Part shown: in pieces, positions 1 through 64,000 of the stretch
Layout of the letters: the number at the start of each line of letters is the position of its first letter
Numbering within the stretch: position 1 is the stretch's first letter
Origin: Elusimicrobiota bacterium
GTDB lineage: Bacteria; Elusimicrobiota; Elusimicrobia; UBA1565
Assembly (NCBI GenBank): GCA_016196755.1
Contig: JACPXC010000031.1
Location: forward strand, 1 to 64,000
Length of the DNA stretch: 64,000 nt
Direction: 5' to 3'
Made by a program: the position numbers and the translations under genes
The notes under the pieces: model-generated
The model's database searches: none
Seen by the model: the letters and a program-made list of their open reading frames with translations, nothing else
Told to the model about the DNA's origin: nothing

Positions 1-140
1 GTGCCGACACCAAACGTGAGAGAACCAGGGTGCGTAGCGCCTTAAAGATCGTGCCGGACGCGACGAGCTACCACGACCGTGGGATGGGGACGCTTTGCCT
101 CTTGACGGCAGAACTTCTAATGAGTGTCCCTAATCAGAAG
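1..140. other. Non-coding left edge
   Basis: This is the 140 bases downstream of the minus-strand operon that ends at 141. No coding region is convincing here. The only structure seen is a stem-loop next to the operon end, listed separately. Confidence 0.4.
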
Positions 141-142
141 TT
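112..142 (-). terminator. Stem-loop at 3' end of minus-strand operon
   Basis: The arms AACTTCT (112-118) and AGAAGTT (136-142) are perfect inverted repeats. Read as RNA on the minus strand the stem extends to about 10 pairs with one G-U and an 11-base loop. It overlaps the stop codon of the dehydratase gene. There is no following U-tract, so it is a weak candidate for a classical terminator; it may instead protect the 3' end of the mRNA. Confidence 0.35.
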
Positions 143-1106
143 AGACGTGCGCCCGACAATGAGCGAGGAGATGCTCCACGCTCTCCTCAAACGAGTAGCG
201 CGGTTTCCAGCCCGTCTCGGCCTCGAACTTGGACGTATCGGGGACCTGCAGGGTCACGTCGGCCGGGCGCAGCAGGGCGGGGTCTTGGCGGGTGGGGATC
301 GGGACCTTGGCCTTCTTCTTGAGCAGCTCGAGGAACTCCCCCACCGAGATGACCGTCTTGCCGCCGATGTTGTAGGCCTCGCCGGGGCGGCCCTTCACCG
401 TCGCCGTCCAATAGGAGTCCATCGCGTCGCGCACGTCGATGATGGTGCGCACGGAGTCGAGGTTGCCGTGCAGGAGCTCCTTCTGGAGCCCCGCCTCGAT
501 ACGCGCCACCTGGCGCGCGAAGGCCGTGGCGAAGAGGTCCCCCCGCCGCGGGTTGAGGTAGGCGAACATGCGGGTGCGGACGAGCTTCATCCCGTAGGAG
601 CGGAAATAGGTCAGCCCCAGGAGGTCCTGGGCCACCTTCGAGACCGCGTAGGGGCTCGACGGGCGCAGGGCGTTGTCTTCCTTTATGGGGACCTCGTCGG
701 GCTTGACCTGCCCGTAGACCTCGGAGGTGGAGCAGAGCTGGATGACGGGGTCGAGACCCGCGGCGCGGACAGCCTCGAGCAGGTTCGCCGTGCCCATGAT
801 GTTGTTCTGGAGCACCGAGAGCGGCGTCGTGAAGGACGCCCGCACGTTGGCGTGGGAGGCGAGATGGAAGATGGCATCAGGTCGGACTTCCTTCAGCGTG
901 TTCAATACGGAGGAGAAATCGTTCAAGTCGCATTCATGGACCTTGACCCGGTCCCCGGCGTTGGCCAGGTTCCCGGCGCCCGAGGTCGAGTGCCAGCGCG
1001 CGATGCCGTGGACGGCGACGCCGGGGTGCTCGTCGAGCACATGGTCGGCCATATAGCTGCCGCCGGAGCCGGTGACGCCGGTGATGAGGGCCCGTTCGAT
1101 CTTCAC
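141..1106 (-). CDS. GDP-mannose 4,6-dehydratase-like extended SDR
   Basis: NAD(P)-dependent nucleotide-sugar dehydratase/epimerase of about 321 residues, cytoplasmic. The Rossmann motif TGVTGSGG lies at residues 9-16 and resembles GDP-mannose 4,6-dehydratases. The catalytic Tyr-Lys pair is Y153/K157 (YAVSK), with the usual Ser-Glu-Val-Tyr segment before it. The start is GTG at 1106, in a GTGA overlap with the stop of the upstream epimerase; an open frame extends further but only as a shadow of that gene. It is the last gene of the minus-strand operon. The exact substrate cannot be told; GDP-mannose is likely but another NDP-sugar is possible. Confidence 0.85.
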   Translation of the reverse strand: MKIERALITGVTGSGGSYMADHVLDEHPGVAVHGIARWHSTSGAGNLANAGDRVKVHECDLNDFSSVLNTLKEVRPDAIFHLASHANVRASFTTPLSVLQNNIMGTANLLEAVRAAGLDPVIQLCSTSEVYGQVKPDEVPIKEDNALRPSSPYAVSKVAQDLLGLTYFRSYGMKLVRTRMFAYLNPRRGDLFATAFARQVARIEAGLQKELLHGNLDSVRTIIDVRDAMDSYWTATVKGRPGEAYNIGGKTVISVGEFLELLKKKAKVPIPTRQDPALLRPADVTLQVPDTSKFEAETGWKPRYSFEESVEHLLAHCRAHV

Positions 1107-2050
1107 ACGTTCTCCTTGTACCAGGCCAGGCTCTTGTCGATGCCGTCGTCCAAGGACGTTTTGGGCGTCCACCCGAATACCTGCTTCGCGCGGGCGGCGT
1201 CGACCGCCAGCGTGAACGGGATCGTGGGTTTGGTGCGGTCGAACTCGAGGCGCAGCGTCTTGCCCGAGCGCGCTATGATGCGCTCTACGAGTTCGCGGAC
1301 GCTTACCGCCGTCCCCGCGCCGACATTGCAGAGCTCGAAAGGGGTCTTCTGGAGTTCGAGAGCGGCCTCGACGAAGTCGACGAGATCGGCGGCATAGAGC
1401 AGGTCGCGGGCTTCCGTGCCCTCGCCCCAGACCGTCACCTTCCCGTCCTTGGCCGTCATGACCTTGGCCACCGTGGCGCCGAAGACGTGGGACTTCTCGA
1501 GGTCGTACTTGTCGTGCGGGCCGTAAACGTTCGAGTGGCGCACGACGGTGAAGCGGGTCTTGCCGAGCCGCGCGTAGAACTCGCACATCTTCTCGATGTA
1601 GACCTTGGTCCAGCCGACGCCGAAGTAGCGGTCGGTGATGTTGCCGTCGAAACCCGACTCTTTGACAGGCTGAGCGGCGCTGGGATACATCACCGTGCAC
1701 GAGAAAAAGAGCAAGTGCTTGACCCCGAGCTCGTGGCAGGCGCGCAGCAGGAGCGAGTTCATCACCGCGTTGTCGGTGACGTGGTGGTAGGGGCGGTCGA
1801 CGATGTCCTTGGAGCCCGAGGTAGTGGCGGCCGCCTGGACCACGTGGTCGACGCCGGTCAGGACGCGGGCCACGTCCTCGGCCCGGGTCAGATCGGCTTC
1901 GACGACCTCGACCTTCTTGGCGAGGTCCTCGGGCAGTCGGCGTTTATGGACGACGGCTCTGACCTTCACGTCCCCGCGCCCCGCCAGCCGCTCCAGGACG
2001 TTGCGGCCGATGAAGCCCGCGGCGCCGCAGACGAGGACGGTCCGCATCAA
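1103..2050 (-). CDS. NAD-dependent epimerase/dehydratase lacking the usual catalytic Tyr
   Basis: Extended-SDR protein of 315 residues with a clear nucleotide-binding loop, GAAGFIG at residues 9-15, and a late NVYGP segment as in GDP-fucose-synthase-like epimerases. The active-site segment reads YFGVGWTK (142-149): the Lys is present at 149 but position 145, four residues before it, is Val instead of Tyr. A similar GWAK segment occurs in the epimerase at 3404-4393. The ATG start overlaps the stop of the upstream glycosyltransferase by 4 bases. Role: probably interconversion of an activated sugar in this operon; the reaction is unknown. Confidence 0.85.
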   Translation of the reverse strand: MMRTVLVCGAAGFIGRNVLERLAGRGDVKVRAVVHKRRLPEDLAKKVEVVEADLTRAEDVARVLTGVDHVVQAAATTSGSKDIVDRPYHHVTDNAVMNSLLLRACHELGVKHLLFFSCTVMYPSAAQPVKESGFDGNITDRYFGVGWTKVYIEKMCEFYARLGKTRFTVVRHSNVYGPHDKYDLEKSHVFGATVAKVMTAKDGKVTVWGEGTEARDLLYAADLVDFVEAALELQKTPFELCNVGAGTAVSVRELVERIIARSGKTLRLEFDRTKPTIPFTLAVDAARAKQVFGWTPKTSLDDGIDKSLAWYKENV

Positions 2051-2715
2051 TCCCGCCGCAGGAGCTCGGAGCCGATGAGGCGCAGGATGTCGAGCCCGTT
2101 GAAGAAGGGCGACATCTTCCGGGGGCTGCCCACGCGCAGGGGCTCGTCGCCGGGGATCTCCCCCACCTTGAGCTTACGCTTGGCGCAGCGGATCGACAGG
2201 TAGGGCTCGATCCCCGCCCGCGGATAGCGCACGGGGAGGTCGCGCTCGAGCTCGATGCGCCAGGCCCGCATCATGACCAGCGAATCCGTGTAGCTCCCGC
2301 CGAAGAAGACGTTGATCATCTTCGTGAACATCCAGTTCCCGAAGGCGGTCACCGCGTCGTCGTCGTCGCTGGTCGCTCCCGGAAGGTAGCGCGAGACGAT
2401 CACCATGTCGTAACCCTCGCGCATCTTGGTCACGAGGTCGGGGATCCGCTCCGGCACGGAGTTGTTGTCGGGGCTGAAAGCGATGACGACGTCGCCCTTG
2501 AGGTGCGGGAGGACCTCCTGGTAGGCCCGGGTGATGCCGCGCGTCGTCTGGTGGATGACGCGGTAGCCCTGCTCCTTGGCGTACTCGACGGTGCCGTCGG
2601 TGGACCCGCCGTCGATGACGACGATCTCGTCGACCCATTCGCGCTTGACCCGGGGCATGATGAGCTTCATGCCCTCGATCTCGTTGAGGGTGGGGAGCAG
2701 CAGGGTCGTCTTCAC
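2047..2715 (-). CDS. Glycosyltransferase family 2 (DPM1/polyprenol-phosphate type)
   Basis: Short GT-A fold transferase of 222 residues. It begins with TLLLPTLNE, followed by VVIDGGSTDGTV, the usual GT2 nucleotide-sugar-binding start, and has a FSPDNNS segment where a DXD-like metal site is expected. There is no obvious membrane segment at the C terminus, so it resembles the catalytic domain of dolichyl/polyprenyl-phosphate sugar transferases rather than a processive enzyme. It overlaps both neighbours by 4 bases. Donor and acceptor are unknown. Confidence 0.85.
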   Translation of the reverse strand: MKTTLLLPTLNEIEGMKLIMPRVKREWVDEIVVIDGGSTDGTVEYAKEQGYRVIHQTTRGITRAYQEVLPHLKGDVVIAFSPDNNSVPERIPDLVTKMREGYDMVIVSRYLPGATSDDDDAVTAFGNWMFTKMINVFFGGSYTDSLVMMRAWRIELERDLPVRYPRAGIEPYLSIRCAKRKLKVGEIPGDEPLRVGSPRKMSPFFNGLDILRLIGSELLRRD

Positions 2716-3407
2716 GTCGTTCCTCTCACGAAAGCCACGGCGTTCTCCAGGGCCTCCCGCTCGAAGGCGGGGCAGACGGCCCGGGCGGCGCTGCCGTCGG
2801 CCTCCGGGGAGATATACAGGTGCCCTCCCCAGGCCGGCGCCAGCCCCAGCGCGGCCGCGGCCTCGGCCAGCGTGGCCGTCCGTCGCGGAACGAGATTGTA
2901 CGTTCCTTCGAGCCCCCGGTCCAAGGCCGCGGCCAGAAAATCGCGGACCTGGGAGTAGAGGACCCAGGCGAAGCGGGAGTCACCCGACAGCGTCAGCGGC
3001 CGGCCTTCCGCCAGGCGGGTCAAGGAATTGGGGCGCATCCCGGGGCCCAGCAGGGCGCCGCAGCGCAGGATCAGCGGCCGTCGGCCGCGCGCCGCGGCCA
3101 GCGCCTCGGCCTCTCGCTTGTCACGGGCGTAGTCCGAGGCCGGCGCGGCGGCCTCCACCGTCGAGACCAGCACGAAGCGCTCGTGCGGCAGGGCCAGGAG
3201 GCGCTCGGTCAGGCCGACGTTGTCCTCGCGCTGGGCCGCGCGCTGCGCGGGGCCGGCGGCCCGCCGCGCGTTGGCGGCGCAGTGGATGATCGTCCCCGCC
3301 GCGGCCGGGAAGGACTCTCCGCGCCGCCAGGGCGCGCCCTCGAGCTCCGCGGAGAGGTAGGCCCCAAGCCCCGAGGCCGCCCCGGTGACGAGCGTCGTCC
3401 CCGTCAC
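2712..3407 (-). CDS. Short NAD-dependent epimerase/dehydratase family protein
   Basis: About 231 residues, shorter than the 300-340 usual for extended SDRs. It starts VTGTTLVTGAASGLGAYL, containing the glycine-rich loop, and keeps a YARDK catalytic motif near the middle. The C-terminal substrate-binding region is abbreviated. The chosen start is GTG at 3407, in a GTGA overlap with the preceding epimerase stop; upstream in-frame sequence is only a shadow of that gene. It may reduce or epimerise a sugar intermediate together with the flanking epimerases. Confidence 0.78.
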   Translation of the reverse strand: MTGTTLVTGAASGLGAYLSAELEGAPWRRGESFPAAAGTIIHCAANARRAAGPAQRAAQREDNVGLTERLLALPHERFVLVSTVEAAAPASDYARDKREAEALAAARGRRPLILRCGALLGPGMRPNSLTRLAEGRPLTLSGDSRFAWVLYSQVRDFLAAALDRGLEGTYNLVPRRTATLAEAAAALGLAPAWGGHLYISPEADGSAARAVCPAFEREALENAVAFVRGTT

Positions 3408-4393
3408 ATCAGCTTCGAGGCGGTGAAGGTGTTGTGTCGCTTGTCGGCCTCGGCGCGGTGGGTCATGAACCACTCCATGACCTCGCGGATGCCGTCCTCG
3501 ATGGAGACCCGCGGCGACCAGCCGATGGCGCGCGCGCGGGACACGTCCATCAGGCGCTTGGCGTCTCCCGCGGGCTTTGACGCGTCCCAGACGACCGCAG
3601 GCTTCTTCGGGAGGTTCGAGACCACGACGTCGACGATGCGGCGGATGGTGACGCCTTCGCCGGACCCCAGGTTGACCGGGGTGCGCTCGGGGGCCTCGAT
3701 GGCGGCCAGCATCCCGGCGGCCACGTCGCGGGAGTGGATGAAGTCGCGGACCGGGGAGCCGTCGCCCCAGACGACCAAGGGGTCCTCGCCGTCGAGCGCA
3801 CGGCGGATCAAAGACGGGATGACCATCGCGTTGGCGGGGTCGAAGTTGTCATAGGGACCGTAAACGTTGGCCGGCCGGACGATGGCCACCTTGTCCCAGC
3901 CGTGCTCGATGCGGTAGGCCTCGGCTTGGAGTTCCCCCATGCGCTTGGCCCAGCCCGCGAAGCGGTCGTTCTCGGACGGGAACGTCTTCCAGACGTCGTC
4001 CTCGTGGAACACCTCGGCCGGGGCGTAGACGCCCACCGTGCTCGTGAAGAGGTAGCGCTCGACGCCGGCCTGGCGAGCGGCCTCCATCATGTTGGTGTTA
4101 AAGGAGATGGTCGGCACGAAGAAGCTGGCCGGCCGGGTCTTGGTCATCAGCGGCGAGCCCTTCACCCCGGCCAGATGGAACACCAGGTCCATGCCCGCGG
4201 CGGCGTCGACGCAGGCCTTGAAGTCGGTGAGGTCGACGCGGCGGAACTCGGTGCCGGCCAAGGCGCGCGACGGGTCGTCGAGCGAGGCGACCCGGACGGA
4301 GGCGCCGCGCTCGAGCAGGGCCGCGACGAGCGGGCGTCCGATCATGCCGGTGCCGCCGGTGACGAGGACGCGCTTGCCCTTATAGTCGATCAC
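3404..4393 (-). CDS. NAD-dependent epimerase/dehydratase
   Basis: Extended SDR of 329 residues with GGTGMIG at 13-19 and the family segment RPANVYGPYDNFDP. The active-site stretch is FAGWAK (145-150): the Lys is present, but the residue four before it is Ala rather than the catalytic Tyr. This matches the atypical GWTK epimerase two genes downstream and suggests a distinct subfamily. It overlaps the ACP gene upstream and the short epimerase downstream by 4 bases each. Probably acts on an NDP-sugar; exact reaction unknown. Confidence 0.85.
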   Translation of the reverse strand: MIDYKGKRVLVTGGTGMIGRPLVAALLERGASVRVASLDDPSRALAGTEFRRVDLTDFKACVDAAAGMDLVFHLAGVKGSPLMTKTRPASFFVPTISFNTNMMEAARQAGVERYLFTSTVGVYAPAEVFHEDDVWKTFPSENDRFAGWAKRMGELQAEAYRIEHGWDKVAIVRPANVYGPYDNFDPANAMVIPSLIRRALDGEDPLVVWGDGSPVRDFIHSRDVAAGMLAAIEAPERTPVNLGSGEGVTIRRIVDVVVSNLPKKPAVVWDASKPAGDAKRLMDVSRARAIGWSPRVSIEDGIREVMEWFMTHRAEADKRHNTFTASKLM

Positions 4394-4638
4394 CGTGCCT
4401 CCAGCTTGCGGGCGATGAGCGCCTTGAAGTCGCCGACGTTCTTGAGCGCGCGGATCTCGGGGGTCGTGAAGCGCACCGAGAAGAGCTCCTCGGCCGCCAC
4501 GATGAGGTTGACCTGGGCCAGGGAGTCCCAGCCGTCGACGTCGGCGGCGGTCGTCTCGTCCTTGACCGTGAGCGTCTCGGAGTCGAAGACCTTCCGGAAC
4601 ACCGACTCGACCTTGGAATGGAACGCGGCGTCAGGCAT
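4390..4638 (-). CDS. Acyl carrier protein
   Basis: Small protein of 82 residues with the phosphopantetheine attachment motif DGWDSL; the Ser is residue 39. Length and the helix after the motif fit a stand-alone ACP. The start is ATG at 4638 inside the end of the FkbH-like gene; a longer frame to 4707 is only a shadow. It lies directly downstream of the FkbH-like gene, the classic FkbH-ACP pairing in which the FkbH protein loads a small acyl group onto the carrier. In this operon it probably carries an acyl unit destined for a sugar. Confidence 0.9.
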   Translation of the reverse strand: MPDAAFHSKVESVFRKVFDSETLTVKDETTAADVDGWDSLAQVNLIVAAEELFSVRFTTPEIRALKNVGDFKALIARKLEAR

Positions 4639-6403
4639 CGATGAAGACCTCTTTGGGAGCCGCGGAGGCCACGTCCAGGCGCCAGGTTCCCGGCCCTTCC
4701 GCGACAAATCCCAGCGAAGGATACCAATCCTTGACGAGGGCGTTCTTGGCTGTGGGCTCGAAGCGGCCGACGACGGCCTCGAGCCCGCGCCGGCGCGCCT
4801 CGGCCAGCAGGCGGTTGAAGCAGAGCTGCTCCAGGCCGCGGCCGAAGACCCGGCAGCTCATGAGCCAGTCCGTCACGTGGAGCTCGCTTCCCTCCTCGCG
4901 CGCCGCCAGACAAGCCACCAGGCCGCTGTCGCCGAAGCGGTCCTTCAGGCGCGCCGAGAGAGTGAAGACCGCGGGGTCCGCGAGCCAGGCCCGGACCTGC
5001 GCCTCGCTGACCCGCCGCGTGAGGAGGTTGAACTGGTTGGTCTTGTTGAAGAGCTGGACGATCCGCTCGAGGTCGGCCTCGACGAAGGGGCCGAGCTCGG
5101 CGCGCATCTCGAGGCCCTTGAGGAAGCCGCCCAAGTCGGCGGCCGAGGCTTTGAGCGCGTCTCGCCCCGACTCGGCCTGAAAATGGCCGGCTCGCGCGGC
5201 GTCCTCGGCCGAGAGCGAGACCGTCTCGAACAGGCGCGAGGCGTCGAGCGAGCGCGGGAAGTCCGCCGGGTCCTCGGGCAGCTCGACGACGGCCACCTCC
5301 GGCAGGAAACGCCGCACGGCCTCGCGCTCCACGGGATTGTCGTCGAGGAATGCGACCGCGTCGAGCCCCACGTTGAGCCGCGAGGCGATCCGCCCCAGGG
5401 CCTCGGCTTTCTCCCCCCAGCCGGCTTCGAAGGCCGCGAAATCCTCCAAAGCCAGCGCCATCTCGGGACGGCTCTTGAACGGCGCCTTCGCGTTCGCGGG
5501 CTCGTTCTTCGAGCAGACCGCCAGCAGGACCCCGCGCTCCTTGAGCGCCTTGAGGTAGCGCTGAAACGCCACGAAAGCCTCGCCTTCCGCCCCGTCGAGG
5601 ACGGGGCCCTCGGCGCCGTCGTCGCCGACCACGCCGCCCCAGAGCGTGTTGTCGAGGTCGACGGCCAGGACCTTGCGCGAGCGCCCGGCCAGGGCGGCCA
5701 GGACGGCGCCGGCCTCGGCGGCGTAACGCGTCAGGCCGTCGAAGGACATGGCCTGGCGCGAATGGTGCCAGAAGCGCGCGTCGTGCCAGCGCTCCTTGCC
5801 GAGGACCGACGAGAGGTGCTCGGCGTCGAGCAGGGCCACCCCCGCCCCGGCGCGCGCGGCCAGCAGGCCGTTGAGCGCGCGCAGCCTGCCCAGCCCGCTC
5901 TCCGGGACCTTGGCCTCGAGGTTGCCTAGCGGCCGCTCGACGGGAGACGCGAAATTGTTCATGAGCACCGATCCGCGCGTGCGCTCCTGGAGCAGGCGCC
6001 ACAGCCCCTCCCAGCGCGCGGCCTCCGCCTCGACGGGCCCGGGCTCGGCGTCGCGATGGTCGACGAAGATGAGGGTCGTTTGGGGGGCGAACCGGTATAG
6101 CGCCGAGGCCGGGTCGAGGATCTCCTGGCGGTAGAGCCCGAAGGGCGCCTCATAGACCTCGAGGCGCAGGCCCCGGCGCCAAGCGTGGAGCCGCAGCAGC
6201 GGCACGAGCTGGGCAGTCGTGCTCGAGCCCGCCACGGCGAGACGCCAGGGCGCCAGCGCTCCGGACAACGAATCCGCGAGCCTGACCGCGGCGGTCTGGT
6301 CCGTATAGCCGAGCGGGGTCTCCAGCGCGCGGCGCAGAGCCCGCGCGGCGTCGGCGCCGCGGCCTGCCGCCAGGTGCGCTTTCGCCTCGGCCAGCGCGCT
6401 CAC
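4631..6403 (-). CDS. FkbH-like HAD-IIIC phosphatase/acyltransferase
   Basis: About 590 residues in three parts: an N-terminal SGNH-like region (AVAGSSTTAQ near residue 57), a central HAD domain with DLDNTLWGG (249-257) and a later FLDDNP motif, and a C-terminal GNAT-like domain. FkbH proteins convert 1,3-bisphosphoglycerate to glyceryl-S-ACP in polyketide pathways; related proteins load other small acyl groups in glycan loci. The start is GTG at 6403, in a GTGA overlap with the SDR stop. The partner ACP is the next gene. The exact acyl group here is inferred, not known. Confidence 0.88.
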   Translation of the reverse strand: MSALAEAKAHLAAGRGADAARALRRALETPLGYTDQTAAVRLADSLSGALAPWRLAVAGSSTTAQLVPLLRLHAWRRGLRLEVYEAPFGLYRQEILDPASALYRFAPQTTLIFVDHRDAEPGPVEAEAARWEGLWRLLQERTRGSVLMNNFASPVERPLGNLEAKVPESGLGRLRALNGLLAARAGAGVALLDAEHLSSVLGKERWHDARFWHHSRQAMSFDGLTRYAAEAGAVLAALAGRSRKVLAVDLDNTLWGGVVGDDGAEGPVLDGAEGEAFVAFQRYLKALKERGVLLAVCSKNEPANAKAPFKSRPEMALALEDFAAFEAGWGEKAEALGRIASRLNVGLDAVAFLDDNPVEREAVRRFLPEVAVVELPEDPADFPRSLDASRLFETVSLSAEDAARAGHFQAESGRDALKASAADLGGFLKGLEMRAELGPFVEADLERIVQLFNKTNQFNLLTRRVSEAQVRAWLADPAVFTLSARLKDRFGDSGLVACLAAREEGSELHVTDWLMSCRVFGRGLEQLCFNRLLAEARRRGLEAVVGRFEPTAKNALVKDWYPSLGFVAEGPGTWRLDVASAAPKEVFIDA

Positions 6404-7086
6404 GGGGCCTTCACGGCGCCGAGGACCTCGGCCGCCACCTCGTCGGGCGAGAGCAGACTGCCGCCCTGCGTCTCGCGCGCCGCGTCGACGATGGGACGCG
6501 GGAAGCCTTTGATGAAGGCCGTGTCGGTCATCTGCGGCGAGATGCAATGGACGCGCGGCCCCTTCGCCCCCGACTCGGCGGCCAGGGCGCGGGCCAGGCC
6601 GAGGAGGGCGTACTTCGCGGAGACGTAGCCGCCCATGAAGCCGGGCGGGTCGCCGGTCACGGCGGCGGAGAGCACGAAGACCGCGTCGCCGCCGCCTTTC
6701 GGGAAGAGCGGCAGGGCGCGGCGCAGGCACAGGAACGCCGAGAAGGTCAGCACCCGCCACTGCGCCTCGAACTCCTCCGGGGAGAGCCTGGCCAGACGCT
6801 CATAGCGGTAGGGCACGCCGGCGTTGAGGACGAGGACGTCGAGGCCTCCGGCTTCCCGCGCGGCGCGCTCGAAGAGGGCGTCGACCTGGCCGGGGTCCGT
6901 GACGTCGGCCTTCACCGAGACCGCTCGCGCTCCGGCGGCGGAAACCCGCGCGCAGGCGGCCGCCGCCGCGTCGTCGTCGGAGCGGTAGTTGACGACCACG
7001 GTCCCGCCCGGCTCGGCCAGCGCGGCCGCCGTGGCGGCGCCGATGCCGCGCCCGGCCCCCGTCACCAGGACCCGCCGGCCGCTCAC
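6400..7086 (-). CDS. Short-chain dehydrogenase/reductase (FabG-like)
   Basis: Classical SDR of 228 residues with TGAGRGIG at 9-16, an NAG motif near residue 89 and the catalytic pair Y154/K158 (YVSAK). The nearest role by context is 3-oxoacyl-ACP reductase, because it lies between a MaoC hydratase and the FkbH/ACP pair. It starts with GTG, in a GTGA overlap with the MaoC stop. A sugar-oxidoreductase role cannot be excluded. Confidence 0.85.
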   Translation of the reverse strand: MSGRRVLVTGAGRGIGAATAAALAEPGGTVVVNYRSDDDAAAAACARVSAAGARAVSVKADVTDPGQVDALFERAAREAGGLDVLVLNAGVPYRYERLARLSPEEFEAQWRVLTFSAFLCLRRALPLFPKGGGDAVFVLSAAVTGDPPGFMGGYVSAKYALLGLARALAAESGAKGPRVHCISPQMTDTAFIKGFPRPIVDAARETQGGSLLSPDEVAAEVLGAVKAP

Positions 7087-7499
7087 GCGGTGAACCCGAC
7101 CTGGATGCGCCCGCTCAGGCGCACGACCCCGTCGCAGCCCGCGGCTCGCGCCTCCAGGACCAAGGCGCGGACGGCGTCGACTTTCTGGACGACCTCGACC
7201 GAGAACGTCAGCGTCTCGCCGGCCAGGACCGGCTTTTTGAAGTCGAAGCGGACCGACTGCAGGAGGCAGTCCCGCCCCGGCAGCATGGTCCCGACCAAGG
7301 TCGAGAAGTAGGAGGCGATCAGCAGGCCGTGGGCCACCCGCCCCTCGAAGCCCTTCCCGCGGGCGAAGCCGGCGTCCATGTGCAGGGGGTTCACGTCGCC
7401 GGTGGCCGCCGCGAAGGCGTCGAGGACCTCGGGACCCACCGGGACCGAGAGCTCGCGACGCTCGCCGACGGCTATGTCTTGGAAGGCCCAGGATTCCAT
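7083..7499 (-). CDS. MaoC-like (R)-hydratase / hot-dog fold protein
   Basis: About 138 residues. It contains ATGDVNPLHMD followed by FEGRVAHGLL, the Asp/His active-site segment of (R)-specific enoyl-CoA/ACP hydratases. The start chosen is ATG at 7499, 18 bases after a TATAAT box on the minus strand; no Shine-Dalgarno is visible. It is the first gene of the minus-strand operon and with the SDR, ACP and FkbH protein could make a 3-hydroxyacyl group for glycan decoration. Confidence 0.85.
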   Translation of the reverse strand: MESWAFQDIAVGERRELSVPVGPEVLDAFAAATGDVNPLHMDAGFARGKGFEGRVAHGLLIASYFSTLVGTMLPGRDCLLQSVRFDFKKPVLAGETLTFSVEVVQKVDAVRALVLEARAAGCDGVVRLSGRIQVGFTA

Positions 7500-7517
7500 A
7501 TATAAGGTAAGGGGGCG

Positions 7518-7523
7518 ATTATA
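7518..7523 (-). promoter_or_regulatory. -10 box of the minus-strand operon
   Basis: On the minus strand this reads TATAAT, a perfect -10. It lies 18 bases before the MaoC ATG. Its expected -35 position falls in one arm of the inverted repeat at 7529-7546 and does not match TTGACA, so activation or an alternative -35 is likely. Confidence 0.6.
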
Positions 7524-7528
7524 CATTT

Positions 7529-7546
7529 CCTGCCGGCATTGGCAGG
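7529..7546. promoter_or_regulatory. Inverted repeat between divergent promoters (candidate operator)
   Basis: CCTGCC (7529-7534) and GGCAGG (7541-7546) are perfect arms around a 6-base spacer. The dyad centre at about 7537.5 is midway between the two facing TATAAT boxes (7518-7523 minus and 7553-7558 plus). A regulator bound here would cover both -35 regions and could control both operons together. Confidence 0.5.
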
Positions 7547-7552
7547 ATGTTG

Positions 7553-7558
7553 TATAAT
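7553..7558 (+). promoter_or_regulatory. -10 box of the plus-strand operon
   Basis: TATAAT, a perfect -10, followed by an AAGGAG Shine-Dalgarno at 7576-7581 and the ATG at 7592. It faces the minus-strand TATAAT with 29 bases between the two boxes. Confidence 0.65.
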
Positions 7559-7591
7559 CTTGACTCTTTCGTCTCAAGGAGCCACCCTCAC

Positions 7592-8590
7592 ATGACCACC
7601 CAGACCGTCCCCGACTTCGCCTCCTTCAAGATCGGCTTCGACCTCCGCGACAAGCCGAAGGTCTTCTCCTACTGGGAAGACATCTTCGCCTCCCAGAAGT
7701 GGTCCGAGGCCAAGTACACCGAGCTCTTCGAGCAGAAGTGGGGCGCCTGGAACGGCCTGCCCTCCGTGGCGACCTCCAGCTGGGCCGGCGGGGCCGTCAT
7801 CGCCCTCGAGTACTTCAAGGTCAAGGGCCGCAAGGTCCTGGTCCCCACCAACACCTTCATGGCCACCGCCCTGGCCGTCCGCAAGGCCGGCGGCGAGGTG
7901 GTCTTCGGCGACTGCAGCCGCGAGGACCTCTGCCTGAGCCTGGCCGCGGTCGAGAAGGCCGCCGCGGAGCACGACCTGGCCGCCGTCTTCCTGGTCCACA
8001 TCGGCGGCCACATCGCCTTCGACACCCCCAAGATCGCCGAGTTCTGCAAGAAGAAGGGCATCGTCCTCATCGAGGACTGCGCCCACGCCCACGGCGCGGC
8101 CTGGGACGGCAAGCGCCCCGGCCAGTGGGGCCAGGCCGGCGTCTGGTCGTTCTTCGCCACCAAGTCGGTCTCGACCGGCGAGGGCGGGATGCTGGTCTCC
8201 TCCGACAAGGGCCTCATCGAGTACGCCAAGAAGTACCGCAACTACGGCAAGTTCGACTACGTCGTGTCGGGCCTCAACTTCCGGATGTCCGAGTTCACCG
8301 CCGCCCTCGGCGTCGTCCAGACCGACCGGATGGACGAGATCGTGGCCTGGAAGAACGAGGTGGCCAAGACCCACCTCGACCCCAAGCACCCCCAGCGCCT
8401 GAAGCTGCCCGCCGGCATGAGCTCCGGCTACTACAAGTACATCGTCTTCTCGCCGCTCGAGAAGTCGACCGGCAAGGTCTACGACCAGCTCTGCCACAAG
8501 ATCATGGGCAAGCCCGGCGAGTTCCCCAACGCCGAGTGGGTGGCGCAAAACCACTGGTGCGTGCCGCTCTACTACAACCCTGCGTTTTGA
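7592..8590 (+). CDS. DegT/DnrJ/EryC1/StrS-family aminotransferase
   Basis: PLP-dependent sugar aminotransferase of 332 residues. The PLP-binding Lys is K191 in FFATKSVSTGEGG, and the preceding IEDCAHAHGA holds the cofactor Asp. It is 40-60 residues shorter than most family members and ends soon after HWCVPLYYN, so the C terminus is either naturally short or lost. The start is ATG at 7592, 10 bases after AAGGAG; an upstream in-frame ATG at 7547 lies before the -10 box and is rejected. First gene of the long plus-strand run; likely transaminates a keto-sugar nucleotide. Confidence 0.88.
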   Translation: MTTQTVPDFASFKIGFDLRDKPKVFSYWEDIFASQKWSEAKYTELFEQKWGAWNGLPSVATSSWAGGAVIALEYFKVKGRKVLVPTNTFMATALAVRKAGGEVVFGDCSREDLCLSLAAVEKAAAEHDLAAVFLVHIGGHIAFDTPKIAEFCKKKGIVLIEDCAHAHGAAWDGKRPGQWGQAGVWSFFATKSVSTGEGGMLVSSDKGLIEYAKKYRNYGKFDYVVSGLNFRMSEFTAALGVVQTDRMDEIVAWKNEVAKTHLDPKHPQRLKLPAGMSSGYYKYIVFSPLEKSTGKVYDQLCHKIMGKPGEFPNAEWVAQNHWCVPLYYNPAF

Positions 8591-8615
8591 AGAGCGCGGG
8601 CTGTCTCAAGAAGAA

Positions 8616-8645
8616 TTGACTGCCCGGAGAGCTTCGATATACAAT
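8616..8645 (+). promoter_or_regulatory. Promoter upstream of the NeuB-like gene
   Basis: TTGACT (8616-8621) and TACAAT (8640-8645) are separated by 18 bases, a recognisable sigma70-type promoter in the 107-base gap after the aminotransferase. It would give a leader of about 45 bases with AGGAGG at 8688-8693 before the ATG at 8698. Confidence 0.6.
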
Positions 8646-8697
8646 CGTCGTAAATCCGTCGCCTGACGCAGCATCCAAAGGCCCATCAGGAGGCCCC

Positions 8698-9576
8698 ATG
8701 TCTTCGCCCAAGTCCGTGCGCATAGGCAAACACCTCGTCGGCCACGGCCAGAGGACCTTCGTCATCGCCGAGATCGGCATCAACCACAACGGCTCGCTCG
8801 ACACGACTAAGAAGCTCATCGATGCCGCGGTCGATTCCGGCTGCGACGCGGTCAAGTTCCAGAAGCGGACCGTGGACGTCGTCTACACCGCCGAAGAGCT
8901 GGCCAAGCCTCGCGAGAACCCCTTCGGAGCGACCAACGGCGACCTCAAGCGCGGCCTGGAATTCGGCAAGAAGGAATACACCGAGATCGACAAGCACTGC
9001 AAGTCGCACGACATCCTCTGGAGCGCCTCCTGCTGGGACGAAGCCTCGGTCGACTTCATCGGCGCCTTTGACGTCTCCTTCTTCAAGATCGCCTCGGCGT
9101 CGCTGACCGACGACAACCTGCTGCGCCGCCACCTCAAGTACAACAAGCCCGTCATCCTCTCCACCGGCATGAGCGACATGGCCCAGGTCGAGCACGCCGC
9201 CGAGGTCCTCGATACCGACGACCTGGTCATCTTGCATTGCACCAGCACCTATCCCTCCAAGCCCGAGGAGCTAAATCTCGAGGTAATCAACACCCTGCGC
9301 CGACGCTTCCCTAAGATCCCGGTCGGCTATTCCGGCCACGAGGTCGGCCTCGGCCCGAGCTTCGCCGCCGCGGCGATGGGAGCCTGCGTCATCGAGCGCC
9401 ACCTGACGCTCGACCGCTCCATGTGGGGCAGCGACCAGTCCGCCTCGGTGGAGCCGGGTGGGATGAAACGCCTCGTCGACTATATCCGGGAATTCGAAGC
9501 CTCGCGCGGAGACGGCGTAAAGGTGGTCTACGACAGCGAGGTCCCTATCCGCAAGAAACTCCGCCGCGTGGGTTGA
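8698..9576 (+). CDS. N-acetylneuraminate-synthase-family protein without SAF domain
   Basis: 292-residue NeuB-family TIM barrel. It shows AEIGINHNGS near the N terminus, VKFQKR, ILSTGMS and HCTSTYPS, all hallmarks of PEP-dependent nonulosonate synthases. The family condenses phosphoenolpyruvate with a mannosamine-type or dideoxy sugar. Typical NeuB/LegI proteins have a C-terminal antifreeze-like (SAF) domain of about 60 residues; here the protein ends just after the barrel. AGGAGG precedes the ATG. A small HAD and a CMP-transferase gene follow, as in nonulosonate operons. The exact sugar product is unknown. Confidence 0.85.
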   Translation: MSSPKSVRIGKHLVGHGQRTFVIAEIGINHNGSLDTTKKLIDAAVDSGCDAVKFQKRTVDVVYTAEELAKPRENPFGATNGDLKRGLEFGKKEYTEIDKHCKSHDILWSASCWDEASVDFIGAFDVSFFKIASASLTDDNLLRRHLKYNKPVILSTGMSDMAQVEHAAEVLDTDDLVILHCTSTYPSKPEELNLEVINTLRRRFPKIPVGYSGHEVGLGPSFAAAAMGACVIERHLTLDRSMWGSDQSASVEPGGMKRLVDYIREFEASRGDGVKVVYDSEVPIRKKLRRVG

Positions 9577-9887
9577 TGGTCTACTGCTTCGACATCGACG
9601 GCACCCTCTGCACGAATACCGAGGGCGCCTACGAGGATGCGAAGCCCCTGGCCGAACCCATCGCGCGCCTCAACGCCCTTCATGCCGCAGGGCACACCAT
9701 CCTCCTCCTGACCGCCCGCGGCTCGACGACCGGCATCGATTGGCGCACCCTGACCGAGCGTCAGCTCAAGGACTGGGGCGTGCGGTACCACGCGCTCCAT
9801 CTGGGCAAGCCGACCGCCGACCTTTACATCGACGACAAGGCCGTCAACGTCCGGGACTGGCTGACGGCGGGCCCTCATGCCGGCTGA
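9576..9887 (+). CDS. Small capless HAD-family hydrolase
   Basis: 103 residues. Motif I is FDIDGT (Asp6 and Asp8), motif II is LLTARGS, and a GKPTADLYIDDKA segment supplies the Lys and the acidic pair. It resembles the short capsule/nonulosonate-associated HAD proteins found next to NeuB genes and may remove a phosphate from the NeuB product. The ATG at 9576 shares its A with the NeuB stop; the longer open frame from 9423 is a shadow. Confidence 0.8.
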   Translation: MVYCFDIDGTLCTNTEGAYEDAKPLAEPIARLNALHAAGHTILLLTARGSTTGIDWRTLTERQLKDWGVRYHALHLGKPTADLYIDDKAVNVRDWLTAGPHAG

Positions 9888-10854
9888 GCCCGCCGGAATC
9901 CTGCCGGCCTGCAGGAATTGCGGCGGGGGCGGGCTTCGACGGGTCGCCGCTGCGCTGCGAAACAGCCCCGGAGCCGTCCTCCATTGCCCCTCCTGCGACC
10001 TCGGCATGCTCGAGGATTTCCCGCGCGACCAAGAGCTCGCCGCCTTTTACGACGAAGAGTACCGCCGCTCGTTCTCGGCGAGACCAGGCCAGTCCTCGGA
10101 CCCGGAACGCCTCTTTGCCGACTACAAGGACTACCAGGCTGGACGAATCGCCCGCCTCACCCCTTACCTGAAGCCCGACGCCCGCCTCCTAGAGATCGGG
10201 TGTTCGGCCGGGATGTTCCTGCATCATGCCGCGCCGTTGGTCAAGGAAGCCTTCGGAATCGACTTCGACAGCGCGGGCGCCGCCCATGCCGCGCGCGTCT
10301 CCGGCGCCAAGACATTCTCCTCTCCGCTGCCCAAGACCGGCTTGCCGAAACGCAGCTTCGACGTCATCTGCCTTTTTCAGACGCTCGAACACATCCCACG
10401 CCCGGCCGAATCGCTCCGGGAAGTCGCCCGCTGGCTGCGCCCCGGAGGGACGGTCTGCGTCGAGGTCCCCAACCTCAACGACCCGCTGCTGACCCTCTAT
10501 GACGTCCCGGCCTACCGCAACTTCTACTACCACTCCGCGCATCTGTGGTACTTCAGCCCCAAAAGCCTCCGGGCCGTCCTCGAATCGGCCGGCTTCAAGG
10601 GCGAGGTCCAATTCGTCCAGGACTACAATTTCCTGAACCATCTTCACTGGCACCACCGCAACGCTCCCCAGCCTTCGAACCGCGACGGCATGGGCCCCGC
10701 CCGCCTGCCGCTCTCGGACTCCGCCCCGGCCGAGGCGCGAGAAGCCCTTTCCCGCTGGGCGGCCGAGGCCGACGCCGCCTATAAGGCGGTCTTGGCGGCA
10801 CACCGCCAGACCGAGAACATCGCCTTCATCGGGAACAGCGGAGCGAATCCATGA
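9877..10854 (+). CDS. Class I SAM-dependent methyltransferase with N-terminal zinc ribbon
   Basis: 325 residues. An N-terminal four-cysteine segment (CRNCGG then CPSCDLG) resembles the zinc ribbon of sugar C-/O-methyltransferases. It is followed by LLEIGCSAGMFL, the SAM-binding glycine motif, and LFQTLEHIPRP after strand 4. It overlaps the HAD gene by 11 bases and the NeuA-like gene by 4. Probably methylates a sugar in the same pathway. Confidence 0.82.
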   Translation: MPAEPAGILPACRNCGGGGLRRVAAALRNSPGAVLHCPSCDLGMLEDFPRDQELAAFYDEEYRRSFSARPGQSSDPERLFADYKDYQAGRIARLTPYLKPDARLLEIGCSAGMFLHHAAPLVKEAFGIDFDSAGAAHAARVSGAKTFSSPLPKTGLPKRSFDVICLFQTLEHIPRPAESLREVARWLRPGGTVCVEVPNLNDPLLTLYDVPAYRNFYYHSAHLWYFSPKSLRAVLESAGFKGEVQFVQDYNFLNHLHWHHRNAPQPSNRDGMGPARLPLSDSAPAEAREALSRWAAEADAAYKAVLAAHRQTENIAFIGNSGANP

Positions 10855-11489
10855 TCCTCGCCGTCATCCCCGCGCGCGGCGGCTCGAAGGGCATCCCGCG
10901 CAAGAACCTCAAGCCCATCGCGGGCAAACCGCTCATCGTCTGGTCCATCGAGGCCGCCAAACGCGCCAAGCGCCTGGACCGGGTCGTCGTCTCCACCGAG
11001 GACCCCGAGATCGCAGCCGTCAGCCGGGCCGCCGGCGCCGAGGTCCTGGACCGCCCCGCCGAACTCGCTACCGACGGAGCCACGACGGCCGCGGTGCTCC
11101 AGCACGCGGTCAAGACGCTCCAACCGGATACCTTGGTCCTTCTCCAGCCGACCTCGCCCATCCGCGTCGGAGGGATCATCGACGACGCCGTGGCGCGCTT
11201 CCTGGCCTCCGGCGCCGACACACTGGCCACCGGGTTCACCTCCTACCAGTACGAGTGGGGCACGATGGGCAACGTCCCGCGCCAGCAGATGAAGGGCTGG
11301 TTCTACGACGACGGCAACGTCTACGTCCACAAGACCGCCCACCTGCACGAGGGCCGCTGGTTCGGGGACAAGCGGGAGCCCATGCTCCTCGAGGACTACC
11401 ACAACATGGAGATCGACTCCGAGGCCCAGTTCTGGGCCGTGGAGGCCATCATGCTGAAGCTCCTCGAACGCCGCGGGAGCCTGGACTGA
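10851..11489 (+). CDS. Acylneuraminate cytidylyltransferase family (NeuA-like)
   Basis: 212 residues. The N-terminal signature VIPARGGSKGIPRKNL at residues 5-20 is diagnostic of CMP-sialate/CMP-nonulosonate synthetases, and LLQPTSPIR follows as expected. It activates a 2-keto-3-deoxy sugar acid with CTP. It sits three genes after the NeuB-like synthase, overlapping both neighbours. A second, KdsB-like CMP transferase exists at 27491, so the window encodes two CMP-ulosonate activation steps. Confidence 0.9.
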   Translation: MILAVIPARGGSKGIPRKNLKPIAGKPLIVWSIEAAKRAKRLDRVVVSTEDPEIAAVSRAAGAEVLDRPAELATDGATTAAVLQHAVKTLQPDTLVLLQPTSPIRVGGIIDDAVARFLASGADTLATGFTSYQYEWGTMGNVPRQQMKGWFYDDGNVYVHKTAHLHEGRWFGDKREPMLLEDYHNMEIDSEAQFWAVEAIMLKLLERRGSLD

Positions 11490-12877
11490 TGGCCGGCGGG
11501 CTTCCCGTCCGCCTCGACCCCGCGGCCGTAGCCCGCGTGGAGACCAAGTGGCGGCGCATCGTCACGCCCCAGCCCCATCCCGAGGCCGTGGCCATCCTCA
11601 AGGAGCTCTCCCGCTACGAGCCGGTGTCGATGACCTTCGACCAATACCCGGTCTTCTGGGACAAGGCCGAAGGACACACCGTGTCGGACCGCTGGGGCAA
11701 CCGCTGGATCGACTTCACCTCCGGCATCTTCGTCGCCAACACCGGCCATTCCCATCCCCGCGTCCTCTCGGCGATCCGCGCCCAGGTCGACGGGAAGATG
11801 GTGCACAGCTACTACTTCCCCTCCGAGCTGCGGGCCAAGCTCACGCGCCGCCTCGTCGAGGCGGCCCCCCCGGGCATCGAGAAGGCCTTCCTGCTCACCA
11901 CCGGCTCCGAGACCACGGAATGCGCGCTTAAGCTCGCGCGCATGCGCGGGCGCAAGACCTCGCCGGGCAAGCTCAAGATGGTCTGCTGGACCAACTCCTT
12001 CCACGGAAAGACCCTCGGCGCGCAGACCATGGCCGGGAGGGCCGGGGCGAAGGCCTGGATCGGCCCGACCGACCCCAACATCCACCACCTGCTCTTCCCC
12101 TATCCCTGGGACGCGGACGGGGCTCTCTCGGGGGCCGCGCGCTTCGAGAAGGACATGACCGCCCTGCTGGCCTCGGGCGTCAAGGCCGAGGACGTGGCGG
12201 GCTTCCTGCTCGAGCCCTACCAAGGCTGGTCGGCGCTCTTCTATCCCGCCGACTACGTGCAAGCCGTGCGACGCTGGGCCGACGAGCACGGGGCGCTGCT
12301 GTGCTTCGACGAGGTGCAGTCCGGCTTCGGGCGCACCGGCAGGATGTTCGCCCATGAGCGCTTCGGCGTGCGCGCCGACATCATCTGCTGCGGCAAGGGC
12401 ATCAGCTCCGGCGTGCCGCTCTCCGCCGTGCTCTCCACCGCCGACATCCTCGACGCCGACCCCTCGCTCAACAGCACGCACTCCGGCAACCCGCTCTGCG
12501 CCGCCGCTGGCCTGGCCACGCTCGACGTGCTGGCCGAGGAGCGCCTGCCCGAGCGCGCGGCCGCGCTGGGCGTGAAGGTCAAGGAGCGCCTCGAAGCCCT
12601 GCGCCGGCGCTTCGCCCCGAAAGCCTCCTACGTGTTCGGCGACGGGCTGGTGTGGGCCGTCCTCCTCACCGGCGACAAGCCCGGCGAATTCGACGTCGAC
12701 TTGGCCGATCGCGTCACCGAGGCCTGCGTGAACAAAGGCCTGCTCCTCATCCGCACCGGCGTCGGCTCCCTCAAGCTCGGCCCGCCGCTCACCATCGCCG
12801 AGGACGCCCTCTTCGAAGGCATCGACGTCCTCGAAGAGGCCCTCGCCCAGTGCCTGGCCGCTCCGGCCGCCCGATGA
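11489..12877 (+). CDS. Class III (omega) aminotransferase
   Basis: 462-residue PLP enzyme of the GABA/ornithine/glutamate-semialdehyde aminotransferase class. It shows the cofactor pocket TTGSETTECALK, LLCFDEVQSGFGRTG with the ring-binding Asp, and the Schiff-base Lys K303 in CGKGISSG. This fold type I class normally acts on terminal amines or aldehydes, unusual next to nonulosonate genes where DegT enzymes dominate. The ATG overlaps the NeuA stop. It may add an amino group to a terminal carbonyl of the sugar or of a substituent; substrate unknown. Confidence 0.88.
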   Translation: MAGGLPVRLDPAAVARVETKWRRIVTPQPHPEAVAILKELSRYEPVSMTFDQYPVFWDKAEGHTVSDRWGNRWIDFTSGIFVANTGHSHPRVLSAIRAQVDGKMVHSYYFPSELRAKLTRRLVEAAPPGIEKAFLLTTGSETTECALKLARMRGRKTSPGKLKMVCWTNSFHGKTLGAQTMAGRAGAKAWIGPTDPNIHHLLFPYPWDADGALSGAARFEKDMTALLASGVKAEDVAGFLLEPYQGWSALFYPADYVQAVRRWADEHGALLCFDEVQSGFGRTGRMFAHERFGVRADIICCGKGISSGVPLSAVLSTADILDADPSLNSTHSGNPLCAAAGLATLDVLAEERLPERAAALGVKVKERLEALRRRFAPKASYVFGDGLVWAVLLTGDKPGEFDVDLADRVTEACVNKGLLLIRTGVGSLKLGPPLTIAEDALFEGIDVLEEALAQCLAAPAAR

Positions 12878-13305
12878 GCGTCCGCGGCGTGCGGCACACG
12901 GGCATCGTGGTGACGCGTCTCGCCCCCGCCGTCCGCTTCTGGACCTCGCTGGGCTTCAAGGTCAAGAGCCGCGCAGTCGAGACCGGCCGCTTCATCGACG
13001 GCGTCGTCGGCCTCCAAGGGGCGAAAGTCTCCTGGGCGAAGCTCACGGCGCCCGACGGCGCCATGGTCGAACTCCTCGAATACCACTCCCACCCCGCGCG
13101 CCCTCGCGGGCGCCGCCCGGCCAACCGAGTCGGAGTCCACCACGTGGCCATGACGGTCCGCGGGGTCGACGCGCTGGTCCGCCGCCTGACCCGGAAGGGA
13201 TTTAAGCCCAATGCCGCGCCGGCCGTCTCGCCGGACGGAAAGGTCAAGGTCGTCTACGTTCATGGGCCCGACGAACTGGTGCTCGAACTCGTGGAGGTCC
13301 TCTGA
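12874..13305 (+). CDS. VOC-superfamily (glyoxalase/methylmalonyl-CoA-epimerase-like) protein
   Basis: 143 residues with two beta-alpha-beta-beta-beta halves: RHTGIVVTRLAPAVRFW at the start and HHVAMTVRGVDALVRRL at about residue 84. His residues at each half and VELLE / LVLELVE strands with Glu fit a metal-dependent vicinal-oxygen-chelate enzyme. ATGA overlap with the aminotransferase. Possible epimerase, lyase or isomerase of a pathway intermediate; no specific function can be assigned. Confidence 0.78.
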   Translation: MSVRGVRHTGIVVTRLAPAVRFWTSLGFKVKSRAVETGRFIDGVVGLQGAKVSWAKLTAPDGAMVELLEYHSHPARPRGRRPANRVGVHHVAMTVRGVDALVRRLTRKGFKPNAAPAVSPDGKVKVVYVHGPDELVLELVEVL

Positions 13306-13319
13306 AACGCGAGCTGGGC

Positions 13320-14168
13320 GTGATGCAGGGACGCCTGCTCCCCCCCGAGGGCGGCCGTATTCAGTGCTTCCCCGCGGCCCGCTGGCGCGAGGAGTTCCCC
13401 CTCGCCGCGACCTGCGGCCTCGACCGCATCGAGTGGATCGTCGACCACCCGGACTGGGAGGCCAACCCGCTGATGACCGTGCCCGGCCGGGAAGAAATCA
13501 CGGCGCTCTCCGAAAAGACCGGCGTGCGCGTGCGCTCCGCCTGTGCGGACCTCTTCATGCCGACCCCGCTCCACTCCGTCGACGCCGCCGAGCGAGCGCG
13601 CCGCGAGGAGTGGCTGGCGCGCATCATCGGCGCGGCCGGGACCCTGGGGCTCGAGCACGTCGACGTCCCGTTCGTGGACGCCTCCGCCATCGACGGCGCC
13701 CGAGCCTTTGACGACGTCGTCGGGGTCTTCCGGCGCGCCGGCCCGCGCGCCGACGACGCGGGCCTCGCGCTCTGCCTCGAGACCTCTCTGCCTCCCGCCC
13801 GCTTTCGCGACCTCCTCGAAGCCGTCGGACACCCACGCGTGCGCGCCAACCACGACATCGGTAACTCCGCCTCGCTGGGCTGGCCCGCCGCCGAGGAGTT
13901 CGCCGCCATCGGGCGCTGGGTCTCCTGCGTCCACATAAAAGACCGCGTCCGCGGCGGGACCACGGTTCCCCTCGGCCAGGGCGCCGCCGATTTTCCCGCC
14001 GCCTTCGCCGCCTTGCAGACCTGCGCGTATCCGGGACACTTCGTCATGCAAATCGCGCGGGGTGCCGCGGGAGACGAGGCCGCCTGGACCAAGGCCAACG
14101 CCCTCGCGGCCAGAAAGATGATTTCGACGCTCGCCGGAGAGGAGGCCTCCCGTGGACCTCGGCCTTAA
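13320..14168 (+). CDS. Sugar phosphate isomerase/epimerase (xylose-isomerase-like TIM barrel)
   Basis: About 282 residues from GTG 13320. Barrel features include MQGRLLPP at the N terminus, LCLETSLP, ANHDIGNSASLG and SCVHIKDR, placing metal-binding Glu/Asp/His as in AP-endonuclease-family-2 sugar isomerases. The listed start gives a truncated first strand. A better fit may be CTG at 13302, which has GGAGG four bases upstream, yields KRELGVMQGRL, and makes a CTGA overlap like the other junctions. It may epimerise or isomerise a sugar precursor of the NeuB-type synthase. Confidence 0.82.
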   Translation: MMQGRLLPPEGGRIQCFPAARWREEFPLAATCGLDRIEWIVDHPDWEANPLMTVPGREEITALSEKTGVRVRSACADLFMPTPLHSVDAAERARREEWLARIIGAAGTLGLEHVDVPFVDASAIDGARAFDDVVGVFRRAGPRADDAGLALCLETSLPPARFRDLLEAVGHPRVRANHDIGNSASLGWPAAEEFAAIGRWVSCVHIKDRVRGGTTVPLGQGAADFPAAFAALQTCAYPGHFVMQIARGAAGDEAAWTKANALAARKMISTLAGEEASRGPRP

Positions 14169-14931
14169 AGGCAAGACCGCCTGGGTGTCAGGAGCTTCCC
14201 GCGGCATCGGCTTGGCCGTCGCCCGTCGCCTCCTCGAGGAAGGAGCCCGCGTCTTTCTGACCGCCCGCGGGGCCGAAAGCCTCGAAGAGGCCCGGTCCGC
14301 CCTGGCCTCTTCCTTCGGCGCCGACCGCGTCCACGCTTTGGTGGCCGACGCCGCCGAAACGGCAGACTGCGCCGCGGCCGCCAAGGCCTCCCTCGCGGCG
14401 TTCGGGACACTCGACGTCCTCGTGCTCAACGCCGGCACCGGGCGGGTCGGCGGCGGCGACGCCCCCAGCGAGGCGGACTTCCGCGCGGCATTCGCAGCTA
14501 ACCTCCGCCCCGCCCACGAGACTCTGGCCGCCGCCCTAGAAGGCCTGCGCGCCTCCAAGTCCGGCGCCGTCGTGGCCGTCGGCTCCATCGCCGGCCTCGA
14601 GGACCTCGGGGCCCCGGCCGCCTATGCCGCCGCAAAATCCGCGCTTCACAGCTGGGTCAAAACGGCCGCCCGCGACCTCGCGGCTTCCGGCGTGCGCCTC
14701 AACGCCGTCGTCCCCGGCAACATCCTCTTCCAGGGCGGCGTCTGGGACGTCAAGCGCAAGGAGAACCCGGAAGCCGTCGCAGGCTACATCAAGAGGGAGG
14801 TCCCGATGGGCCGCTTCGGGACCCCCGACGAGATGGCCGACGCCGCGGCCTTCCTCGCCTCTCCCCGAGCCTCTTTCATCACGGGCGCCCTATTGGTCGC
14901 CGACGGCGGACAGACCCGGAGGCTCTCATGA
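14152..14931 (+). CDS. SDR-family oxidoreductase
   Basis: 259 residues: SGASRGIG loop at 13-20, NAG near residue 93, catalytic Y158/K162 (YAAAK), C-terminal ITGALLVADGGQ typical of classical SDRs. It starts with GTG at 14152 behind a strong purine-rich Shine-Dalgarno (GGAGAGGAGG, 14136-14145). It overlaps the isomerase by 17 bases and the next SDR by 4. Likely oxidises or reduces a sugar carbonyl in the nonulosonate-type branch. Confidence 0.83.
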   Translation: MDLGLKGKTAWVSGASRGIGLAVARRLLEEGARVFLTARGAESLEEARSALASSFGADRVHALVADAAETADCAAAAKASLAAFGTLDVLVLNAGTGRVGGGDAPSEADFRAAFAANLRPAHETLAAALEGLRASKSGAVVAVGSIAGLEDLGAPAAYAAAKSALHSWVKTAARDLAASGVRLNAVVPGNILFQGGVWDVKRKENPEAVAGYIKREVPMGRFGTPDEMADAAAFLASPRASFITGALLVADGGQTRRLS

Positions 14932-15770
14932 AGACCTCGTCCCGGTGCGGGCTTAAGAAGCGCGTGGTCGTCATCACGGGCGGCGCCGGGCTCCTCGGGA
15001 CCATGCACGCCGAAGCCGTCGCCGCGGCCGGCGGCGTTCCGGTCCTGGCGGACCTCGACGGGCCGCGCGCCGAGCGCGCGGCGGCCGCCGTCGCGCGCAG
15101 ATTCAAGACGCGCGCGCTGGGGCTGGCCTGCGACATCACCTCCGAGGACTCCGTCGAGGCTCTGCGCAAGGCCGTGCTCAAGTCCTTCGGCCGCGTGGAC
15201 GGCCTCATCAACAACGCGGCCAACGACCCAAAAGTGGGGGCCGGCGCCTGCGAAGCGGGCAAGAAGAGCCACTTGTCGCGCCTCGAGAACTTTCCGCTCG
15301 CCCAGTGGAAGGCCGACCTAGACGTCGCCCTGACCGGCTCGTTCCTCTGCTCCCGCGTTCTGGGCGCTGAGATGGCCGAGAGCGGGAGCGGCGTCATCCT
15401 AAACATCGCCTCCGATCTCTCCGTCATCGCGCCCGACCAGCGCCTCTACCGCGTCCCCGGCCGCAAGGCCTCCGCGCAGCCCGTCAAACCCGTGACCTAC
15501 TCGGTGGTCAAGACCGGTCTCGTGGGCCTTACGCGGTACCTGGCGACGTATTGGGCCGGGCAGGGAGTGCGCGTCAACGCCCTCTCCCCCGGCGGCGTGT
15601 TCGCCGGCCAGGACGCCGCCTTCGTCGCGCGCCTCTCGAACCTGATCCCGCTCGGCCGCATGGCCCGGCGCGATGAGTACAAAGAGGCGGTGGTCTTTCT
15701 CCTCTCCGACGCCTCGTCCTACATGACCGGCCAGAACGTCGTGATGGACGGGGGCCGAAGCGCCTGGTGA
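14928..15770 (+). CDS. PtmA-like SDR oxidoreductase
   Basis: 280 residues with ITGGAGLLG (residues 16-24), catalytic Y191/K195 (YSVVK), and the C-terminal block DASSYMTGQNVVMDGGRSAW, very like PtmA-type dehydrogenases of flagellin glycosylation loci. In Campylobacter, PtmA helps make GDP-glucosamine for legionaminic acid synthesis. It sits between an SDR and a glycosyltransferase, with 4-base overlaps. Function in legionaminic-like precursor supply is an inference from family and context. Confidence 0.82.
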   Translation: MKTSSRCGLKKRVVVITGGAGLLGTMHAEAVAAAGGVPVLADLDGPRAERAAAAVARRFKTRALGLACDITSEDSVEALRKAVLKSFGRVDGLINNAANDPKVGAGACEAGKKSHLSRLENFPLAQWKADLDVALTGSFLCSRVLGAEMAESGSGVILNIASDLSVIAPDQRLYRVPGRKASAQPVKPVTYSVVKTGLVGLTRYLATYWAGQGVRVNALSPGGVFAGQDAAFVARLSNLIPLGRMARRDEYKEAVVFLLSDASSYMTGQNVVMDGGRSAW

Positions 15771-17581
15771 CCCAAGCCAAGACGGTCGCTTTCGTAGAGA
15801 CCCTCGGGGAAGTCCGGGCTGCCGATGCCGCCAAAGTTGACGTCTTCGTCGCCGCCTCCCCGGAAGCCGCAGAAGCCCTGACAAGCGTCGGCCGCCCTTG
15901 GATCGCCCAGGAAGACCTCTACGACGAGAGCCGCATCAAGGAATTGGCCGAAGAGACGCTCCTTTCGCATCGAGCATGGGCCGACGCGCTGGAGACGGAC
16001 CTCCTGGCCAAGGTCCCCGTCTTCGCCCATGAGGGATTCCGCCCCCTCCAGACTCACTACCTGCCGCTTAAAATGGCCAGCGACGCGCTGTTGCTTCGCT
16101 CACACGTCTTGACGATGGTCCTCGACAAGCTGAACCCGACCCACATCTTCCATCCCGTGCCAGGCCGGCGCCCCCCTCAAGAAGACCTCCTGTTTCGCGA
16201 CTCCCTCCTCGGGCGCATTCTTCCCGCCCTCGCTCAGTCCCGGGGCATACGGGCCACCGCGCTCGGGGATGCCGCGGACTTTTCCCGGCCTTCTCGTCCG
16301 TGGAGCGTCCGTCTGGCCGGGCTCCCGAAGAAGCTCCTCGCACGTGCCAAACGGTGGGGCGCCTCTCCAACTTCGGCCGGCCCATTGATCCTTCTAGGAG
16401 CGGGCTACGACACCGCCTTTCTCCGTGAACCGCTTGAGCGACGCGGGGCACGGGTCCGGATGTTCGCGGATTGGATCAGCGGCTGGCCACCCGCACCAAC
16501 GCCCCTTCTTGAGGAAGGCCTCCGGAGTTGGCGCGCCGCCGCGACTACGACTCCTCGACCGCCTGGTCTCGAGGGTGAATCTTTGTCGTCAGAATTTATA
16601 GAACGCTGGGATTTGTGGCGCGAGGTAATCGTCCCGCGCGCCTGGGGAACCTTCCTCCGGGCCTCCGCCTCAGCCGGCGGCGAACGGGTCGCCGCCGCCG
16701 TCCTTCCGATGACGACCGGAGGCGACGACGTCGCCGCCCTACAGGCGCTGCGCCGAACCGGGACGGCCGCGGTCCATTACCAACACGGAGGCTTCAACGG
16801 AACCTGCGCTTATTCCGGCTGGGAGGTCTCCGACTTGGTCGATTTCGACGCGATTCTGACGTATGGACCCGGGGTCGTGGATCATTACGCTCCAAGGGCC
16901 CGCCGTTTCGGGCTTTCCCCCCGTTTCGAGGCGGTTGGCTCGGCCCGAATAGACGCGCTCCTCGCACAACGGCGGGCACGGCTTCCGGCCGCGAGCGCAG
17001 GGCCAAAGAACGTCCTCTTCTACATCGACATGTACAAAGGCCCGGCACGTTACCTGTGCGGCGAGGCCATGCCGGATGTGCACGCCTACCGAATCCACAG
17101 GCGCGTCCTGGAGGCCTTTTCGCGTCATCCGGAGCACCGTTACGAATTTCGGGATCTAGACGGCTTCTATCCCACCCCCTTGCCGGGCGTGTTCCAGAAT
17201 GCGGTGCCGCATGGCCGTCACCACCGAGGCGGAAGCCTTTTCGAGGCGGCCTGTCGCGCGGACATCGTAATTGCCGATATGCCATCCACCGGCTTGCTAG
17301 AAGTCTTGGCCGCCGGGTCCCCCGTCATCCTGCTCGCGGATTCTTCCTCCCTCATTCTCCTCCCGCGAGCTGCCCGAGCCCTGGAAGCCTGCTTGACCCT
17401 GGCCCGGGACGCCGACGAGTTCTTGGATGCCGTCGAATCCGCGCTCGACGGCTCCACCATGCCCGCCCCATCCAGCGCTGACAATCGCTATGTCCTTGAT
17501 TTTGGGACGTCGCGTGACGACGGCCGCTCCGCGGAGCGCGCCGCGGATGTCGTCCTCTCGCTGGCAGAGACGCGTGCTTGA
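15767..17581 (+). CDS. Large surface-carbohydrate glycosyltransferase-like protein
   Basis: 604 residues, GTG start in a GTGA overlap. No signal peptide or membrane segments are evident. The C-terminal half carries VHYQHGGFNGTCAYSG, YGPGVVDHY and later MPSTGLLEVLAAGSPVIL, a GT-B-like donor pocket reminiscent of CDP-glycerol/capsule-type transferases. The N-terminal half shows no recognisable domain. Codon use is a little less GC-biased than its neighbours. Likely transfers the CMP- or NDP-sugar made by preceding genes. Confidence 0.65.
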   Translation: MTQAKTVAFVETLGEVRAADAAKVDVFVAASPEAAEALTSVGRPWIAQEDLYDESRIKELAEETLLSHRAWADALETDLLAKVPVFAHEGFRPLQTHYLPLKMASDALLLRSHVLTMVLDKLNPTHIFHPVPGRRPPQEDLLFRDSLLGRILPALAQSRGIRATALGDAADFSRPSRPWSVRLAGLPKKLLARAKRWGASPTSAGPLILLGAGYDTAFLREPLERRGARVRMFADWISGWPPAPTPLLEEGLRSWRAAATTTPRPPGLEGESLSSEFIERWDLWREVIVPRAWGTFLRASASAGGERVAAAVLPMTTGGDDVAALQALRRTGTAAVHYQHGGFNGTCAYSGWEVSDLVDFDAILTYGPGVVDHYAPRARRFGLSPRFEAVGSARIDALLAQRRARLPAASAGPKNVLFYIDMYKGPARYLCGEAMPDVHAYRIHRRVLEAFSRHPEHRYEFRDLDGFYPTPLPGVFQNAVPHGRHHRGGSLFEAACRADIVIADMPSTGLLEVLAAGSPVILLADSSSLILLPRAARALEACLTLARDADEFLDAVESALDGSTMPAPSSADNRYVLDFGTSRDDGRSAERAADVVLSLAETRA

Positions 17582-19040
17582 CCTGGGCGCCATCCTCCGG
17601 ACCTCCGTCCGATTCTCCTTGGCGAATGTCGCCGGCGGCGCGCTTTCCTCGGCCGCGTACATCCTCGCAGCCCGTCGCCTTGGCCCCGTCGGCTTCGGCG
17701 TCGTAGGCTTCGTCCAGCTTTGGCTTCTCTACGCGAGCTTCCTCAAACCCGGCATCCTACAGGCCGGCTACCGCGAGATGCTCCACGAGCTCGGCCGCGA
17801 CGACGCACCCCGGGCGATGCGCATCGAGGGGGTCGCGCTGGTCGGAGAAGCCGCCTTCCTCACTGTGCCGCTGGCCCTTTTCATGGCAGGGGCCGTTCTG
17901 CAGACAGACCCCCTGCTGCGCACCGCCCTTCTCTTCGGCGCGGCCTCCTTCCTCGCCAACGCGCTCTACCAGGGCGTCGACACCATCCAGTGGGCGTACA
18001 GACGCTTCACGCTGACGGCGCGGGTCAACATGCTCGTCAAGCTGGGCCAGCCGCTGCTCCTCCTCACCGGGCTCTACGCCTTCGGCCTGTGGGGCGTCCT
18101 GGCCGCGCCGATGGTCACGGCGTTGGGCGCGCTGGCCTACTACCTGCTGAGGACGAAGGGGCTGCACTACACCTTCGCCTGGGACGTCCGGGAGCTCCGC
18201 GGCCTGCTCGCGGTCGGTCTGCCGTTCTCGCTCTACGGCGCCCTGTACTGGGCCTTCCGAACGGCCGACCGCTCCCTCGTCGCCGCGGCGCTCCCGCTCG
18301 CCGCGCTCGGCGCATACTCCTTCGCGATGACGTTCATCACGCAGGCCTGCCAACTGGTCTCGGATTTTCTGAACGTCCTCCAGGCCGAGCTCTTCACCTC
18401 GCTCGGGAAGACCGGCAGCGTCCGCCCGTTGGCCAGCCGCGTCACCACGCTCCAGCTCCTCATACTGTGCGGCACCGGGGCCGCAGCGGGCCTGGCCCAG
18501 GCCGCCGTCCCCTTCGCCTCCCACACTCTCGTCCCAGCCTTCGCCGAGGCGAGCGGCGCCTACGAGGTCATGTGCCTCCTCGTGGCCTCCACCTCGGCGA
18601 GCCTGCTGGCAACCACCCTCCTGCTCTCAAAGGTCGTCAACGGCCAGAAACCGCTCTCGGCCGTCCAGGCCGGCGCCCTCGTCCTCTTCGGCGCTCTGGG
18701 CACGCTGACCGTCTCCTCCGGGGGCGGGCTCGGAGCGATCGCCTGGTGCGCCATCGCCGCCCAAGCCGCGGCCGCGGCGGCTGCCTGGCGCCTCCTGCAC
18801 GGCCACCTTTTCGAAGGGGCGCCGGCCGGCGAAGCCGCGGTCTTCTACGGCCGCATGGCCGGGCTCGCGGCTTGCGCCGTCGCCGTCCATTTCCTCCTGC
18901 GCCACCCCTGGCTCGCGGACATCAGCCTCCCCGAGGCCGCCCTGCGGGCCGCGGTGGCAGCGGCCGCCTGGACGATGGCCGGCCTGACCCTGGTCCGGCC
19001 CGCCTGGCGGGCAAGCGCCGCCGACGACGGTATGGTATAA
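17574..19040 (+). CDS. Wzx-type polysaccharide flippase (MATE/MOP superfamily)
   Basis: About 488 residues with 12 or more hydrophobic segments, beginning ILRTSVRFSLANVAGGALSSAAYILAAR and ending with a Trp/Leu-rich helix. Pattern and length fit inner-membrane lipid-linked oligosaccharide flippases. The start is ambiguous: GTG 17574 (8-base overlap) is chosen; ATG 17547 is in frame 27 bases earlier. One of two flippases in the window (the other is at 42119), pointing to at least two export routes. Confidence 0.85.
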   Translation: MLDLGAILRTSVRFSLANVAGGALSSAAYILAARRLGPVGFGVVGFVQLWLLYASFLKPGILQAGYREMLHELGRDDAPRAMRIEGVALVGEAAFLTVPLALFMAGAVLQTDPLLRTALLFGAASFLANALYQGVDTIQWAYRRFTLTARVNMLVKLGQPLLLLTGLYAFGLWGVLAAPMVTALGALAYYLLRTKGLHYTFAWDVRELRGLLAVGLPFSLYGALYWAFRTADRSLVAAALPLAALGAYSFAMTFITQACQLVSDFLNVLQAELFTSLGKTGSVRPLASRVTTLQLLILCGTGAAAGLAQAAVPFASHTLVPAFAEASGAYEVMCLLVASTSASLLATTLLLSKVVNGQKPLSAVQAGALVLFGALGTLTVSSGGGLGAIAWCAIAAQAAAAAAAWRLLHGHLFEGAPAGEAAVFYGRMAGLAACAVAVHFLLRHPWLADISLPEAALRAAVAAAAWTMAGLTLVRPAWRASAADDGMV

Positions 19041-19041
19041 T
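19033..19041 (+). promoter_or_regulatory. Extended -10 promoter before the first radical SAM gene
   Basis: TGG-TATAAT, an extended -10 with a perfect hexamer, overlaps the flippase stop codon. It stands out as AT-rich in GC-rich surroundings. A transcript would start near 19048, followed at once by GGAG (19050-19053) and the TTG start at 19060. No -35 is apparent. Confidence 0.55.
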
Positions 19042-19059
19042 TGACCTTCGGAGTCAGGA

Positions 19060-20895
19060 TTGCCCCCCTTGGACATCGTTATCTGCACCACCCCCATCCG
19101 TCCTACCCCGACGGATTACCCCCCGTTCGGGTCCATGGCCATCATCCAAGCGCTGCGCGAGGACGGCTTCGACCCATTTTTCTATGACATCGACGGCCTC
19201 CGGCCCTCTTTCGAGGAAACGGAGCGATTCTTCGCCGAGCGGAAGCCCGACGTCCTCGGCATCAGCGCCGTCGTCTCCACCGCCTACACCTACACGAAGC
19301 GCCTGACGGCCATGGTCCGGCGTGTCTCCCCGAAGACGCGGATCGTCCTCGGCGGGAACATGGCCGCGAGCGCGGAGCTGCTCCATCGCCTGGCAGGCGT
19401 GGAGATATGCGTCATCGGCGAAGGGGAGGTCGTGTCCGTCAACCTGATGCGCGCCCTCCAAGCCTGCACCGGAGGCCCCCTCGACTATGAGGCCCTCGGG
19501 CAGGTCAAAGGCCTCACCTACCTGGACCCCCGCGGCGAGATGACGTTCACCGGCTACGAACTCTCGCTCCCGGCCAAAGAGGTCTTCAAGCCCGACTTCA
19601 CCATCCTCGAGCAGTTTTCCCGCATCTCTAACTTCGTCACCGACCCGATGGAGCGCTCCGACTTCGCGCTGGACCCCCGGTCCCACGAGGCTCATCGCCG
19701 CGGAAAGAAGCAGATCAACCTAGTCACGGCCAAAGGCTGCGTCGCCCGCTGCACTTTCTGCCACCGCTGGGACAAAGGCTATCGTCCCATCCCGGTCGAC
19801 GACATCCTGACCCGCCTCGGCGCCCTCATCGAACGCTACAACGTCGGGTTCGTCCAGTTCTCCGATGAGAACTTCGGGTCCGACCGCCGCCAGACCGAAG
19901 AGTTCATCCGCCGCATCAAGGCGTTCGACATCCTTTGGGAGGTCGGCGGCGTGCGCGTGCGCTCCGTCGACCCGGACCTCCTGCGGCGGATGAAGGACGC
20001 GGGATGCGTCGCGGTCTACTACGGGATGGAGACGGGCAGCCCCCGCATCCTCGAGATCATGGAGAAGAAAGCCACCCTCCAGAACAACCTCGACGCCGCC
20101 CGGTGGACCCGCGAGGCCGGCCTGTTCACCATCTTCCAGATGGTCCTCGCGATGCCGGGCGAGACCCCCGATACCGTCGCGGAGACCGCCGACTTCCTCA
20201 AGCAGGTCACCCAGGACATGCCGGTCGCCCCTCGCTCGCTGATGAGCCTCAACTACATCCAGGCGCTGCCCGGCACGCCGGTCTACGAATACGCCCGCCA
20301 CAAAGGCCTCATCGGACGCTCCCTGGCCGCCGAAGAGGCCTACCTGATGACGATTTCCGACATCGACGCGGCGGACGACACGAAGTTCCTCAATTTCACC
20401 GACCACGATATGCTCACCGTCCGCTCGTGGCGGCGCGAGATCATCCTCGACGTCGTCAGACACTACTACGAGCGCCAAGGCCACCGCCCTCCTCCGCTCT
20501 GGAAGTTCCTGCTTTCCCGGGTCTCCACCGCCCAGCCGTCCTCCCCAGCGCACCCAACCGCCGACCATCATGAGCACTTTCGCCAGCGGGTCATACGCGA
20601 ATATCAGACAGGCGGCTACTTCAACATCCAAAGAGACATGGGTTACGATTTGATCGTCGCCTACTTCTGGCCTTTGCGCCGCGCGGCCCTCGCCATGTCC
20701 TTGTTCCGCGACGAGCTACGGCGCCTCTCCCTCGGGATATTCCTCGAGCATCTGCGAGATTGGGCCCGGTCCCACATCTCATCCCGGAAAACCGGGGTCC
20801 CGACAGAGTCCTTGCGATCCTTGATGACCCGACTCACTCCGCCGGCCCTCACGCCGACCGAAGGCGCCATGGCCCCGCTGAGAGCGGGGCGCTAG
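19060..20895 (+). CDS. B12-binding-domain radical SAM enzyme (1)
   Basis: 611 residues. An N-terminal cobalamin-binding-like domain (PDVLGISAVVSTAYTY, IVLGGNMAAS, VEICVIGEGE) precedes a radical SAM barrel with the cluster motif CVARCTFC (Cys 227, 231, 234). The C-terminal extension of about 150 residues is unassigned. TTG is the start, supported by GGAG six bases upstream and the extended -10 just before. Members methylate unactivated carbons or rearrange carbon skeletons; the substrate here is probably a sugar or lipid-linked intermediate. Confidence 0.85.
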   Translation: MPPLDIVICTTPIRPTPTDYPPFGSMAIIQALREDGFDPFFYDIDGLRPSFEETERFFAERKPDVLGISAVVSTAYTYTKRLTAMVRRVSPKTRIVLGGNMAASAELLHRLAGVEICVIGEGEVVSVNLMRALQACTGGPLDYEALGQVKGLTYLDPRGEMTFTGYELSLPAKEVFKPDFTILEQFSRISNFVTDPMERSDFALDPRSHEAHRRGKKQINLVTAKGCVARCTFCHRWDKGYRPIPVDDILTRLGALIERYNVGFVQFSDENFGSDRRQTEEFIRRIKAFDILWEVGGVRVRSVDPDLLRRMKDAGCVAVYYGMETGSPRILEIMEKKATLQNNLDAARWTREAGLFTIFQMVLAMPGETPDTVAETADFLKQVTQDMPVAPRSLMSLNYIQALPGTPVYEYARHKGLIGRSLAAEEAYLMTISDIDAADDTKFLNFTDHDMLTVRSWRREIILDVVRHYYERQGHRPPPLWKFLLSRVSTAQPSSPAHPTADHHEHFRQRVIREYQTGGYFNIQRDMGYDLIVAYFWPLRRAALAMSLFRDELRRLSLGIFLEHLRDWARSHISSRKTGVPTESLRSLMTRLTPPALTPTEGAMAPLRAGR

Positions 20896-20903
20896 GAGCC
20901 GCC

Positions 20904-22481
20904 ATGAAAGTCCTCCTCGTCTACCCGAACATGATGGGCATGAACATGCTGCCGCCCGCCATCGGGATCTTCGCGGCCCAGCTGCGCGCCGAGGGCCACA
21001 CGGTGGCGCTCTTCGACACCACCAACTACCCCCAGCTCGAAGGGGGCTTTGACTCGGACAAGATGAAGTCCGACAACTTGAACGCCCGCCCTTTCGACGA
21101 CTCCCTGCTCCGCCAGTACGACAAGAACTCCTCGCCGCAGACCGACTTCGTGCGCAAGGTCTCCGAGTTCTCCCCCGGCCTCATCGCCATCTCGGCCACC
21201 GAGGACATGTACCCCATCGCCCTGCACCTGCTCGAGGGCCTGCCCAAGGACCGCCCGCCGGTCCTCTTGGGCGGGGTGTTTGCCACCTTCGCCCCCGAAC
21301 TGGCGCTCCGGAAGTCCGAGGGCTTGGTCGACTACGTTATCAAGGGCGAGGGCGAACGCGGCCTGCCCGAGCTGTGCCGGCGCCTGGAGCGCGGCCAGGT
21401 CGTCGACGGCGTGCCCGGCCTCTGGCGCCTGCGCGCCGACGGCAAGGTGGCCACGAGCCCCCTGCCCGACCCGATCGACGCGAACGAACTGCCGCTCCCC
21501 GACTACGACGACTTCGAGGAGAGCCGCTACTACCGGCCGATGCAGGGCAAGCTCTGGCGCATGTTCCCGGTCGAGACCTTCCGCGGCTGTCCCTACACCT
21601 GCGCCTACTGCAACTCCCCGTCGCAGATGACGACCTACAAGGAAGAGGACAAGAAGTACTTCCGCATGAAGTGGGTCGGCAAGGTGCGCGACGAGATCCG
21701 CCACGTCATCGACAAGTACAAGGCCGACTCCATCTACTTCTGGGCCGACACCTTCCTCTCCTACCATGACAAGGACTTCGACGAGTTCTGCGACATGTAC
21801 GCGGAGTTCAAGCTCCCGTTCTGGATCCAGACCCGGCCCGAGACCATCACCGAGCCCAAGCTCCAGCGCCTAAAAGACGTGGGCCTGCTGCGCATCGCCT
21901 TCGGCCTCGAGCACGGCAACGAGCAGTTCCGCGAGAAGTACCTGCTCCGCAAGGTCCCCAACCAGCGCATCATCGACCGTCTGATGATCCCCTACAAGCT
22001 GGGCATCCCGTTTAGCGTCAACAACATCCTGGGCTTCCCCAACGAGACCCGAGAGCTGGTGTTCGACACCATCGAGCTCAACCGCCAGATCCACTCCGAC
22101 GGCATCAACGCCTACTCGTTTACGCCGTTCCACGGTACGCCCCTGCGGACCCTGGCCGAGGCGCTGGGCCTCATCGACCCGCAGGCCATCGTGCGGTCGA
22201 TCACCAAGCCCACCCTGCTCAACCTGCCTGGCTTCTCGCCCGAACAGATCGAGGGCATCCGGCGCTGCTTCGTCCTCTACGTGAAGATGCCCAAGTCGCG
22301 CTGGCCCGAGATCGAGAAGGCCGAGAAGCTGACCCCGGAAGGGAACGCCGCCTGGAAGGCCCTGCGCGACGACTGCTTCAAGAACTACATGGGCTTCGGC
22401 GGCTACGCCAAGGAAGAGGACATCGGCACGGTCGATGTCGTCAACCAGCAAGTCAATATTTCCGAAGTAAAGAAAGCCTAA
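20904..22481 (+). CDS. B12-binding-domain radical SAM enzyme (2)
   Basis: 525 residues. Starts MKVLLVYPNMMG, with a cobalamin-binding-like N-terminal domain (LLGGVFATFAPE, YVIKGEGE), then the cluster motif CPYTCAYC (Cys 229, 233, 236) in a radical SAM barrel. AGGAG lies 5 bases before the ATG. Codon use is more strongly GC-biased than in the preceding radical SAM gene, so the two are probably not a recent duplication. Likely works in the same pathway as its neighbour; electrons could come from the reductase/Fe-S pair at 24877-26713. Confidence 0.86.
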   Translation: MKVLLVYPNMMGMNMLPPAIGIFAAQLRAEGHTVALFDTTNYPQLEGGFDSDKMKSDNLNARPFDDSLLRQYDKNSSPQTDFVRKVSEFSPGLIAISATEDMYPIALHLLEGLPKDRPPVLLGGVFATFAPELALRKSEGLVDYVIKGEGERGLPELCRRLERGQVVDGVPGLWRLRADGKVATSPLPDPIDANELPLPDYDDFEESRYYRPMQGKLWRMFPVETFRGCPYTCAYCNSPSQMTTYKEEDKKYFRMKWVGKVRDEIRHVIDKYKADSIYFWADTFLSYHDKDFDEFCDMYAEFKLPFWIQTRPETITEPKLQRLKDVGLLRIAFGLEHGNEQFREKYLLRKVPNQRIIDRLMIPYKLGIPFSVNNILGFPNETRELVFDTIELNRQIHSDGINAYSFTPFHGTPLRTLAEALGLIDPQAIVRSITKPTLLNLPGFSPEQIEGIRRCFVLYVKMPKSRWPEIEKAEKLTPEGNAAWKALRDDCFKNYMGFGGYAKEEDIGTVDVVNQQVNISEVKKA

Positions 22482-22499
22482 TTCCGGAATTGTTATGAT
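22481..22499 (+). promoter_or_regulatory. Palindrome plus extended -10 before the aldolase fusion gene
   Basis: ATTCCGGAAT (22481-22490) is a perfect 10-base palindrome immediately followed by TGT-TATGAT (-10 at 22494-22499). Only six bases separate the box from the ATG at 22506, consistent with a leaderless transcript. The palindrome could be an operator. Confidence 0.5.
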
Positions 22500-22505
22500 T
22501 CCTAA

Positions 22506-24122
22506 ATGCGCCCGTTACACGTCTTAGACTGCACCTTCCGGGACGGCGGCTACTACAACAACTGGGACTTCCCCTCCGGCTTAGTCGAGCAGTATCTGGC
22601 CGCGATGGCGGCATCCCACGTGGACGTGGTCGAGATCGGCTTCCGCTTCCTGGCCCAGCCGCGCTTCCTGGGAGCGCACGCCTACAGCTCCGACGATTTC
22701 CTCAAGACCCTCCCGCGCCCGCGCGGGCTCAAGTTCGCGGTGATGGTCAACGCCGACGAGCTCCTCAAGCATGCCGGCGGCCCGGACGCCGCCGTCGACC
22801 GGCTCTTTAAGCCCGCATCCTCCTCGCCGGTCTCCCTGGTCCGTATCGCCGCTCATTTCGCCGACCTGCCGCGCTGCGCGGCCATCGCAAAGCGCCTCAA
22901 GGGCCTGGGCTACGCCGTCGCCGTCAACCTCATGCAGGCCGGCGGCAAGAGCGCCGCCGCCGTCACCGCGGCCGCCAAGGTCGTGCGCTCGTGGAAGGTC
23001 GCCGAGACGCTGTACTTCGCCGACTCCCTGGGCAACATGCCCCCGGACGAAATCGCCGGCATCGTGAAGGCCCTGCGCGCCGGCTGGGGCGGGCCGCTGG
23101 GCATCCACGCCCACAACAACATGGGCCAGGCCCTGGCCAACACGATCGCCGCCGTAGACGCCGGCGCCTCCTGGGCCGACGCCACCGTGCTCGGCATGGG
23201 CCGCGGCGCGGGCAACGTCCCCACCGAGTACCTGCTCCTCGAGCTCCAGCGCCGGGCCAAGCGCCCGGGGAACCTCGATCCGCTCTTCGCGCTGGCCCTG
23301 GGGCCGTTCGCGCGCCTGCAGCGCGACTTCGGCTGGGGACCGAGCCTGCTCTATTATCTCTCGGCCGTGCACGGCATCCACCCAACCTACGTGCAGACCA
23401 TGCTCGGTAAGGGCCACTACTCGCCGGACCAGGTCATCGCCGCCGTCGAGTCGCTGCGCGCCGGCGACGCCAGCTCCTACAGCGGCACGCGGCTGGAAGA
23501 AGCCCTGCACAGCGACCCCGGCTCCTCCGAAGGCACTTGGACGCCGCGCGGCTGGGCCAAGGGCCGCCCCGTGCTCCTCGTGGCCGCGGGCCCCAGCCTC
23601 AAGCACCACGGCGACGCGCTTCGGCGCTTTATCGCGCGCGAGAAGCCGCTGGTCCTGGCCCTCAACGCCATCGAGTCCCTGCCCCCCCACATGGTCGACG
23701 CCTACGCGGCCTGCCATAAGGTCAGCCTGCTCATGGACGCCGAGCGCTACCGCACCCTCGGCCGCCCGCTGATCGTCCCGAAGGGCCGCATCCCCAAGGA
23801 GCTGCACGGCAAGCTGGCCAAGGTCAAGCTGCTCGACTACGGCATGGGCCTGGCCCGCGACACCGTCTCGGTCGGCGAGACCGGCTGCGTGCTGCCCTCG
23901 CCGATGTCGGCCGGCTACACGCTGGCGGTGGCCGAGGTGGCCGGGGCCCCCCGCGTCTGGCTGGCGGGTTTCGACGGCTACGAGGCCTCCGACCCCCGTC
24001 AGCACGACATGAACGACATGCTGCGCCGCTACACCGCGCGCCCCGGCGCGCTGCCGCTGACCGCCATGACGCCCACCACCTTCGAGCTCCCCCAGGGCTC
24101 GCTCTACGCGCCCGCGTCGTGA
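22506..24122 (+). CDS. DRE-TIM aldolase fused to an MptE/DUF115-like domain
   Basis: 538 residues. Residues 1 to about 290 are a DmpG/HMG-CoA-lyase-type metal-dependent aldolase: LDCTFRDGGYYNN at 7-19 and the metal-binding HAHNNMG near residue 202. From about residue 350, VLLVAAGPSLKHHGDAL and later VWLAGFDGYEASD resemble the MptE/DUF115-like fold of some surface-glycan proteins. DmpG enzymes join or cleave pyruvate and aldehydes, so the N-terminal part may build a 2-keto acid sugar. No Shine-Dalgarno; possibly leaderless. The fusion ties carbon-chain extension to an unknown second activity. Confidence 0.8.
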   Translation: MRPLHVLDCTFRDGGYYNNWDFPSGLVEQYLAAMAASHVDVVEIGFRFLAQPRFLGAHAYSSDDFLKTLPRPRGLKFAVMVNADELLKHAGGPDAAVDRLFKPASSSPVSLVRIAAHFADLPRCAAIAKRLKGLGYAVAVNLMQAGGKSAAAVTAAAKVVRSWKVAETLYFADSLGNMPPDEIAGIVKALRAGWGGPLGIHAHNNMGQALANTIAAVDAGASWADATVLGMGRGAGNVPTEYLLLELQRRAKRPGNLDPLFALALGPFARLQRDFGWGPSLLYYLSAVHGIHPTYVQTMLGKGHYSPDQVIAAVESLRAGDASSYSGTRLEEALHSDPGSSEGTWTPRGWAKGRPVLLVAAGPSLKHHGDALRRFIAREKPLVLALNAIESLPPHMVDAYAACHKVSLLMDAERYRTLGRPLIVPKGRIPKELHGKLAKVKLLDYGMGLARDTVSVGETGCVLPSPMSAGYTLAVAEVAGAPRVWLAGFDGYEASDPRQHDMNDMLRRYTARPGALPLTAMTPTTFELPQGSLYAPAS

Positions 24123-24877
24123 GCGCCCTCGGCCGTTTAAAAGACGCCTTTAAGACCGCCGAGCACGTCTGCTTCGACAAAGACGGCACGCTGACCGACG
24201 TCCACGCCTATTGGGCGCATACCTGCCGCCTGCGCGCCGCGCGCCTGGCCATGCGCCATCCGCGCGCGTCCTCCGAGGCCCTCCTGGCCGGGATGGGGAT
24301 CGACCCGGCCAAAGACCGCATCCTGCCCGGCGGCCCGGTGGGACTCAAGCCCCGCCCGGACGTCATCCGCGCCGCCGTCGACGCCCTGGCCGCGGCGGGC
24401 GCCGTCGTCCCGCCGGCGGAGGTCGAGGCGGTCTTCAAGGAGCTCGACCTCTGGCAGCAGGAGCACGCCTCCTACAAGGTCGTCGAGTTGGCCGGCGCCC
24501 GCGAGCTGCTCGACGCCCTGGCCAGGCACGGCAAGAAGCTGTCGATATTCTCCTCCGACCGCCGCGAGAACAGCGCGCGGGTCTTCGAAAGCCTGGGCTG
24601 GACCGCGCGATTTGCGGCCGTGGTCGGCGGGGGCTGCATCAAGAAGAGCAAGCCGTCGCCCGAGGGATTCCTCGAGGCCTGCAAGCGCGTCGGCGCGGCG
24701 CCGGGCAAGTCCATCTACGTCGGCGACACCGTCGAGGACATGCTCATGGCCGCCGAGGGCGGCGCGCTGGCGGCCGTCGGCGTGGCCACCGGCCTGGCCA
24801 CGGCCGAGGAGCTCGAAGCCCACACTCCCTTCGTCGTGGCCGGCCTGGCCGAGCTCTCCGAGGTCCTGGGAGCCTGA
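24119..24877 (+). CDS. HAD-superfamily phosphatase
   Basis: 252 residues with FDKDGTLTD (motif I), SIFSSDRRENS (motif II), KKSKPSP (motif III Lys) and IYVGDTVEDM (motif IV). The helical insertion between motifs I and II indicates a capped phosphoglycolate-phosphatase-like member rather than KdsC itself. GTG start, GTGA overlap with the aldolase fusion. By position it may dephosphorylate the ulosonic acid phosphate before CMP activation by the KdsB-like enzyme. Confidence 0.85.
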   Translation: MSALGRLKDAFKTAEHVCFDKDGTLTDVHAYWAHTCRLRAARLAMRHPRASSEALLAGMGIDPAKDRILPGGPVGLKPRPDVIRAAVDALAAAGAVVPPAEVEAVFKELDLWQQEHASYKVVELAGARELLDALARHGKKLSIFSSDRRENSARVFESLGWTARFAAVVGGGCIKKSKPSPEGFLEACKRVGAAPGKSIYVGDTVEDMLMAAEGGALAAVGVATGLATAEELEAHTPFVVAGLAELSEVLGA

Positions 24878-25710
24878 TGTACAACGCCACCGCCGAGCTC
24901 GTGCGCGAGGCGTCGAACGCGCGCATCATCCGCGTGCGGCCGGACTGGCCCAAGCGCCGCCGGCTGGGCGGGCAGTACGGCAGCCTGGGCCTGGCCTCGG
25001 CCGCCGACCCCGCCAAGCTCGTCAAGCGCGCCTACTCGGTGTCGAGCCCCATGGTGGACGCCTCCGGAGCCCTCATCGACGACGACGAGGTGGACTGGCT
25101 GGAGTTCTACTTCAACCGGGTCGCCGGCGCGCCCGACCGCGAGGGCCTGACCCCCAAGCTCTTCGCGCTCAAGTCCGGCGACCGCATCTTCTGCGGCGAG
25201 AAGATCACCGGCCATTGCACCTTGGAGCGCGTGCCGCGCGAGCGCGACCTCCTGCTCGTCTCCACCACGACCGGCGAGGCCGCCGCCAACGCCATCCTGG
25301 CCCAGCACCTGGCCGAGGGGCGCCCCGGCATGGCCTGCAGCCTGGTGCTCGGCGACGCGGCCTGGGAGAGCCTCTACCGCCCCGAGCACGCCGCTCTCCA
25401 GAAGGCGTTCCCCCGCGCCCGCGTCGTCGAGGTCTCGGCCGACGACGCCGTGACCCGGACCGAGGCCATGCTCAAGGCCGCCTTCGCCGACGCCGAGACC
25501 TCGCGCCGCTCGTTCGGCTTCGCTCTCGCGCCGACCAAGACCCATTTCTTCCTCATCGGCGACCCGGCCATGATCGGAGCGCCGCGCAAGCTCGGCGCCT
25601 GGACCTACGAGGACGCCGCCGGCGGCCTCCTGCCGGTCCTGGCCAAAGCGGGATTCACTCCGGCCACGCGCTTCAAGGAAGGGGACATAGACCATGAAAG
25701 CTACTGGTAA
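24877..25710 (+). CDS. Ferredoxin-NADP+ reductase-like flavoprotein
   Basis: 277 residues. The FAD-binding signature RAYSVSSP appears at about residue 50 and is followed by the GEKITGHCTLE strand, then a nucleotide-binding half starting LLLVSTTTGEAAAN. The family passes electrons between NAD(P)H and ferredoxin or flavodoxin. ATG start sharing its A with the HAD stop. It is directly coupled (17-base overlap) to the Fe-S protein gene that follows, so the two probably form an electron-transfer pair. Such a module is not expected in a polysaccharide operon. Confidence 0.8.
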   Translation: MYNATAELVREASNARIIRVRPDWPKRRRLGGQYGSLGLASAADPAKLVKRAYSVSSPMVDASGALIDDDEVDWLEFYFNRVAGAPDREGLTPKLFALKSGDRIFCGEKITGHCTLERVPRERDLLLVSTTTGEAAANAILAQHLAEGRPGMACSLVLGDAAWESLYRPEHAALQKAFPRARVVEVSADDAVTRTEAMLKAAFADAETSRRSFGFALAPTKTHFFLIGDPAMIGAPRKLGAWTYEDAAGGLLPVLAKAGFTPATRFKEGDIDHESYW

Positions 25711-26713
25711 GACCGCCGTCTCGCGCCTCGAGGCCCAGCGCAAGATCCTCAAGGCCGGCCACTTCTTCAAGCTCATCTGCGGCGCCGGCAACGAGGACCC
25801 CGACGAGGTCTACAAGCTGAGCCTGGTCTACACTTTGGCCGGGGCTCTCGGCATCGACTTGGCCGCCCGCGCCGACGTGGTCACCGCGGCCAAGCGCGGC
25901 GTAGCCGACGCCAAGAAGCTGGCCCCCGCCTACGGCCTCAAAGAGTTCATCGCGCCCTACCTGACCGTCTCGGTGGGCATGGCCGGCGACCCGCACGTGC
26001 GCAAGGCCCGGATCCTCGACGACAACTGCACCGAGTGCAACGCCTGCATCCCGGTCTGCCCCACCGAGGCCATCCCGAAGTCCTTGACCATCATCGAGAG
26101 CCGCTGCATCGGCTGCGGCGCCTGCGGCGTGGCCTGCCAAGACGACGCCATCGGCTACTCGCACAAGACTATCGCGATGGAGAAGGTCCTCAAAGAGTGC
26201 ATCGCGGCCGGCGCCGAGAACATCGAGCTGCACTGCGCCGTCCCCGACCACGAGCAGTCGCTCAAGGAGTGGAAGCTCGTAGCGGGCCTCCTGCCCGACG
26301 GGTTCTTGAGCGTCTGCGTGGACCGCGGCTATCTTTCGAACCACGAGCTCAAGAAGCGCCTCGAGCTCATGCTCGAGCACGCCCGCGGGCGCATGATCGT
26401 CCAGGCCGACGGCATCCCGATGAGCGGCGGCAAGGACGACTTCAACACCACCCTCCAGGCCGTGGCCACGGCCGACATCGTGGCCAAGATGAAGCTGCCG
26501 GTGCATCTACTGCTCTCGGGCGGCACCAACTCGAAGACCGTCGAGCTCTCGAAAGCCTGCGGCGTCCCGTACGCCGGGGCGTCCTTGGGCACCTACGCCC
26601 GCCACCTAGTCTACGAGCACTTAAACGACCCCGCCTTCCCCGACGAGAAGGCCCTGCGGCCCGCCGTCGAGAAGGCCCGGCGCCTGGTCGAGACCTGCCG
26701 GCCCATGGAGTGA
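25694..26713 (+). CDS. LdpA-like protein with two [4Fe-4S] motifs
   Basis: 339 residues. The N-terminal FFKLICGAGNEDPDEV and LVYTLAGALGIDLAAR resemble LdpA, an iron-sulfur protein first described as a cyanobacterial clock input. A ferredoxin module follows with CTECNACIPVCP (near 112-123) and CIGCGACGVACQ (near 138-149), enough for two [4Fe-4S] clusters. The rest is a TIM-like domain (IVQADGIPMSGG, LLSGGTNSKT). It probably accepts electrons from the upstream flavoprotein. Assignment as LdpA-like is from remembered motifs, not a search. Confidence 0.75.
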   Translation: MKATGKTAVSRLEAQRKILKAGHFFKLICGAGNEDPDEVYKLSLVYTLAGALGIDLAARADVVTAAKRGVADAKKLAPAYGLKEFIAPYLTVSVGMAGDPHVRKARILDDNCTECNACIPVCPTEAIPKSLTIIESRCIGCGACGVACQDDAIGYSHKTIAMEKVLKECIAAGAENIELHCAVPDHEQSLKEWKLVAGLLPDGFLSVCVDRGYLSNHELKKRLELMLEHARGRMIVQADGIPMSGGKDDFNTTLQAVATADIVAKMKLPVHLLLSGGTNSKTVELSKACGVPYAGASLGTYARHLVYEHLNDPAFPDEKALRPAVEKARRLVETCRPME

Positions 26714-26717
26714 CCCC

Positions 26718-27494
26718 ATGCTCGAAAAGAACCCCCTGAAGGAGAAGCTCGCCGCCGGGAAGGCCTGCCTGGGCACCTGGAACACGTTGGCCTCGCCCCT
26801 GGTCACCGACGCGCTGGCCCACTCCGGCCTCGACTTCGTCATCGTCGACATGGAGCACGGCGCGTTCAAGCCCGACCTGATCGGCCCGGCGGTCTCGGCC
26901 TGCGAGGCTCGCGGCGTCTCGGCCCTGGTGCGCATGCCGGCGCTCGAGGACTGGCTGGTCCTGCAGGCGTTAGACCAGGGAGCCCACGGCGTCGTCATCC
27001 CCCACATCGAGAGCGCCGAGGACGCCAAGAAGCTGGTCTCTTACGCCAAGTACCACCCGCTAGGCACCAGAGGCTTTACCCCGTTCCCCAAGGGCGGCGG
27101 CTTCACGGGCCAGGGCGCGGCCACCTACGCCGCGCGCGCCAACCTGCTGACGATGACCGCGGCCATCGTCGAGTCCAAGGCCGGCCTCGACGCGCTCGAC
27201 GGCATCCTCGGGGTCGAAGGCCTCGACGTGGTCTACTTCGGCGCCTACGACCTCTCCCAGGCCCTGGGCGTCCCCGGCCAGGTCGACTCGCCCGCCCTCC
27301 TCAAGGTCATCGAGGACGGCGTACGCCGCGCGCGCAAGGCCGGCAAGGCCGCCGGCGGCTTCGTGCCGCGCTCGCGCGAGCACCTCAAGCGCTGCCTCGA
27401 CATGGGGATGACCTTCATCACCTATGAGGTCGATTCGTCCGCTCTGGCCCGGCCCTACGCCGAGGCCGCCGCCTGGCTGCGCGAGGGCCAGTGA
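26718..27494 (+). CDS. HpcH/HpaI-family class II aldolase
   Basis: 258 residues: LGTWNTLASP, VIVDMEHGAFKP (metal-binding region), GVVIPHIESAEDAKK and the family sequence GTRGFTP. These enzymes reversibly join pyruvate (or oxaloacetate) with an aldehyde to give 4-hydroxy-2-keto acids such as 2-keto-3-deoxy sugar acids. The neighbour downstream is a CMP-Kdo-synthetase-like gene, which makes a biosynthetic role (forming a 3-deoxy-ulosonic acid from pyruvate) attractive. No KdsA-type synthase is seen in the window. Confidence 0.87.
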   Translation: MLEKNPLKEKLAAGKACLGTWNTLASPLVTDALAHSGLDFVIVDMEHGAFKPDLIGPAVSACEARGVSALVRMPALEDWLVLQALDQGAHGVVIPHIESAEDAKKLVSYAKYHPLGTRGFTPFPKGGGFTGQGAATYAARANLLTMTAAIVESKAGLDALDGILGVEGLDVVYFGAYDLSQALGVPGQVDSPALLKVIEDGVRRARKAGKAAGGFVPRSREHLKRCLDMGMTFITYEVDSSALARPYAEAAAWLREGQ

Positions 27495-28234
27495 GCTCGA
27501 AGGTCGTAGCGCTGATCCCGGCGCGCCTCGAGTCCTCGCGCCTGCCGCGCAAAGCCTTGGTCGATATCTGCGGCCTGCCGATGATCGTCCACGTCCTCAA
27601 GCGCTGTCAGCGCGCGAAGAGCTTGGACGAGGTCATCGTAGCCACCGACAACGCCGAGATCCGCGACGCCGTCGAAAAGGCCGGCGGGCGCGTCATCATG
27701 ACGCGCTCCGACCACCAGACCGGCAGCGACCGCATCGCCGAGGCCGCCTCCAAGCTCGACTGCTCCATCGTCGTCAACATCCAGGGCGACGAGGCCCTGG
27801 TGAAGCCCGAGCACGTCGACGCCGCGGTCCGGGGCCTGCAGGCCGACCCCGAGGCCGGCATCGCCCTCTTGGTCAACCCTTTCAAGAAGTACCAGTCGCC
27901 CTCCGACATCAAGGTCGTCCTCGACGAGCGCGGCTACGTCATGTACCTCTCGCGCGCCGACATCCCCTCGGGCGCGCGCACTCCCCAGCCGCCGATGCTC
28001 AAGGCCTACCACGTCGTCCCGTTCCGCAAGGCGTTCCTCCTCGAGTACGCGGCCTGGCCCAAGGGAGCGCTCGAGCAGATCGAATTCAACGAGTATCTGC
28101 GCATCCTCGAGAAGGGACGGCGCATCCGCGCCGTCCACGTAGACTCCAGCGCGGTCAGCGTCGACACGGCCGCCGACCTCGAGTTCGTGCGCGGCGAGAT
28201 GGCGAAGGACGCGCTATTTGCGGAGTATCGCTGA
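27491..28234 (+). CDS. 3-deoxy-manno-octulosonate cytidylyltransferase family (KdsB-like)
   Basis: 247 residues: ALIPARLESSRLPRKAL at the N terminus, VIMTRSDHQTGSDRIAEA and VVNIQGDEALV match CMP-Kdo synthetases. It activates a 3-deoxy-ulosonic acid with CTP. GTG start in a GTGA overlap with the aldolase. It could be the housekeeping KdsB, but its tight coupling to aldolase and Fe-S genes suggests a dedicated activating enzyme for a Kdo-like sugar. Confidence 0.88.
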   Translation: MSSKVVALIPARLESSRLPRKALVDICGLPMIVHVLKRCQRAKSLDEVIVATDNAEIRDAVEKAGGRVIMTRSDHQTGSDRIAEAASKLDCSIVVNIQGDEALVKPEHVDAAVRGLQADPEAGIALLVNPFKKYQSPSDIKVVLDERGYVMYLSRADIPSGARTPQPPMLKAYHVVPFRKAFLLEYAAWPKGALEQIEFNEYLRILEKGRRIRAVHVDSSAVSVDTAADLEFVRGEMAKDALFAEYR

Positions 28235-29988
28235 TGCGGCTGGCCCACCCCCGCGAGCTGCCCGAGCGCGCCGCGGCGGGGCTCAGCGGCACCTGGGCCT
28301 ACGTGGGCCGCGACGACTTCGAGCTGCGGCGCTGGGAAGCGGCTTTGGCCGGGAAGCTCGAGCGCCTGCCGGTAGGCGCCGCGCTCCAGGACGCCGCGGC
28401 GCGCCTGCGGACGCCGTTCCTCACGGCGCTGGCCGAGGCCGGCAAGGCCAACGACTCGCTTGAGTGGTGGTCGGGACGCATCGCCGACGAGGATACGCTG
28501 ACGGGCTCGCTGTTCTTCTGGACCTGCGCCCTGGAGGTCGTGCGGACCCTGCGCGCCGGCCCGCGGCCGCCCGTCCTCATCGTCTCCGAGAACGAGGACT
28601 TCCTGGCCGCCCTCGGCGACAGGAGCCTCCTGCGCCCGCGCCTGCGCGACGCCCTCCTGGCCGCCGGGCGCTGGGCGCGCTGGGCCTGGCGCTCGCTCGG
28701 CGAATGGGCCGCGGCCCGCCGCTCCGGCGCGCCCGCCCCGCTCGGCGACGGCAAGGGCGCGGTCCTGCTCCACACCTGGGCGGGGCCGGGCTACTTCGCT
28801 AAGGACGGCCCCAAAGACGCCTACTTCGGCCCGCTGGCCAAGCTCCTGACCGAGCGCGGCAAGCGCGTCGTCGTCCTGCCCTTCCTCCAGTCCCCCGGCC
28901 GCCCGCGCGTCGAGGCCCTGGCCTGGCTGCGCAAGAGCGGCGACCACCTCATCGCCGAGGACCACTATAGCCTGGTCGACTATATCTGGGCCGCGGCCGT
29001 GGCCTTCCGTGCCGCCTCGTTACCCGGCGAGTTCCCGAAGGTGGCGGGCCTGGACCTGAGCGTCCTCGTGGCCCGCGAGCGGCGCCTCCAGCGCGCGAAC
29101 ACCTCGAAGGTCCCGTTCATCATGTACGCGCGCTTGGTGTCGCGCCTTGCGGAGCGGGGCTTCCAGCCCGACGCCGCCATCCAGACCTTCGAGAACAGCG
29201 CCGACGAAAAGCCCCTGCTCATCGCGGCGCGCGAGAATTGGCCGCGCACGCTGACCGTAGGCTACCAGCACAACGTATCGCTCTTGCCCATGATGGTCCA
29301 GCATTTCACGGCCCCCGACGGGCCCCAGCCCCAGCGCATCGTCTGCTGCTCGCCGTTCCTCAAGGGCCTGCTCGAGCGCCACGGCTTCAAGCCCGAGACC
29401 CTGCGCGTGGGGCCGTCCTTGCGCTACCTCTCGATCCTGCCGCCGCCGCCCCCGCACGCGCCGGAGCCGAACACGGTGCTGGTCTGCCTGTCGCTCGAGG
29501 CCGGCGGGGCCGTCGAGACCGCCTTCCTGGTCGGGGAGGCCCTGCGCGGCCGGCCCGACGTCAAGGTCCGGGTCAAGCCGCATCCGATGACGCCGCAGGA
29601 CCTGCTCGCGCGGCTCAAGGCCGAGCTCTCGGGGCCCAAGTTCGAGTTCGTCTCAGGCCGCGTCGAGGACTGGTCCGCGCGCTCGGCCTGCGCCGTGGTG
29701 GCCGGCAGCACGGTGTCGATGGACTTCGCCCTGGCCGGCGTGCCGGTGGTCCAGGTCGGCCGCGAGACCGCGCTCGACTTCGACCCGCTGGCCTATTTCG
29801 ACGGCTTTCCGCGGCCCGTCCGCGACGCGGCCGCCCTGCGCCGCGAGGTGGAGAAGGCCCTGGCCGCGGCCGGCGCCGACGCCGCGGCGCTCATGGCCCA
29901 GGCCGGCCGCCTGCGCGCCGAATGCTTGAGCCCGCTGACCCCCGAATCCATGGACGCGTTCCTGCCGGAGGCCGCATGCGCGGTCTGA
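28234..29988 (+). CDS. Large surface-carbohydrate biosynthesis protein (putative glycosyltransferase)
   Basis: 584 residues without clear membrane segments. The middle has AVLLHTWAGPGYF and LLTERGKRVVVLPFLQ; the C-terminal half has VGYQHNVSLLPMM, VCCSPFLKGLL, a proline-rich linker, VKVRVKPHPMTP and CAVVAGSTVSMDFALAGVPVV, a GT-B donor site as in Kdo-transferase- or capsule-type enzymes. ATG start in an ATGA overlap; the longer frame from 27424 is a shadow. By position it is the likely transferase for the CMP-sugar made by the preceding genes. Confidence 0.68.
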   Translation: MRLAHPRELPERAAAGLSGTWAYVGRDDFELRRWEAALAGKLERLPVGAALQDAAARLRTPFLTALAEAGKANDSLEWWSGRIADEDTLTGSLFFWTCALEVVRTLRAGPRPPVLIVSENEDFLAALGDRSLLRPRLRDALLAAGRWARWAWRSLGEWAAARRSGAPAPLGDGKGAVLLHTWAGPGYFAKDGPKDAYFGPLAKLLTERGKRVVVLPFLQSPGRPRVEALAWLRKSGDHLIAEDHYSLVDYIWAAAVAFRAASLPGEFPKVAGLDLSVLVARERRLQRANTSKVPFIMYARLVSRLAERGFQPDAAIQTFENSADEKPLLIAARENWPRTLTVGYQHNVSLLPMMVQHFTAPDGPQPQRIVCCSPFLKGLLERHGFKPETLRVGPSLRYLSILPPPPPHAPEPNTVLVCLSLEAGGAVETAFLVGEALRGRPDVKVRVKPHPMTPQDLLARLKAELSGPKFEFVSGRVEDWSARSACAVVAGSTVSMDFALAGVPVVQVGRETALDFDPLAYFDGFPRPVRDAAALRREVEKALAAAGADAAALMAQAGRLRAECLSPLTPESMDAFLPEAACAV

Positions 29989-30866
29989 CCCGCCGCGTCC
30001 TGCGCGCGGCCGGACGGCGCTTGAGCGCGCTCTCCGAACGGTTGGCCGACGACCGCCCCGGGGAGGCGCACCGGCGCGCGGTGCTGTCCGCCAACGCCGG
30101 CCACGACATGGCCGCCGACCCCGACGAGGCGCACTACGCGCGCCAGTACCTGAGCCTGATCACGCCGGCTCTCGAGACGCTGTCGGCGGGCAAGAGCGCG
30201 AAGATCCTGGACCTGGGCTGCGGCCATGGGCGGTTGACCATTCCCTGCGCCGAATTTGCGAGCGCGGGCCGCGTCGTCGCCGTGGACTTCAGCGCCTCCG
30301 CGCTGGCCAGCCTTGCCGCCGGCGCGAAGGCTAAGGGCTTGGGCAACGTCGGGTTGTGCGAGGCCGATGCGGCAACCTTTGCCGCCGGCCTGCCTCCGGG
30401 TTCGTTCGACGCCGCGCTTTGCTGCGAGGTGCTCTACAACGTCCCCGAGTGGCGGGCTGTCCTGTCCTCCCTTTCAAAAGCCCTCAAGCCCGGCGGCGTC
30501 CTCGTCGTGTCGCTGCGCTCGCGCTGGTTCGAGTTGACCCGCGCCGCCGCGGCCCGCGACATGAAGAGCGCCCGGACCGCCCGCGACGCCCGCGAGGGCC
30601 GCTTCGGCGACGGCGACGCCTGGTCGTGCTGGCACACCCCCGAGGAGGCCGCCGCGGCCGTCACCGCCGCCGGCCTGTCCGTCGAGCGCGTGGCCGGCAT
30701 CGGCGTCTTGAGCGGCCTGCCCGACGACCCTTTTGGAAGATTGTTGAGCCCCAGCCGCCTGGTCGGAGACGAGCGCTGCGGGCTCTTCGAGCTGGAGACC
30801 TCCCTGGCCTCGGAGTACGCCGGCCAGGGACGCTACATCGCCGTGGTCGCGCGGAGAAACCCATGA
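29976..30866 (+). CDS. Class I SAM-dependent methyltransferase
   Basis: 296 residues. ILDLGCGHGRLT is motif I, VVAVDFSASAL follows, and CCEVLYNVPEW then LKPGGVLVVSL are motifs IV-V. Overlaps the upstream glycosyltransferase by 13 bases and the downstream aminotransferase by 4. Probably methylates a sugar residue or glycan end; methyl capping can set chain length in O-antigens. Confidence 0.82.
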   Translation: MRGLTRRVLRAAGRRLSALSERLADDRPGEAHRRAVLSANAGHDMAADPDEAHYARQYLSLITPALETLSAGKSAKILDLGCGHGRLTIPCAEFASAGRVVAVDFSASALASLAAGAKAKGLGNVGLCEADAATFAAGLPPGSFDAALCCEVLYNVPEWRAVLSSLSKALKPGGVLVVSLRSRWFELTRAAAARDMKSARTARDAREGRFGDGDAWSCWHTPEEAAAAVTAAGLSVERVAGIGVLSGLPDDPFGRLLSPSRLVGDERCGLFELETSLASEYAGQGRYIAVVARRNP

Positions 30867-31987
30867 TCGCCATCTCAAAGCCCGTCACCGGACCCGAGGA
30901 GATCGCCGCCATGTCGAAGGTCTTCGACTCCGGCTGGCTCGGCCTGGGCGCCACCGTCCAGGAGTTCGAGGAAGCCCTCAAGGCCTACCTGGGCGCCAAG
31001 CACGTGGTGGCGGTCAACACCGGCACCTCCGCCATCCACTTGGCGCTGGCCGCCTTGAAGCTCAAGCCCGGCGACGAGGTCATCGTCCCGTCAATCACCT
31101 TCGGCGCCTGCGTGCAGTCCATACTCCAGGCCGGCGGCACGCCGGTCTTCGCCGAGTCGCGCGCAGAGGACCTCCTGCTCGACGTAGACGACGTGGAGCG
31201 CAAGCTCACCTCGCGAACCAAGGCCGTGATGCCGGTCCACTACTGCGGCAACCCCTGCGACTTAGAGCGCCTGCGCGCTCTTGGCAAGGCCAAGGGCTTC
31301 GTCGTCGTCGAGGACGCCGCCCACGCCTTGGGCTCGGACTACAAAGGCGGCAAGATCGGCGGCACGGGCAAGCTGGTCTGCTTCAGCTTTGACCCCATCA
31401 AGAACATCACCACCGGCGAGGGGGGCGCTGTCGCCACCGACGACGACGCCCTGGCCGAGGACATGCGCCGCATGCGCATCCTCGGCATCGACAAGGAGAC
31501 CTGGCGGCGCTACAACAACACCCGGGGCTATCTCTACGAGATCACCTCCGACGGGTTCCGCTACCACATGCCGAACTTCTGCGCCGCGGTGGGCTTGGTT
31601 CAGATGAAGAAGCTCCCCGGCTTCGTCGCGCGGCGCCGCGAGATCGCCAAGCGCTACGACGCGGCATTCAAGGGCCTGCCCGGGCTCATGACCCTGACGG
31701 TCGACTACGCGACGGTGGCGCCGCACATCTACATCGTGCGCGTCGACGCCGCCCGGCGCGAGGCGCACATGGAGGCGCTCAAGGCCAAGGGCGTGGCCAC
31801 GGGCGTGCACTACATCGCCAACCACATCCAACCCTACTTCAAGCCGTTCGTGAGGACGCCGCTGCCCGTGGCCGACCGGCTCTGGCAGGAGATCATGACC
31901 ATCCCGCTCCACTGCGGGATGACGGACGCCGACGTGGAGACCGTCATCGGGGCCGTGAAGGGGTTGTTCGCCAGGCAGGCGGCGTAG
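30863..31987 (+). CDS. DegT/DnrJ/EryC1/StrS-family aminotransferase
   Basis: 374 residues, full family length. AVNTGTSAIHLAL, VEDAAHALGS with the cofactor Asp, and SFDPIKNITTGEGG carrying the PLP Lys are all present; it ends with the usual IMTIPLHCGMTDADVE segment. This class converts 4-keto (or 3-keto) NDP-sugars to amino sugars. It could be the partner of the LegB-like dehydratase at 34641-35666, as LegC is of LegB. Last gene before the lower-GC insert. Confidence 0.9.
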   Translation: MIAISKPVTGPEEIAAMSKVFDSGWLGLGATVQEFEEALKAYLGAKHVVAVNTGTSAIHLALAALKLKPGDEVIVPSITFGACVQSILQAGGTPVFAESRAEDLLLDVDDVERKLTSRTKAVMPVHYCGNPCDLERLRALGKAKGFVVVEDAAHALGSDYKGGKIGGTGKLVCFSFDPIKNITTGEGGAVATDDDALAEDMRRMRILGIDKETWRRYNNTRGYLYEITSDGFRYHMPNFCAAVGLVQMKKLPGFVARRREIAKRYDAAFKGLPGLMTLTVDYATVAPHIYIVRVDAARREAHMEALKAKGVATGVHYIANHIQPYFKPFVRTPLPVADRLWQEIMTIPLHCGMTDADVETVIGAVKGLFARQAA

Positions 31988-32013
31988 CCAATTACAACAA
32001 AAGGACCATCCAC

Positions 32014-32451
32014 ATGCCGACCAACGCCAAGCTAGACCATATCCTTGAAGGGATAGAATTCGTCGCGGCTGGTCAACTTATAGAGCATACCGGCTACATC
32101 TGCAAAAAGACCGGCGAGGTCCACTGCTACAGCGAGGATTGCGACGAGAAGCCCGCCGACTTCGATCCCAATGAGCACATCGCCCTTCCAGACAAGCGCA
32201 GCCTCGATCTCGGGAAGGAACTTGTCTTCAGATTCACCCGGGAATTTCTTTCGGAGTCACAGAGCGACATCAGAAACTTCTTCAGAAAACGAGGCGCATT
32301 TGCCAAGTTCAAAGTTCTCCTTGAACAGAAGCAAATGCTCCAGCACTGGTATGACTATGAGCATCGAGCGACAGAGGAAGCCGTCCGAGGCTGGTGCGAG
32401 GCAAACGAGATCGTGCTTGACAGAGCTACCGGGATGGAACGGAAAACATGA
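32014..32451 (+). CDS. UPF0158-family hypothetical protein
   Basis: 145 residues, ATG preceded by AAAGGA. The order is a Tyr/Cys-containing N-terminal strand region (GYICKKTGEVHCYSED), a helical acidic middle, then RKRGAFAKFKVLLEQ and a WYDYEHRATEEAVRGWCE tail, which match the UPF0158 pattern. Biochemical function of the family is not known. It overlaps the pRiA4b-like gene by 4 bases, so the two are co-translated. Confidence 0.72.
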   Translation: MPTNAKLDHILEGIEFVAAGQLIEHTGYICKKTGEVHCYSEDCDEKPADFDPNEHIALPDKRSLDLGKELVFRFTREFLSESQSDIRNFFRKRGAFAKFKVLLEQKQMLQHWYDYEHRATEEAVRGWCEANEIVLDRATGMERKT

Positions 32452-33071
32452 CCACACAACATGAGGTTTCATTCAAAATCCCGCGCCGCAGTCACTCATA
32501 CAAGGAGGTCTTTCAATTTCGCATCTCACTTTCCGGCATCACGCCCCAGATTTGGCGGCGCATCCAGGTCCCCACGACCTTCACCTTTTACGACCTGCAC
32601 GTCGCCATCCAAGACGCCATGGGCTGGGAAGATAGACATCTCCATGTCTTCGAGATCGGCGTTTCGCAGATGATGCGCATCGAATGCCCGCACGCAGAGC
32701 CTGAGCCTTGGGAGAATGTCCAGTATTGGACCACGGAGGTCCCTCTCAAGACACATTTCAAGAGAGTCGGCACTTCGGTGGCGTATCGTTATGACTTTGG
32801 CGATGACTGGCTTCACTTGATCGAACTCGAGGGCATCGCGAAACCCGAAGACGGTGAACTCTATCCGAAGTGCTTGAACGGAGAGCGCGCCTGCCCTCCG
32901 GAAGACTGCGGCGGGCCCGGGGGCTATGCGGACTGCGTTGAGGCGCTGAAGAAGAATGGGAACAAGGAACGGCGTGCCTGGCTCGGCGAGTGGCGCCCAG
33001 ATGCGTTTTCGGTGAAGAAAGTTAAGTTCGGATCTCCCCGCGCACGATTTTTGAAGGGGTTTGGCGAATGA
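32448..33071 (+). CDS. Plasmid pRiA4b ORF-3-like (IS1096 TnpR-like) protein
   Basis: 207 residues. FQFRISLSGITPQIWRRIQVP, TFYDLHVAIQDAMGW, YDFGDDWLHLIELE and PEDCGGPGGY are the hallmark blocks of the pRiA4b ORF-3 family. The family is frequent on plasmids and mobile DNA and is related to the TnpR passenger of IS1096; its molecular function is unproven. Lower GC than the glycan genes around it. No transposase accompanies it here. Confidence 0.88.
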   Translation: MTTQHEVSFKIPRRSHSYKEVFQFRISLSGITPQIWRRIQVPTTFTFYDLHVAIQDAMGWEDRHLHVFEIGVSQMMRIECPHAEPEPWENVQYWTTEVPLKTHFKRVGTSVAYRYDFGDDWLHLIELEGIAKPEDGELYPKCLNGERACPPEDCGGPGGYADCVEALKKNGNKERRAWLGEWRPDAFSVKKVKFGSPRARFLKGFGE

Positions 33072-33093
33072 GGGCAGCCAAAGCTTAATCACC

Positions 33094-34014
33094 ATGCCCC
33101 AACTCAGCGTCAACCTCTGCTGCTGGAACTCGGCTAAGACCTTAGACAAGACGCTTAACTCCGTCTGGGCGCAGACCTGGACCGACTATGAGGTCGTGGC
33201 AGTCGACGACGGTTCCACCGACTCCACGCCGGACATCCTCGAGAAGCACCGTGCCGCCGGCCGCCCGCTCGTCGTCCACCGCCAGAAGAACGCCGGCCTG
33301 GGCGCCGCGCGCAACAAGGCCCAGTCGCTCTCGAAGGGCGAGCTCCTGGCCATCCTCGACCACGACGACCTCTGGGAGCCGACCAAGCTCGAGCGGCAGG
33401 TCCCGCTCTTCAGGCGCCGCGAGGTCGTCTGCGTGGGCTCCGACGCCGTCTACATCGACGCGGACGGGAAGCCATTCGGCCGCTACTCAGACCGGGTGCT
33501 CCTGCGCCGCGGCACGGTCCTGCGGGAGCTTACGCTCTACAACTTCGTGCCCTGTGCCGCCGCCGTCATGCGCCGCTCCGCCGTCGAGCTGGCCGGAGGC
33601 TGGTTCAAGCCCGATTTCAAAATCGCCGAGGAGTACGAGCTCTTCCTGCGCCTGGCCGGCGTGGGCGAGTTCGACTTCGTCTCCGAGCCGCTGGTGCGCG
33701 TGCGCGTCCTGCCGGGCAGCTTGGGATGGGACGTGAGCCGCGAGCGGGCCGAGATGCGGCGCATCTACGCCGAACTCTTCGCGCGCCATCCCGCGCTGGA
33801 GAAGGAGCTCGGCCCCGCGGCCGCGCGGGTCAAGCGCGCCGGCCTTTGGCTCTCGCCCGAGCAGGCCGACGCCTTGGCGGGGCTGCCCGCGTCTCCCAAG
33901 GCCAGACTCTCCGCCGCCGCCCTCTCGGCCGCCGCGCGCGCCGGCGACGGCGCGGTCGACGCCCTTCTCGGCCTCAAGCGCGGCGCCTCCCGCCTGCGCG
34001 AGAAGCTGCGCTGA
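33094..34014 (+). CDS. Glycosyltransferase family 2
   Basis: 306 residues. LSVNLCCWNSAKTLDKTLNSV, VVAVDDGSTDSTPD and AILDHDDLWEP give the GT-A nucleotide-binding and DXD-type sites (HDD). C-terminal part is Ala-rich and helical, no membrane segment. The ATG at 33094 is chosen over an upstream TTG in the tail of the previous gene. Codon use returns to the high-GC habit of the locus. Adds a sugar to the lipid-linked oligosaccharide; specificity unknown. Confidence 0.85.
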   Translation: MPQLSVNLCCWNSAKTLDKTLNSVWAQTWTDYEVVAVDDGSTDSTPDILEKHRAAGRPLVVHRQKNAGLGAARNKAQSLSKGELLAILDHDDLWEPTKLERQVPLFRRREVVCVGSDAVYIDADGKPFGRYSDRVLLRRGTVLRELTLYNFVPCAAAVMRRSAVELAGGWFKPDFKIAEEYELFLRLAGVGEFDFVSEPLVRVRVLPGSLGWDVSRERAEMRRIYAELFARHPALEKELGPAAARVKRAGLWLSPEQADALAGLPASPKARLSAAALSAAARAGDGAVDALLGLKRGASRLREKLR

Positions 34015-34112
34015 TTGCGCAGGCCACGACCCGCCGCCGCGCGCTCATGGGCGCCGCCGTCGACATAACCCAAGCAGGCCCCACCGAACATCTGAGGTCG
34101 TTTGGGCCGATT

Positions 34113-34125
34113 GAACGGTCCGTTC
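34113..34125. repeat. Inverted repeat 1 upstream of the XRE gene
   Basis: GAACGG-T-CCGTTC: perfect 6-base arms around one base. First of a series of inverted repeats in the 235-base gap between the glycosyltransferase and XRE genes. Confidence 0.55.
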
Positions 34126-34142
34126 CTCCATCGTGGCGGTAC

Positions 34143-34160
34143 GGACTGAAATAACAGTCC
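34143..34160. repeat. Inverted repeat 2 upstream of the XRE gene
   Basis: GGACTG (34143-34148) and CAGTCC (34155-34160) are perfect arms with a 6-base AT-rich spacer. Centre at about 34151.5. Confidence 0.55.
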
Positions 34161-34161
34161 C

Positions 34162-34180
34162 TACTTTTCTAGCCAAAGTA
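34162..34180. repeat. Inverted repeat 3 upstream of the XRE gene
   Basis: TACTTT (34162-34167) and AAAGTA (34175-34180) are perfect arms with a 7-base spacer. Centre at 34171, about 19.5 bases from the centres of repeats 2 and 4. Confidence 0.55.
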
Positions 34181-34200
34181 TGGACCGATGTATCGGTCCA
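34181..34200. promoter_or_regulatory. Inverted repeat 4: candidate operator
   Basis: TGGACCGAT and ATCGGTCCA are perfect 9-base arms around GT. This is the strongest dyad in the gap and lies 50 bases before the likely XRE start. It looks like an autoregulatory operator of an XRE-family repressor. Confidence 0.6.
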
Positions 34201-34239
34201 GAACGGCGTTGGAAGGGGAACTAAATCGCGCCTTTTGCG

Positions 34240-34261
34240 TACTAGCAGTATGCGCATGCGC
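34240..34261. repeat. Two short palindromes at the XRE start
   Basis: TACT-AGC-AGTA (34240-34250) and GCGCATGCGC (34252-34261) flank or include the proposed ATG at 34250. They could bind protein or form mRNA hairpins hiding the start. Confidence 0.4.
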
Positions 34262-34648
34262 TGGGTCAGCGAGGATTACGCCGCCCTCGCGGCCATGTTC
34301 GAGGCGGCCGAGCTTTGGCGCCAAGACGAAACCGCGCTGAGACCCGGCCGGCTCATCCTCCGGCTGCGCCGCGGCCTCCAGGTCAGTCAGCGCGAGCTGG
34401 CGCGGCGCTCTGGCGTGCCCAGGTCCCAGCTCGAGCGCATCGAAGCCGGCAAGGATTGCCGAATGAGCTCGATTCTCCGACTCATGGAGGCGCTGGGCTG
34501 CGCCCTCGTCGTGCTTCCCGCCTCGGAACCGCTTCTGGCGGAATTCAAGGAGAAAGCGACCAGGCAGGCGCGGTGCGACAGAGAATGGGAAGAAGCCAAG
34601 GCGGAACTGCGGCGAACCGCCCTCCCGGACCCGCCCGGAAATGGCTAG
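34250..34648 (+). CDS. XRE-family helix-turn-helix regulator
   Basis: 132 residues from ATG 34250. The HTH is RLRRGLQVSQRELARRSGVP then RSQLERIEAG, a standard Cro/C1-type domain at roughly residues 35-70, followed by SSILRLMEALGCALVVLP as in HipB-like antitoxin/regulator proteins. A GTG at 34133 would add 39 N-terminal residues but runs through the inverted-repeat array, so the shorter form is preferred. No toxin partner is visible beside it. It may control its own gene and the glycan operon downstream. Confidence 0.75.
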   Translation: MRMRWVSEDYAALAAMFEAAELWRQDETALRPGRLILRLRRGLQVSQRELARRSGVPRSQLERIEAGKDCRMSSILRLMEALGCALVVLPASEPLLAEFKEKATRQARCDREWEEAKAELRRTALPDPPGNG

Positions 34649-34651
34649 AAT
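34646..34651 (+). promoter_or_regulatory. -10 box before the LegB-like gene
   Basis: TAGAAT lies seven bases before an in-frame GTG (34659), the same layout as before the methyltransferase at 58273. It suggests a leaderless transcript beginning with the LegB-like gene. Confidence 0.4.
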
Positions 34652-34658
34652 CGCTTTT

Positions 34659-35666
34659 GTGACCACGGTTTCTCAGTCCTGGCGCGGCGAACGCGTCCTC
34701 GTCACGGGCGCCGGCGGCTTCATCGGCTCCCACCTGACCGAGACCCTGGCCGCGCGCGGCGCGAAGGTCCGCGCTTTGGTGCGCTACAACGGCCGCAACG
34801 ACTGGGGCCACCTCGAGGCGCTCGACCCCGCACTCAAGAAGAACGTCGAAGTCGTCTCCGGCGACGTCCGCGACCCGCGCCAGACCGCCGAGGCGGTCAG
34901 CGGCTGCTCGACCGTCTTCCATCTGGCCGCCCTGATCGCCATCCCCTACTCGTATCACGCCCCCCAGAGCTTCGTCGACGTCAACGTCACCGGCACGCTC
35001 AACATCCTCGAGGCCTGCCGCGAGGCGCGGGTCAAGCGCCTGGTCCATACCTCGACCTCGGAGGTCTACGGCACCGCGCGCTACGCCCCCATCGACGAGG
35101 AACATCCCCTGCAGGGCCAGTCGCCCTACTCGGCCTCGAAGATCGCCGCCGACAAGATCGTCGAGAGCTACCACCGCTCCTTCGGCCTGCCGGCCGTCAC
35201 CGTGCGGCCCTTCAACACCTACGGCCCGCGCCAGTCGGCCCGCGCCGTCATCCCGGCGGTGCTCTGCCAGCTGCTCTCCGGCAAGAAGACCCTGGCCGTG
35301 GGCTCGCTCGAGCCGGTGCGCGACTTCAACTACGTGGCCGACACCGTTGAGGGATTTTTGGCCGCGGCGCGCGCGCCCAAGGCCGTCGGCGAGGTCCTCA
35401 ACATCGGCGCCGGCCGCGGGGTCACCATCGGCCGCACCGTCGAACTCTTGATGAAGCTCAGCGGCCGCAAAGCCGCCCTGCGCCAGGACGCGCGCCGGGT
35501 CCGCCCCGCCAAGAGCGAGGTCTTCAAGCTGCTCTGCGACAACCGCAAAGCCGCCAAGCTCGCCGGCTGGAAGCCCAAGTTCAGTCTTGAAGAGGGGCTC
35601 GTGCGCACCATCGAGCACGTGCGCGCCAACCTCGAATCCTACAAGTCGGACCTCTACAACCTCTGA
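34659..35666 (+). CDS. NAD-dependent 4,6-dehydratase, LegB-like
   Basis: About 335 residues. VLVTGAGGFIGSHL, the family-specific HLAALIAIPYSYHAP, TSEVYGTA, catalytic SPYSASK and RPFNTYGPRQSARAVIP closely follow LegB-type dehydratases, which act on GDP-GlcNAc in Campylobacter legionaminic acid synthesis or UDP-GlcNAc in related systems. Start: GTG 34659 is chosen because a -10 box lies seven bases upstream; ATG 34641 (overlapping the XRE stop) adds six residues and is possible. The next gene encodes a nucleotidyltransferase, as expected for precursor supply. Confidence 0.87.
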   Translation: MTTVSQSWRGERVLVTGAGGFIGSHLTETLAARGAKVRALVRYNGRNDWGHLEALDPALKKNVEVVSGDVRDPRQTAEAVSGCSTVFHLAALIAIPYSYHAPQSFVDVNVTGTLNILEACREARVKRLVHTSTSEVYGTARYAPIDEEHPLQGQSPYSASKIAADKIVESYHRSFGLPAVTVRPFNTYGPRQSARAVIPAVLCQLLSGKKTLAVGSLEPVRDFNYVADTVEGFLAAARAPKAVGEVLNIGAGRGVTIGRTVELLMKLSGRKAALRQDARRVRPAKSEVFKLLCDNRKAAKLAGWKPKFSLEEGLVRTIEHVRANLESYKSDLYNL

Positions 35667-36376
35667 TGCAGGCCGTCATCCTCGCCGGCGGAAAAGGAAC
35701 TCGGCTCAGGCCGTTCACGACCTCTTTGCCCAAGCCGCTCGTGCCGCTAGGCGAGCAGCCCATCATCGAGGTCATCCTGCGCCAGCTCAAGGCCGCCGGC
35801 TTCAAAGAGGTCGTCGTCTCGGTCGGGCACTTAGCCGAGCTCATCGCGGCCTACTGCGGCGACGGCAAGCGCTGGGGCCTGCGCCTGCGCTACGCGCGCG
35901 AGGCCAAGCCCTTGTCGACGGCCGGCGCCCTGCGCGAGATCTCCGGGCTGGCCCCGAACTTTTTGACCATCAACGGCGACATCCTGACCACCTTGAGCGC
36001 CAAGGCCCTCTTCGCCGACCACATGAAGTCCAAAGCCCACGCCACGGTGGCCGTCTGCCAGCGCACGACCACGGTCTCCTTCGGCGTCATCACGCTCGAC
36101 GCCAAGAAGCGCGTCACCGCCTATACCGAGAAGCCCTCGCTCACATACAGCGTCAGCATGGGCGTCAACGTGTTCTCCCGCGAGTCCCTCAAGCTCATCA
36201 AGAAAGGCGAGGCGCTGGGCATCCCCGAGTTCATCGACCGCATCCGGGCCAAGGGCGGCCTGGTCCGCGGCTATCCGACCAAGGCCGAGTGGCTCGACAT
36301 AGGGCGGCCAGAGGATTATGAGACCGCCCAGGCCATCTTCGACTCCCCCCGCCTGCGCGCGCGCTACCTGCCGTGA
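35666..36376 (+). CDS. Sugar-1-phosphate nucleotidyltransferase
   Basis: 236 residues. AVILAGGKGTRLRPFTTSLPK is the NTP-binding signature, followed by VVSVGHLAELI and the ingdI/L metal-binding NGDIL. Length fits a minimal nucleotidyltransferase without the CBS domains seen in PtmE. Given the LegB-like neighbour it may be a glucosamine-1-P or mannose-1-P guanylyl/uridylyltransferase. ATG sharing its A with the LegB-like gene's stop. Confidence 0.88.
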   Translation: MQAVILAGGKGTRLRPFTTSLPKPLVPLGEQPIIEVILRQLKAAGFKEVVVSVGHLAELIAAYCGDGKRWGLRLRYAREAKPLSTAGALREISGLAPNFLTINGDILTTLSAKALFADHMKSKAHATVAVCQRTTTVSFGVITLDAKKRVTAYTEKPSLTYSVSMGVNVFSRESLKLIKKGEALGIPEFIDRIRAKGGLVRGYPTKAEWLDIGRPEDYETAQAIFDSPRLRARYLP

Positions 36377-37254
36377 GGTTCCGCCGCGTCCTGGTCACGG
36401 GCGCCAACGGCTTCCTGGCCTCGGCCCTACTGCCGCTCTTAAAGAAGCGGCTCCCACGCGCCAAGGTCGTCGCCGCCTCGCGCAAGACCTCCGACCTCGC
36501 GGACTGCGGCGCGGCGCGCCGCCTAATCGCCCGCGCGCGTCCCGACCTCGTCATGCACTTGGCCGGAGCGCGCCCGCCGGCGGACTTGGACGCGCTCTGG
36601 CGCGACAACGTCACGGCCACCATCCGGCTCTGCGCGGCGCTCCGAGGGACCGGCGCCCGGCTCGTCGTCGCCGGCTCGAGCGGCGAGTACGGCCCCGCCC
36701 CCAAACGGCCGGTCAGCGAGGACTTCCCGGCCAATCCGCTGACGCTCTACGGCCGGGTCAAGCACGCCCAGACCCTGGCCGCGCTGTCCTTCGTCCACGA
36801 GGGGCTGGATGTCCGCGTGGCCCGGCTCTTCAACGTCCTCGGTCCCGGCACGCCCGAGAGCCTGGCCCCCGGCGCCTTCGCGGCCCAGGCCGCGCGGCTC
36901 GAGCGGGCCGGCGGCGGCACGCTCAAGGTGGGCGACCTGCGCCCGACCCGCGACTATATCGACGTGCGCGACGCGGCCGCGGGCCTGCTCGCCGTGGCGC
37001 TGGCGCCCGCTCTTTCGGGCTGCACGAACGTCTGCTCGGGCCGCGGGGTGGCGATGTCCCAGGTCCTCGAGGGCATCCTCGACGCCGCGCGCGCCCCGCT
37101 CAAGGCGGTCCGCGACCCCGCGCGCCTGCGCGCCGTCGAGGTGCGCGGCATCACGGGCTCGCATGCCCGCCTCACCCGCGCCGCCGGCTGGCGGCCGCGC
37201 GTCGCGTTGGAACGCTCGCTCAAGGATACCCTGGCATGGCACCGCTCAGCCTGA
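36373..37254 (+). CDS. NAD-dependent epimerase/dehydratase
   Basis: 293 residues, GTG start in a GTGA overlap. VLVTGANGFLASALLPLL is the nucleotide-binding start (second Gly position replaced by Ala), SGEYGP and LTLYGRVK supply the catalytic Tyr-Lys, and RPTRDYIDVRD is family-typical. Probably the 4-reductase or epimerase step for the NDP-sugar activated by the previous gene, as in GDP-rhamnose or dTDP-sugar routes. Confidence 0.85.
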   Translation: MRFRRVLVTGANGFLASALLPLLKKRLPRAKVVAASRKTSDLADCGAARRLIARARPDLVMHLAGARPPADLDALWRDNVTATIRLCAALRGTGARLVVAGSSGEYGPAPKRPVSEDFPANPLTLYGRVKHAQTLAALSFVHEGLDVRVARLFNVLGPGTPESLAPGAFAAQAARLERAGGGTLKVGDLRPTRDYIDVRDAAAGLLAVALAPALSGCTNVCSGRGVAMSQVLEGILDAARAPLKAVRDPARLRAVEVRGITGSHARLTRAAGWRPRVALERSLKDTLAWHRSA

Positions 37255-38186
37255 GACCGGCCCGCCCCGAGGACGGCGCGGGCGTCAGCGCGCTGTTTAC
37301 GGCCGTGCACAAGCGCCCCCTGCCCGAGCCGCTGCGGCGCTGGCGCTACGACGGCAAGGCCGACGCCCCGTCGATCAACACCGTGGCGCTCGACGGCGAC
37401 CGGGTCGTCGCTCACCTCGGCGCCCTGCGCGTCGAGCTCGAGACCCCCGCCGGCCGCCGCGCGGCCGGGCTCTGGGCCGACCTTATGGTGCACCCGGAGC
37501 ATCGCGGCCTGCCGCTCTTTCTGGACATGGCCGAGGCCAACATGGCGGCCTGCGCGCAGGCCGGGCTCTCTCTCCTCTACGCCTTCCCGAACGACAACTC
37601 CTGGCCGCTGCTCAAGCGCCTGCTCGACTGGACCGACTTAGGCGACCTCCACGCCTTCGAGGGCGGCCTGCCCGAGCCGCAATCGGGAGGCAGGGCCTTG
37701 GACGGCCTGCCCGAGGCCGCCGAGCTCGACGCGTTCTGGGAGCGCGTCCGCGCGCCCGGCGTCGTCACCCTGCGCCGCTCGGGCGCCTGGGCGCGCTGGC
37801 GCTACCTCGACCGCCCTGACTCCGGCTACCGCTCTTGGCAGGTCCGCGGCACCGCCGGCAACCTGCGCGGCTGGGCGGCGGCCAAGACCTTCGCGGCCAA
37901 GGACTCGGTCATCGGCGACGTCCTCGACCTCTGGACCGAGGACGGCGAGGCCGAGGAGACCCTGCTTTCCGCCGTGCTGGCCTGGTTCGCCGAGCGCGAC
38001 GTGACGACGATGTCGGCCTGGGCCGCTCCCGGCGACCAGCAAGCCTCACTGTGGAGCTCGCTCGCCCTCGACCCCGTCGGTCCCGTCACCCATTTCGGCG
38101 CCCGCGCCCTGACGCCCGAGGCCGCGGCCTTTGCGAGCGACCCGTCACTTTGGAGAATAGCGAAGGGGGATTCCGATGTCTTCTAA
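37236..38186 (+). CDS. GNAT-family N-acetyltransferase
   Basis: 316 residues. LRPARPEDGAGVSALFTAVHKRPL at the start and VHPEHRGLPLFLDMAEAN, the acyl-CoA pyrophosphate-binding region, indicate a GNAT fold; a second, weaker half (WRYLDRPDSGYRSW onward) resembles a duplicated GNAT domain. ATG at 37236 overlaps the epimerase by 19 bases. May N-acylate an amino sugar; length and domain duplication resemble Eis- or FemX-like proteins. Confidence 0.7.
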   Translation: MAPLSLRPARPEDGAGVSALFTAVHKRPLPEPLRRWRYDGKADAPSINTVALDGDRVVAHLGALRVELETPAGRRAAGLWADLMVHPEHRGLPLFLDMAEANMAACAQAGLSLLYAFPNDNSWPLLKRLLDWTDLGDLHAFEGGLPEPQSGGRALDGLPEAAELDAFWERVRAPGVVTLRRSGAWARWRYLDRPDSGYRSWQVRGTAGNLRGWAAAKTFAAKDSVIGDVLDLWTEDGEAEETLLSAVLAWFAERDVTTMSAWAAPGDQQASLWSSLALDPVGPVTHFGARALTPEAAAFASDPSLWRIAKGDSDVF

Positions 38187-38793
38187 AGTCCTGGCGCTGG
38201 GCGCCCATTTCGACGACGCCGAACTCGGCTGCGGCGGCGCGCTGGCCCGCCACGCGCGAAAGGGCGACAAGGTCACCCTCTGGGTGGCGACGCGCTCGGG
38301 ATTTGCCGACCGTACCGACGACGCCGCCGGACGCGAGGGCCGCAAGGCCGCCAAGATCCTCGGCGTGGACCTCGTCGAGGGCGACCGCGAGACTTTCTCC
38401 CTGGCCTACGAGGACGGCCTGGTCCGCGAACTGCGCGCTCTCGTCGACCGCCTGCGCCCGGGCACGGTCTATCTGCCGTTCACCGGCGACGCCCACCAGG
38501 ACCACCGGGCCCTGGCCCGCGCCGCGCTCAGCGCCGCGCGCCACTGCCCGCGCCTGCTCATGTACCGCATCAACTGGTACGACACCGAGGAAGCGTTCAT
38601 CCCTCGCCACTTCATCGATATCACCAAGACCATGCCGGTCAAGCTCCGCGCCCTGCGCGCCCACGCCTCTGAGATGAAGCGCACCGGCGGGCGCTGGCTC
38701 GAGTGGGTGACCCAGCGCGACCGGCAAGACGGCATCCGGCTCGGCGTGGGCTACGCCGAGGCCTTCCAAGCGGTGCGCTACCTGGAACCGTGA
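38176..38793 (+). CDS. PIG-L/LmbE-family deacetylase
   Basis: 205 residues. The zinc motif AHFDDAELGCGG near residue 10 and the downstream FTGDAHQDHRA are the metal-binding blocks of GlcNAc-PI/N-acetylglucosaminyl deacetylases. Overlaps the GNAT gene by 11 bases; the acetyltransferase/deacetylase pair could swap an N-acetyl group for another acyl group on an amino sugar. Confidence 0.88.
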   Translation: MSSKVLALGAHFDDAELGCGGALARHARKGDKVTLWVATRSGFADRTDDAAGREGRKAAKILGVDLVEGDRETFSLAYEDGLVRELRALVDRLRPGTVYLPFTGDAHQDHRALARAALSAARHCPRLLMYRINWYDTEEAFIPRHFIDITKTMPVKLRALRAHASEMKRTGGRWLEWVTQRDRQDGIRLGVGYAEAFQAVRYLEP

Positions 38794-39935
38794 GAGGGGC
38801 GACGCCGTTCGCCGACGCCCAGGTCGTCGTCCTGAGCACCATAGACTGGGACGCCGCCTGGCAGCGCCACCAGATCTTCGCCGCCCAGTTCGCGGCCGCG
38901 GGACGCGAGGTCTTCTTCGTCGAGAACACCGGCTTCCGCGACCCCGGATTGGCCGACGCCGGCCGGCTGGTGCGCCGCCTGGCCCGCCTGGCCGGACGGC
39001 CCGGGGCCGCCCCGCAGGGAGTCCCGAAGGGCGTGACGGTCGTCTCGCCGGCCGTCTTGCCGCCCACCAAGACCGCCTTCCGGGTCATCAACGAGAACTG
39101 GCTGGTGCCGCGCCTGACGGCGCGCTTGAAGAAGCAGGGCCTGCGCCCCGGCCCCATCGCCGTCGTCTACGTCGCCACCGAGACGACCCTGGCCATGCTC
39201 GACGCCTTGAACCCCTCGCTGGTCGTCTACGACTGCGCCTCGCACTTCGCCGCGCACCCCGGCGCCCCCGAGGACTTCGGCGCGCTGGAAGCCAAGCTCC
39301 TCGCCCGCGCGGACCTCGTCGTCACCGATTCCAAGTTCCTCTATGACCGCCTCGCCCCTCGCCACCCGCGCGTCGTGCGGATCCACCAAGGCGTCGACGA
39401 GTCGTTCTTCGCCGCCAAGCCCCCCTCCGGGAACTGGGACTCGTTCTGCTACTACGGCACCTGGGTCCACGAGCTCGACGCGCGCCTGCCGGCCGCGCTG
39501 GCGGAGGCCGGCTTCAAGGTGGCCTTAAGCGGCTTCGTCAAAGGCCCGCCGCCGGAGCTCCCGGCCTCGGTGCGGAGGCTGGGGCCGGTGGCGCGCGAAA
39601 ATCTCGTCGAGCGCCTGCAGGACTTCGACGTCTTCCTCCTGCCCCATCTGCTCACCCCGTTCCACCAGGGCGTCATCCCGGCCAAGCTCTACGAGTGCAT
39701 GGCGATGGGCCGTCCGGTCCTCGCCACCGCCCTGCCCTCGATGGAGGAGGTGCGCGAGCACGTCTACGTCGCCGCCACGCCCGAGGAGTGGGTGCGCGCG
39801 GCGCGCGACCTGCCCAAGACCGAGACCCCCGAGCGCCGCGCCGCGCGCATCGCGCTGGCCCGCAAGCACACCCACGCCGCGGAGTTCGCCCGTCTCGAGG
39901 CGGCCATGCTCGAGGCCTGGGACAAGGCGCGCTGA
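38790..39935 (+). CDS. Glycosyltransferase, GT-B fold (GT4-like)
   Basis: 381 residues, GTG start in a GTGA overlap. VVVLSTIDWDAAWQRHQIFA begins the N-terminal acceptor domain; LVVYDCASHFAAHPG, VVRIHQGVDESFF, and VIPAKLYECMAMGRPVLATALPSM give the donor-binding E-X7-E-like region. Cytoplasmic, no membrane helices. Adds a sugar during repeat-unit assembly; donor unknown. Confidence 0.85.
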   Translation: MRGATPFADAQVVVLSTIDWDAAWQRHQIFAAQFAAAGREVFFVENTGFRDPGLADAGRLVRRLARLAGRPGAAPQGVPKGVTVVSPAVLPPTKTAFRVINENWLVPRLTARLKKQGLRPGPIAVVYVATETTLAMLDALNPSLVVYDCASHFAAHPGAPEDFGALEAKLLARADLVVTDSKFLYDRLAPRHPRVVRIHQGVDESFFAAKPPSGNWDSFCYYGTWVHELDARLPAALAEAGFKVALSGFVKGPPPELPASVRRLGPVARENLVERLQDFDVFLLPHLLTPFHQGVIPAKLYECMAMGRPVLATALPSMEEVREHVYVAATPEEWVRAARDLPKTETPERRAARIALARKHTHAAEFARLEAAMLEAWDKAR

Positions 39936-41155
39936 TGCAAGGCCCGCGGCTCGTGTCGGCCGGCCTCTGCCTGTTCGCGGCCGCCCTGCCGCTGTCGATC
40001 GCGGCCGCCAACATCGGCTGGGTAGCGGCCGCGGCGGGATTGGCGCTCTGCGCCTGGGAGAAGGCCCCCGTCGACTGGAAAGCCTGGCGAGGCCCTCTAC
40101 TCTGGCCGTTGGGGGCGTATCTGGCCGCGGCCTTGGTCGCCTCTCTGGTAGCGCCGGACGCCGCGGGCGCCCTGCGCAGCCTCCACAAGGACGCCCACAA
40201 GCTCGGGCTCTACGCCTTGTTGAGCGTAGCGTTCACCGCGGGCGGGACGCGCAAGCCGCTGGCGGCCCTGGCCGGGGGCGCCGCCGCCGCCGCCGCCGTG
40301 GGTTTGTTCCAATGGACCATAGGCCTCGCCGACGCCGCCGTCGTGCCGCGCGCGCACGGTTGGCTCCATGCCGTGACCTACGGCGAGCAAATGGCCGTGC
40401 TCTTTCTCGGCGCCTTGGCCGCGTGGCGCCTGCCGTCGGACCTGGGCCCGCGCGCGCGCGCCGCGGCGGCAGCCTTGTCCGTCCTGACCGGGACCGCCCT
40501 GCTCCTGAGCAACACCCGCGGCGCCTTGGCGGCGGCGGCGGCGGGCCTCTTCGTCGCCGGCTCGGCTCTGCCGCGCCTGCGGCGCGCGCTGTTTGCCGCC
40601 GCCGCGGCGGCCGCGCTCGTAGCGGTGGCCGCCGACCTGCTGACCCCGCGGCGCTCGCTGATCCTGACCGCGCTCGGCCGCGGCAACGCCCCGGCTTGGT
40701 CCACCCAAGGCCAGATGGCCCGCCTCACGCTCTGGAAGGCGGCCGTGGGCATCGGCCTCGACCATCCCGTGGCCGGGGCCGGCATCGGCGGCTATCGCGT
40801 TCTCCTGCCGTCCTACGTCAAGAGCGGCACGCTCTTCGACGGCAACGAGCGCAGCTGGGGCACGGCCGACAACCTCTATCTGCATCAATTCGCGGAGCGC
40901 GGCTTCGTCGGCGCGGCCGCCCTGGCCTGGCTCCTTTTCGCCTACGCCGCCGGCGCCCTGCGCCGCGCGCGGCGGGACCCCGGCGCCCTAAACCTCTGGT
41001 CGCTCGGCGCCGCGGGGGCCTTCCTCGTCATGAACCTCACCGAGGTGGCGTTCCAGGTCGAACTGGTCTGGATGCTCACCCTGTTCGTCTGGACCGCGGC
41101 GGAGGCCGGCACGGGCCGGGGGATTGATACAATGAAGGCCCCTTCCGCCCCATGA
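39935..41155 (+). CDS. O-antigen ligase/polymerase (Wzy_C family)
   Basis: 406 residues, very hydrophobic with about 10-12 membrane segments and a large periplasmic loop. LLLSNTRGALAAAAAGLFVAGSAL followed by HPVAGAGIGGYRVLLP and NLYLHQFAERGFVGAAAL are the Wzy_C blocks (arginine in the RGA motif, periplasmic His). It acts at the inner-membrane outer face, joining polysaccharide to a lipid or protein acceptor, or polymerising repeat units. Confidence 0.85.
   Translation: MQGPRLVSAGLCLFAAALPLSIAAANIGWVAAAAGLALCAWEKAPVDWKAWRGPLLWPLGAYLAAALVASLVAPDAAGALRSLHKDAHKLGLYALLSVAFTAGGTRKPLAALAGGAAAAAAVGLFQWTIGLADAAVVPRAHGWLHAVTYGEQMAVLFLGALAAWRLPSDLGPRARAAAAALSVLTGTALLLSNTRGALAAAAAGLFVAGSALPRLRRALFAAAAAAALVAVAADLLTPRRSLILTALGRGNAPAWSTQGQMARLTLWKAAVGIGLDHPVAGAGIGGYRVLLPSYVKSGTLFDGNERSWGTADNLYLHQFAERGFVGAAALAWLLFAYAAGALRRARRDPGALNLWSLGAAGAFLVMNLTEVAFQVELVWMLTLFVWTAAEAGTGRGIDTMKAPSAP
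41125..41133 (+). promoter_or_regulatory. Extended -10 inside the ligase gene end, before the KdsD-like gene
   Basis: TGA-TACAAT is an extended -10 in the AT-rich tail of the ligase gene, 18 bases before the KdsD-like ATG. It may give independent expression of a gene needed for basic Kdo synthesis. Confidence 0.45.
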
Positions 41156-42129
41156 AGCGCCCTTTCAACATCAAGCGCGAACTGCGCCGCGTCATCGCCC
41201 TCGAGGCCGCCGCCCTGATCCGCACGGCGGCCGCCGTCGACGCCTCCTTCGAGCGCGCGGTGCGGCTCATGGAGCGCTGCAAGGGCAAGGTCGTCCTGGT
41301 CGGCGTGGGCAAGTCCGGGCTCATCGCCCAGAAGATCGCCGCCACGCTGTCCTCGACCGGCACGCCGGCGCTCTTCCTATCCCCCTCCGAGGCTCTGCAC
41401 GGAAGCCTCGGCGTCATCCAGGCCCGCGACCTGGTCTTAGCCCTCGGCAAGTCCGGGGAGACCGAGGAGCTCAACGCCCTCCTGCCCGGCCTGCGCCGCA
41501 TCGGCATCCCGGTCGTGGCGCTGACCTCGCGGCCCGACTCGACTTTGGGCCGCAAGGCCGACCTGGTCCTGCGCCTCCCCGACGTCGAAGAGGCCTGCCC
41601 CGACACCTCGGCCCCGACGACCAGCACCACCGCGGCGCTGGCCGTCGGCGACGCCCTGGCCGTGGCGCTCATGCGCCTGCGCGGCTTCGGCGCCGCGCGC
41701 TTCGCCGAGAACCACCCGGCGGGCCAGCTCGGGCGGCGGCTCAACCTCACGGTGGCCGACGTCATGCGCTCCGGCGCGAACAACGCCGTGGTGCGCGCCG
41801 GCGAGAGCTTTCGCAACATGCTCATCGAGGTCACCCGCAAGCACGCCGGCGCGGTCTCGGTGGTCGACGGCCGCGGCCGCTTCCTGGGCCTGGTGTCCGA
41901 CTACGACGTGCGCCGCGCGCTCGAGCGCGGCGGCGATCCCAAGATCCTGCGCATCGTCGACATCATGAACCGGCGGCCGCTGACCGCCCGGCCCGAGATG
42001 CTGGCCGAGGAAGCCGCGCGGCTCATGAAGGACCGCCCCTCGCCGCTGAGCGTCCTGCCGGTCGTCGACGCCCGCCGGCGCGCCGTCGGCCTGCTCCAGG
42101 TCCACGACCTGCGGGCCTATGGGCTCTGA
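41152..42129 (+). CDS. Arabinose-5-phosphate isomerase (KdsD/KpsF/GutQ family)
   Basis: 325 residues. SIS domain (VVLVGVGKSGLIAQKIAATLSS, SEALHGSLG, LALGKSGETEEL, STTAALAVGDALA) followed by two CBS repeats (DVMRSG.. to the C terminus). It converts ribulose-5-phosphate to arabinose-5-phosphate, the precursor of Kdo. Encoded away from the KdsB-like gene and with its own candidate promoter. Overlaps the ligase gene by 4 bases. Confidence 0.92.
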   Translation: MKRPFNIKRELRRVIALEAAALIRTAAAVDASFERAVRLMERCKGKVVLVGVGKSGLIAQKIAATLSSTGTPALFLSPSEALHGSLGVIQARDLVLALGKSGETEELNALLPGLRRIGIPVVALTSRPDSTLGRKADLVLRLPDVEEACPDTSAPTTSTTAALAVGDALAVALMRLRGFGAARFAENHPAGQLGRRLNLTVADVMRSGANNAVVRAGESFRNMLIEVTRKHAGAVSVVDGRGRFLGLVSDYDVRRALERGGDPKILRIVDIMNRRPLTARPEMLAEEAARLMKDRPSPLSVLPVVDARRRAVGLLQVHDLRAYGL

Positions 42130-43381
42130 CCCCCTAGCTAACATCGCAGGGAGGGCTCGCCTCGCCGCCCTGCCCGAGACCGGCCGGCGCTTCCTGGCCG
42201 GCTTCTCGTGGATCGCCCTGTTCTTCGCCGGCGCGCGGGCGTCCTCGCTGGCCAGCCAGTTCCTGGCCGGCCGCGTGCTCGGACCCGAGGAGTTCGGCCG
42301 GGCCCATCTCATCACCGGCATGGCGGCCACGGTCCAGATCCTGCCGATGCTCGGCTTTCCGTTCGCGCTCTCGCGCCTGGGCGGGCAGAGCGACCGGCCC
42401 GGCGCCACGGCCGCGGCGCTGTCGGCCTTCTTCGTCTGGGCCGCGCTCTGCGTCGGCATCCTGGCCGGCGGCGGCGCCGCTCTGGCCCCCCTGACGGGAC
42501 TCAGCGCCGCGCATTGGAACTTATGCCTAGCGCTCTCGGCCGCCACCGCCCTGCACCTCACCTTGGGCGGGGCGCTCCAGGGCCTGACGCGCTTCAAAGA
42601 GCGCGGCCTCTCGGAGGCGCTCTACGGCCTGGCCTCCTTCGGCACCCTGGCCGTCTGGCTATCCATCGGCCGCCCCTCGGCCGGAGTCCTGCTCGGCAGC
42701 ACCATCGCGGGATTGAGCGCGGCCGCCTTGTTCTCGCTCTGGCTCCTGCGCGGCCAACTGCGCGCGACGCTCAGCGCCGCGCCGCTGCGCGAGATCCTGC
42801 CGTTCGCCGCCCTCGGCGCGTTCTCGCTGATGACGGCCGCCCTCATCCAGACCCCGGGCCGCGTCGTGCTCTTCCATCTCGATTCGGCGCGCGCTTCGGG
42901 GATCTACGCCGCCTACTTCATGGCCACCGTCCAGGTGGCCCTGGCCCTGGTCAACATGCTCCAGGCCGTGCTCATCCCGCTTGCCAGCCGCACCGAAGGC
43001 CAGCGCGAGGCCTGGGACCTGGTCCGCGGTTGGTGGCTGCCGGCCGCCGCGGCCCTGCCCGGCGTCTTCGCGGTCGGCGCCGGAGCGGTCATCGGCATCA
43101 TGGGCCGCTCCTATCCGAAGGAGCCGCTCTGGATCCTGCTCTTCGCGCTGGCCGCCTCGGCCATCCTGCTCCACAGCGTGCTGGCCGCGCTGTTCGCCGC
43201 ACGCGACATGGCCGGGCTCTTGACCGCCACCGGCGCCGGCCTCGGCGCCGGGCTCCTCAACCTCCTCCTCACCCTGTCGCTGGCCCCCCGCCTCGGGGTG
43301 GCCGGCGCGGCGCTCGGCCTGGCGGTCAGCCATTGCGCCAGCGCGGGCCTGCTCCTCGCGCTCATGCCGCGCCGCGCGTGA
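42119..43381 (+). CDS. Wzx-type polysaccharide flippase (second)
   Basis: 420 residues with 12 predicted hydrophobic segments; ASQFLAGRVLGPEEFGRAHLITG near the N terminus is typical of MOP-superfamily O-antigen flippases. Overlaps the KdsD-like gene by 11 bases. Second flippase in the window, so two lipid-linked products may be moved across the inner membrane. Confidence 0.87.
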   Translation: MGSDPLANIAGRARLAALPETGRRFLAGFSWIALFFAGARASSLASQFLAGRVLGPEEFGRAHLITGMAATVQILPMLGFPFALSRLGGQSDRPGATAAALSAFFVWAALCVGILAGGGAALAPLTGLSAAHWNLCLALSAATALHLTLGGALQGLTRFKERGLSEALYGLASFGTLAVWLSIGRPSAGVLLGSTIAGLSAAALFSLWLLRGQLRATLSAAPLREILPFAALGAFSLMTAALIQTPGRVVLFHLDSARASGIYAAYFMATVQVALALVNMLQAVLIPLASRTEGQREAWDLVRGWWLPAAAALPGVFAVGAGAVIGIMGRSYPKEPLWILLFALAASAILLHSVLAALFAARDMAGLLTATGAGLGAGLLNLLLTLSLAPRLGVAGAALGLAVSHCASAGLLLALMPRRA

Positions 43382-44937
43382 ACGCGACCGTCCGCCGCCC
43401 CGGCGCCTGGCTGGCCGCCGCAGCCGCCGTCGCCGCCGGCGCCGTCCTCATCGGCCACGTCCGCCTCGACGCCGCCCCGCCGTCCTTCGACGAGGCGTGG
43501 TATCTCGAGGTCAGCTTCAAGCTCTGGAACGCGCTCAGCGACGGCCGCCTGCTCGACTTCGCGCGCGAGTACGCCGGCGCCTTCCGTTTTAAGGCCCCGC
43601 TCGTCAGCGTCCTGCCTCTGCCGTTCTACGCCATCCTCGGGCCATCCTACGACGCCGCCGTGCTGGCAAACATCCCGGCCCTGGCCCTGCTGGCCTGGTC
43701 GCTCTACGGCCTCGGCCGCCGGTTCTTCTCCGACGCCGCCGGCGGCCTGGCCGCGGCCTTCGCGCTGTCGTTCCCGCTCAACGCCGCGCTCTCCCGTCTG
43801 CTCTTCGTCGAGACCTGGCTGGCGGCCCTAACCGCCGCCTTCCTCTGGCGCTGGGCCGAGTCCGACGCCCTGCGCCGCCCCGCGGAGGCGCCGCGCCTCG
43901 GCGTCCTGCTCGGGCTGGGCCTGCTCAGCAAGGTGAGCTTCTTCATCCCGCCGTCGCTGCCCGTCGCGCTGAGCCTGCGCGAGGCGCGCCCGGCCGAGCG
44001 GCCGCTCAAGCTCCTTCTGACAGTGGCGGCCGCCATCGCGCTGACGTGGTACGCGTGGAACCTCGTCTACGTCGCGGGCTACGCGTTCAAGGCCTCATTC
44101 GGCGACATCGCCGCCAAATACGTCACCGTCCCGCCCTGGGACCCGGCATCGCTGGGGCGCTTCCTCGCCGCCCTCCTGCGCGAGGGCCCGGGGTATCCCG
44201 GGTCGCTGCTCCTGGCGCTCTGCCTCGGCCTGCTCGGCCGCCGAGCCCTCACCGAGCCCGGCCTGCGCTTCGCCATGGCCTGGCTGCTGCCGTCGATCAT
44301 CCTCGTCGCCGCCAGCCGCTCCAAGGACCTGCGCTTCCTCGCCGCCGCCCTGCCCGGCGCGGCGCTGGCGCTGGCCGGAGCGCTGGACCTCGTGACCCGA
44401 GAACGCCGCGCCAGGCTGCCGATATTAACCGGAGCGTTGGCCCTCTCTTGGACCGTATTCGCCCTGCAGGCCGCCGGCCGAGCCCCGTCACTGGCGCGCT
44501 CCGACTACGGCTCGACGTCACGCCCCGCTTCGGCCTGGGACACCGAGGCTCTAGCCCGGACGCTGTCCGGCGCCGCCGGCCCGGGCGCCGTAATCGTCGT
44601 CGGAGCCGAGCACCGCCAGCTCAACGCCAACATCCTCTCGGCCTGGGCCGTCCGTGACCGCCTGCCGGTCACGTTCATCCACTACGGCCACATGGAGGGC
44701 CGCGTGGAGGCCGCCGTGGCGCGCCTGAGCGAGAAGGACGCCACCCACATCCTGTTCGTAGATGGTCTCCAGCCCGACCAACTGCCGTCGATGGTCCCCG
44801 GGGTCGACGCCGCGCTGAGGGCATTGGTCAAGCGTGGCGCGCTGCCGTTCAAGGATGCCGGGGCGGTTGCCATCGGCGGCGACCTTACAGGCAAACTATG
44901 GCGGCGAGAGGGGACGATTCGGATGAGTGGAAGCTAG
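43378..44937 (+). CDS. GT39/ArnT-like membrane glycosyltransferase
   Basis: 519 residues with about ten membrane segments. The first periplasmic loop has DAAPPSFDEAWY, the acidic DE motif of polyprenol-phosphate-sugar-dependent C-type transferases. GTG start (43378), GTGA overlap. It probably transfers a sugar from an undecaprenyl-phosphate donor in the periplasm; the GT2 polyprenol transferase at 50739 could supply such a donor. Its stop codon shares CTAG with the stop of the convergent gene. Confidence 0.83.
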   Translation: MNATVRRPGAWLAAAAAVAAGAVLIGHVRLDAAPPSFDEAWYLEVSFKLWNALSDGRLLDFAREYAGAFRFKAPLVSVLPLPFYAILGPSYDAAVLANIPALALLAWSLYGLGRRFFSDAAGGLAAAFALSFPLNAALSRLLFVETWLAALTAAFLWRWAESDALRRPAEAPRLGVLLGLGLLSKVSFFIPPSLPVALSLREARPAERPLKLLLTVAAAIALTWYAWNLVYVAGYAFKASFGDIAAKYVTVPPWDPASLGRFLAALLREGPGYPGSLLLALCLGLLGRRALTEPGLRFAMAWLLPSIILVAASRSKDLRFLAAALPGAALALAGALDLVTRERRARLPILTGALALSWTVFALQAAGRAPSLARSDYGSTSRPASAWDTEALARTLSGAAGPGAVIVVGAEHRQLNANILSAWAVRDRLPVTFIHYGHMEGRVEAAVARLSEKDATHILFVDGLQPDQLPSMVPGVDAALRALVKRGALPFKDAGAVAIGGDLTGKLWRREGTIRMSGS

Positions 44938-46109
44938 ACGCACGCGCGCCGGAGAGCGATGGCAACGCGATCCTGATCGGCGTCGGTCATCTGGTGAAAG
45001 AGGGGAAGAATAAGCCCGCTGTCCTGGGCTTCCTCGCTATTCTCGAGCCCTCCCGCGGCGCGCCAGGCCTCAGGCGGGTAGGCCGCCTCACGATGAGCGC
45101 ACATGACCCCTCTGCGAGTCGAGATGCCGTCATCGAGCAAAGCCTGCATCACACCGGCTTGGCGGGCGCCGGACGCGAGGCGGACGCAGAAGCTCTGCCA
45201 ATTGCTCCGAGCCCAGGACGGCTCCTCCGGCATGAGAAGGCCGGGGATGTCAGCCAAGAGCTCCCGATACCGGGAGGCCAGCGTCCTGCGTCGATCCAAC
45301 ATCGCGGGCAGCCTCCCGAGTTGGACGCGGCCGGTCGCCGCCTGTATGTCAGTCAATCGAAAATTGAAGCCGGGCTCCGGATAGGACTCCTCCACGACCA
45401 TCCGTGAAGAATGGCGAACGGTATCGGACACGGCCATCCCATGGTGGCGCTGGAGTCTAAACTTGGCGTCCCATTCCGCGCGACGCGTCGTGATCATGCC
45501 GCCGTCGCCGGTCGTCAGGAGCTTGCGCGGGTGGAATGAAAAACACGCCGCGTCACCATGAGGCGCGCCGATGCGCTTCCAATCTCCTTCAATCTCGACC
45601 TCGCTGCCGACGGCGCAGGCGGCGTCCTCGATCAGGAATACTCCTAGGCGACGGGCCAGCCCGGCCAGTGTCTTGAGGTCGCAGGGCATCCCCAGTTGGT
45701 GCACGCATAAGATGGCACGGGTCTTGGGCCCGACAGCGGCCTCGACGCGTTCCGGATCGATGTTGTACGTGCCCGGCTGGATGTCCACGAAAACCGGGGT
45801 CGATCCGCAGGCGCGGATCGCGTTGGCCGTAGCGATGAAGGAATGGCTGACCGTCACGACCTCTCCGCCGGGCGCGGCGCCGGCCGCCAGCAGCGCGAGT
45901 TGGAGCGCGGAGGTCCCGTTCGAGACGGCGCAGGCGTAAGGGGCGCCGACGAAGGCCGCGAACTCGCGCTCGAAAGCGGCCACTTCGGGGCCCTGCGTGA
46001 CCCAACCGGAGAGGATGGCCCGGCGCGCGGCGGCCGCCTCCTCTTCCCCGAGCCAAGGCTTCGCCACGGGGAGCAGTTGGGTTTTAGATGACGGCGGTTT
46101 CGCGGGCAT
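44934..46109 (-). CDS. DegT/DnrJ/EryC1/StrS-family aminotransferase
   Basis: 391 residues. AVSNGTSALQLALLAAG, IEDAACAVGSE with the cofactor Asp, and CFSFHPRKLLTTGDGG with the PLP Lys are present; length is normal. The start ATG 46109 lies 26 bases inside the end of the epimerase gene; the longer frame to 46202 is a shadow. With the epimerase and oxidoreductase upstream it forms a three-gene route to an amino sugar (perosamine/bacillosamine-like or a 3-amino uronate). Confidence 0.9.
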   Translation of the reverse strand: MPAKPPSSKTQLLPVAKPWLGEEEAAAARRAILSGWVTQGPEVAAFEREFAAFVGAPYACAVSNGTSALQLALLAAGAAPGGEVVTVSHSFIATANAIRACGSTPVFVDIQPGTYNIDPERVEAAVGPKTRAILCVHQLGMPCDLKTLAGLARRLGVFLIEDAACAVGSEVEIEGDWKRIGAPHGDAACFSFHPRKLLTTGDGGMITTRRAEWDAKFRLQRHHGMAVSDTVRHSSRMVVEESYPEPGFNFRLTDIQAATGRVQLGRLPAMLDRRRTLASRYRELLADIPGLLMPEEPSWARSNWQSFCVRLASGARQAGVMQALLDDGISTRRGVMCAHREAAYPPEAWRAAGGLENSEEAQDSGLILPLFHQMTDADQDRVAIALRRACV

Positions 46110-47100
46110 CCCAGTTCCTGACCACCTCGCCGCGGAGCAGGTCTTCTGGCGTGGAGCCGGCCCGCGCATACCATTCGCCCAGGCGACGCAGCCCGTCGGC
46201 AAGCGGGACCGATGGCAGATATCCGAGGATCGCGCGGGCCGCGCCGCTGTCCGCGCACAGGCGCTTCACGTCGCCCGGCCGTTCAGCCTCGTGTACGACA
46301 GACGCCTCGGGGCGACCCGCAGCCGCGGCAACGATGCGGCTCAACTCGAGGATGGATACCTCGGAGCCGCTGCCGAGGTTGAGGGTGAGGCCGACCGCCT
46401 CGTCCACCAGTCCCGCGGCGAGGATCCCAGCGGCCGTGTCGTCGACGAAAGTGAAGTCGCGGGTCTGAGCCCCGTCGCCGAACACCACCATGGGCCGGCC
46501 CGCGAGACAACGCAGCAGGAACTTCGGGATCACTTCGCCGCTGTCTCCTTCATGATGGCAGCGCGGTCCGTAAGCGTTGAAGGGACGCAGGACTACGGTT
46601 GGATAGCCGTACACGCGGTGAAAAGCGCGCGCGTAGCATTCCCCAGCGAGCTTCGAGGCGCCGTAGACGGTCATCGGGAAGGCGGGATGGTCCTCGGTCA
46701 TCGGCGCGGTCCGCGCCGTTCCATAGACCTCCGAGCTCGAGACATGCACGAAACGCGCCACGCCGGCCTGGCGGGCGGCCTTCAAAAGGCCCAGCGTGCC
46801 GGAGGCGTTGACCTCGTGGTTCTCGGTCGGAGAATGGATAGAGTGACGGACACCCAGGCAGGCGAGGTGGTAGACGATGTCGGTTCCGGGGAGAAGCCGC
46901 TCGAGGATGGCGCCATCGCGTATATCACCGACGACGAGACGCGCATCCCCAGCATCCGCGAGGTTCTCTTTGCGGCCGGTGGCCAGGTTGTCCAGGACCG
47001 TAACCAGCGCGCCCGCGGCCGAAAGCCGGGTCGAAAGGGCCGAACCGATGAAGCCGGCCCCGCCTGTGACGAGGACCTTGGACCCGGAGAGGGAATTCAC
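46084..47100 (-). CDS. NAD-dependent epimerase/dehydratase (UDP-glucose/GlcNAc 4-epimerase-like)
   Basis: 338 residues. VLVTGGAGFIGSALSTRL, SSSEVYGTA, catalytic MTVYGASK and RPFNAYGPR are complete. The sequence resembles UDP-GlcNAc 4-epimerase or 4,6-dehydratase-type enzymes. GTG start, GTGA overlap with the oxidoreductase stop. Neighbours suggest a pathway of oxidation, dehydration/epimerisation and transamination. Confidence 0.88.
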   Translation of the reverse strand: MNSLSGSKVLVTGGAGFIGSALSTRLSAAGALVTVLDNLATGRKENLADAGDARLVVGDIRDGAILERLLPGTDIVYHLACLGVRHSIHSPTENHEVNASGTLGLLKAARQAGVARFVHVSSSEVYGTARTAPMTEDHPAFPMTVYGASKLAGECYARAFHRVYGYPTVVLRPFNAYGPRCHHEGDSGEVIPKFLLRCLAGRPMVVFGDGAQTRDFTFVDDTAAGILAAGLVDEAVGLTLNLGSGSEVSILELSRIVAAAAGRPEASVVHEAERPGDVKRLCADSGAARAILGYLPSVPLADGLRRLGEWYARAGSTPEDLLRGEVVRNWDARETAVI

Positions 47101-48122
47101 GACACGACTTCGAGGTCTAGCTCGACGGGCCGCCCGCGCTCGACTAGCGACTGAGACGCCGCCTCGAGGATGCGGACGACCCTCAGGCCCGCCTGTCCAT
47201 CGGTCAACGGCCGCTCGCGCCCTTCGATGCAGCGCAAGAAATGCGCGATCTCAGTCGTGAGCGCCTCCGTCATATCGAACTGAGGGGCCCACATGTCGCC
47301 CGTCCGGTACCCTACGAGAGTCTTGTAGAGGTTCTCGGTCTCGTTGGCCACCGTGATTCCTTTGTCGTAGACCTTGACCTTCTCGCTGGGCTCCAGATCG
47401 TCGTAGACGACCATCTTCCGGCTCCCTCCGATCAACGTGCGGCGGACCTTCACGGGGGCCAGCCAATTCACGTTGATGTGGGCGATCATCGAGCGGTCGA
47501 AGAACAGCGTGAGGTAGGCGACGTTCTCGGGCGCGCCGGGCACGTGCCGGATCCCGGTGGCGGAAACGGCGGTCGGCGCGTCCCCCAGGATATGGTCCAT
47601 GATCGAGAGGTCGTGCACCGCAAGGTCCCAGACGACGCTGACGTCGTGTTGGAAGAGTCCGAGGTTGACCCTGGTCGAATCGTAATAATTGATCTCACCA
47701 AGATCGCCGCCGCGGACCAACTCACGGATCTTACCCACGGCGCCGGTGTAGGCGAAAGTATGGTCCACCATGAGGACGCGGTCCATCCTAGCCGCCTCTT
47801 CGATGAGCCGCTCGGCATCGGCCGCCGTCGACGTGAGGGGCTTCTCGACGAGGACGTGCTTGCCGGCGCGCAGTGCGCGCCGCGCGAGTTCGAAGTGGCT
47901 GGAGACCGGCGTCGCGATGACCACCGCGTCGATCTTGGGATCCAAGAGGATGGCGTCGGCGTCGTCGAGGGCCGGGATGGAGGGATAACGGCTCGCCGCG
48001 GCCGCTAGCCTTTCGGGATTAAGGTCGCAGATAGCGGCCAGACGGCAACCGCGGCTGTCGACGAAGTTTCGTGCCAGCTTCGGGCCCCAATACCCGTAGC
48101 CGATGAGTCCGACGGAGATCAT
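47097..48122 (-). CDS. Gfo/Idh/MocA-family oxidoreductase
   Basis: 341 residues. VGLIGYGYWGPKLARNF is the dinucleotide-binding start, VLVEKPLT holds the EKP motif, and VWDLAVHDLSIMDHIL has the catalytic-region His/Asp. WbpB/WlbA-type members oxidise C3 of UDP-GlcNAc(3NAc)A before transamination, which fits the aminotransferase two genes on. ATG 48122 is chosen over GTG 48140 because a -10 box (48131-48136) lies between them; the mRNA would be leaderless. Confidence 0.9.
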   Translation of the reverse strand: MISVGLIGYGYWGPKLARNFVDSRGCRLAAICDLNPERLAAAASRYPSIPALDDADAILLDPKIDAVVIATPVSSHFELARRALRAGKHVLVEKPLTSTAADAERLIEEAARMDRVLMVDHTFAYTGAVGKIRELVRGGDLGEINYYDSTRVNLGLFQHDVSVVWDLAVHDLSIMDHILGDAPTAVSATGIRHVPGAPENVAYLTLFFDRSMIAHINVNWLAPVKVRRTLIGGSRKMVVYDDLEPSEKVKVYDKGITVANETENLYKTLVGYRTGDMWAPQFDMTEALTTEIAHFLRCIEGRERPLTDGQAGLRVVRILEAASQSLVERGRPVELDLEVVS

Positions 48123-48130
48123 ACCCGAGG

Positions 48131-48136
48131 ATTTTA
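48131..48136 (-). promoter_or_regulatory. Extended -10 box of the oxidoreductase operon
   Basis: On the minus strand TGA-TAAAAT, an extended -10, lies eight bases before the ATG at 48122. No leader would remain for a Shine-Dalgarno. Confidence 0.5.
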
Positions 48137-48149
48137 TCACATTCCCAGG

Positions 48150-48157
48150 GACCGGTC
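48150..48157. promoter_or_regulatory. Palindrome between divergent promoters
   Basis: GACCGGTC is a perfect 8-base palindrome whose centre (48153.5) lies midway between the facing -10 boxes at 48131-48136 and 48172-48177, covering both expected -35 sites. The same geometry occurs at 7529-7546. Confidence 0.4.
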
Positions 48158-48171
48158 GTCGTCGAATTTAC

Positions 48172-48177
48172 TAAAAT
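48172..48177 (+). promoter_or_regulatory. -10 box before the methyltransferase pair
   Basis: TAAAAT, seven bases before the ATG at 48185, so transcription would start at or next to the start codon. Confidence 0.5.
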
Positions 48178-48184
48178 CCCGTCG

Positions 48185-48811
48185 ATGGGCCGACCCTTCT
48201 TCTACGATTTCCTGTCCGTACCCGCTGTATTCCGCGCCATGCAGACCTTGGTCGCGCCGGGCGCGGAGCAGGACATCCTCCGGCATCTCGAGGGCATCCT
48301 CTCGGGCCTTCCGAAGGCCGGCCGCATACTCGACGTCGGCTGTGGGCCGGACTCCTGGCTCTGGAAGGTGGGGCTCGACCCCGTCGGCGTCGACCTTGAC
48401 ACGCGCTACGTGGACGCGTTCAACGAGCTCCGCCCCTCCCGCGCCGTCGTCGGGAGCGCCGAGCAGCTCCCGTTCCCGGACCACAGCTTCGACGCGGTCT
48501 GGAGCTTCGGGCTGCTCCATCACGTCCCGGAAAACGTCGCGGCCCAAGCCGTAAGGGAGATGGTCCGGGTCTGCGCGCCCGGTGGCGCAGTCGTCGTGTT
48601 CGACGCCGTCCTACCCGAGCCGGCGTGGAAACGTCCAGCCGCCTGGGCGATCCGCAGCCTCGATCGGGGCGAGTTCATGCGCAGCCAGGCGCAGCTCGAG
48701 GCTCTGTTTCCCGACCGTGGGAGCTGGGATCTGACCCGAATCGATTACGCGAGGTCGGGTCTCGAGGGGGCTTTCCTCGTACGGAAGCCCGGACGCTCAT
48801 GCCCCAGTTGA
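48185..48811 (+). CDS. Class I SAM-dependent methyltransferase
   Basis: 208 residues. ILDVGCGPDSWLW is motif I, VGVDLD motif II, and FDAVWSFGLLHHVPEN / GGAVVVFDAVLPE the later motifs. Likely a sugar or lipid-carrier methyltransferase. The ATG has no Shine-Dalgarno and lies just after a -10 box, so the mRNA may be leaderless. Overlaps the next methyltransferase by 13 bases. Confidence 0.85.
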   Translation: MGRPFFYDFLSVPAVFRAMQTLVAPGAEQDILRHLEGILSGLPKAGRILDVGCGPDSWLWKVGLDPVGVDLDTRYVDAFNELRPSRAVVGSAEQLPFPDHSFDAVWSFGLLHHVPENVAAQAVREMVRVCAPGGAVVVFDAVLPEPAWKRPAAWAIRSLDRGEFMRSQAQLEALFPDRGSWDLTRIDYARSGLEGAFLVRKPGRSCPS

Positions 48812-49968
48812 CGCGCTGCCTGGTCTGCGGCGACGAATCGGTCTCCGCGCTGTTCGGCCTCGACTCCTATCCCGCTTATCTCCTCCCGGTACCACTTGCC
48901 GCGGCGCGCGAGGTCCGCCGCGAGCGGATCGAACTGGCGCGCTGTGCCGCCTGCGGCCATCTGCAGATAGGAAGCTTCGATAAGGAGGTCCAGCGCCTCA
49001 TCTATGAGGTGTATTACAACCATTACGTCGTAGATTCCGCCGAACTGCTGATCCCCCACTACCGTCTCCCGTTCGAGCGCTTCCTGGCGAAGCTCGCCGG
49101 GATGGAGACCGTCAAGAAAGGCCGCCTCCTGGAGATCGGCTGCTCTTCGGGCCAGCGCATCCCCGCGCTCTCGGCACTGTGCCGCTCATATACGGGCATC
49201 GACCCCTCGGAGCGCATCGAGGCGGCCCGGAAGGACAATCCCGACAAGGCGTTCATCCGCGGCTATTTCCCCGACGCCCTCGGCGACGAGACCTTCGACG
49301 CCGTCGTCTCACAATTCAACCTCGAGCACATCGCCGACGTCCGCGCCTTCGCGGAGAACGCGCGGCGCGCGTTGTCCGACGACGGGATCTTCGTCGTCCA
49401 GGTTCCTGACATCGGCGAGTTCTTCCGCACCATGCAGCCGAACTTCCTGGCCCACGAGCACCTGCAGTACTTTACGCGACGCTCGCTGGCGAATCTCCTA
49501 ACATCCACCGGTTTCGTGCCTATCGAGTGGGGCGAGCAGGGGCCGAGCCTCATCGTCGCCGCGCGAAAGGCCGCCGCCAAGGGGACTTGTGCCCCGGCGA
49601 CCGCCGAAGAGCGCGAGTCGGCAATGCGGCACGAAGCACTCTTTATTGCCAAGCCGGGCCTGCCGGACCGGCCCGTCGTGTTCTACGGCGTCGGGCCGCT
49701 CCTCCATTGGCTCCTTTCCGGCCGAGCGGTCACCGCCGGAGACCGCGTGGTCGACGACAACCCGTCCTACGAAGGCCTGGCCCTCCCGGGCTCCGGTATC
49801 CCGGTCGAAAAGCCATCGGCCGGGCTCTTTAGGGATGTCCCGGACGTCGTGCTGAGCCTCAATCAGGTCTACCACCCGGCAGTGAAGAAGAAGCTCTCCG
49901 CTTATGGCTTGAAGCTGAACGTCCTGGCCTCCGAAGCCGGCCGTTGGGTACGCTCCGAGCTGCCATGA
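48799..49968 (+). CDS. Zinc-ribbon SAM methyltransferase (C-methyltransferase type)
   Basis: 389 residues in three parts: an N-terminal zinc region (CLVCGD, CAACGHLQIG), a class I methyltransferase core (LLEIGCSSGQRIP, FNLEHIADVRAF) and a C-terminal NAD-like or C-methyltransferase tail domain (VVFYGVGPLLHWLL, VVDDNPSYEG). This three-part order matches TylC3/NovU-type sugar C-methyltransferases that work on 4-keto NDP-sugars. ATG chosen inside the previous gene's end. Confidence 0.85.
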   Translation: MPQLTRCLVCGDESVSALFGLDSYPAYLLPVPLAAAREVRRERIELARCAACGHLQIGSFDKEVQRLIYEVYYNHYVVDSAELLIPHYRLPFERFLAKLAGMETVKKGRLLEIGCSSGQRIPALSALCRSYTGIDPSERIEAARKDNPDKAFIRGYFPDALGDETFDAVVSQFNLEHIADVRAFAENARRALSDDGIFVVQVPDIGEFFRTMQPNFLAHEHLQYFTRRSLANLLTSTGFVPIEWGEQGPSLIVAARKAAAKGTCAPATAEERESAMRHEALFIAKPGLPDRPVVFYGVGPLLHWLLSGRAVTAGDRVVDDNPSYEGLALPGSGIPVEKPSAGLFRDVPDVVLSLNQVYHPAVKKKLSAYGLKLNVLASEAGRWVRSELP

Positions 49969-50738
49969 AGGGCCGCCTTTACGACGCCGCGGCCATCGGC
50001 TCTGAGAATTTCCTCATCGCGCGGAAACTCGTCGATCCGAAGGCGGTCCAGGAGTTAAAGGCCGCCTTGACCGCCGCCCTCGCCGAGGACGAAGCCGCCC
50101 GCGGCCGGCACTACCCTTATTTCGGGATGGTGCACGCTCTGATGTCGCGCGGAGAACCGTTCCTGCGCCTCCTGGGACATCCGCCGTTGCTCGAGCTCGC
50201 CCGCGCGGTGCTGGGCAAGGGCTGCATCATTTACGCCTATAACTCCTCGTCGATGCCTCCGCACCGGTCGAACTACTCGCGGGCGATCCACGTCGATTCC
50301 CCGCGCCTCGTCCCGGGCTACATCACCAATCTAGCGGTTACGATAGCGCTGGACCCGTTTCGCGACGAGAATGGCGCGATGGAGATCGCCCCCACCCTAG
50401 CCGGCCGGCCGAGCGCGCCCACGGAGGAGGAATTCCTGAGGCACAGGATCGTCCTTAACGACCTCGAACCGGGGGACGCCATCTTCTTCAACGCGCGCTG
50501 CTGGCACAGAGGCGGAGTGAATTCGACCGGCGCGTGGCGCCACGCCGTGACGATGAACCTCTGCCGCGCCTATATGCGCACCCAGTTCGACTACCCGTCG
50601 ATGCTGGGCGCGGCGAAGCTCGAGGGCTTGAGCGAGGACGTCCGCCAGCTTCTGGGCGCCTTCGTCCGGATGCCCAAGAGCCTCGACGAGTTCCTCCTTC
50701 CCCCCGACTCCCGCCCCTACCGTCCTGGCCAGGAATAG
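49965..50738 (+). CDS. Phytanoyl-CoA dioxygenase (PhyH)-family protein
   Basis: 257 residues. The Fe(II) 2-His-1-carboxylate triad is visible: HVDSPR (HxD) near residue 106 and the distal His in CWHRGGVNST. Members are 2-oxoglutarate-dependent oxygenases that hydroxylate or halogenate small molecules, and some act on sugars. ATGA overlap. Its role in glycan tailoring (for example hydroxylating a methylated sugar) is inferred from position. Its stop abuts the stop of the convergent gene with no gap. Confidence 0.85.
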   Translation: MKGRLYDAAAIGSENFLIARKLVDPKAVQELKAALTAALAEDEAARGRHYPYFGMVHALMSRGEPFLRLLGHPPLLELARAVLGKGCIIYAYNSSSMPPHRSNYSRAIHVDSPRLVPGYITNLAVTIALDPFRDENGAMEIAPTLAGRPSAPTEEEFLRHRIVLNDLEPGDAIFFNARCWHRGGVNSTGAWRHAVTMNLCRAYMRTQFDYPSMLGAAKLEGLSEDVRQLLGAFVRMPKSLDEFLLPPDSRPYRPGQE

Positions 50739-51689
50739 TTACTTCAGGTTCAGCTTGGCTTCGATGAGATAGCGCGGGCGCTTACGCGTCTCGTCGAGCA
50801 CGCGCCATAGGTACTCCGCAATGATGCCGAGCGAGATGTTGGTCACCCCGAAGCCCATCAAGAGCACCGAGAGCAGCGCCGGCCAGCCCGGGCTCAGGTC
50901 GTGGCGCAGGAAGTGCCTTCCGACTATGTAGGCGGTCCAAGCCGCCCCGAAGACAGAGAAGGAGACTCCGAGCAGCGTGACGAAACGGATTGGCGCGAAC
51001 GAGTAGGCGACGAAGAAATCGACGAAGAGCTTTATCTTTTTCTGGAAGGTCCACTTGCTCTCGCCCTGCGTCCTCGCGTTGCGATGGTAGAAGATCGCGG
51101 TCTGCTTGAAGCCCATGAGGACGAAAAGGCTCTCCAGGGTCATGTTCTTCTCCTCGAAATGCCTGAGGGCCGCAAGCGCCCGGGGCCCGAGGAGATACAT
51201 GCTGGCCCCGTTGCGGGGGATCTGGTCGGAGATGAAGCAGCGCATGACGGCGAAGAACAGGCGCGACGTGAGCCTCTCGTACCATCCGTCGGAGCGTGAA
51301 CTCCGGACCGCCAACACAACCTCATACGGCCCGGCGAGCTTCTCGACGAGCCGGGCGATGAGCCCGGGGGGATCCTGCAAGTCGCAGGCCATGAAGACCG
51401 CCATGTCCCCGGTCGCATGCTCGAGACCCGCCCGGATCGCGGCATGCGAACCGCAGTTGCTCATGAGCTTGAGAGCCTTTACGCTCGGATCCCGCTGGGC
51501 CAGCTCGGCGATGTGGGAGAACGTGTCGTCGGTGCTGCCGTCGTCGACGAACAAGATCTCGTAGCGAGTATCCGGCAGGGTCTCCTTCATCGCCGAGGCC
51601 ACCGCGTCGCGCGCGGTCCGCACGGCGGTTCCCTCGTTGAGCACGGGGATGACGATGCTAAGAGAACGGCGCTGGACGTCGGCGGTCAT
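50739..51689 (-). CDS. Polyprenol-phosphate glycosyltransferase (GT2, ArnC/DPM1-like)
   Basis: 316 residues. LSIVIPVLNEG, FVDDGSTDDTF and MACDLQDPPGLI are the GT2 catalytic blocks; two C-terminal hydrophobic segments (FVTLLGVSFSVFGAAW and LLSVLLMGFGVTNIS) anchor it in the membrane as in ArnC/GtrB. It likely moves a sugar from an NDP donor to undecaprenyl phosphate for use by the GT39-like proteins in this window. The ATG overlaps the formyltransferase stop. Confidence 0.9.
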   Translation of the reverse strand: MTADVQRRSLSIVIPVLNEGTAVRTARDAVASAMKETLPDTRYEILFVDDGSTDDTFSHIAELAQRDPSVKALKLMSNCGSHAAIRAGLEHATGDMAVFMACDLQDPPGLIARLVEKLAGPYEVVLAVRSSRSDGWYERLTSRLFFAVMRCFISDQIPRNGASMYLLGPRALAALRHFEEKNMTLESLFVLMGFKQTAIFYHRNARTQGESKWTFQKKIKLFVDFFVAYSFAPIRFVTLLGVSFSVFGAAWTAYIVGRHFLRHDLSPGWPALLSVLLMGFGVTNISLGIIAEYLWRVLDETRKRPRYLIEAKLNLK

Positions 51690-52507
51690 AAGAACAGCCT
51701 CAGCGTGGCGCCGCCCCGCGACAGGTCGAGGAAGCCCGTTCCCTCCGGGTCGGCTGCCGCGACGTACTCGCAGCCCCGCACCGCCCGGGGCGTCCCACGG
51801 ACCTCGACGGTCGCTCCAGGCGACGGCACCACCGAGCGCACAAGACGGTCGATCTTATCCAAGGGGTCCCCCGTCTCGATAGGCACCGGGCTGCGGTAAC
51901 GCTTTCGGGCGCTCGAGCCGGCCCCCGCCTGAGGCCGGCCCGCCGGAACCTTCCCGGCTTTATAATCCTCGAGGAGCGCCGGCAGATGCCGCGCTCCCAG
52001 CCGAGCCAGGGCGAGCCGCAGCGACGCGATAGTCTCGCGCGGCTCCATCCGGTACGGGGCCTGCAGGAGGATGTCCCCGGTGTCGACCTCCGCGGTCATC
52101 CGATGGTACGTGATGCCGGTCTCCGCCGCGCCGTCGAGCAGCGCCGCCTGGAGCGGGTCGGCTCCCTTATATTCGGGCAGCAGCGAAGGATGGAGATTCA
52201 CGACGCCGAGGCCCGGCAGCGAGAGCGCGGGCTCGCGCAGGATCTGATGGAAGGCCGCCACCAGAATGAGGTCGGGACGATAGGAGCGCAGGGTCTCGAG
52301 GCCCGGACCCTCCGAAACCGTCAGATCGTCGTGACAGCGCACCCCTACGGCCCGGCACAGCTCATGGAGCTGAGGGATGTCGTAGAAAGGGAACGGCGTG
52401 GGGAAGCTCCGGGTAAAGATGGCCGGGACCTCGACGGCGGGGTCGGCCAGCAGGGCGGGCAGGATCTCGTTGCCGAAGCCGGTGAGGCCGAGGAGCACGA
52501 CCCTCAT
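51686..52507 (-). CDS. Formyltransferase-family protein
   Basis: 273 residues. NLHPSLLPEYKGADP and GITYHRMTAEVDTGDI are the catalytic blocks (Asn-His-Asp type) of N10-formyltetrahydrofolate-dependent formyltransferases. A C-terminal Fmt-like region is partly retained. In glycan loci such enzymes (WlaRD/VioF-like) N-formylate amino sugars; a housekeeping tRNA role is unlikely here. Confidence 0.88.
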   Translation of the reverse strand: MRVVLLGLTGFGNEILPALLADPAVEVPAIFTRSFPTPFPFYDIPQLHELCRAVGVRCHDDLTVSEGPGLETLRSYRPDLILVAAFHQILREPALSLPGLGVVNLHPSLLPEYKGADPLQAALLDGAAETGITYHRMTAEVDTGDILLQAPYRMEPRETIASLRLALARLGARHLPALLEDYKAGKVPAGRPQAGAGSSARKRYRSPVPIETGDPLDKIDRLVRSVVPSPGATVEVRGTPRAVRGCEYVAAADPEGTGFLDLSRGGATLRLFL

Positions 52508-53565
52508 TGCAGCGCCGCGTAAGGGTACACGAAGTAGAAGGGGAAGTCATCGGCCAATCCCTTGGACCCGATCTCCTTGAGGACGCCGTCGTCGACGAGC
52601 GGCACGACGGAGACCTCGTAGCCGCTCTCCTGCGCGCCCCACTTCCGCTTGAACCGGTAGACTCCGCCCTCCTTGTCCGGCGAAGCCTCCCAATTCCAAT
52701 AGGTCAGGCCCGCGTCCCGGGCATCCCGGACGGCGCGCTCGATAAGGACGGAACCGGCTTGGAGCGCGCGATGCTTGGAATCGCCGCACGGGAGGTAATA
52801 GCTCGCGGTCCGCGGCCCTCGGAGGACGATGAGGGCGGCGATGATCTCCCCCTCGAGCCTGGCCGTGTAGGCGGCGACACGCTTGCCCCCGAATCGGCAA
52901 AGGTGCTCGATGCACTCCCGGGGCTTGAGGGGGATGCCGAAGTCCGCGCAGTTCTTCGCGTATATCTCATAGACGCGGCCGACCGCGTCGGCGGCGATCC
53001 CTTCCTGCACGGTGACGCCGGCCTTCTCGGCCTTGCGGATGTCGTAACGGATGTCGGCGGCCCACTCGGCCTCGGCCCCGATGGACGTGAAGAGGGTCGT
53101 GCGCGGGACGCGCAGCGGCTTGAGGTCTTCATCGAGCGCCGGGTTGGGCAACGGGAGCCCCTCAGGATTGAACGGCGAATAGAACACCGCGGACAAGGCC
53201 TGCTCGCCTCTGGCCAGCTCGACGGCGGCGAGGGTCAAGGCCCGGGCGAGCCCGGCGTAGCGCGCGGGGTCCTCGGCGGAGGCCAGGACGCCGGCGTTGG
53301 GTCCGAAGAACGGGAGGGAGTTGTAGCAGGCCCGGCCGCCGGCGCGGTGGAGCATCCCGGGCAGCACGGCCTGTAGCTCCCCATCCGCGGACCAAGCCCC
53401 GATGAAACAGGCCTCCGTGCCTTTAGAAAGCACGCGCAGCAGCATATCGCGGTTCTCGGGATAATGGTAGCCCAGGACCGAGGCGCTAGCCGTCGAGCCG
53501 CCAAGCGCGTCCAAGAACCCTATCAACTCAGCGTCATGTCCAGGGAGGAGTCTATCGACGCGCAT
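52504..53565 (-). CDS. FemAB/GNAT-like acyltransferase
   Basis: 353 residues. Two GNAT-like halves: the first to about residue 150, the second with the segment DIRYDIRKAEKAGVTVQ followed by AALIVLRGPRTASYYL and WNWEASPDKEGGVYRFKRKWG, characteristic of FemAB-related proteins of exopolysaccharide loci. Likely adds an acyl or aminoacyl group to an amino sugar. ATGA overlap with the formyltransferase. Confidence 0.8.
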   Translation of the reverse strand: MRVDRLLPGHDAELIGFLDALGGSTASASVLGYHYPENRDMLLRVLSKGTEACFIGAWSADGELQAVLPGMLHRAGGRACYNSLPFFGPNAGVLASAEDPARYAGLARALTLAAVELARGEQALSAVFYSPFNPEGLPLPNPALDEDLKPLRVPRTTLFTSIGAEAEWAADIRYDIRKAEKAGVTVQEGIAADAVGRVYEIYAKNCADFGIPLKPRECIEHLCRFGGKRVAAYTARLEGEIIAALIVLRGPRTASYYLPCGDSKHRALQAGSVLIERAVRDARDAGLTYWNWEASPDKEGGVYRFKRKWGAQESGYEVSVVPLVDDGVLKEIGSKGLADDFPFYFVYPYAALQ

Positions 53566-55540
53566 CCGCGCCCCCCCTCGGTCCTAGGCGCGCCAAGACC
53601 GTCGTGCCCCGGTCGTCGAGCACGCGCGCGTCCGCCCCCGCGGGCAGCAGGCCGGAAAGGTCGAACGAAGCGGAGACGGCCGGCGCGCCGCCGCCCGGCA
53701 GAAGAGTCACGACGGCCTTGCTTTCCCACGGCCAGAAGAGAGGATCGTCGCCGAAGGCCAATCCACCCAACGCCAGCTCGGACGAGCCTTCGGGGAGAAC
53801 GAGGGCCAAGACCCCGCCCCGCGCCGTGGGCGGCACGTCCGCCGACAACCAGCCCGAGAAGCCGGACGGCACGTCCACGACACGGCCGGCGACCCTCAGG
53901 CTGGCGGCGGCCGCGGGATTCTCGAGCCGCAGGCGAAGCCCGCCGGGGGCGCCCGCGGGCGGACGAACCTCCAGCGAGCGGAAACCCGACAGCCTGACCC
54001 AGCCGCGCGGCGTCCGGGGGAACGCCATGACGGGGTTCTGGGCTACGGCGAACGCCGGCGGGGCCGGGGATGCCATCGACGCCGCCTCGAGCGTCCCGGC
54101 CACGGCCGGGTGGAACACGGCCCCCAGAGCGTTCGCCCCGTGGGTGAGGAAAAAGAGCATCGGCGTCTCCTGCATGTAGAGCACGCGGTCGCCCGCCGCG
54201 GCCTCGCGCAGCAGCCGCTTGGGCTGCTCGGCGTCGAACGCGAGGCTGTGCCGGTCGCGCATGTAGACGATGGTCGTGCGCATCGTCGCGCAGCCCGCCA
54301 CCGCCGCCTTGGCGGCGACACCGGCGAAGGTCCCAAAGCAGACCAGAGCCAGCGCTAGGCCTTGCGTGGGACTCGGCCGCCACTCGCCGAGGCGGACCTC
54401 CGGGCGCGACGCGTCCAGTCCCGCGCGGGCCAAGTCGCACGCCTTGGCCAGAAGGGTTACGACGGCGTGGCCCAGCGCGCCGGTCATGAACACTGCGAAG
54501 GGCACCCACACGCGCATGAAGAGCTCGGCCGGATAGCGGGGCAGGACATAGGCGAAGCTGACGGCCACGAGCCCCGCCAGGACCAGCGCCGTCGCCGCCA
54601 GCGCGCGCTGGCGCCGCGCGGGCGCCCAAGCAAAGCCGGCCGCGAGCAGCACGCCGAACGCGATGAGGGAGCCGAAAGGGCCGCTCCAGCGGTCCAGGGC
54701 CTCCACGACCTTCTCGAGCGTGAAATACGGGATGACGAACGTCTGACGCCAGGTGCCGAATGCGTCGCCCACGACCGAGAGTTCGGGCCGCCGCACGACG
54801 TGGGGGAGGAGCGTCGCGGCGACGATCGCGCATACAGCCAAGATATAGGGGACCAGTCTTTTGCCCGAGGGGCGCTCGGGGCCCAGGAACCAGCCCAGCG
54901 CCAGCGCGGCCGCCGCGTAGAGACGGCCCGCCGGATGCGTCAGCAGCAGCGCGCAGGTTCCCAGCGGGAGACTCCACGGCGCGTCCCCCGACGTCTTGAC
55001 CAGCCTGGCCCATACCCAGACCGCCACGGCCAACGTCAGATTGCTAGGGACGACGTAGTGCAGACCCTGTCCGGGAAAGACCTGGAAGGCCAGGTAGAAC
55101 AGCGCCGCCCCGGCGGCGGCCGGCCCCCACAGGACGGAGAGCCAGTAGGCGAACGCCAGGCCGAAGAGGATGGGACCGGCGGCCCAGACGATCATATAGG
55201 CCCGCTCCCAACTCACGCCGAGGCTCTTCACCGCGATGAGGCCGACCGAGTAGAGGGGATGCGCGACCAGGAAGGCGCGGGCATAGGCCCGATAGCGCCG
55301 CCAGCGGATCTCCGGGTCGCTGGTCGGCGCCCTGAGCGGACCGCGGAGGTCGTTCATCGCCGGGCAATCCTGGAGGAAGCAGTCCGTCATCTGCACGGAT
55401 TTGGCGATGTAGGTATACGCGTCGTCGATCTCCGGAGGCGTCCCGCGGCTCCTCAGCGGCACGCCGACGAGGACTCCCTGGACGACGACCCAGACCGCCA
55501 GCCCGGCGGCAAGGGCGGCGAAACCGGCCGCCCGCGTCAA
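53552..55540 (-). CDS. GT39-like membrane glycosyltransferase
   Basis: About 662 residues, 10 or more membrane helices followed by a roughly 200-residue beta-rich C-terminal domain. The first periplasmic loop has PPEIDDAYTYIAKS, with the acidic pair of GT-C enzymes. The start is TTG at 55540 in a TTGA overlap with the acyltransferase stop; the longer frame to 55729 is a shadow. Likely uses a polyprenyl-phosphate sugar to modify a glycan in the periplasm. Confidence 0.75.
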   Translation of the reverse strand: MTRAAGFAALAAGLAVWVVVQGVLVGVPLRSRGTPPEIDDAYTYIAKSVQMTDCFLQDCPAMNDLRGPLRAPTSDPEIRWRRYRAYARAFLVAHPLYSVGLIAVKSLGVSWERAYMIVWAAGPILFGLAFAYWLSVLWGPAAAGAALFYLAFQVFPGQGLHYVVPSNLTLAVAVWVWARLVKTSGDAPWSLPLGTCALLLTHPAGRLYAAAALALGWFLGPERPSGKRLVPYILAVCAIVAATLLPHVVRRPELSVVGDAFGTWRQTFVIPYFTLEKVVEALDRWSGPFGSLIAFGVLLAAGFAWAPARRQRALAATALVLAGLVAVSFAYVLPRYPAELFMRVWVPFAVFMTGALGHAVVTLLAKACDLARAGLDASRPEVRLGEWRPSPTQGLALALVCFGTFAGVAAKAAVAGCATMRTTIVYMRDRHSLAFDAEQPKRLLREAAAGDRVLYMQETPMLFFLTHGANALGAVFHPAVAGTLEAASMASPAPPAFAVAQNPVMAFPRTPRGWVRLSGFRSLEVRPPAGAPGGLRLRLENPAAAASLRVAGRVVDVPSGFSGWLSADVPPTARGGVLALVLPEGSSELALGGLAFGDDPLFWPWESKAVVTLLPGGGAPAVSASFDLSGLLPAGADARVLDDRGTTVLARLGPRGGADARR

Positions 55541-56016
55541 TCGGGAGTACGAGCCTTCGCGGACGCCCGCGCCGGCACGCCCTTGACCGTCGCCCCCGCC
55601 GGGACGTCGCGCGTGACGACGGCACCCGCGCCGACCATCGCGCGCTCGCCGATGGTCACCCCCGCGAGGATGACTACGCCCGTCCCGATCGACGCGCCGC
55701 GTCGGACGCGCGTCGGCACGACCTTCCAATCGTCATCGGTCTGGGGGCGGCCTCCCGCCGCCGTGGCCCGGGGGAAGAGGTCGTTGGTGAAGAGGACGCC
55801 GTGGCCGATGAAGACCTCGTCCTCGATCTCCACGCCTTCGCAGAGGAACGAATGCGAGGAAATCTTGCAGCGCGCGCCGATCACCGCTCCCTTTTGGATC
55901 TCCACGAACGCCCCGATCCGGCTCTCATCCCCGATACGGCAGCCATAGAGGTTCACGAGCTCAGGCTGGGGGATCCGGACGTCGCGACCGAGGATGACGT
56001 CTTTGGCGATCGGCAT
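55537..56016 (-). CDS. Hexapeptide-repeat acyltransferase (LbH, WbpD/WlbB-like)
   Basis: 159 residues. Repeating hexads (GRDVRI, GDESRIGAFVEI, GAVIGARCKI, GTGVVILAGVTIGERAMVGAGAVV) form a left-handed beta helix; HSFLCEGVEIEDEVFIGHGV resembles WbpD, which N-acetylates UDP-amino-uronic acid. With the aminotransferase and Gfo/Idh oxidoreductase it could complete a diamino-uronate pathway. Promoter-like TGG-TAGAAT lies at 56053-56061. Confidence 0.86.
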   Translation of the reverse strand: MPIAKDVILGRDVRIPQPELVNLYGCRIGDESRIGAFVEIQKGAVIGARCKISSHSFLCEGVEIEDEVFIGHGVLFTNDLFPRATAAGGRPQTDDDWKVVPTRVRRGASIGTGVVILAGVTIGERAMVGAGAVVTRDVPAGATVKGVPARASAKARTPD

Positions 56017-57224
56017 GGCGGGAGGGTTGCGTGAGACGGGAAAACGCTGTTCATTCTACCAAAATAATCGCCTCGGGCCGTCCGGAAGGCCAACGGCGCC
56101 GCCAAAAACAGCAGCGGCAGGTACTGGAGCTTATGGCGCGCCATAGCCCCGAGATCGAGGTCGAAGAGAGCGCTGCCGGCTAAGGTGGCCGCGGCGAAGA
56201 CTCCGAGCACGGCCCAGCGCCGGTCAAGCCGGCCCCGGCTCCGCCACAAGCCGAACGCCGCCAGGACCGCGAAAACGAGCCAACCGACGTTCTCGGCCGC
56301 GGCAGCCTGACGACCGCGCTTGCCCTCCATCGGATAGAGTCCCGGCAGGGGCATCAACGCGGCATGGAAAGCGGCCTCAGGAGCGAAGACCGCGAGGTCC
56401 TTCCAGCTCCTCATCCAGCGCCCTTCGAAGAGCCGGCTCTCCGGGATGCGGCCCCCGTTCTTGACCTCCCCCGCGAACCGGAAGTAGCGCCATCGGCTCA
56501 ACTCCAGCGGAAATCGCGACGCGTCCTGAAACTCCGTCGGAAGCCAGCCTTCCCGCGCATGATACCCGCCGGGAACGGCCAGGGCGACGCCCAGAATCAG
56601 GGCGACGGCCCAACGCCTCGGCAGCGTCAGCAATCCTCGGAGCGCGAAGAGGGCCAGGAGCGGCGCGCCCGCCGAAGGGCGCACCAGCGTCGCCAACACG
56701 GCGCCTGCCGCGCCGGCCCGGAGCCATGTGCGACCGCGGCAAACGAGGCCGGCAAGACCGAGCCACAGGCATGGGATCACGGCCGGGTCCTTCATGAGCT
56801 GGCCGCCATAGAACACGGCGGAGGGCCAGAGCGCGAAGAGCCAGCCCGCCGCCGCCGCGCCATTCTCGTCAGAGAGCTCACGGCCGATGCGTACGAGCAG
56901 CCAGGCGGCTAGGCCGCCGAGCAGACAGAAAAGAAGCTGCACCACGATCGGATGCCGCCCGAACGCCAGATACACCAGCCCGATGAACGTCTGAAAACCG
57001 CGCCGCGAGACGTCGAACTCCGGCCACGGCCCGGCGCCCAGCATGGCCTGCGCCGCCTGCCAGCCGGCGGTGTCGAAGAGGGCCGCGTCGTTGAAGTAGT
57101 GAGGGGGGAACGGAGGCTTCCAGGCGATGAGCCCCGCGGCAAGGGCGCGGACGGCGACAGCGGCCGCGGCGATGACCGCACCCGAGGCCAGTCGGGCGAC
57201 CCAGGGCCTCGGCTCAGACGGCAT
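55953..57224 (-). CDS. GT39-like membrane glycosyltransferase (small)
   Basis: 423 residues with 9-11 hydrophobic segments and FNDAALFDTAGWQAAQAM as the acidic first loop. The C terminus runs 64 bases into the acyltransferase gene. ATG at 57224 overlaps the Gmd stop by 11 bases. Same class as the genes at 43378 and 53552, here without an extra C-terminal domain. Confidence 0.78.
   Translation of the reverse strand: MPSEPRPWVARLASGAVIAAAAVAVRALAAGLIAWKPPFPPHYFNDAALFDTAGWQAAQAMLGAGPWPEFDVSRRGFQTFIGLVYLAFGRHPIVVQLLFCLLGGLAAWLLVRIGRELSDENGAAAAGWLFALWPSAVFYGGQLMKDPAVIPCLWLGLAGLVCRGRTWLRAGAAGAVLATLVRPSAGAPLLALFALRGLLTLPRRWAVALILGVALAVPGGYHAREGWLPTEFQDASRFPLELSRWRYFRFAGEVKNGGRIPESRLFEGRWMRSWKDLAVFAPEAAFHAALMPLPGLYPMEGKRGRQAAAAENVGWLVFAVLAAFGLWRSRGRLDRRWAVLGVFAAATLAGSALFDLDLGAMARHKLQYLPLLFLAAPLAFRTARGDYFGRMNSVFPSHATLPPCRSPKTSSSVATSGSPSLSS
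56053..56061 (-). promoter_or_regulatory. Extended -10 upstream of the hexapeptide acyltransferase
   Basis: On the minus strand TGG-TAGAAT lies 36 bases before the ATG at 56016, inside the 3' end of the GT39 gene. Candidate internal promoter; no -35 seen. Confidence 0.35.
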
Positions 57225-58179
57225 GCAGAGCGCGCTCCTCTTCTACCATGGCGCGGGCTACGTCCCTCATCCTGAGGCGGGCCTTCCAGCCCAGCTCGCG
57301 CGCGGCCTTCGCGGGGTTGGCTCGCCCGACGGCTATGTCCGAGGGCCGCAGCAGCCGCGAATCGATCTCGACGTGCTCGCGCCAATCCAGACCCACCTCG
57401 GCGAAGGCGGCCGCGACGAAGTCCTCGAGGCTATTGGTCTCACCGGTGGCGATCACGTAGTCCTCGGGATGGTCGCGCTGGAGCATGAGCCACATCGCTT
57501 CGACATACTCCGGAGCCCACCCCCAGTCCCGCCGGACCTTGATGTTCCCGAGGGTAAGCTTCCCCTCCCCTCCGGACGCGATCCGGCAGGCGGCCGCGAC
57601 GATCTTCTTCGTGACGAAGCGCACCGGCCGCAGATGGGACTCATGGTTGAATAGGATCCCCGAGCAGGCGAAGAGCCCATAGGCCTCCCGGTAGTTGGCA
57701 ACCTGCCAGAAGGCCGCGGACTTCGCGACGGCATAGGGGCTTCGGGGCCGGAAGGGGGTCGACTCATCGGCGGGGGCTTCTCCCGTCTCCCCGAAGCATT
57801 CGCTCGAGCCCGCGTTGTAGAGCTTGGTGGACTGGCCGGTGAAACGGATCGCCTCCAAGAGGTTGAGGCTTGCCACACTGATGCTCTCGAGAGTCTCCAC
57901 CGGCTGCTCGAAAGAAAGGCTCACCGAGCTTTGGCCAGCGAGGTTGTAGACCTCGTCGGGCTTGGACCGAGCCAACACCTGAAGGACGCTGCGGAAATCG
58001 TTGAGCGAAGCGGACTCCACGCGCACGCGTCCGCGGATTCCCAGGCGGTCGAGGTTGGCGAAAGACGAAATCTGCGCGTCCCGGGAAGTTCCGACCACGC
58101 GATATCCCTTATCAAGGAGGAAGCGCGCCAAAAAGGGCCCGTCCTGGCCGGAGACCCCGCAGATGAGGGCGGTTTTCAC
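57214..58179 (-). CDS. gmd: GDP-mannose 4,6-dehydratase
   Basis: 321 residues. ALICGVSGQDGPFLARFLL is the Gmd nucleotide-binding start; SSECFG, catalytic SPYAVAK, FNHESHLRP and FVTKKI are diagnostic of Gmd. It makes GDP-4-keto-6-deoxymannose, precursor of fucose, rhamnose or perosamine. GTG start at 58179, six bases after an extended -10 (TGG-TATACT), so leaderless. First gene of the 50739-58179 operon. Confidence 0.93.
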   Translation of the reverse strand: MKTALICGVSGQDGPFLARFLLDKGYRVVGTSRDAQISSFANLDRLGIRGRVRVESASLNDFRSVLQVLARSKPDEVYNLAGQSSVSLSFEQPVETLESISVASLNLLEAIRFTGQSTKLYNAGSSECFGETGEAPADESTPFRPRSPYAVAKSAAFWQVANYREAYGLFACSGILFNHESHLRPVRFVTKKIVAAACRIASGGEGKLTLGNIKVRRDWGWAPEYVEAMWLMLQRDHPEDYVIATGETNSLEDFVAAAFAEVGLDWREHVEIDSRLLRPSDIAVGRANPAKAARELGWKARLRMRDVARAMVEEERALHAV

Positions 58180-58185
58180 CGCGAC

Positions 58186-58194
58186 AGTATACCA
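58186..58194 (-). promoter_or_regulatory. Extended -10 of the gmd operon
   Basis: On the minus strand TGG-TATACT, six bases before the GTG start of gmd. The leader would be absent. Confidence 0.5.
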
Positions 58195-58225
58195 TCTCTC
58201 ACTCGGAGCGAGCCGTCGTTCAGCT

Positions 58226-58246
58226 ATCGTTTAAAACTTGAACGAT
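58226..58246. promoter_or_regulatory. Inverted repeat over the plus-strand -35 region
   Basis: ATCGTT (58226-58231) and AACGAT (58241-58246) are perfect arms with an AT-rich spacer. A TTGAAC -35-like element (58238-58243) lies inside it, so a bound protein would compete with polymerase. Confidence 0.45.
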
Positions 58247-58255
58247 GCCTCCGTA

Positions 58256-58264
58256 TGCTAGAAT
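58256..58264 (+). promoter_or_regulatory. Extended -10 of the right-end operon
   Basis: TGC-TAGAAT, eight bases before the GTG at 58273. A leaderless start is likely. Confidence 0.5.
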
Positions 58265-58272
58265 GTCCCTCC

Positions 58273-58965
58273 GTGATCCAAAAGGTCTCCTCGTGGTTGA
58301 AGCGCCTCCGACCGGCCCCTATGCGCTGGCTCGTGCCGGTGGAGACCCCCTACCGCGAGCGCGCCTGGGACAAGTCCATCGTCCGTAAACGGAGCGTCCA
58401 CCTGCCTCTGCACGGAGCCGGGACGCGCTCCAAAGAACGGGAGTCCATGCTGCGCTTCCTGGAGCAGATACATGGGGAGTTGTCGGGCGAGGTCATCGAC
58501 TTGGGGGCCGGCCGCTCCCACCTCAAGCGCCTCCAGCATCGCATGCCCGACGTAAAGCGGGTCATAGCCCACGATGTCGTCGCCTATGAAGGCGTGGACC
58601 TGGTATGCGACCTCTCGGACTTGTCCTCGCGCCTGCCTCCGGGTTCGCTGGATGCGGCAACCTGCTTCGAGGTCCTCGAGCATCTTGAGGATCCGGCGGC
58701 CGCTCTCCGCGAGATCTTCGCGGTGCTCAAGCCCGGCGGAAGCCTCTACTTGACGACGCCTTTCCAGTATCCCATACACGGCTGGAAGCTGTCGGACGGA
58801 CGCCTGGATTACTGGCGCTTCACGGAGCACGGCCTGCGCAAGCTGCTGTCGCCCTACTGCGACGACATCCGAATCCAATACTCCGGCCAGCGGCGCGAGG
58901 AGCCCATCAGCTATTGCGTCGCCTGCGTCAAGCGCCCGGCGGCCGGGGCGGTCACCGCGCCATGA
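58273..58965 (+). CDS. Class I SAM-dependent methyltransferase
   Basis: 230 residues from GTG 58273. VIDLGAGRSHLKRL is motif I, CFEVLEHLEDPAAAL and LKPGGSLYLTTPF are later motifs. The start was chosen by the -10 box just upstream; longer frames run across the promoter. ATGA overlap with the ABC transporter gene. Likely caps or decorates the glycan before export. Confidence 0.83.
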   Translation: MIQKVSSWLKRLRPAPMRWLVPVETPYRERAWDKSIVRKRSVHLPLHGAGTRSKERESMLRFLEQIHGELSGEVIDLGAGRSHLKRLQHRMPDVKRVIAHDVVAYEGVDLVCDLSDLSSRLPPGSLDAATCFEVLEHLEDPAAALREIFAVLKPGGSLYLTTPFQYPIHGWKLSDGRLDYWRFTEHGLRKLLSPYCDDIRIQYSGQRREEPISYCVACVKRPAAGAVTAP

Positions 58966-60704
58966 CGGCCCGCGGCGCGTTCCTCGTCCTATTGCGGGGC
59001 CGCTGGCCGATGGTCTGCCTGCTGCTCGTGTCGATGCTGGCCGAAGGGGCGTTCGATTGCCTCGGCCTCGGGATGTTCGTCCCCCTCCTGGCATCGCTGC
59101 AAGGAGGGGGTATTCAGGCGCGCTCGTTCCCGGTGGCGGGCAGCGTTCTGAGCCGCTTCCCCTCGCACGACCCCGTCCTGGTCCTCGCCGGCCTGGTCCT
59201 GACGCTCTTCATCGTCAAGAACGCCGTAAAATACGCCAGCGACGTCCTCCAGGCGATCTTCGTATGGGAGCTCCGGCGCGATTGGTGGGAAAGGATTTCG
59301 TCGCGTTACCTGCATTCCTCCTACCGTTCCTTTATAGACCAGGAGAGCGGAGCCATCCTCAATAACCTCATCACCGAGCCGAGCTACTGCGTCAAGGCGT
59401 TCCTGACCGGCCTGGCCTTCATCTCGGCCGCCGTGCTGGCCGGCTGGTACTACGCGGCGCTGCTCTACTTCTCGTGGAAGGCGACGCTGGCCGCCACGCT
59501 CTTGGCCGGCGCGGCCCTGACCGTCAGCCGTCGGGCGATCATCCCGCTGTCCCACCGCGTCGGACTCCTGCGCCAGGAGAAGCACCAGCGCTTCGCCCAA
59601 CAGGCCACCGAATCCATCCACGGGATACTCCAGATAAAGCTCTACGGGATGGAGAATGCCGTCTTCGAGTCTATCCGCCAGAACCTGGGCGAGCTAAACC
59701 GCAGCATCCGCGTCTACGAAGCCCTGCGCAACCTGCCGGCGCCGGTGCTCGAGACCTCCCTGGTGTTCCTCTTTACCGCCACCCTGGCGTTCTTCAGCCT
59801 CAAGCGCCCCGGAGAGCTGGCGGCCTATCTGCCTCTCATGGGCGGGTTCGTCCTGCTGTCCCAGCGGCTCATGTCCCAGGTCTCCATCCTGGCCAACAGC
59901 CACGTGGAATGGATGACGATGCTTCCCTCCGTGAAGCGCATCGCCGGCATCATCGCCGACGACGCCGGCGCCGAGGACCTCGACCGAGGCCAGCCCGTCC
60001 CGAGCCTGCGCACCGGGCTGCGTTTGGAACGGCTGCGCTTCAGCTACGCGGGCAAGTCGCCGTGCCTGGAATCCGTCGACCTGGAGATCCCAGCCGGACA
60101 GGTCACGGCCTTGATCGGTCCCTCCGGCACGGGCAAATCCACCCTTGTGAACCTGATCAGCGGCGTCTATCGCGACTACGAGGGGAGCATCCTCATCGAC
60201 GGTCAGGAGCTGCGCGGGCTCCGCCTGCGCGATTGGCGGAGCCGCGTCGCCTATATCTCGCAGGATAATTACGTGTTCGCCGGCTCCATTCTCGAGAACA
60301 TCCGCCTGGGCGAACCCGCCGCCTCTGAAGAGGACGCCCGCCGAGCCGCCCGCACCGCCCGCGCGGACGAGTTCATCGAGCGGATGCAGCAGGGCTACTC
60401 GACTCCCGTCGGGGACCGCGGCCTCCATCTCTCGGCTGGACAGCGTCAGCGGCTCATCCTGGCCAGGGCCGTGCTCCGCCGCCCGGACCTCTTCATCCTC
60501 GACGAGGCGACCAACGCGCTCGACCCCCAATCCGAGCGCATGGTACGGGAGACCGTCCTCGACCTGGCGCGGCAGGAAGGCCGCACGGTCATCCTGATAT
60601 CCCACAACGAGACTTGGGCCCGACACGCGGACCGCTGCTACCGGCTGGAGTCTGGCCACGCCACGCTCGTCGCCGAGGCGTCCTTGGCCGGCGAGGGCGC
60701 ATGA
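58962..60704 (+). CDS. ABC exporter half-transporter (MsbA/PglK-like)
   Basis: 580 residues. Six N-terminal membrane helices, then an ATPase domain with Walker A GPSGTGKST, Q-loop ISQDNYV, signature LSAGQRQRL, and Walker B LFILDEATNALD. The fused permease-ATPase layout fits lipid or lipid-linked-oligosaccharide flippases such as MsbA and PglK, probably working as a homodimer. Third transport system beside the two Wzx flippases. Confidence 0.9.
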   Translation: MTARGAFLVLLRGRWPMVCLLLVSMLAEGAFDCLGLGMFVPLLASLQGGGIQARSFPVAGSVLSRFPSHDPVLVLAGLVLTLFIVKNAVKYASDVLQAIFVWELRRDWWERISSRYLHSSYRSFIDQESGAILNNLITEPSYCVKAFLTGLAFISAAVLAGWYYAALLYFSWKATLAATLLAGAALTVSRRAIIPLSHRVGLLRQEKHQRFAQQATESIHGILQIKLYGMENAVFESIRQNLGELNRSIRVYEALRNLPAPVLETSLVFLFTATLAFFSLKRPGELAAYLPLMGGFVLLSQRLMSQVSILANSHVEWMTMLPSVKRIAGIIADDAGAEDLDRGQPVPSLRTGLRLERLRFSYAGKSPCLESVDLEIPAGQVTALIGPSGTGKSTLVNLISGVYRDYEGSILIDGQELRGLRLRDWRSRVAYISQDNYVFAGSILENIRLGEPAASEEDARRAARTARADEFIERMQQGYSTPVGDRGLHLSAGQRQRLILARAVLRRPDLFILDEATNALDPQSERMVRETVLDLARQEGRTVILISHNETWARHADRCYRLESGHATLVAEASLAGEGA

Positions 60705-61768
60705 TCCGCGTCGGCATCAACGGCTTCGGCAGGGTCGGCCGCGCCCTCTACCGCGTCTGCCAGGAACGCCCCGGCGTCGAGATCGCGGCGATCAACGACA
60801 TCAATCCGGACCCCGGGAACATCGCCTACCTGCTCCAGTACGACTCGACCTATGGCAAGCTGCCCGGAACGGTGCTCGGCGGGGACGGCCACCTGTCCCA
60901 CGACGGGCGGAAGATCCCGCTGTTCTCGGAGAGCTCCGTCGCCGGCGTGCCGTGGGCGCGCCATGGCGTCGACGTGGTCGTCGAGGCGACCGGAGTCATC
61001 GACAACGTGCGCTCGGCACGCGGCTGCCTGGGCGGCCCGGTACGGAAGGTCGTCGTAACCTCCTCGCCCGAGGAGGTCGACCAGACCATCGTCTTCGGGG
61101 TCAATGAAGGAACCTACGACCCGGCCAGCCACGACGTCATAGCGGCCAGCATCTGCGACGCCAACGCCTGCGCCCCGGTCCTGCGCCTGCTGTGGGACGC
61201 CTTCGGGATCGAGCACGGCTTCTGCACGACGCTCCACCCGTGGCTGTCCTATCAGAACCTGATGGACGGGCCCTCGAAGTCGCAGGCCATCGCCGGCGAG
61301 ATCTATCACCACTACGCCCTCGGGCGCGACAGCACCGCATCGATCATCCCCAAGCCGACGACGGTGATCGCCGCCGTCGAGCGCGTGCTTCCCGCGATCC
61401 GCGGCAAGTTCGACTGCTTCTCCTACCGCGTCCCGACGAAGGTCGTCGCCTCCGCCGACCTGAGCGTCAAGCTGGGGCGCAAGACGACCCTCCCCGAACT
61501 GCAGGCGCTGCTCAAGGCCGGGGCGGCGCGCTCGCCCCGGATCCTGCGCTGGTCCGATGAGCCCCTGGTCTCCATCGATTTCGCCCAGACCGAGCAGTCG
61601 GCGGCCGTCGACGGACGCTGGCTCCAGCTGCGCGACGCGGAATACGCGAAGATCGTGCTGTGGTACGACAACGAATGGGGCTACGCCCACCGGGTGGCCG
61701 ACCTGCTATCCCTGGTCGGAGGGACGCTGTGCGACCCGCGGAAGCTTGCAGCGGGAGTCAAAGCGTGA
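60701..61768 (+). CDS. Divergent glyceraldehyde-3-phosphate dehydrogenase-like protein
   Basis: 355 residues. GINGFGRVGRALYR and WYDNEWGYAHRVADL are the NAD-binding start and C-terminal GAPDH signature. The catalytic pair C152/H179 keeps the classical 27-residue spacing, but the conserved SCTTNC motif reads ICDANA: two phosphate-site Thr residues are Asp and Ala, and the second Cys is Ala. This suggests another substrate or a non-glycolytic role. ATG in an ATGA overlap with the exporter gene; the operon context is glycan export. Confidence 0.85.
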   Translation: MIRVGINGFGRVGRALYRVCQERPGVEIAAINDINPDPGNIAYLLQYDSTYGKLPGTVLGGDGHLSHDGRKIPLFSESSVAGVPWARHGVDVVVEATGVIDNVRSARGCLGGPVRKVVVTSSPEEVDQTIVFGVNEGTYDPASHDVIAASICDANACAPVLRLLWDAFGIEHGFCTTLHPWLSYQNLMDGPSKSQAIAGEIYHHYALGRDSTASIIPKPTTVIAAVERVLPAIRGKFDCFSYRVPTKVVASADLSVKLGRKTTLPELQALLKAGAARSPRILRWSDEPLVSIDFAQTEQSAAVDGRWLQLRDAEYAKIVLWYDNEWGYAHRVADLLSLVGGTLCDPRKLAAGVKA

Positions 61769-62325
61769 CTCGCGATCCCTCGGGCCGCGGTGAGCGGGGC
61801 GGAGCCCTGCTCGACATCCTCCGCCGCGACCCACAGACGACGCAGCGTCAGATCGCCCGCCTGGCGAAGCTCTCGCTAGGGACCACCAACAAGCTCCTGC
61901 GCCAACTCGCCGAGACCGGCTGCTTGACGATCGAGGGGGGGCCTCGGGAGCGCCGCTACGTGGTCACGCCCAAAGGCATGACCGAGCGCTTCCGCGCCGT
62001 GTACGCTATGGCCGCCGACGCCGTCAGGGACGTGGCTCTTCTCGAGAAGACGATCCAAGTCGAGGTCATGAAGGCCTACGCGCGCGGAACACGCGCCGTC
62101 ACCGTCGTCGGGCGCAGCACGCTCTCCGAGATGGCCGGCCGGGCGGTCCTCGACCTCGGCTTGGTCGACCTCTCCTGTTCCCGAGTCGAGCATCCCTCGG
62201 AACTCCCGCCGGGGGACCTCCTGGCGCTGCTCGATGAGCCATACGAAGGCGCGGACTCGACCGACGTCCGCGCCCGCCTCATCGCCGAGATGCTGGTCGC
62301 TCCCAGCAAGGAAGAATCCAAATGA
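61765..62325 (+). CDS. Winged-helix transcriptional regulator
   Basis: 186 residues, GTG start in a GTGA overlap. LLDILRRDPQTTQRQIARLAKLS, LGTTNKLLRQLAETG and YVVTPKGMTERF form a winged HTH similar to MarR/ArsR-like or phage-Mu-style regulators of capsule loci. The C-terminal part (AVTVVGRSTLSEMAGRAVL) looks like a small Rossmann-type sensing domain. It could control this operon in response to a metabolite. Confidence 0.8.
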   Translation: MTRDPSGRGERGGALLDILRRDPQTTQRQIARLAKLSLGTTNKLLRQLAETGCLTIEGGPRERRYVVTPKGMTERFRAVYAMAADAVRDVALLEKTIQVEVMKAYARGTRAVTVVGRSTLSEMAGRAVLDLGLVDLSCSRVEHPSELPPGDLLALLDEPYEGADSTDVRARLIAEMLVAPSKEESK

Positions 62326-62963
62326 AGGGCTGGATCGACGTGACCGCGCCCCTCCAACCTCGTCTGCCCTCCTACCCGGGGAACCGTCCGTTCTCTCTCT
62401 GCTGGGTGGAGCGCCTTGAAAGCGGAGGCCCCTGCAACCTCTCGGCCTTGGACATCGGCAGCCATGCCGGCACGCACGTGGACGCCCCGCTGCATTTCAT
62501 CGAGGAAGGAGCGCCCATCGAACGGGTCCCCCTCGCCGACCTCTGCGGTCCCTGCCGGGTCGTCGACATCGACGACGCCCGCCGGGTCGACCTGCCCGAA
62601 TTGCGGCGGACGCTCCGGGGACGGGTCCCCGAGCGCCTGCTCCTCAGGACCCGGAATTCGCGGCGCAAGCTGATGCGCCGCAAAAGCTTCGCCAAGGACT
62701 TCGTTTACCTGACTCCCGAGGCCGCCTCCTGGCTGGTCGAAGGCGGCGCCCGCTTGGTCGGCATAGACTACCTATCGATCGAACGCTTCGGCTTCAAGAG
62801 CCCGGACACGCACCGAGCGCTGCTGGGCGCCGGGGTGCCCATCATCGAGGGGCTCGAGCTCTCCGAGGTCCGCCCTGGCTCCTATGAGCTCTTCTGCATG
62901 CCGCTCCTGGTGACCGGAGCCGACGGCGCCCCGGCGCGGGCCGCCCTGCGGAGCCCGGCATGA
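62322..62963 (+). CDS. Cyclase-family (kynurenine-formamidase-like) hydrolase
   Basis: 213 residues. IDVTAPLQPRLPSYPG at the start and SHAGTHVDAPLHF, the metal-binding HxGTHxDxPxHF motif, place it in the cyclase family (Mn/Zn amidases and cyclases). Substrate unknown; it could remove a formyl group or open a lactam/lactone on a sugar substituent. ATGA overlap with the regulator. Confidence 0.87.
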   Translation: MKGWIDVTAPLQPRLPSYPGNRPFSLCWVERLESGGPCNLSALDIGSHAGTHVDAPLHFIEEGAPIERVPLADLCGPCRVVDIDDARRVDLPELRRTLRGRVPERLLLRTRNSRRKLMRRKSFAKDFVYLTPEAASWLVEGGARLVGIDYLSIERFGFKSPDTHRALLGAGVPIIEGLELSEVRPGSYELFCMPLLVTGADGAPARAALRSPA

Positions 62964-63817
62964 CGCCCCTCATCTCGATCATCGTCCCGTGCCGGAGCCG
63001 GCCCGAGGAGTTGGACGTGCTGCTGCGCTCGCTCGAGCGCTCGAGCTATCCCGCGCGCGAGGTCATCGTCATAGACGACGCCAGCCCCGACCCTCTCGAG
63101 CCCGCCCTCGGCGCGCGTCCGGGAGTCCGCTTCCTGCGGGTCGCGCGCCGGGTGGGGCCGGCGGCGGCCAAGAACATCGGGGCACGCGCCTCGAGCGGCG
63201 ACTACCTCCTGTTCATGGATTCGGACACCGAGTTGGCCGCTCCGGCCATGCTGGAAGCCATGCTCGAGGTCTTCCATACCCGTGCGGATTGCGGCATCGT
63301 CGGCGGGGAATGGATACTCCGCGACGGGGCGTGGCGGCATCCGCTGCGCTCCTTCGGCCCCACGGGAGCTCTGGAGACCCGCCTCGTCGACGGCCCGCTG
63401 GCCCTCACGGCGGAGGTCAGCCACCTCTCTTCCTCGAACCTGATGATCCGGCGCGCGCTCTTCGAGCGCCTGGGCGGCTATTGGGAGCCGTACGACTACA
63501 TCATGGAGGACGCCGACCTATGCGCCGCCTGCCGCGCCGCCGGGCTGCGCGTCTACACCTCGAGCGACGTCTCGGTCCGCCACTTCAGGTCCGCCACCGC
63601 GCGCTCTTCGTTCCGCGTCCGCATGATGAACGCCCGCAACCAAGCGTTGTTCTGGCTCTGCCGCGGCCGAGTACGCGCCGGCTTGGGTCGCCTCGCGCGG
63701 GGGATGCGCCCCTCCCAACCCTTCGCCGCCGCGGCCTCGGCCCTCGCCGTCGCCGCGGCCCTTCCGGCCGTCGCGCGGCGCAGGGCCCGGAGCCCGGGAG
63801 AGCTCACATGGCCCTGA
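62960..63817 (+). CDS. Glycosyltransferase family 2
   Basis: 285 residues. ISIIVPCRSRPEELDVLL, VIVIDDASPDPLE and LFMDSDTELA (DXD-like) are the GT-A blocks; MEDADLCAACRAAG is the later acidic motif. A C-terminal Ala-rich hydrophobic segment may touch the membrane. ATGA overlap with the cyclase gene. Confidence 0.86.
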   Translation: MTPLISIIVPCRSRPEELDVLLRSLERSSYPAREVIVIDDASPDPLEPALGARPGVRFLRVARRVGPAAAKNIGARASSGDYLLFMDSDTELAAPAMLEAMLEVFHTRADCGIVGGEWILRDGAWRHPLRSFGPTGALETRLVDGPLALTAEVSHLSSSNLMIRRALFERLGGYWEPYDYIMEDADLCAACRAAGLRVYTSSDVSVRHFRSATARSSFRVRMMNARNQALFWLCRGRVRAGLGRLARGMRPSQPFAAAASALAVAAALPAVARRRARSPGELTWP

Positions 63818-64000
63818 CCTCCCTGCGGACCGTCAAGGCCGCCGCCCGGGCCGCCCTGCAGGTGCGCCGCAAGCGCGCGCAGCTCGACCACTGGGTGACG
63901 CCGCGCGTGATCTTCCTTTACGTCACCAATCGCTGCAACCTGAGCTGCTCGCACTGCTTCTACGCCGAGGAGCTCAACAACGCCGGGAAACCCGAGTTGA
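63808..64000 (+). CDS. Radical SAM protein, partial (cut by the window end)
   Basis: The first 64 residues are visible, from ATG 63808, overlapping the glycosyltransferase stop by 10 bases, and the frame is still open at the window end. FLYVTNRCNLSCSHCFYAEE contains the cluster motif CNLSCSHC, typical of SPASM-type or AdoMet radical enzymes. Unlike the two B12-type enzymes above, the cluster is near the N terminus, so no cobalamin domain precedes it. Function unknown. Confidence 0.8.
   Translation, partial: MALTSLRTVKAAARAALQVRRKRAQLDHWVTPRVIFLYVTNRCNLSCSHCFYAEELNNAGKPEL

Follow-up and report, generated by a model that had tools for sequence, protein, structure and literature searches.

The window, by which we mean the whole 64,000-nucleotide stretch of Elusimicrobiota DNA analysed here, contains a run of tightly packed genes (Table 1). 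Genes A to G are spaced by overlaps of 4 (A/B), 1 (B/C), 17 (C/D), 4 (E/F) and 1 (F/G) nucleotides, and by a gap of 4 nucleotides between D and E. An earlier note on this DNA had described seven overlapping or nearly abutting genes at 22506-29988, and their coordinates and strand all agree with this description. The limits given to the block were too narrow, as the coupled run continues upstream into two radical-SAM genes (r1 and r2) and downstream through a methyltransferase-like ORF and a DegT aminotransferase gene. A single transcript spanning about 19.0 to 32.0 kb is therefore likely.

Table 1. Genes of the coupled run, with their positions in the window and the basis of each assignment.
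Gene and assignment	Position	Strand	Basis or remark
r1, B12-binding radical-SAM protein	19060-20895	+	8 bp upstream of r2; putative cassette member
r2, B12-binding radical-SAM protein	20904-22481	+	24 bp upstream of A
A, DmpG/HMGL-type aldolase with C-terminal domain	22506-24122	+	Profile scan
B, HAD-IA phosphatase	24119-24877	+	Profile scan, catalytic motifs intact
C, ferredoxin-NADP-reductase-like flavoprotein	24877-25710	+	Weak profile and PDB matches, motifs
D, LdpA-family protein	25694-26713	+	LdpA_C domain, alignment, structure model
E, HpcH/HpaI-type pyruvate aldolase	26718-27494	+	PF03328
F, KdsB-like CMP-sugar-acid synthetase, distinct clade	27491-28234	+	TIGR00466, tree, motifs
G, GT-B-type glycosyltransferase	28234-29988	+	Fold matches, HP and ST motifs
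Methyltransferase-like ORF	29976-30866		Overlaps the downstream end of the A to G block
DegT aminotransferase	30863-31987		Downstream, part of the coupled run

The run encodes two aldolases. Protein A matches the HMGL-like family (PF00682, 93 bits) and falls well short of the DmpG equivalog for 4-hydroxy-2-oxovalerate aldolase (91 vs. 286 bits). Its closest PDB entry, 3dxi, is an uncharacterised 'putative aldolase', and its C-terminal domain weakly resembles MptE, as seen in the homologue from locus L005. Protein E scores below every equivalog cut-off, including that of HpaI (136 vs. 369 bits). In the HpaI/YfaU family, an H, an R, an E and a D are catalytic residues, and in A-type enzymes the RD and HxH motifs form the metal site. 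Both sets (H47, R72, E152 and D178 in E; RD and HxH in A) were kept in every sequence in which the corresponding stretch was present, and the HAD motifs of phosphatase B were intact in nearly all cassette members. The view that pyruvate-type aldolases lie at the core of the block thus stands, the catalytic residues of A and E being intact in a cassette that, as described below, is recurrent.

Protein D contains an LdpA_C domain (PF12617; 53.5 bits vs. a cut-off of 22.2), in agreement with its previous assignment as LdpA-like. Its score against the equivalog for the circadian-clock LdpA (NF045992) was far lower than required (164.5 vs. 450 bits), and our tree separated photosynthetic LdpA, a melainabacterial/ThDP-context group and a cassette/viral group from each other. 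The sub-cut-off score and the separate clade indicate that D is a relative within the family rather than the clock protein itself. Eight ferredoxin-type cysteines, from C112 to C148, were invariant in a family alignment of 22 sequences, predicting two [4Fe-4S] sites. The same alignment showed N33-E34, D99-x-H101, E178-x-H180, Q237-x-D239-G, P242-M-S-G-G, S275-G-G-T-N and A302-R303 to be invariant. In a structure model with a mean pLDDT of 90.9, eight barrel strands were found at residues 24-29, 53-57, 89-95, 176-180, 205-209, 234-238, 271-274 and 295-298; D is thus predicted to form a complete (beta/alpha)8 TIM barrel, with the two [4Fe-4S] clusters inserted between strands 3 and 4. The invariant residues sit at, or just past, the strand ends of the modelled barrel, which is where TIM-barrel active sites lie. 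The PDB folds matched by D are those of class II fructose- and tagatose-bisphosphate aldolases, TrpA and ribulose-phosphate epimerase (RPE), matches too distant (8-13% identity, TM about 0.5) to point to a particular reaction. Searching BFVD with the fold of D yielded one unnamed match within the limit of E ≤ 0.001 (4e-4); nothing LdpA-like was found. The cysteines fit the idea of a double [4Fe-4S] protein, while the role of mere electron carrier gives way to that of a predicted whole TIM-barrel enzyme.

No Pfam domain was matched by protein C, which resembled ferredoxin-NADP reductase only weakly (NF008178, 3e-6, 27 bits vs. a cut-off of 390; PDB 1fdr, 3.6e-4). An RxYSxS flavin motif was present in all three copies of C, and the C-terminal YW was kept. 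Protein G likewise gave no Pfam match and a weak one to TIGR04326; its GT-B fold matches come from a low-confidence model (pLDDT 66), from which the donor cannot be read.

When 84,980 species genomes were scanned with D, 25 loci were obtained. Most of the set was present at L004-L007, which belong to two Omnitrophica, a delta-proteobacterial endosymbiont and a Bacteroidales genome. In phylum samples that take in the starting genomes, D was carried by 3/341 genomes of the window's phylum, 10/384 Omnitrophota, 6/345 genomes from the phylum of the endosymbiont (which we take to be Desulfobacterota) and 1/395 from that of the Bacteroidales genome, this one being the starting genome itself. At the 17 loci of these samples with a readable neighbourhood, D was accompanied by B without exception, by A at 16 and by each of E, F and G at 15; a ThDP enzyme replaced F and G in the other two. 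The cassette of A, B, D, E, F and G was found in at least four phyla. Its genes run A-D-B-E-F-G or E-A-D-B-F-G in Omnitrophota, in the phylum of the endosymbiont and in a phylum-mate, while the Bacteroidales genome has a variant order. The reverse search, with a profile of F whose rows come partly from the same Omnitrophota genomes, gave eight strong matches in 275 genomes of that phylum (364-447 bits, the next best being 264). All eight genomes also hold D; as they are related, these co-occurrences are not independent events. Conservation of the block as a unit had been named beforehand as a test, and the neighbourhood comparison, with similar gene orders in several phyla, speaks in its favour. 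The D protein of the window is closest to those of Omnitrophota (73% identity) and was not found in other sampled members of the genome's own genus and family, which suggests that D entered this genome by horizontal transfer.

The FNR-like gene C behaved differently from the rest of the set, being present in only 3/17 cassettes (the window, L004 and L145). It is thus an accessory and not the core part it was once taken for, and its pairing with the Fe-S protein is a local variant. A reductive step fed through this pair, as originally proposed, loses its generality, while reductive chemistry as such may still be envisaged. B12-radical-SAM genes of several subfamilies were seen in or beside about nine cassettes, and r2 has close homologues at the L147 cassette and, with 54% identity, between F and G at L145.

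A second type of cassette, in which D-B-A(-E) is followed by a ThDP enzyme, with neither F nor G, was seen at L107, L143, L012, L015, L018 and the viral locus L052. LdpA-like genes also occur on 19 IMG/VR viral contigs (L035-L053), mostly beside one or two HpcH-like aldolase genes, a ThDP enzyme and sugar genes. One of these contigs, L044, additionally gave matches of recombinase/helicase-like and HNH type; its LdpA-like protein had no PHROG match, and no LdpA-like genes were found in cultured phages and plasmids. In a partial Prochlorococcus genome (L008), the LdpA-like gene adjoins a diverged paralogue (944-1849) that lacks the Fe-S stretch, along with two HpcH-like genes, a HAD gene and a CMP-transferase gene; no KdsA was seen in this partial genome, whose KdsB-like protein departs from the usual site motifs.

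Protein F passed the cut-off of the KdsB profile (TIGR00466; 173.3 vs. 155.2 bits), confirming that it is KdsB-like. The 16 cassette proteins grouped as one clade (support 99/97) in a 36-protein tree, and in the alignment all 16 have replaced two motifs: KHxGxY (KHVGIYAY in KpsU) by K(A/M/L)xxxVxF, and LEQ by (N/I)EY. The histidine of KH and the LEQ motif, whose positions we take to line the Kdo site in KdsB structures, were kept in all 18 canonical KdsBs of the KdsA-bearing carrier genomes vs. 0/16 cassette F proteins. As had been noted, there was no KdsA among the window genes scanned, nor was any matched in or near the cassette in 20 loci. A KdsA gene does exist elsewhere in the same genome, on contig C56 (32481-33248; 372 bits vs. 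a cut-off of 314), about 2 kb from a separate KdsB gene (34961-35662) and with a CTP synthase gene between them. More generally, KdsA was above cut-off in 18/19 D-carrying genomes, and those 18 also have a canonical KdsB outside the cassette. The earlier note had held that a kdsA gene with its own kdsB in another operon would speak against its idea. The pair on C56 is just such an arrangement, and the idea survives it in modified form: the separate KdsA and KdsB, together with the loss of the Kdo-site motifs from F, make it very likely that the cassette serves a different acid, made in addition to Kdo.

Other genes for surface sugars were seen in the same island. A second sugar-acid block (7547-15770) contains DegT, NeuB, methyltransferase, CMP-transferase, glyoxalase-like and xylose-isomerase-like genes and two SDR genes. 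NDP-sugar epimerase/dehydratase genes and a nucleotidyltransferase gene lie at 34641-37254, and a KdsD-like SIS and CBS sugar-phosphate isomerase gene at 41152-42129.

The reading we favour, with a probability of roughly 0.6, is that the block is a horizontally spread cassette whose enzymes produce a 3-deoxy-2-ulosonic acid distinct from Kdo, couple it to CMP and transfer it in the synthesis of a surface polysaccharide. The computed support consists of the conservation of the gene set, the aldolase and HAD residues, the motifs of F, the separate Kdo pathway and the predicted fold of D with its conserved face. In the proposed route, D, which would be an essential component, acts with radical-SAM enzymes and, in the window, the FNR-like protein, and would prepare or reduce a phosphorylated sugar, from which B would remove the phosphate. 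Aldol addition of pyruvate to the resulting free aldehyde, by E and/or A, would then yield the ulosonic acid, which F would load onto CMP and G would transfer. The ulosonic-acid module of the earlier note is thereby retained, as a recurring gene set with pyruvate-type aldolases and an activated ulosonic acid as its proposed product, minus its FNR core and its original boundaries. Two observations sit less comfortably with this reading. The presence of two aldolases in one cassette is not accounted for, and LdpA-like genes that travel with a ThDP enzyme instead of F and G (L107, L143, L012, L015 and L018) show that D need not serve a CMP-ulosonate.

The nature of the chemistry carried out by D is where the strongest competing explanation lies. 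The pathway may be the same, with D a barrel that relies on a metal or on phosphate to catalyse an aldol or isomerase step and whose clusters are structural or redox-sensing; redox sensing by Fe-S clusters has been proposed for LdpA in the clock. The nearest folds of D (class II aldolases, TrpA and RPE), the DxH and ExH pairs that could hold a metal, the Prochlorococcus paralogue lacking the Fe-S stretch and the absence of the FNR gene from most cassettes are all consistent with such a role, and this last point weakens the case for redox coupling. However, none of the eight cluster cysteines varies across the family alignment, and in the model the Fe-S insert lies at the barrel's catalytic end; both points favour delivery of electrons to the site of D. 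We therefore regard a non-redox D as a serious minority possibility. Redox chemistry in D is probable rather than proven, with the Fe-S insert and the local FNR speaking for it and the rarity of FNR and the aldolase-like fold still permitting a non-redox step.

The identity of the product can also be questioned. It could be an acidic or branched sugar rather than a 3-deoxy-ulosonic acid, with F activating some other acid and the aldolases cleaving or building a side chain. The altered motifs of F, the B12-radical-SAM genes, suggestive of an extra modification, and the loci that pair D, B, A and E with a ThDP enzyme and lack F would fit such a product. The known substrates of the KdsB family are, on the other hand, ulosonic acids, and HpcH aldolases with a full set of catalytic residues make 2-keto-3-deoxy acids, which makes this proposal unlikely in our view. 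An aldolase-based second route to ordinary Kdo is more improbable still, and we have rejected it. Although F passes the KdsB cut-off and the KdsD-like gene lies in the window, KdsA and a canonical KdsB are found elsewhere in 18/19 carrier genomes, and the motifs lost throughout the F clade are kept in all 18 canonical KdsBs. Lastly, the window, with its further sugar genes, represents a surface-polysaccharide island, a variable setting in which such genes might accumulate by chance; the recurrence of a similar gene order across several phyla and the co-occurrence of F with D effectively rule this out.

If the favoured reading of an additional, non-Kdo ulosonic acid is correct, the cassette marks an activated sugar acid produced beside the normal Kdo pathway in lineages that are mostly uncultured. 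We found no described pathway with this gene set in the open-licence literature, as the earlier note had anticipated, an absence that is no proof of novelty; nor did we find a paper there describing LdpA as a TIM barrel. In a 2017 survey covering 11,264 genomes, LdpA was reported only in Cyanobacteria (PMC5520375), a range with which the occurrence of D contrasts, and according to a 2026 review it is unknown how LdpA controls the clock protein CikA (PMC13421787). In our own searches, LdpA-family genes were present in 145/146 Cyanobacteriota genomes, Melainabacteria/Gastranaerophilales included, which argues for a family role wider than the clock. The cassette context points to an enzymatic role for LdpA proteins: their relatives occur in sugar cassettes of non-cyanobacterial phyla and on viral contigs, and the conserved, catalytic-looking barrel, with residues that can be named, hints at a chemical activity. 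We advance only tentatively the broader proposal that LdpA proteins could be an Fe-S TIM-barrel enzyme family of sugar-acid metabolism, that catalysis by clock LdpA might underlie its effect on period, and that the cassette might be a new CMP-ulosonic acid pathway with parts carried by phages.

The cassette has elements in common with several known systems. With the CMP-Kdo pathway (KdsD-KdsA-KdsC-KdsB-WaaA) it shares a KdsB-family synthetase, a phosphatase and a glycosyltransferase, but it has pyruvate-type aldolases instead of the PEP-dependent KdsA, and the motifs of F are replaced. The logic of a CMP-activated ulosonate is also that of the nonulosonic (sialic, legionaminic and pseudaminic) acid pathways; these use PEP-dependent NeuB-type synthases, none of which is found inside the cassette, although NeuB occurs near six cassettes and in this window. 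E has the fold family and catalytic residues of the HpaI/YfaU/GarL pyruvate aldolases, whose named members are catabolic, whereas E lies in a biosynthetic cassette. C has the RxYSxS motif and C-terminal YW of Fpr-type ferredoxin-NADP reductases, with a far lower profile score and a presence in only three cassettes. Finally, LdpA (light-dependent period A), a cyanobacterial clock input protein, shares with D the LdpA_C domain, the two [4Fe-4S] sites and most pocket motifs (DPHxRKA, EIH, QxDGxPMSG, GGTN and GxxAR). The photosynthetic LdpA proteins nevertheless form a distant, separate clade (support 100/100) and have GAS where D has AGNE, and, unlike clock LdpA, D sits in sugar cassettes outside Cyanobacteria.
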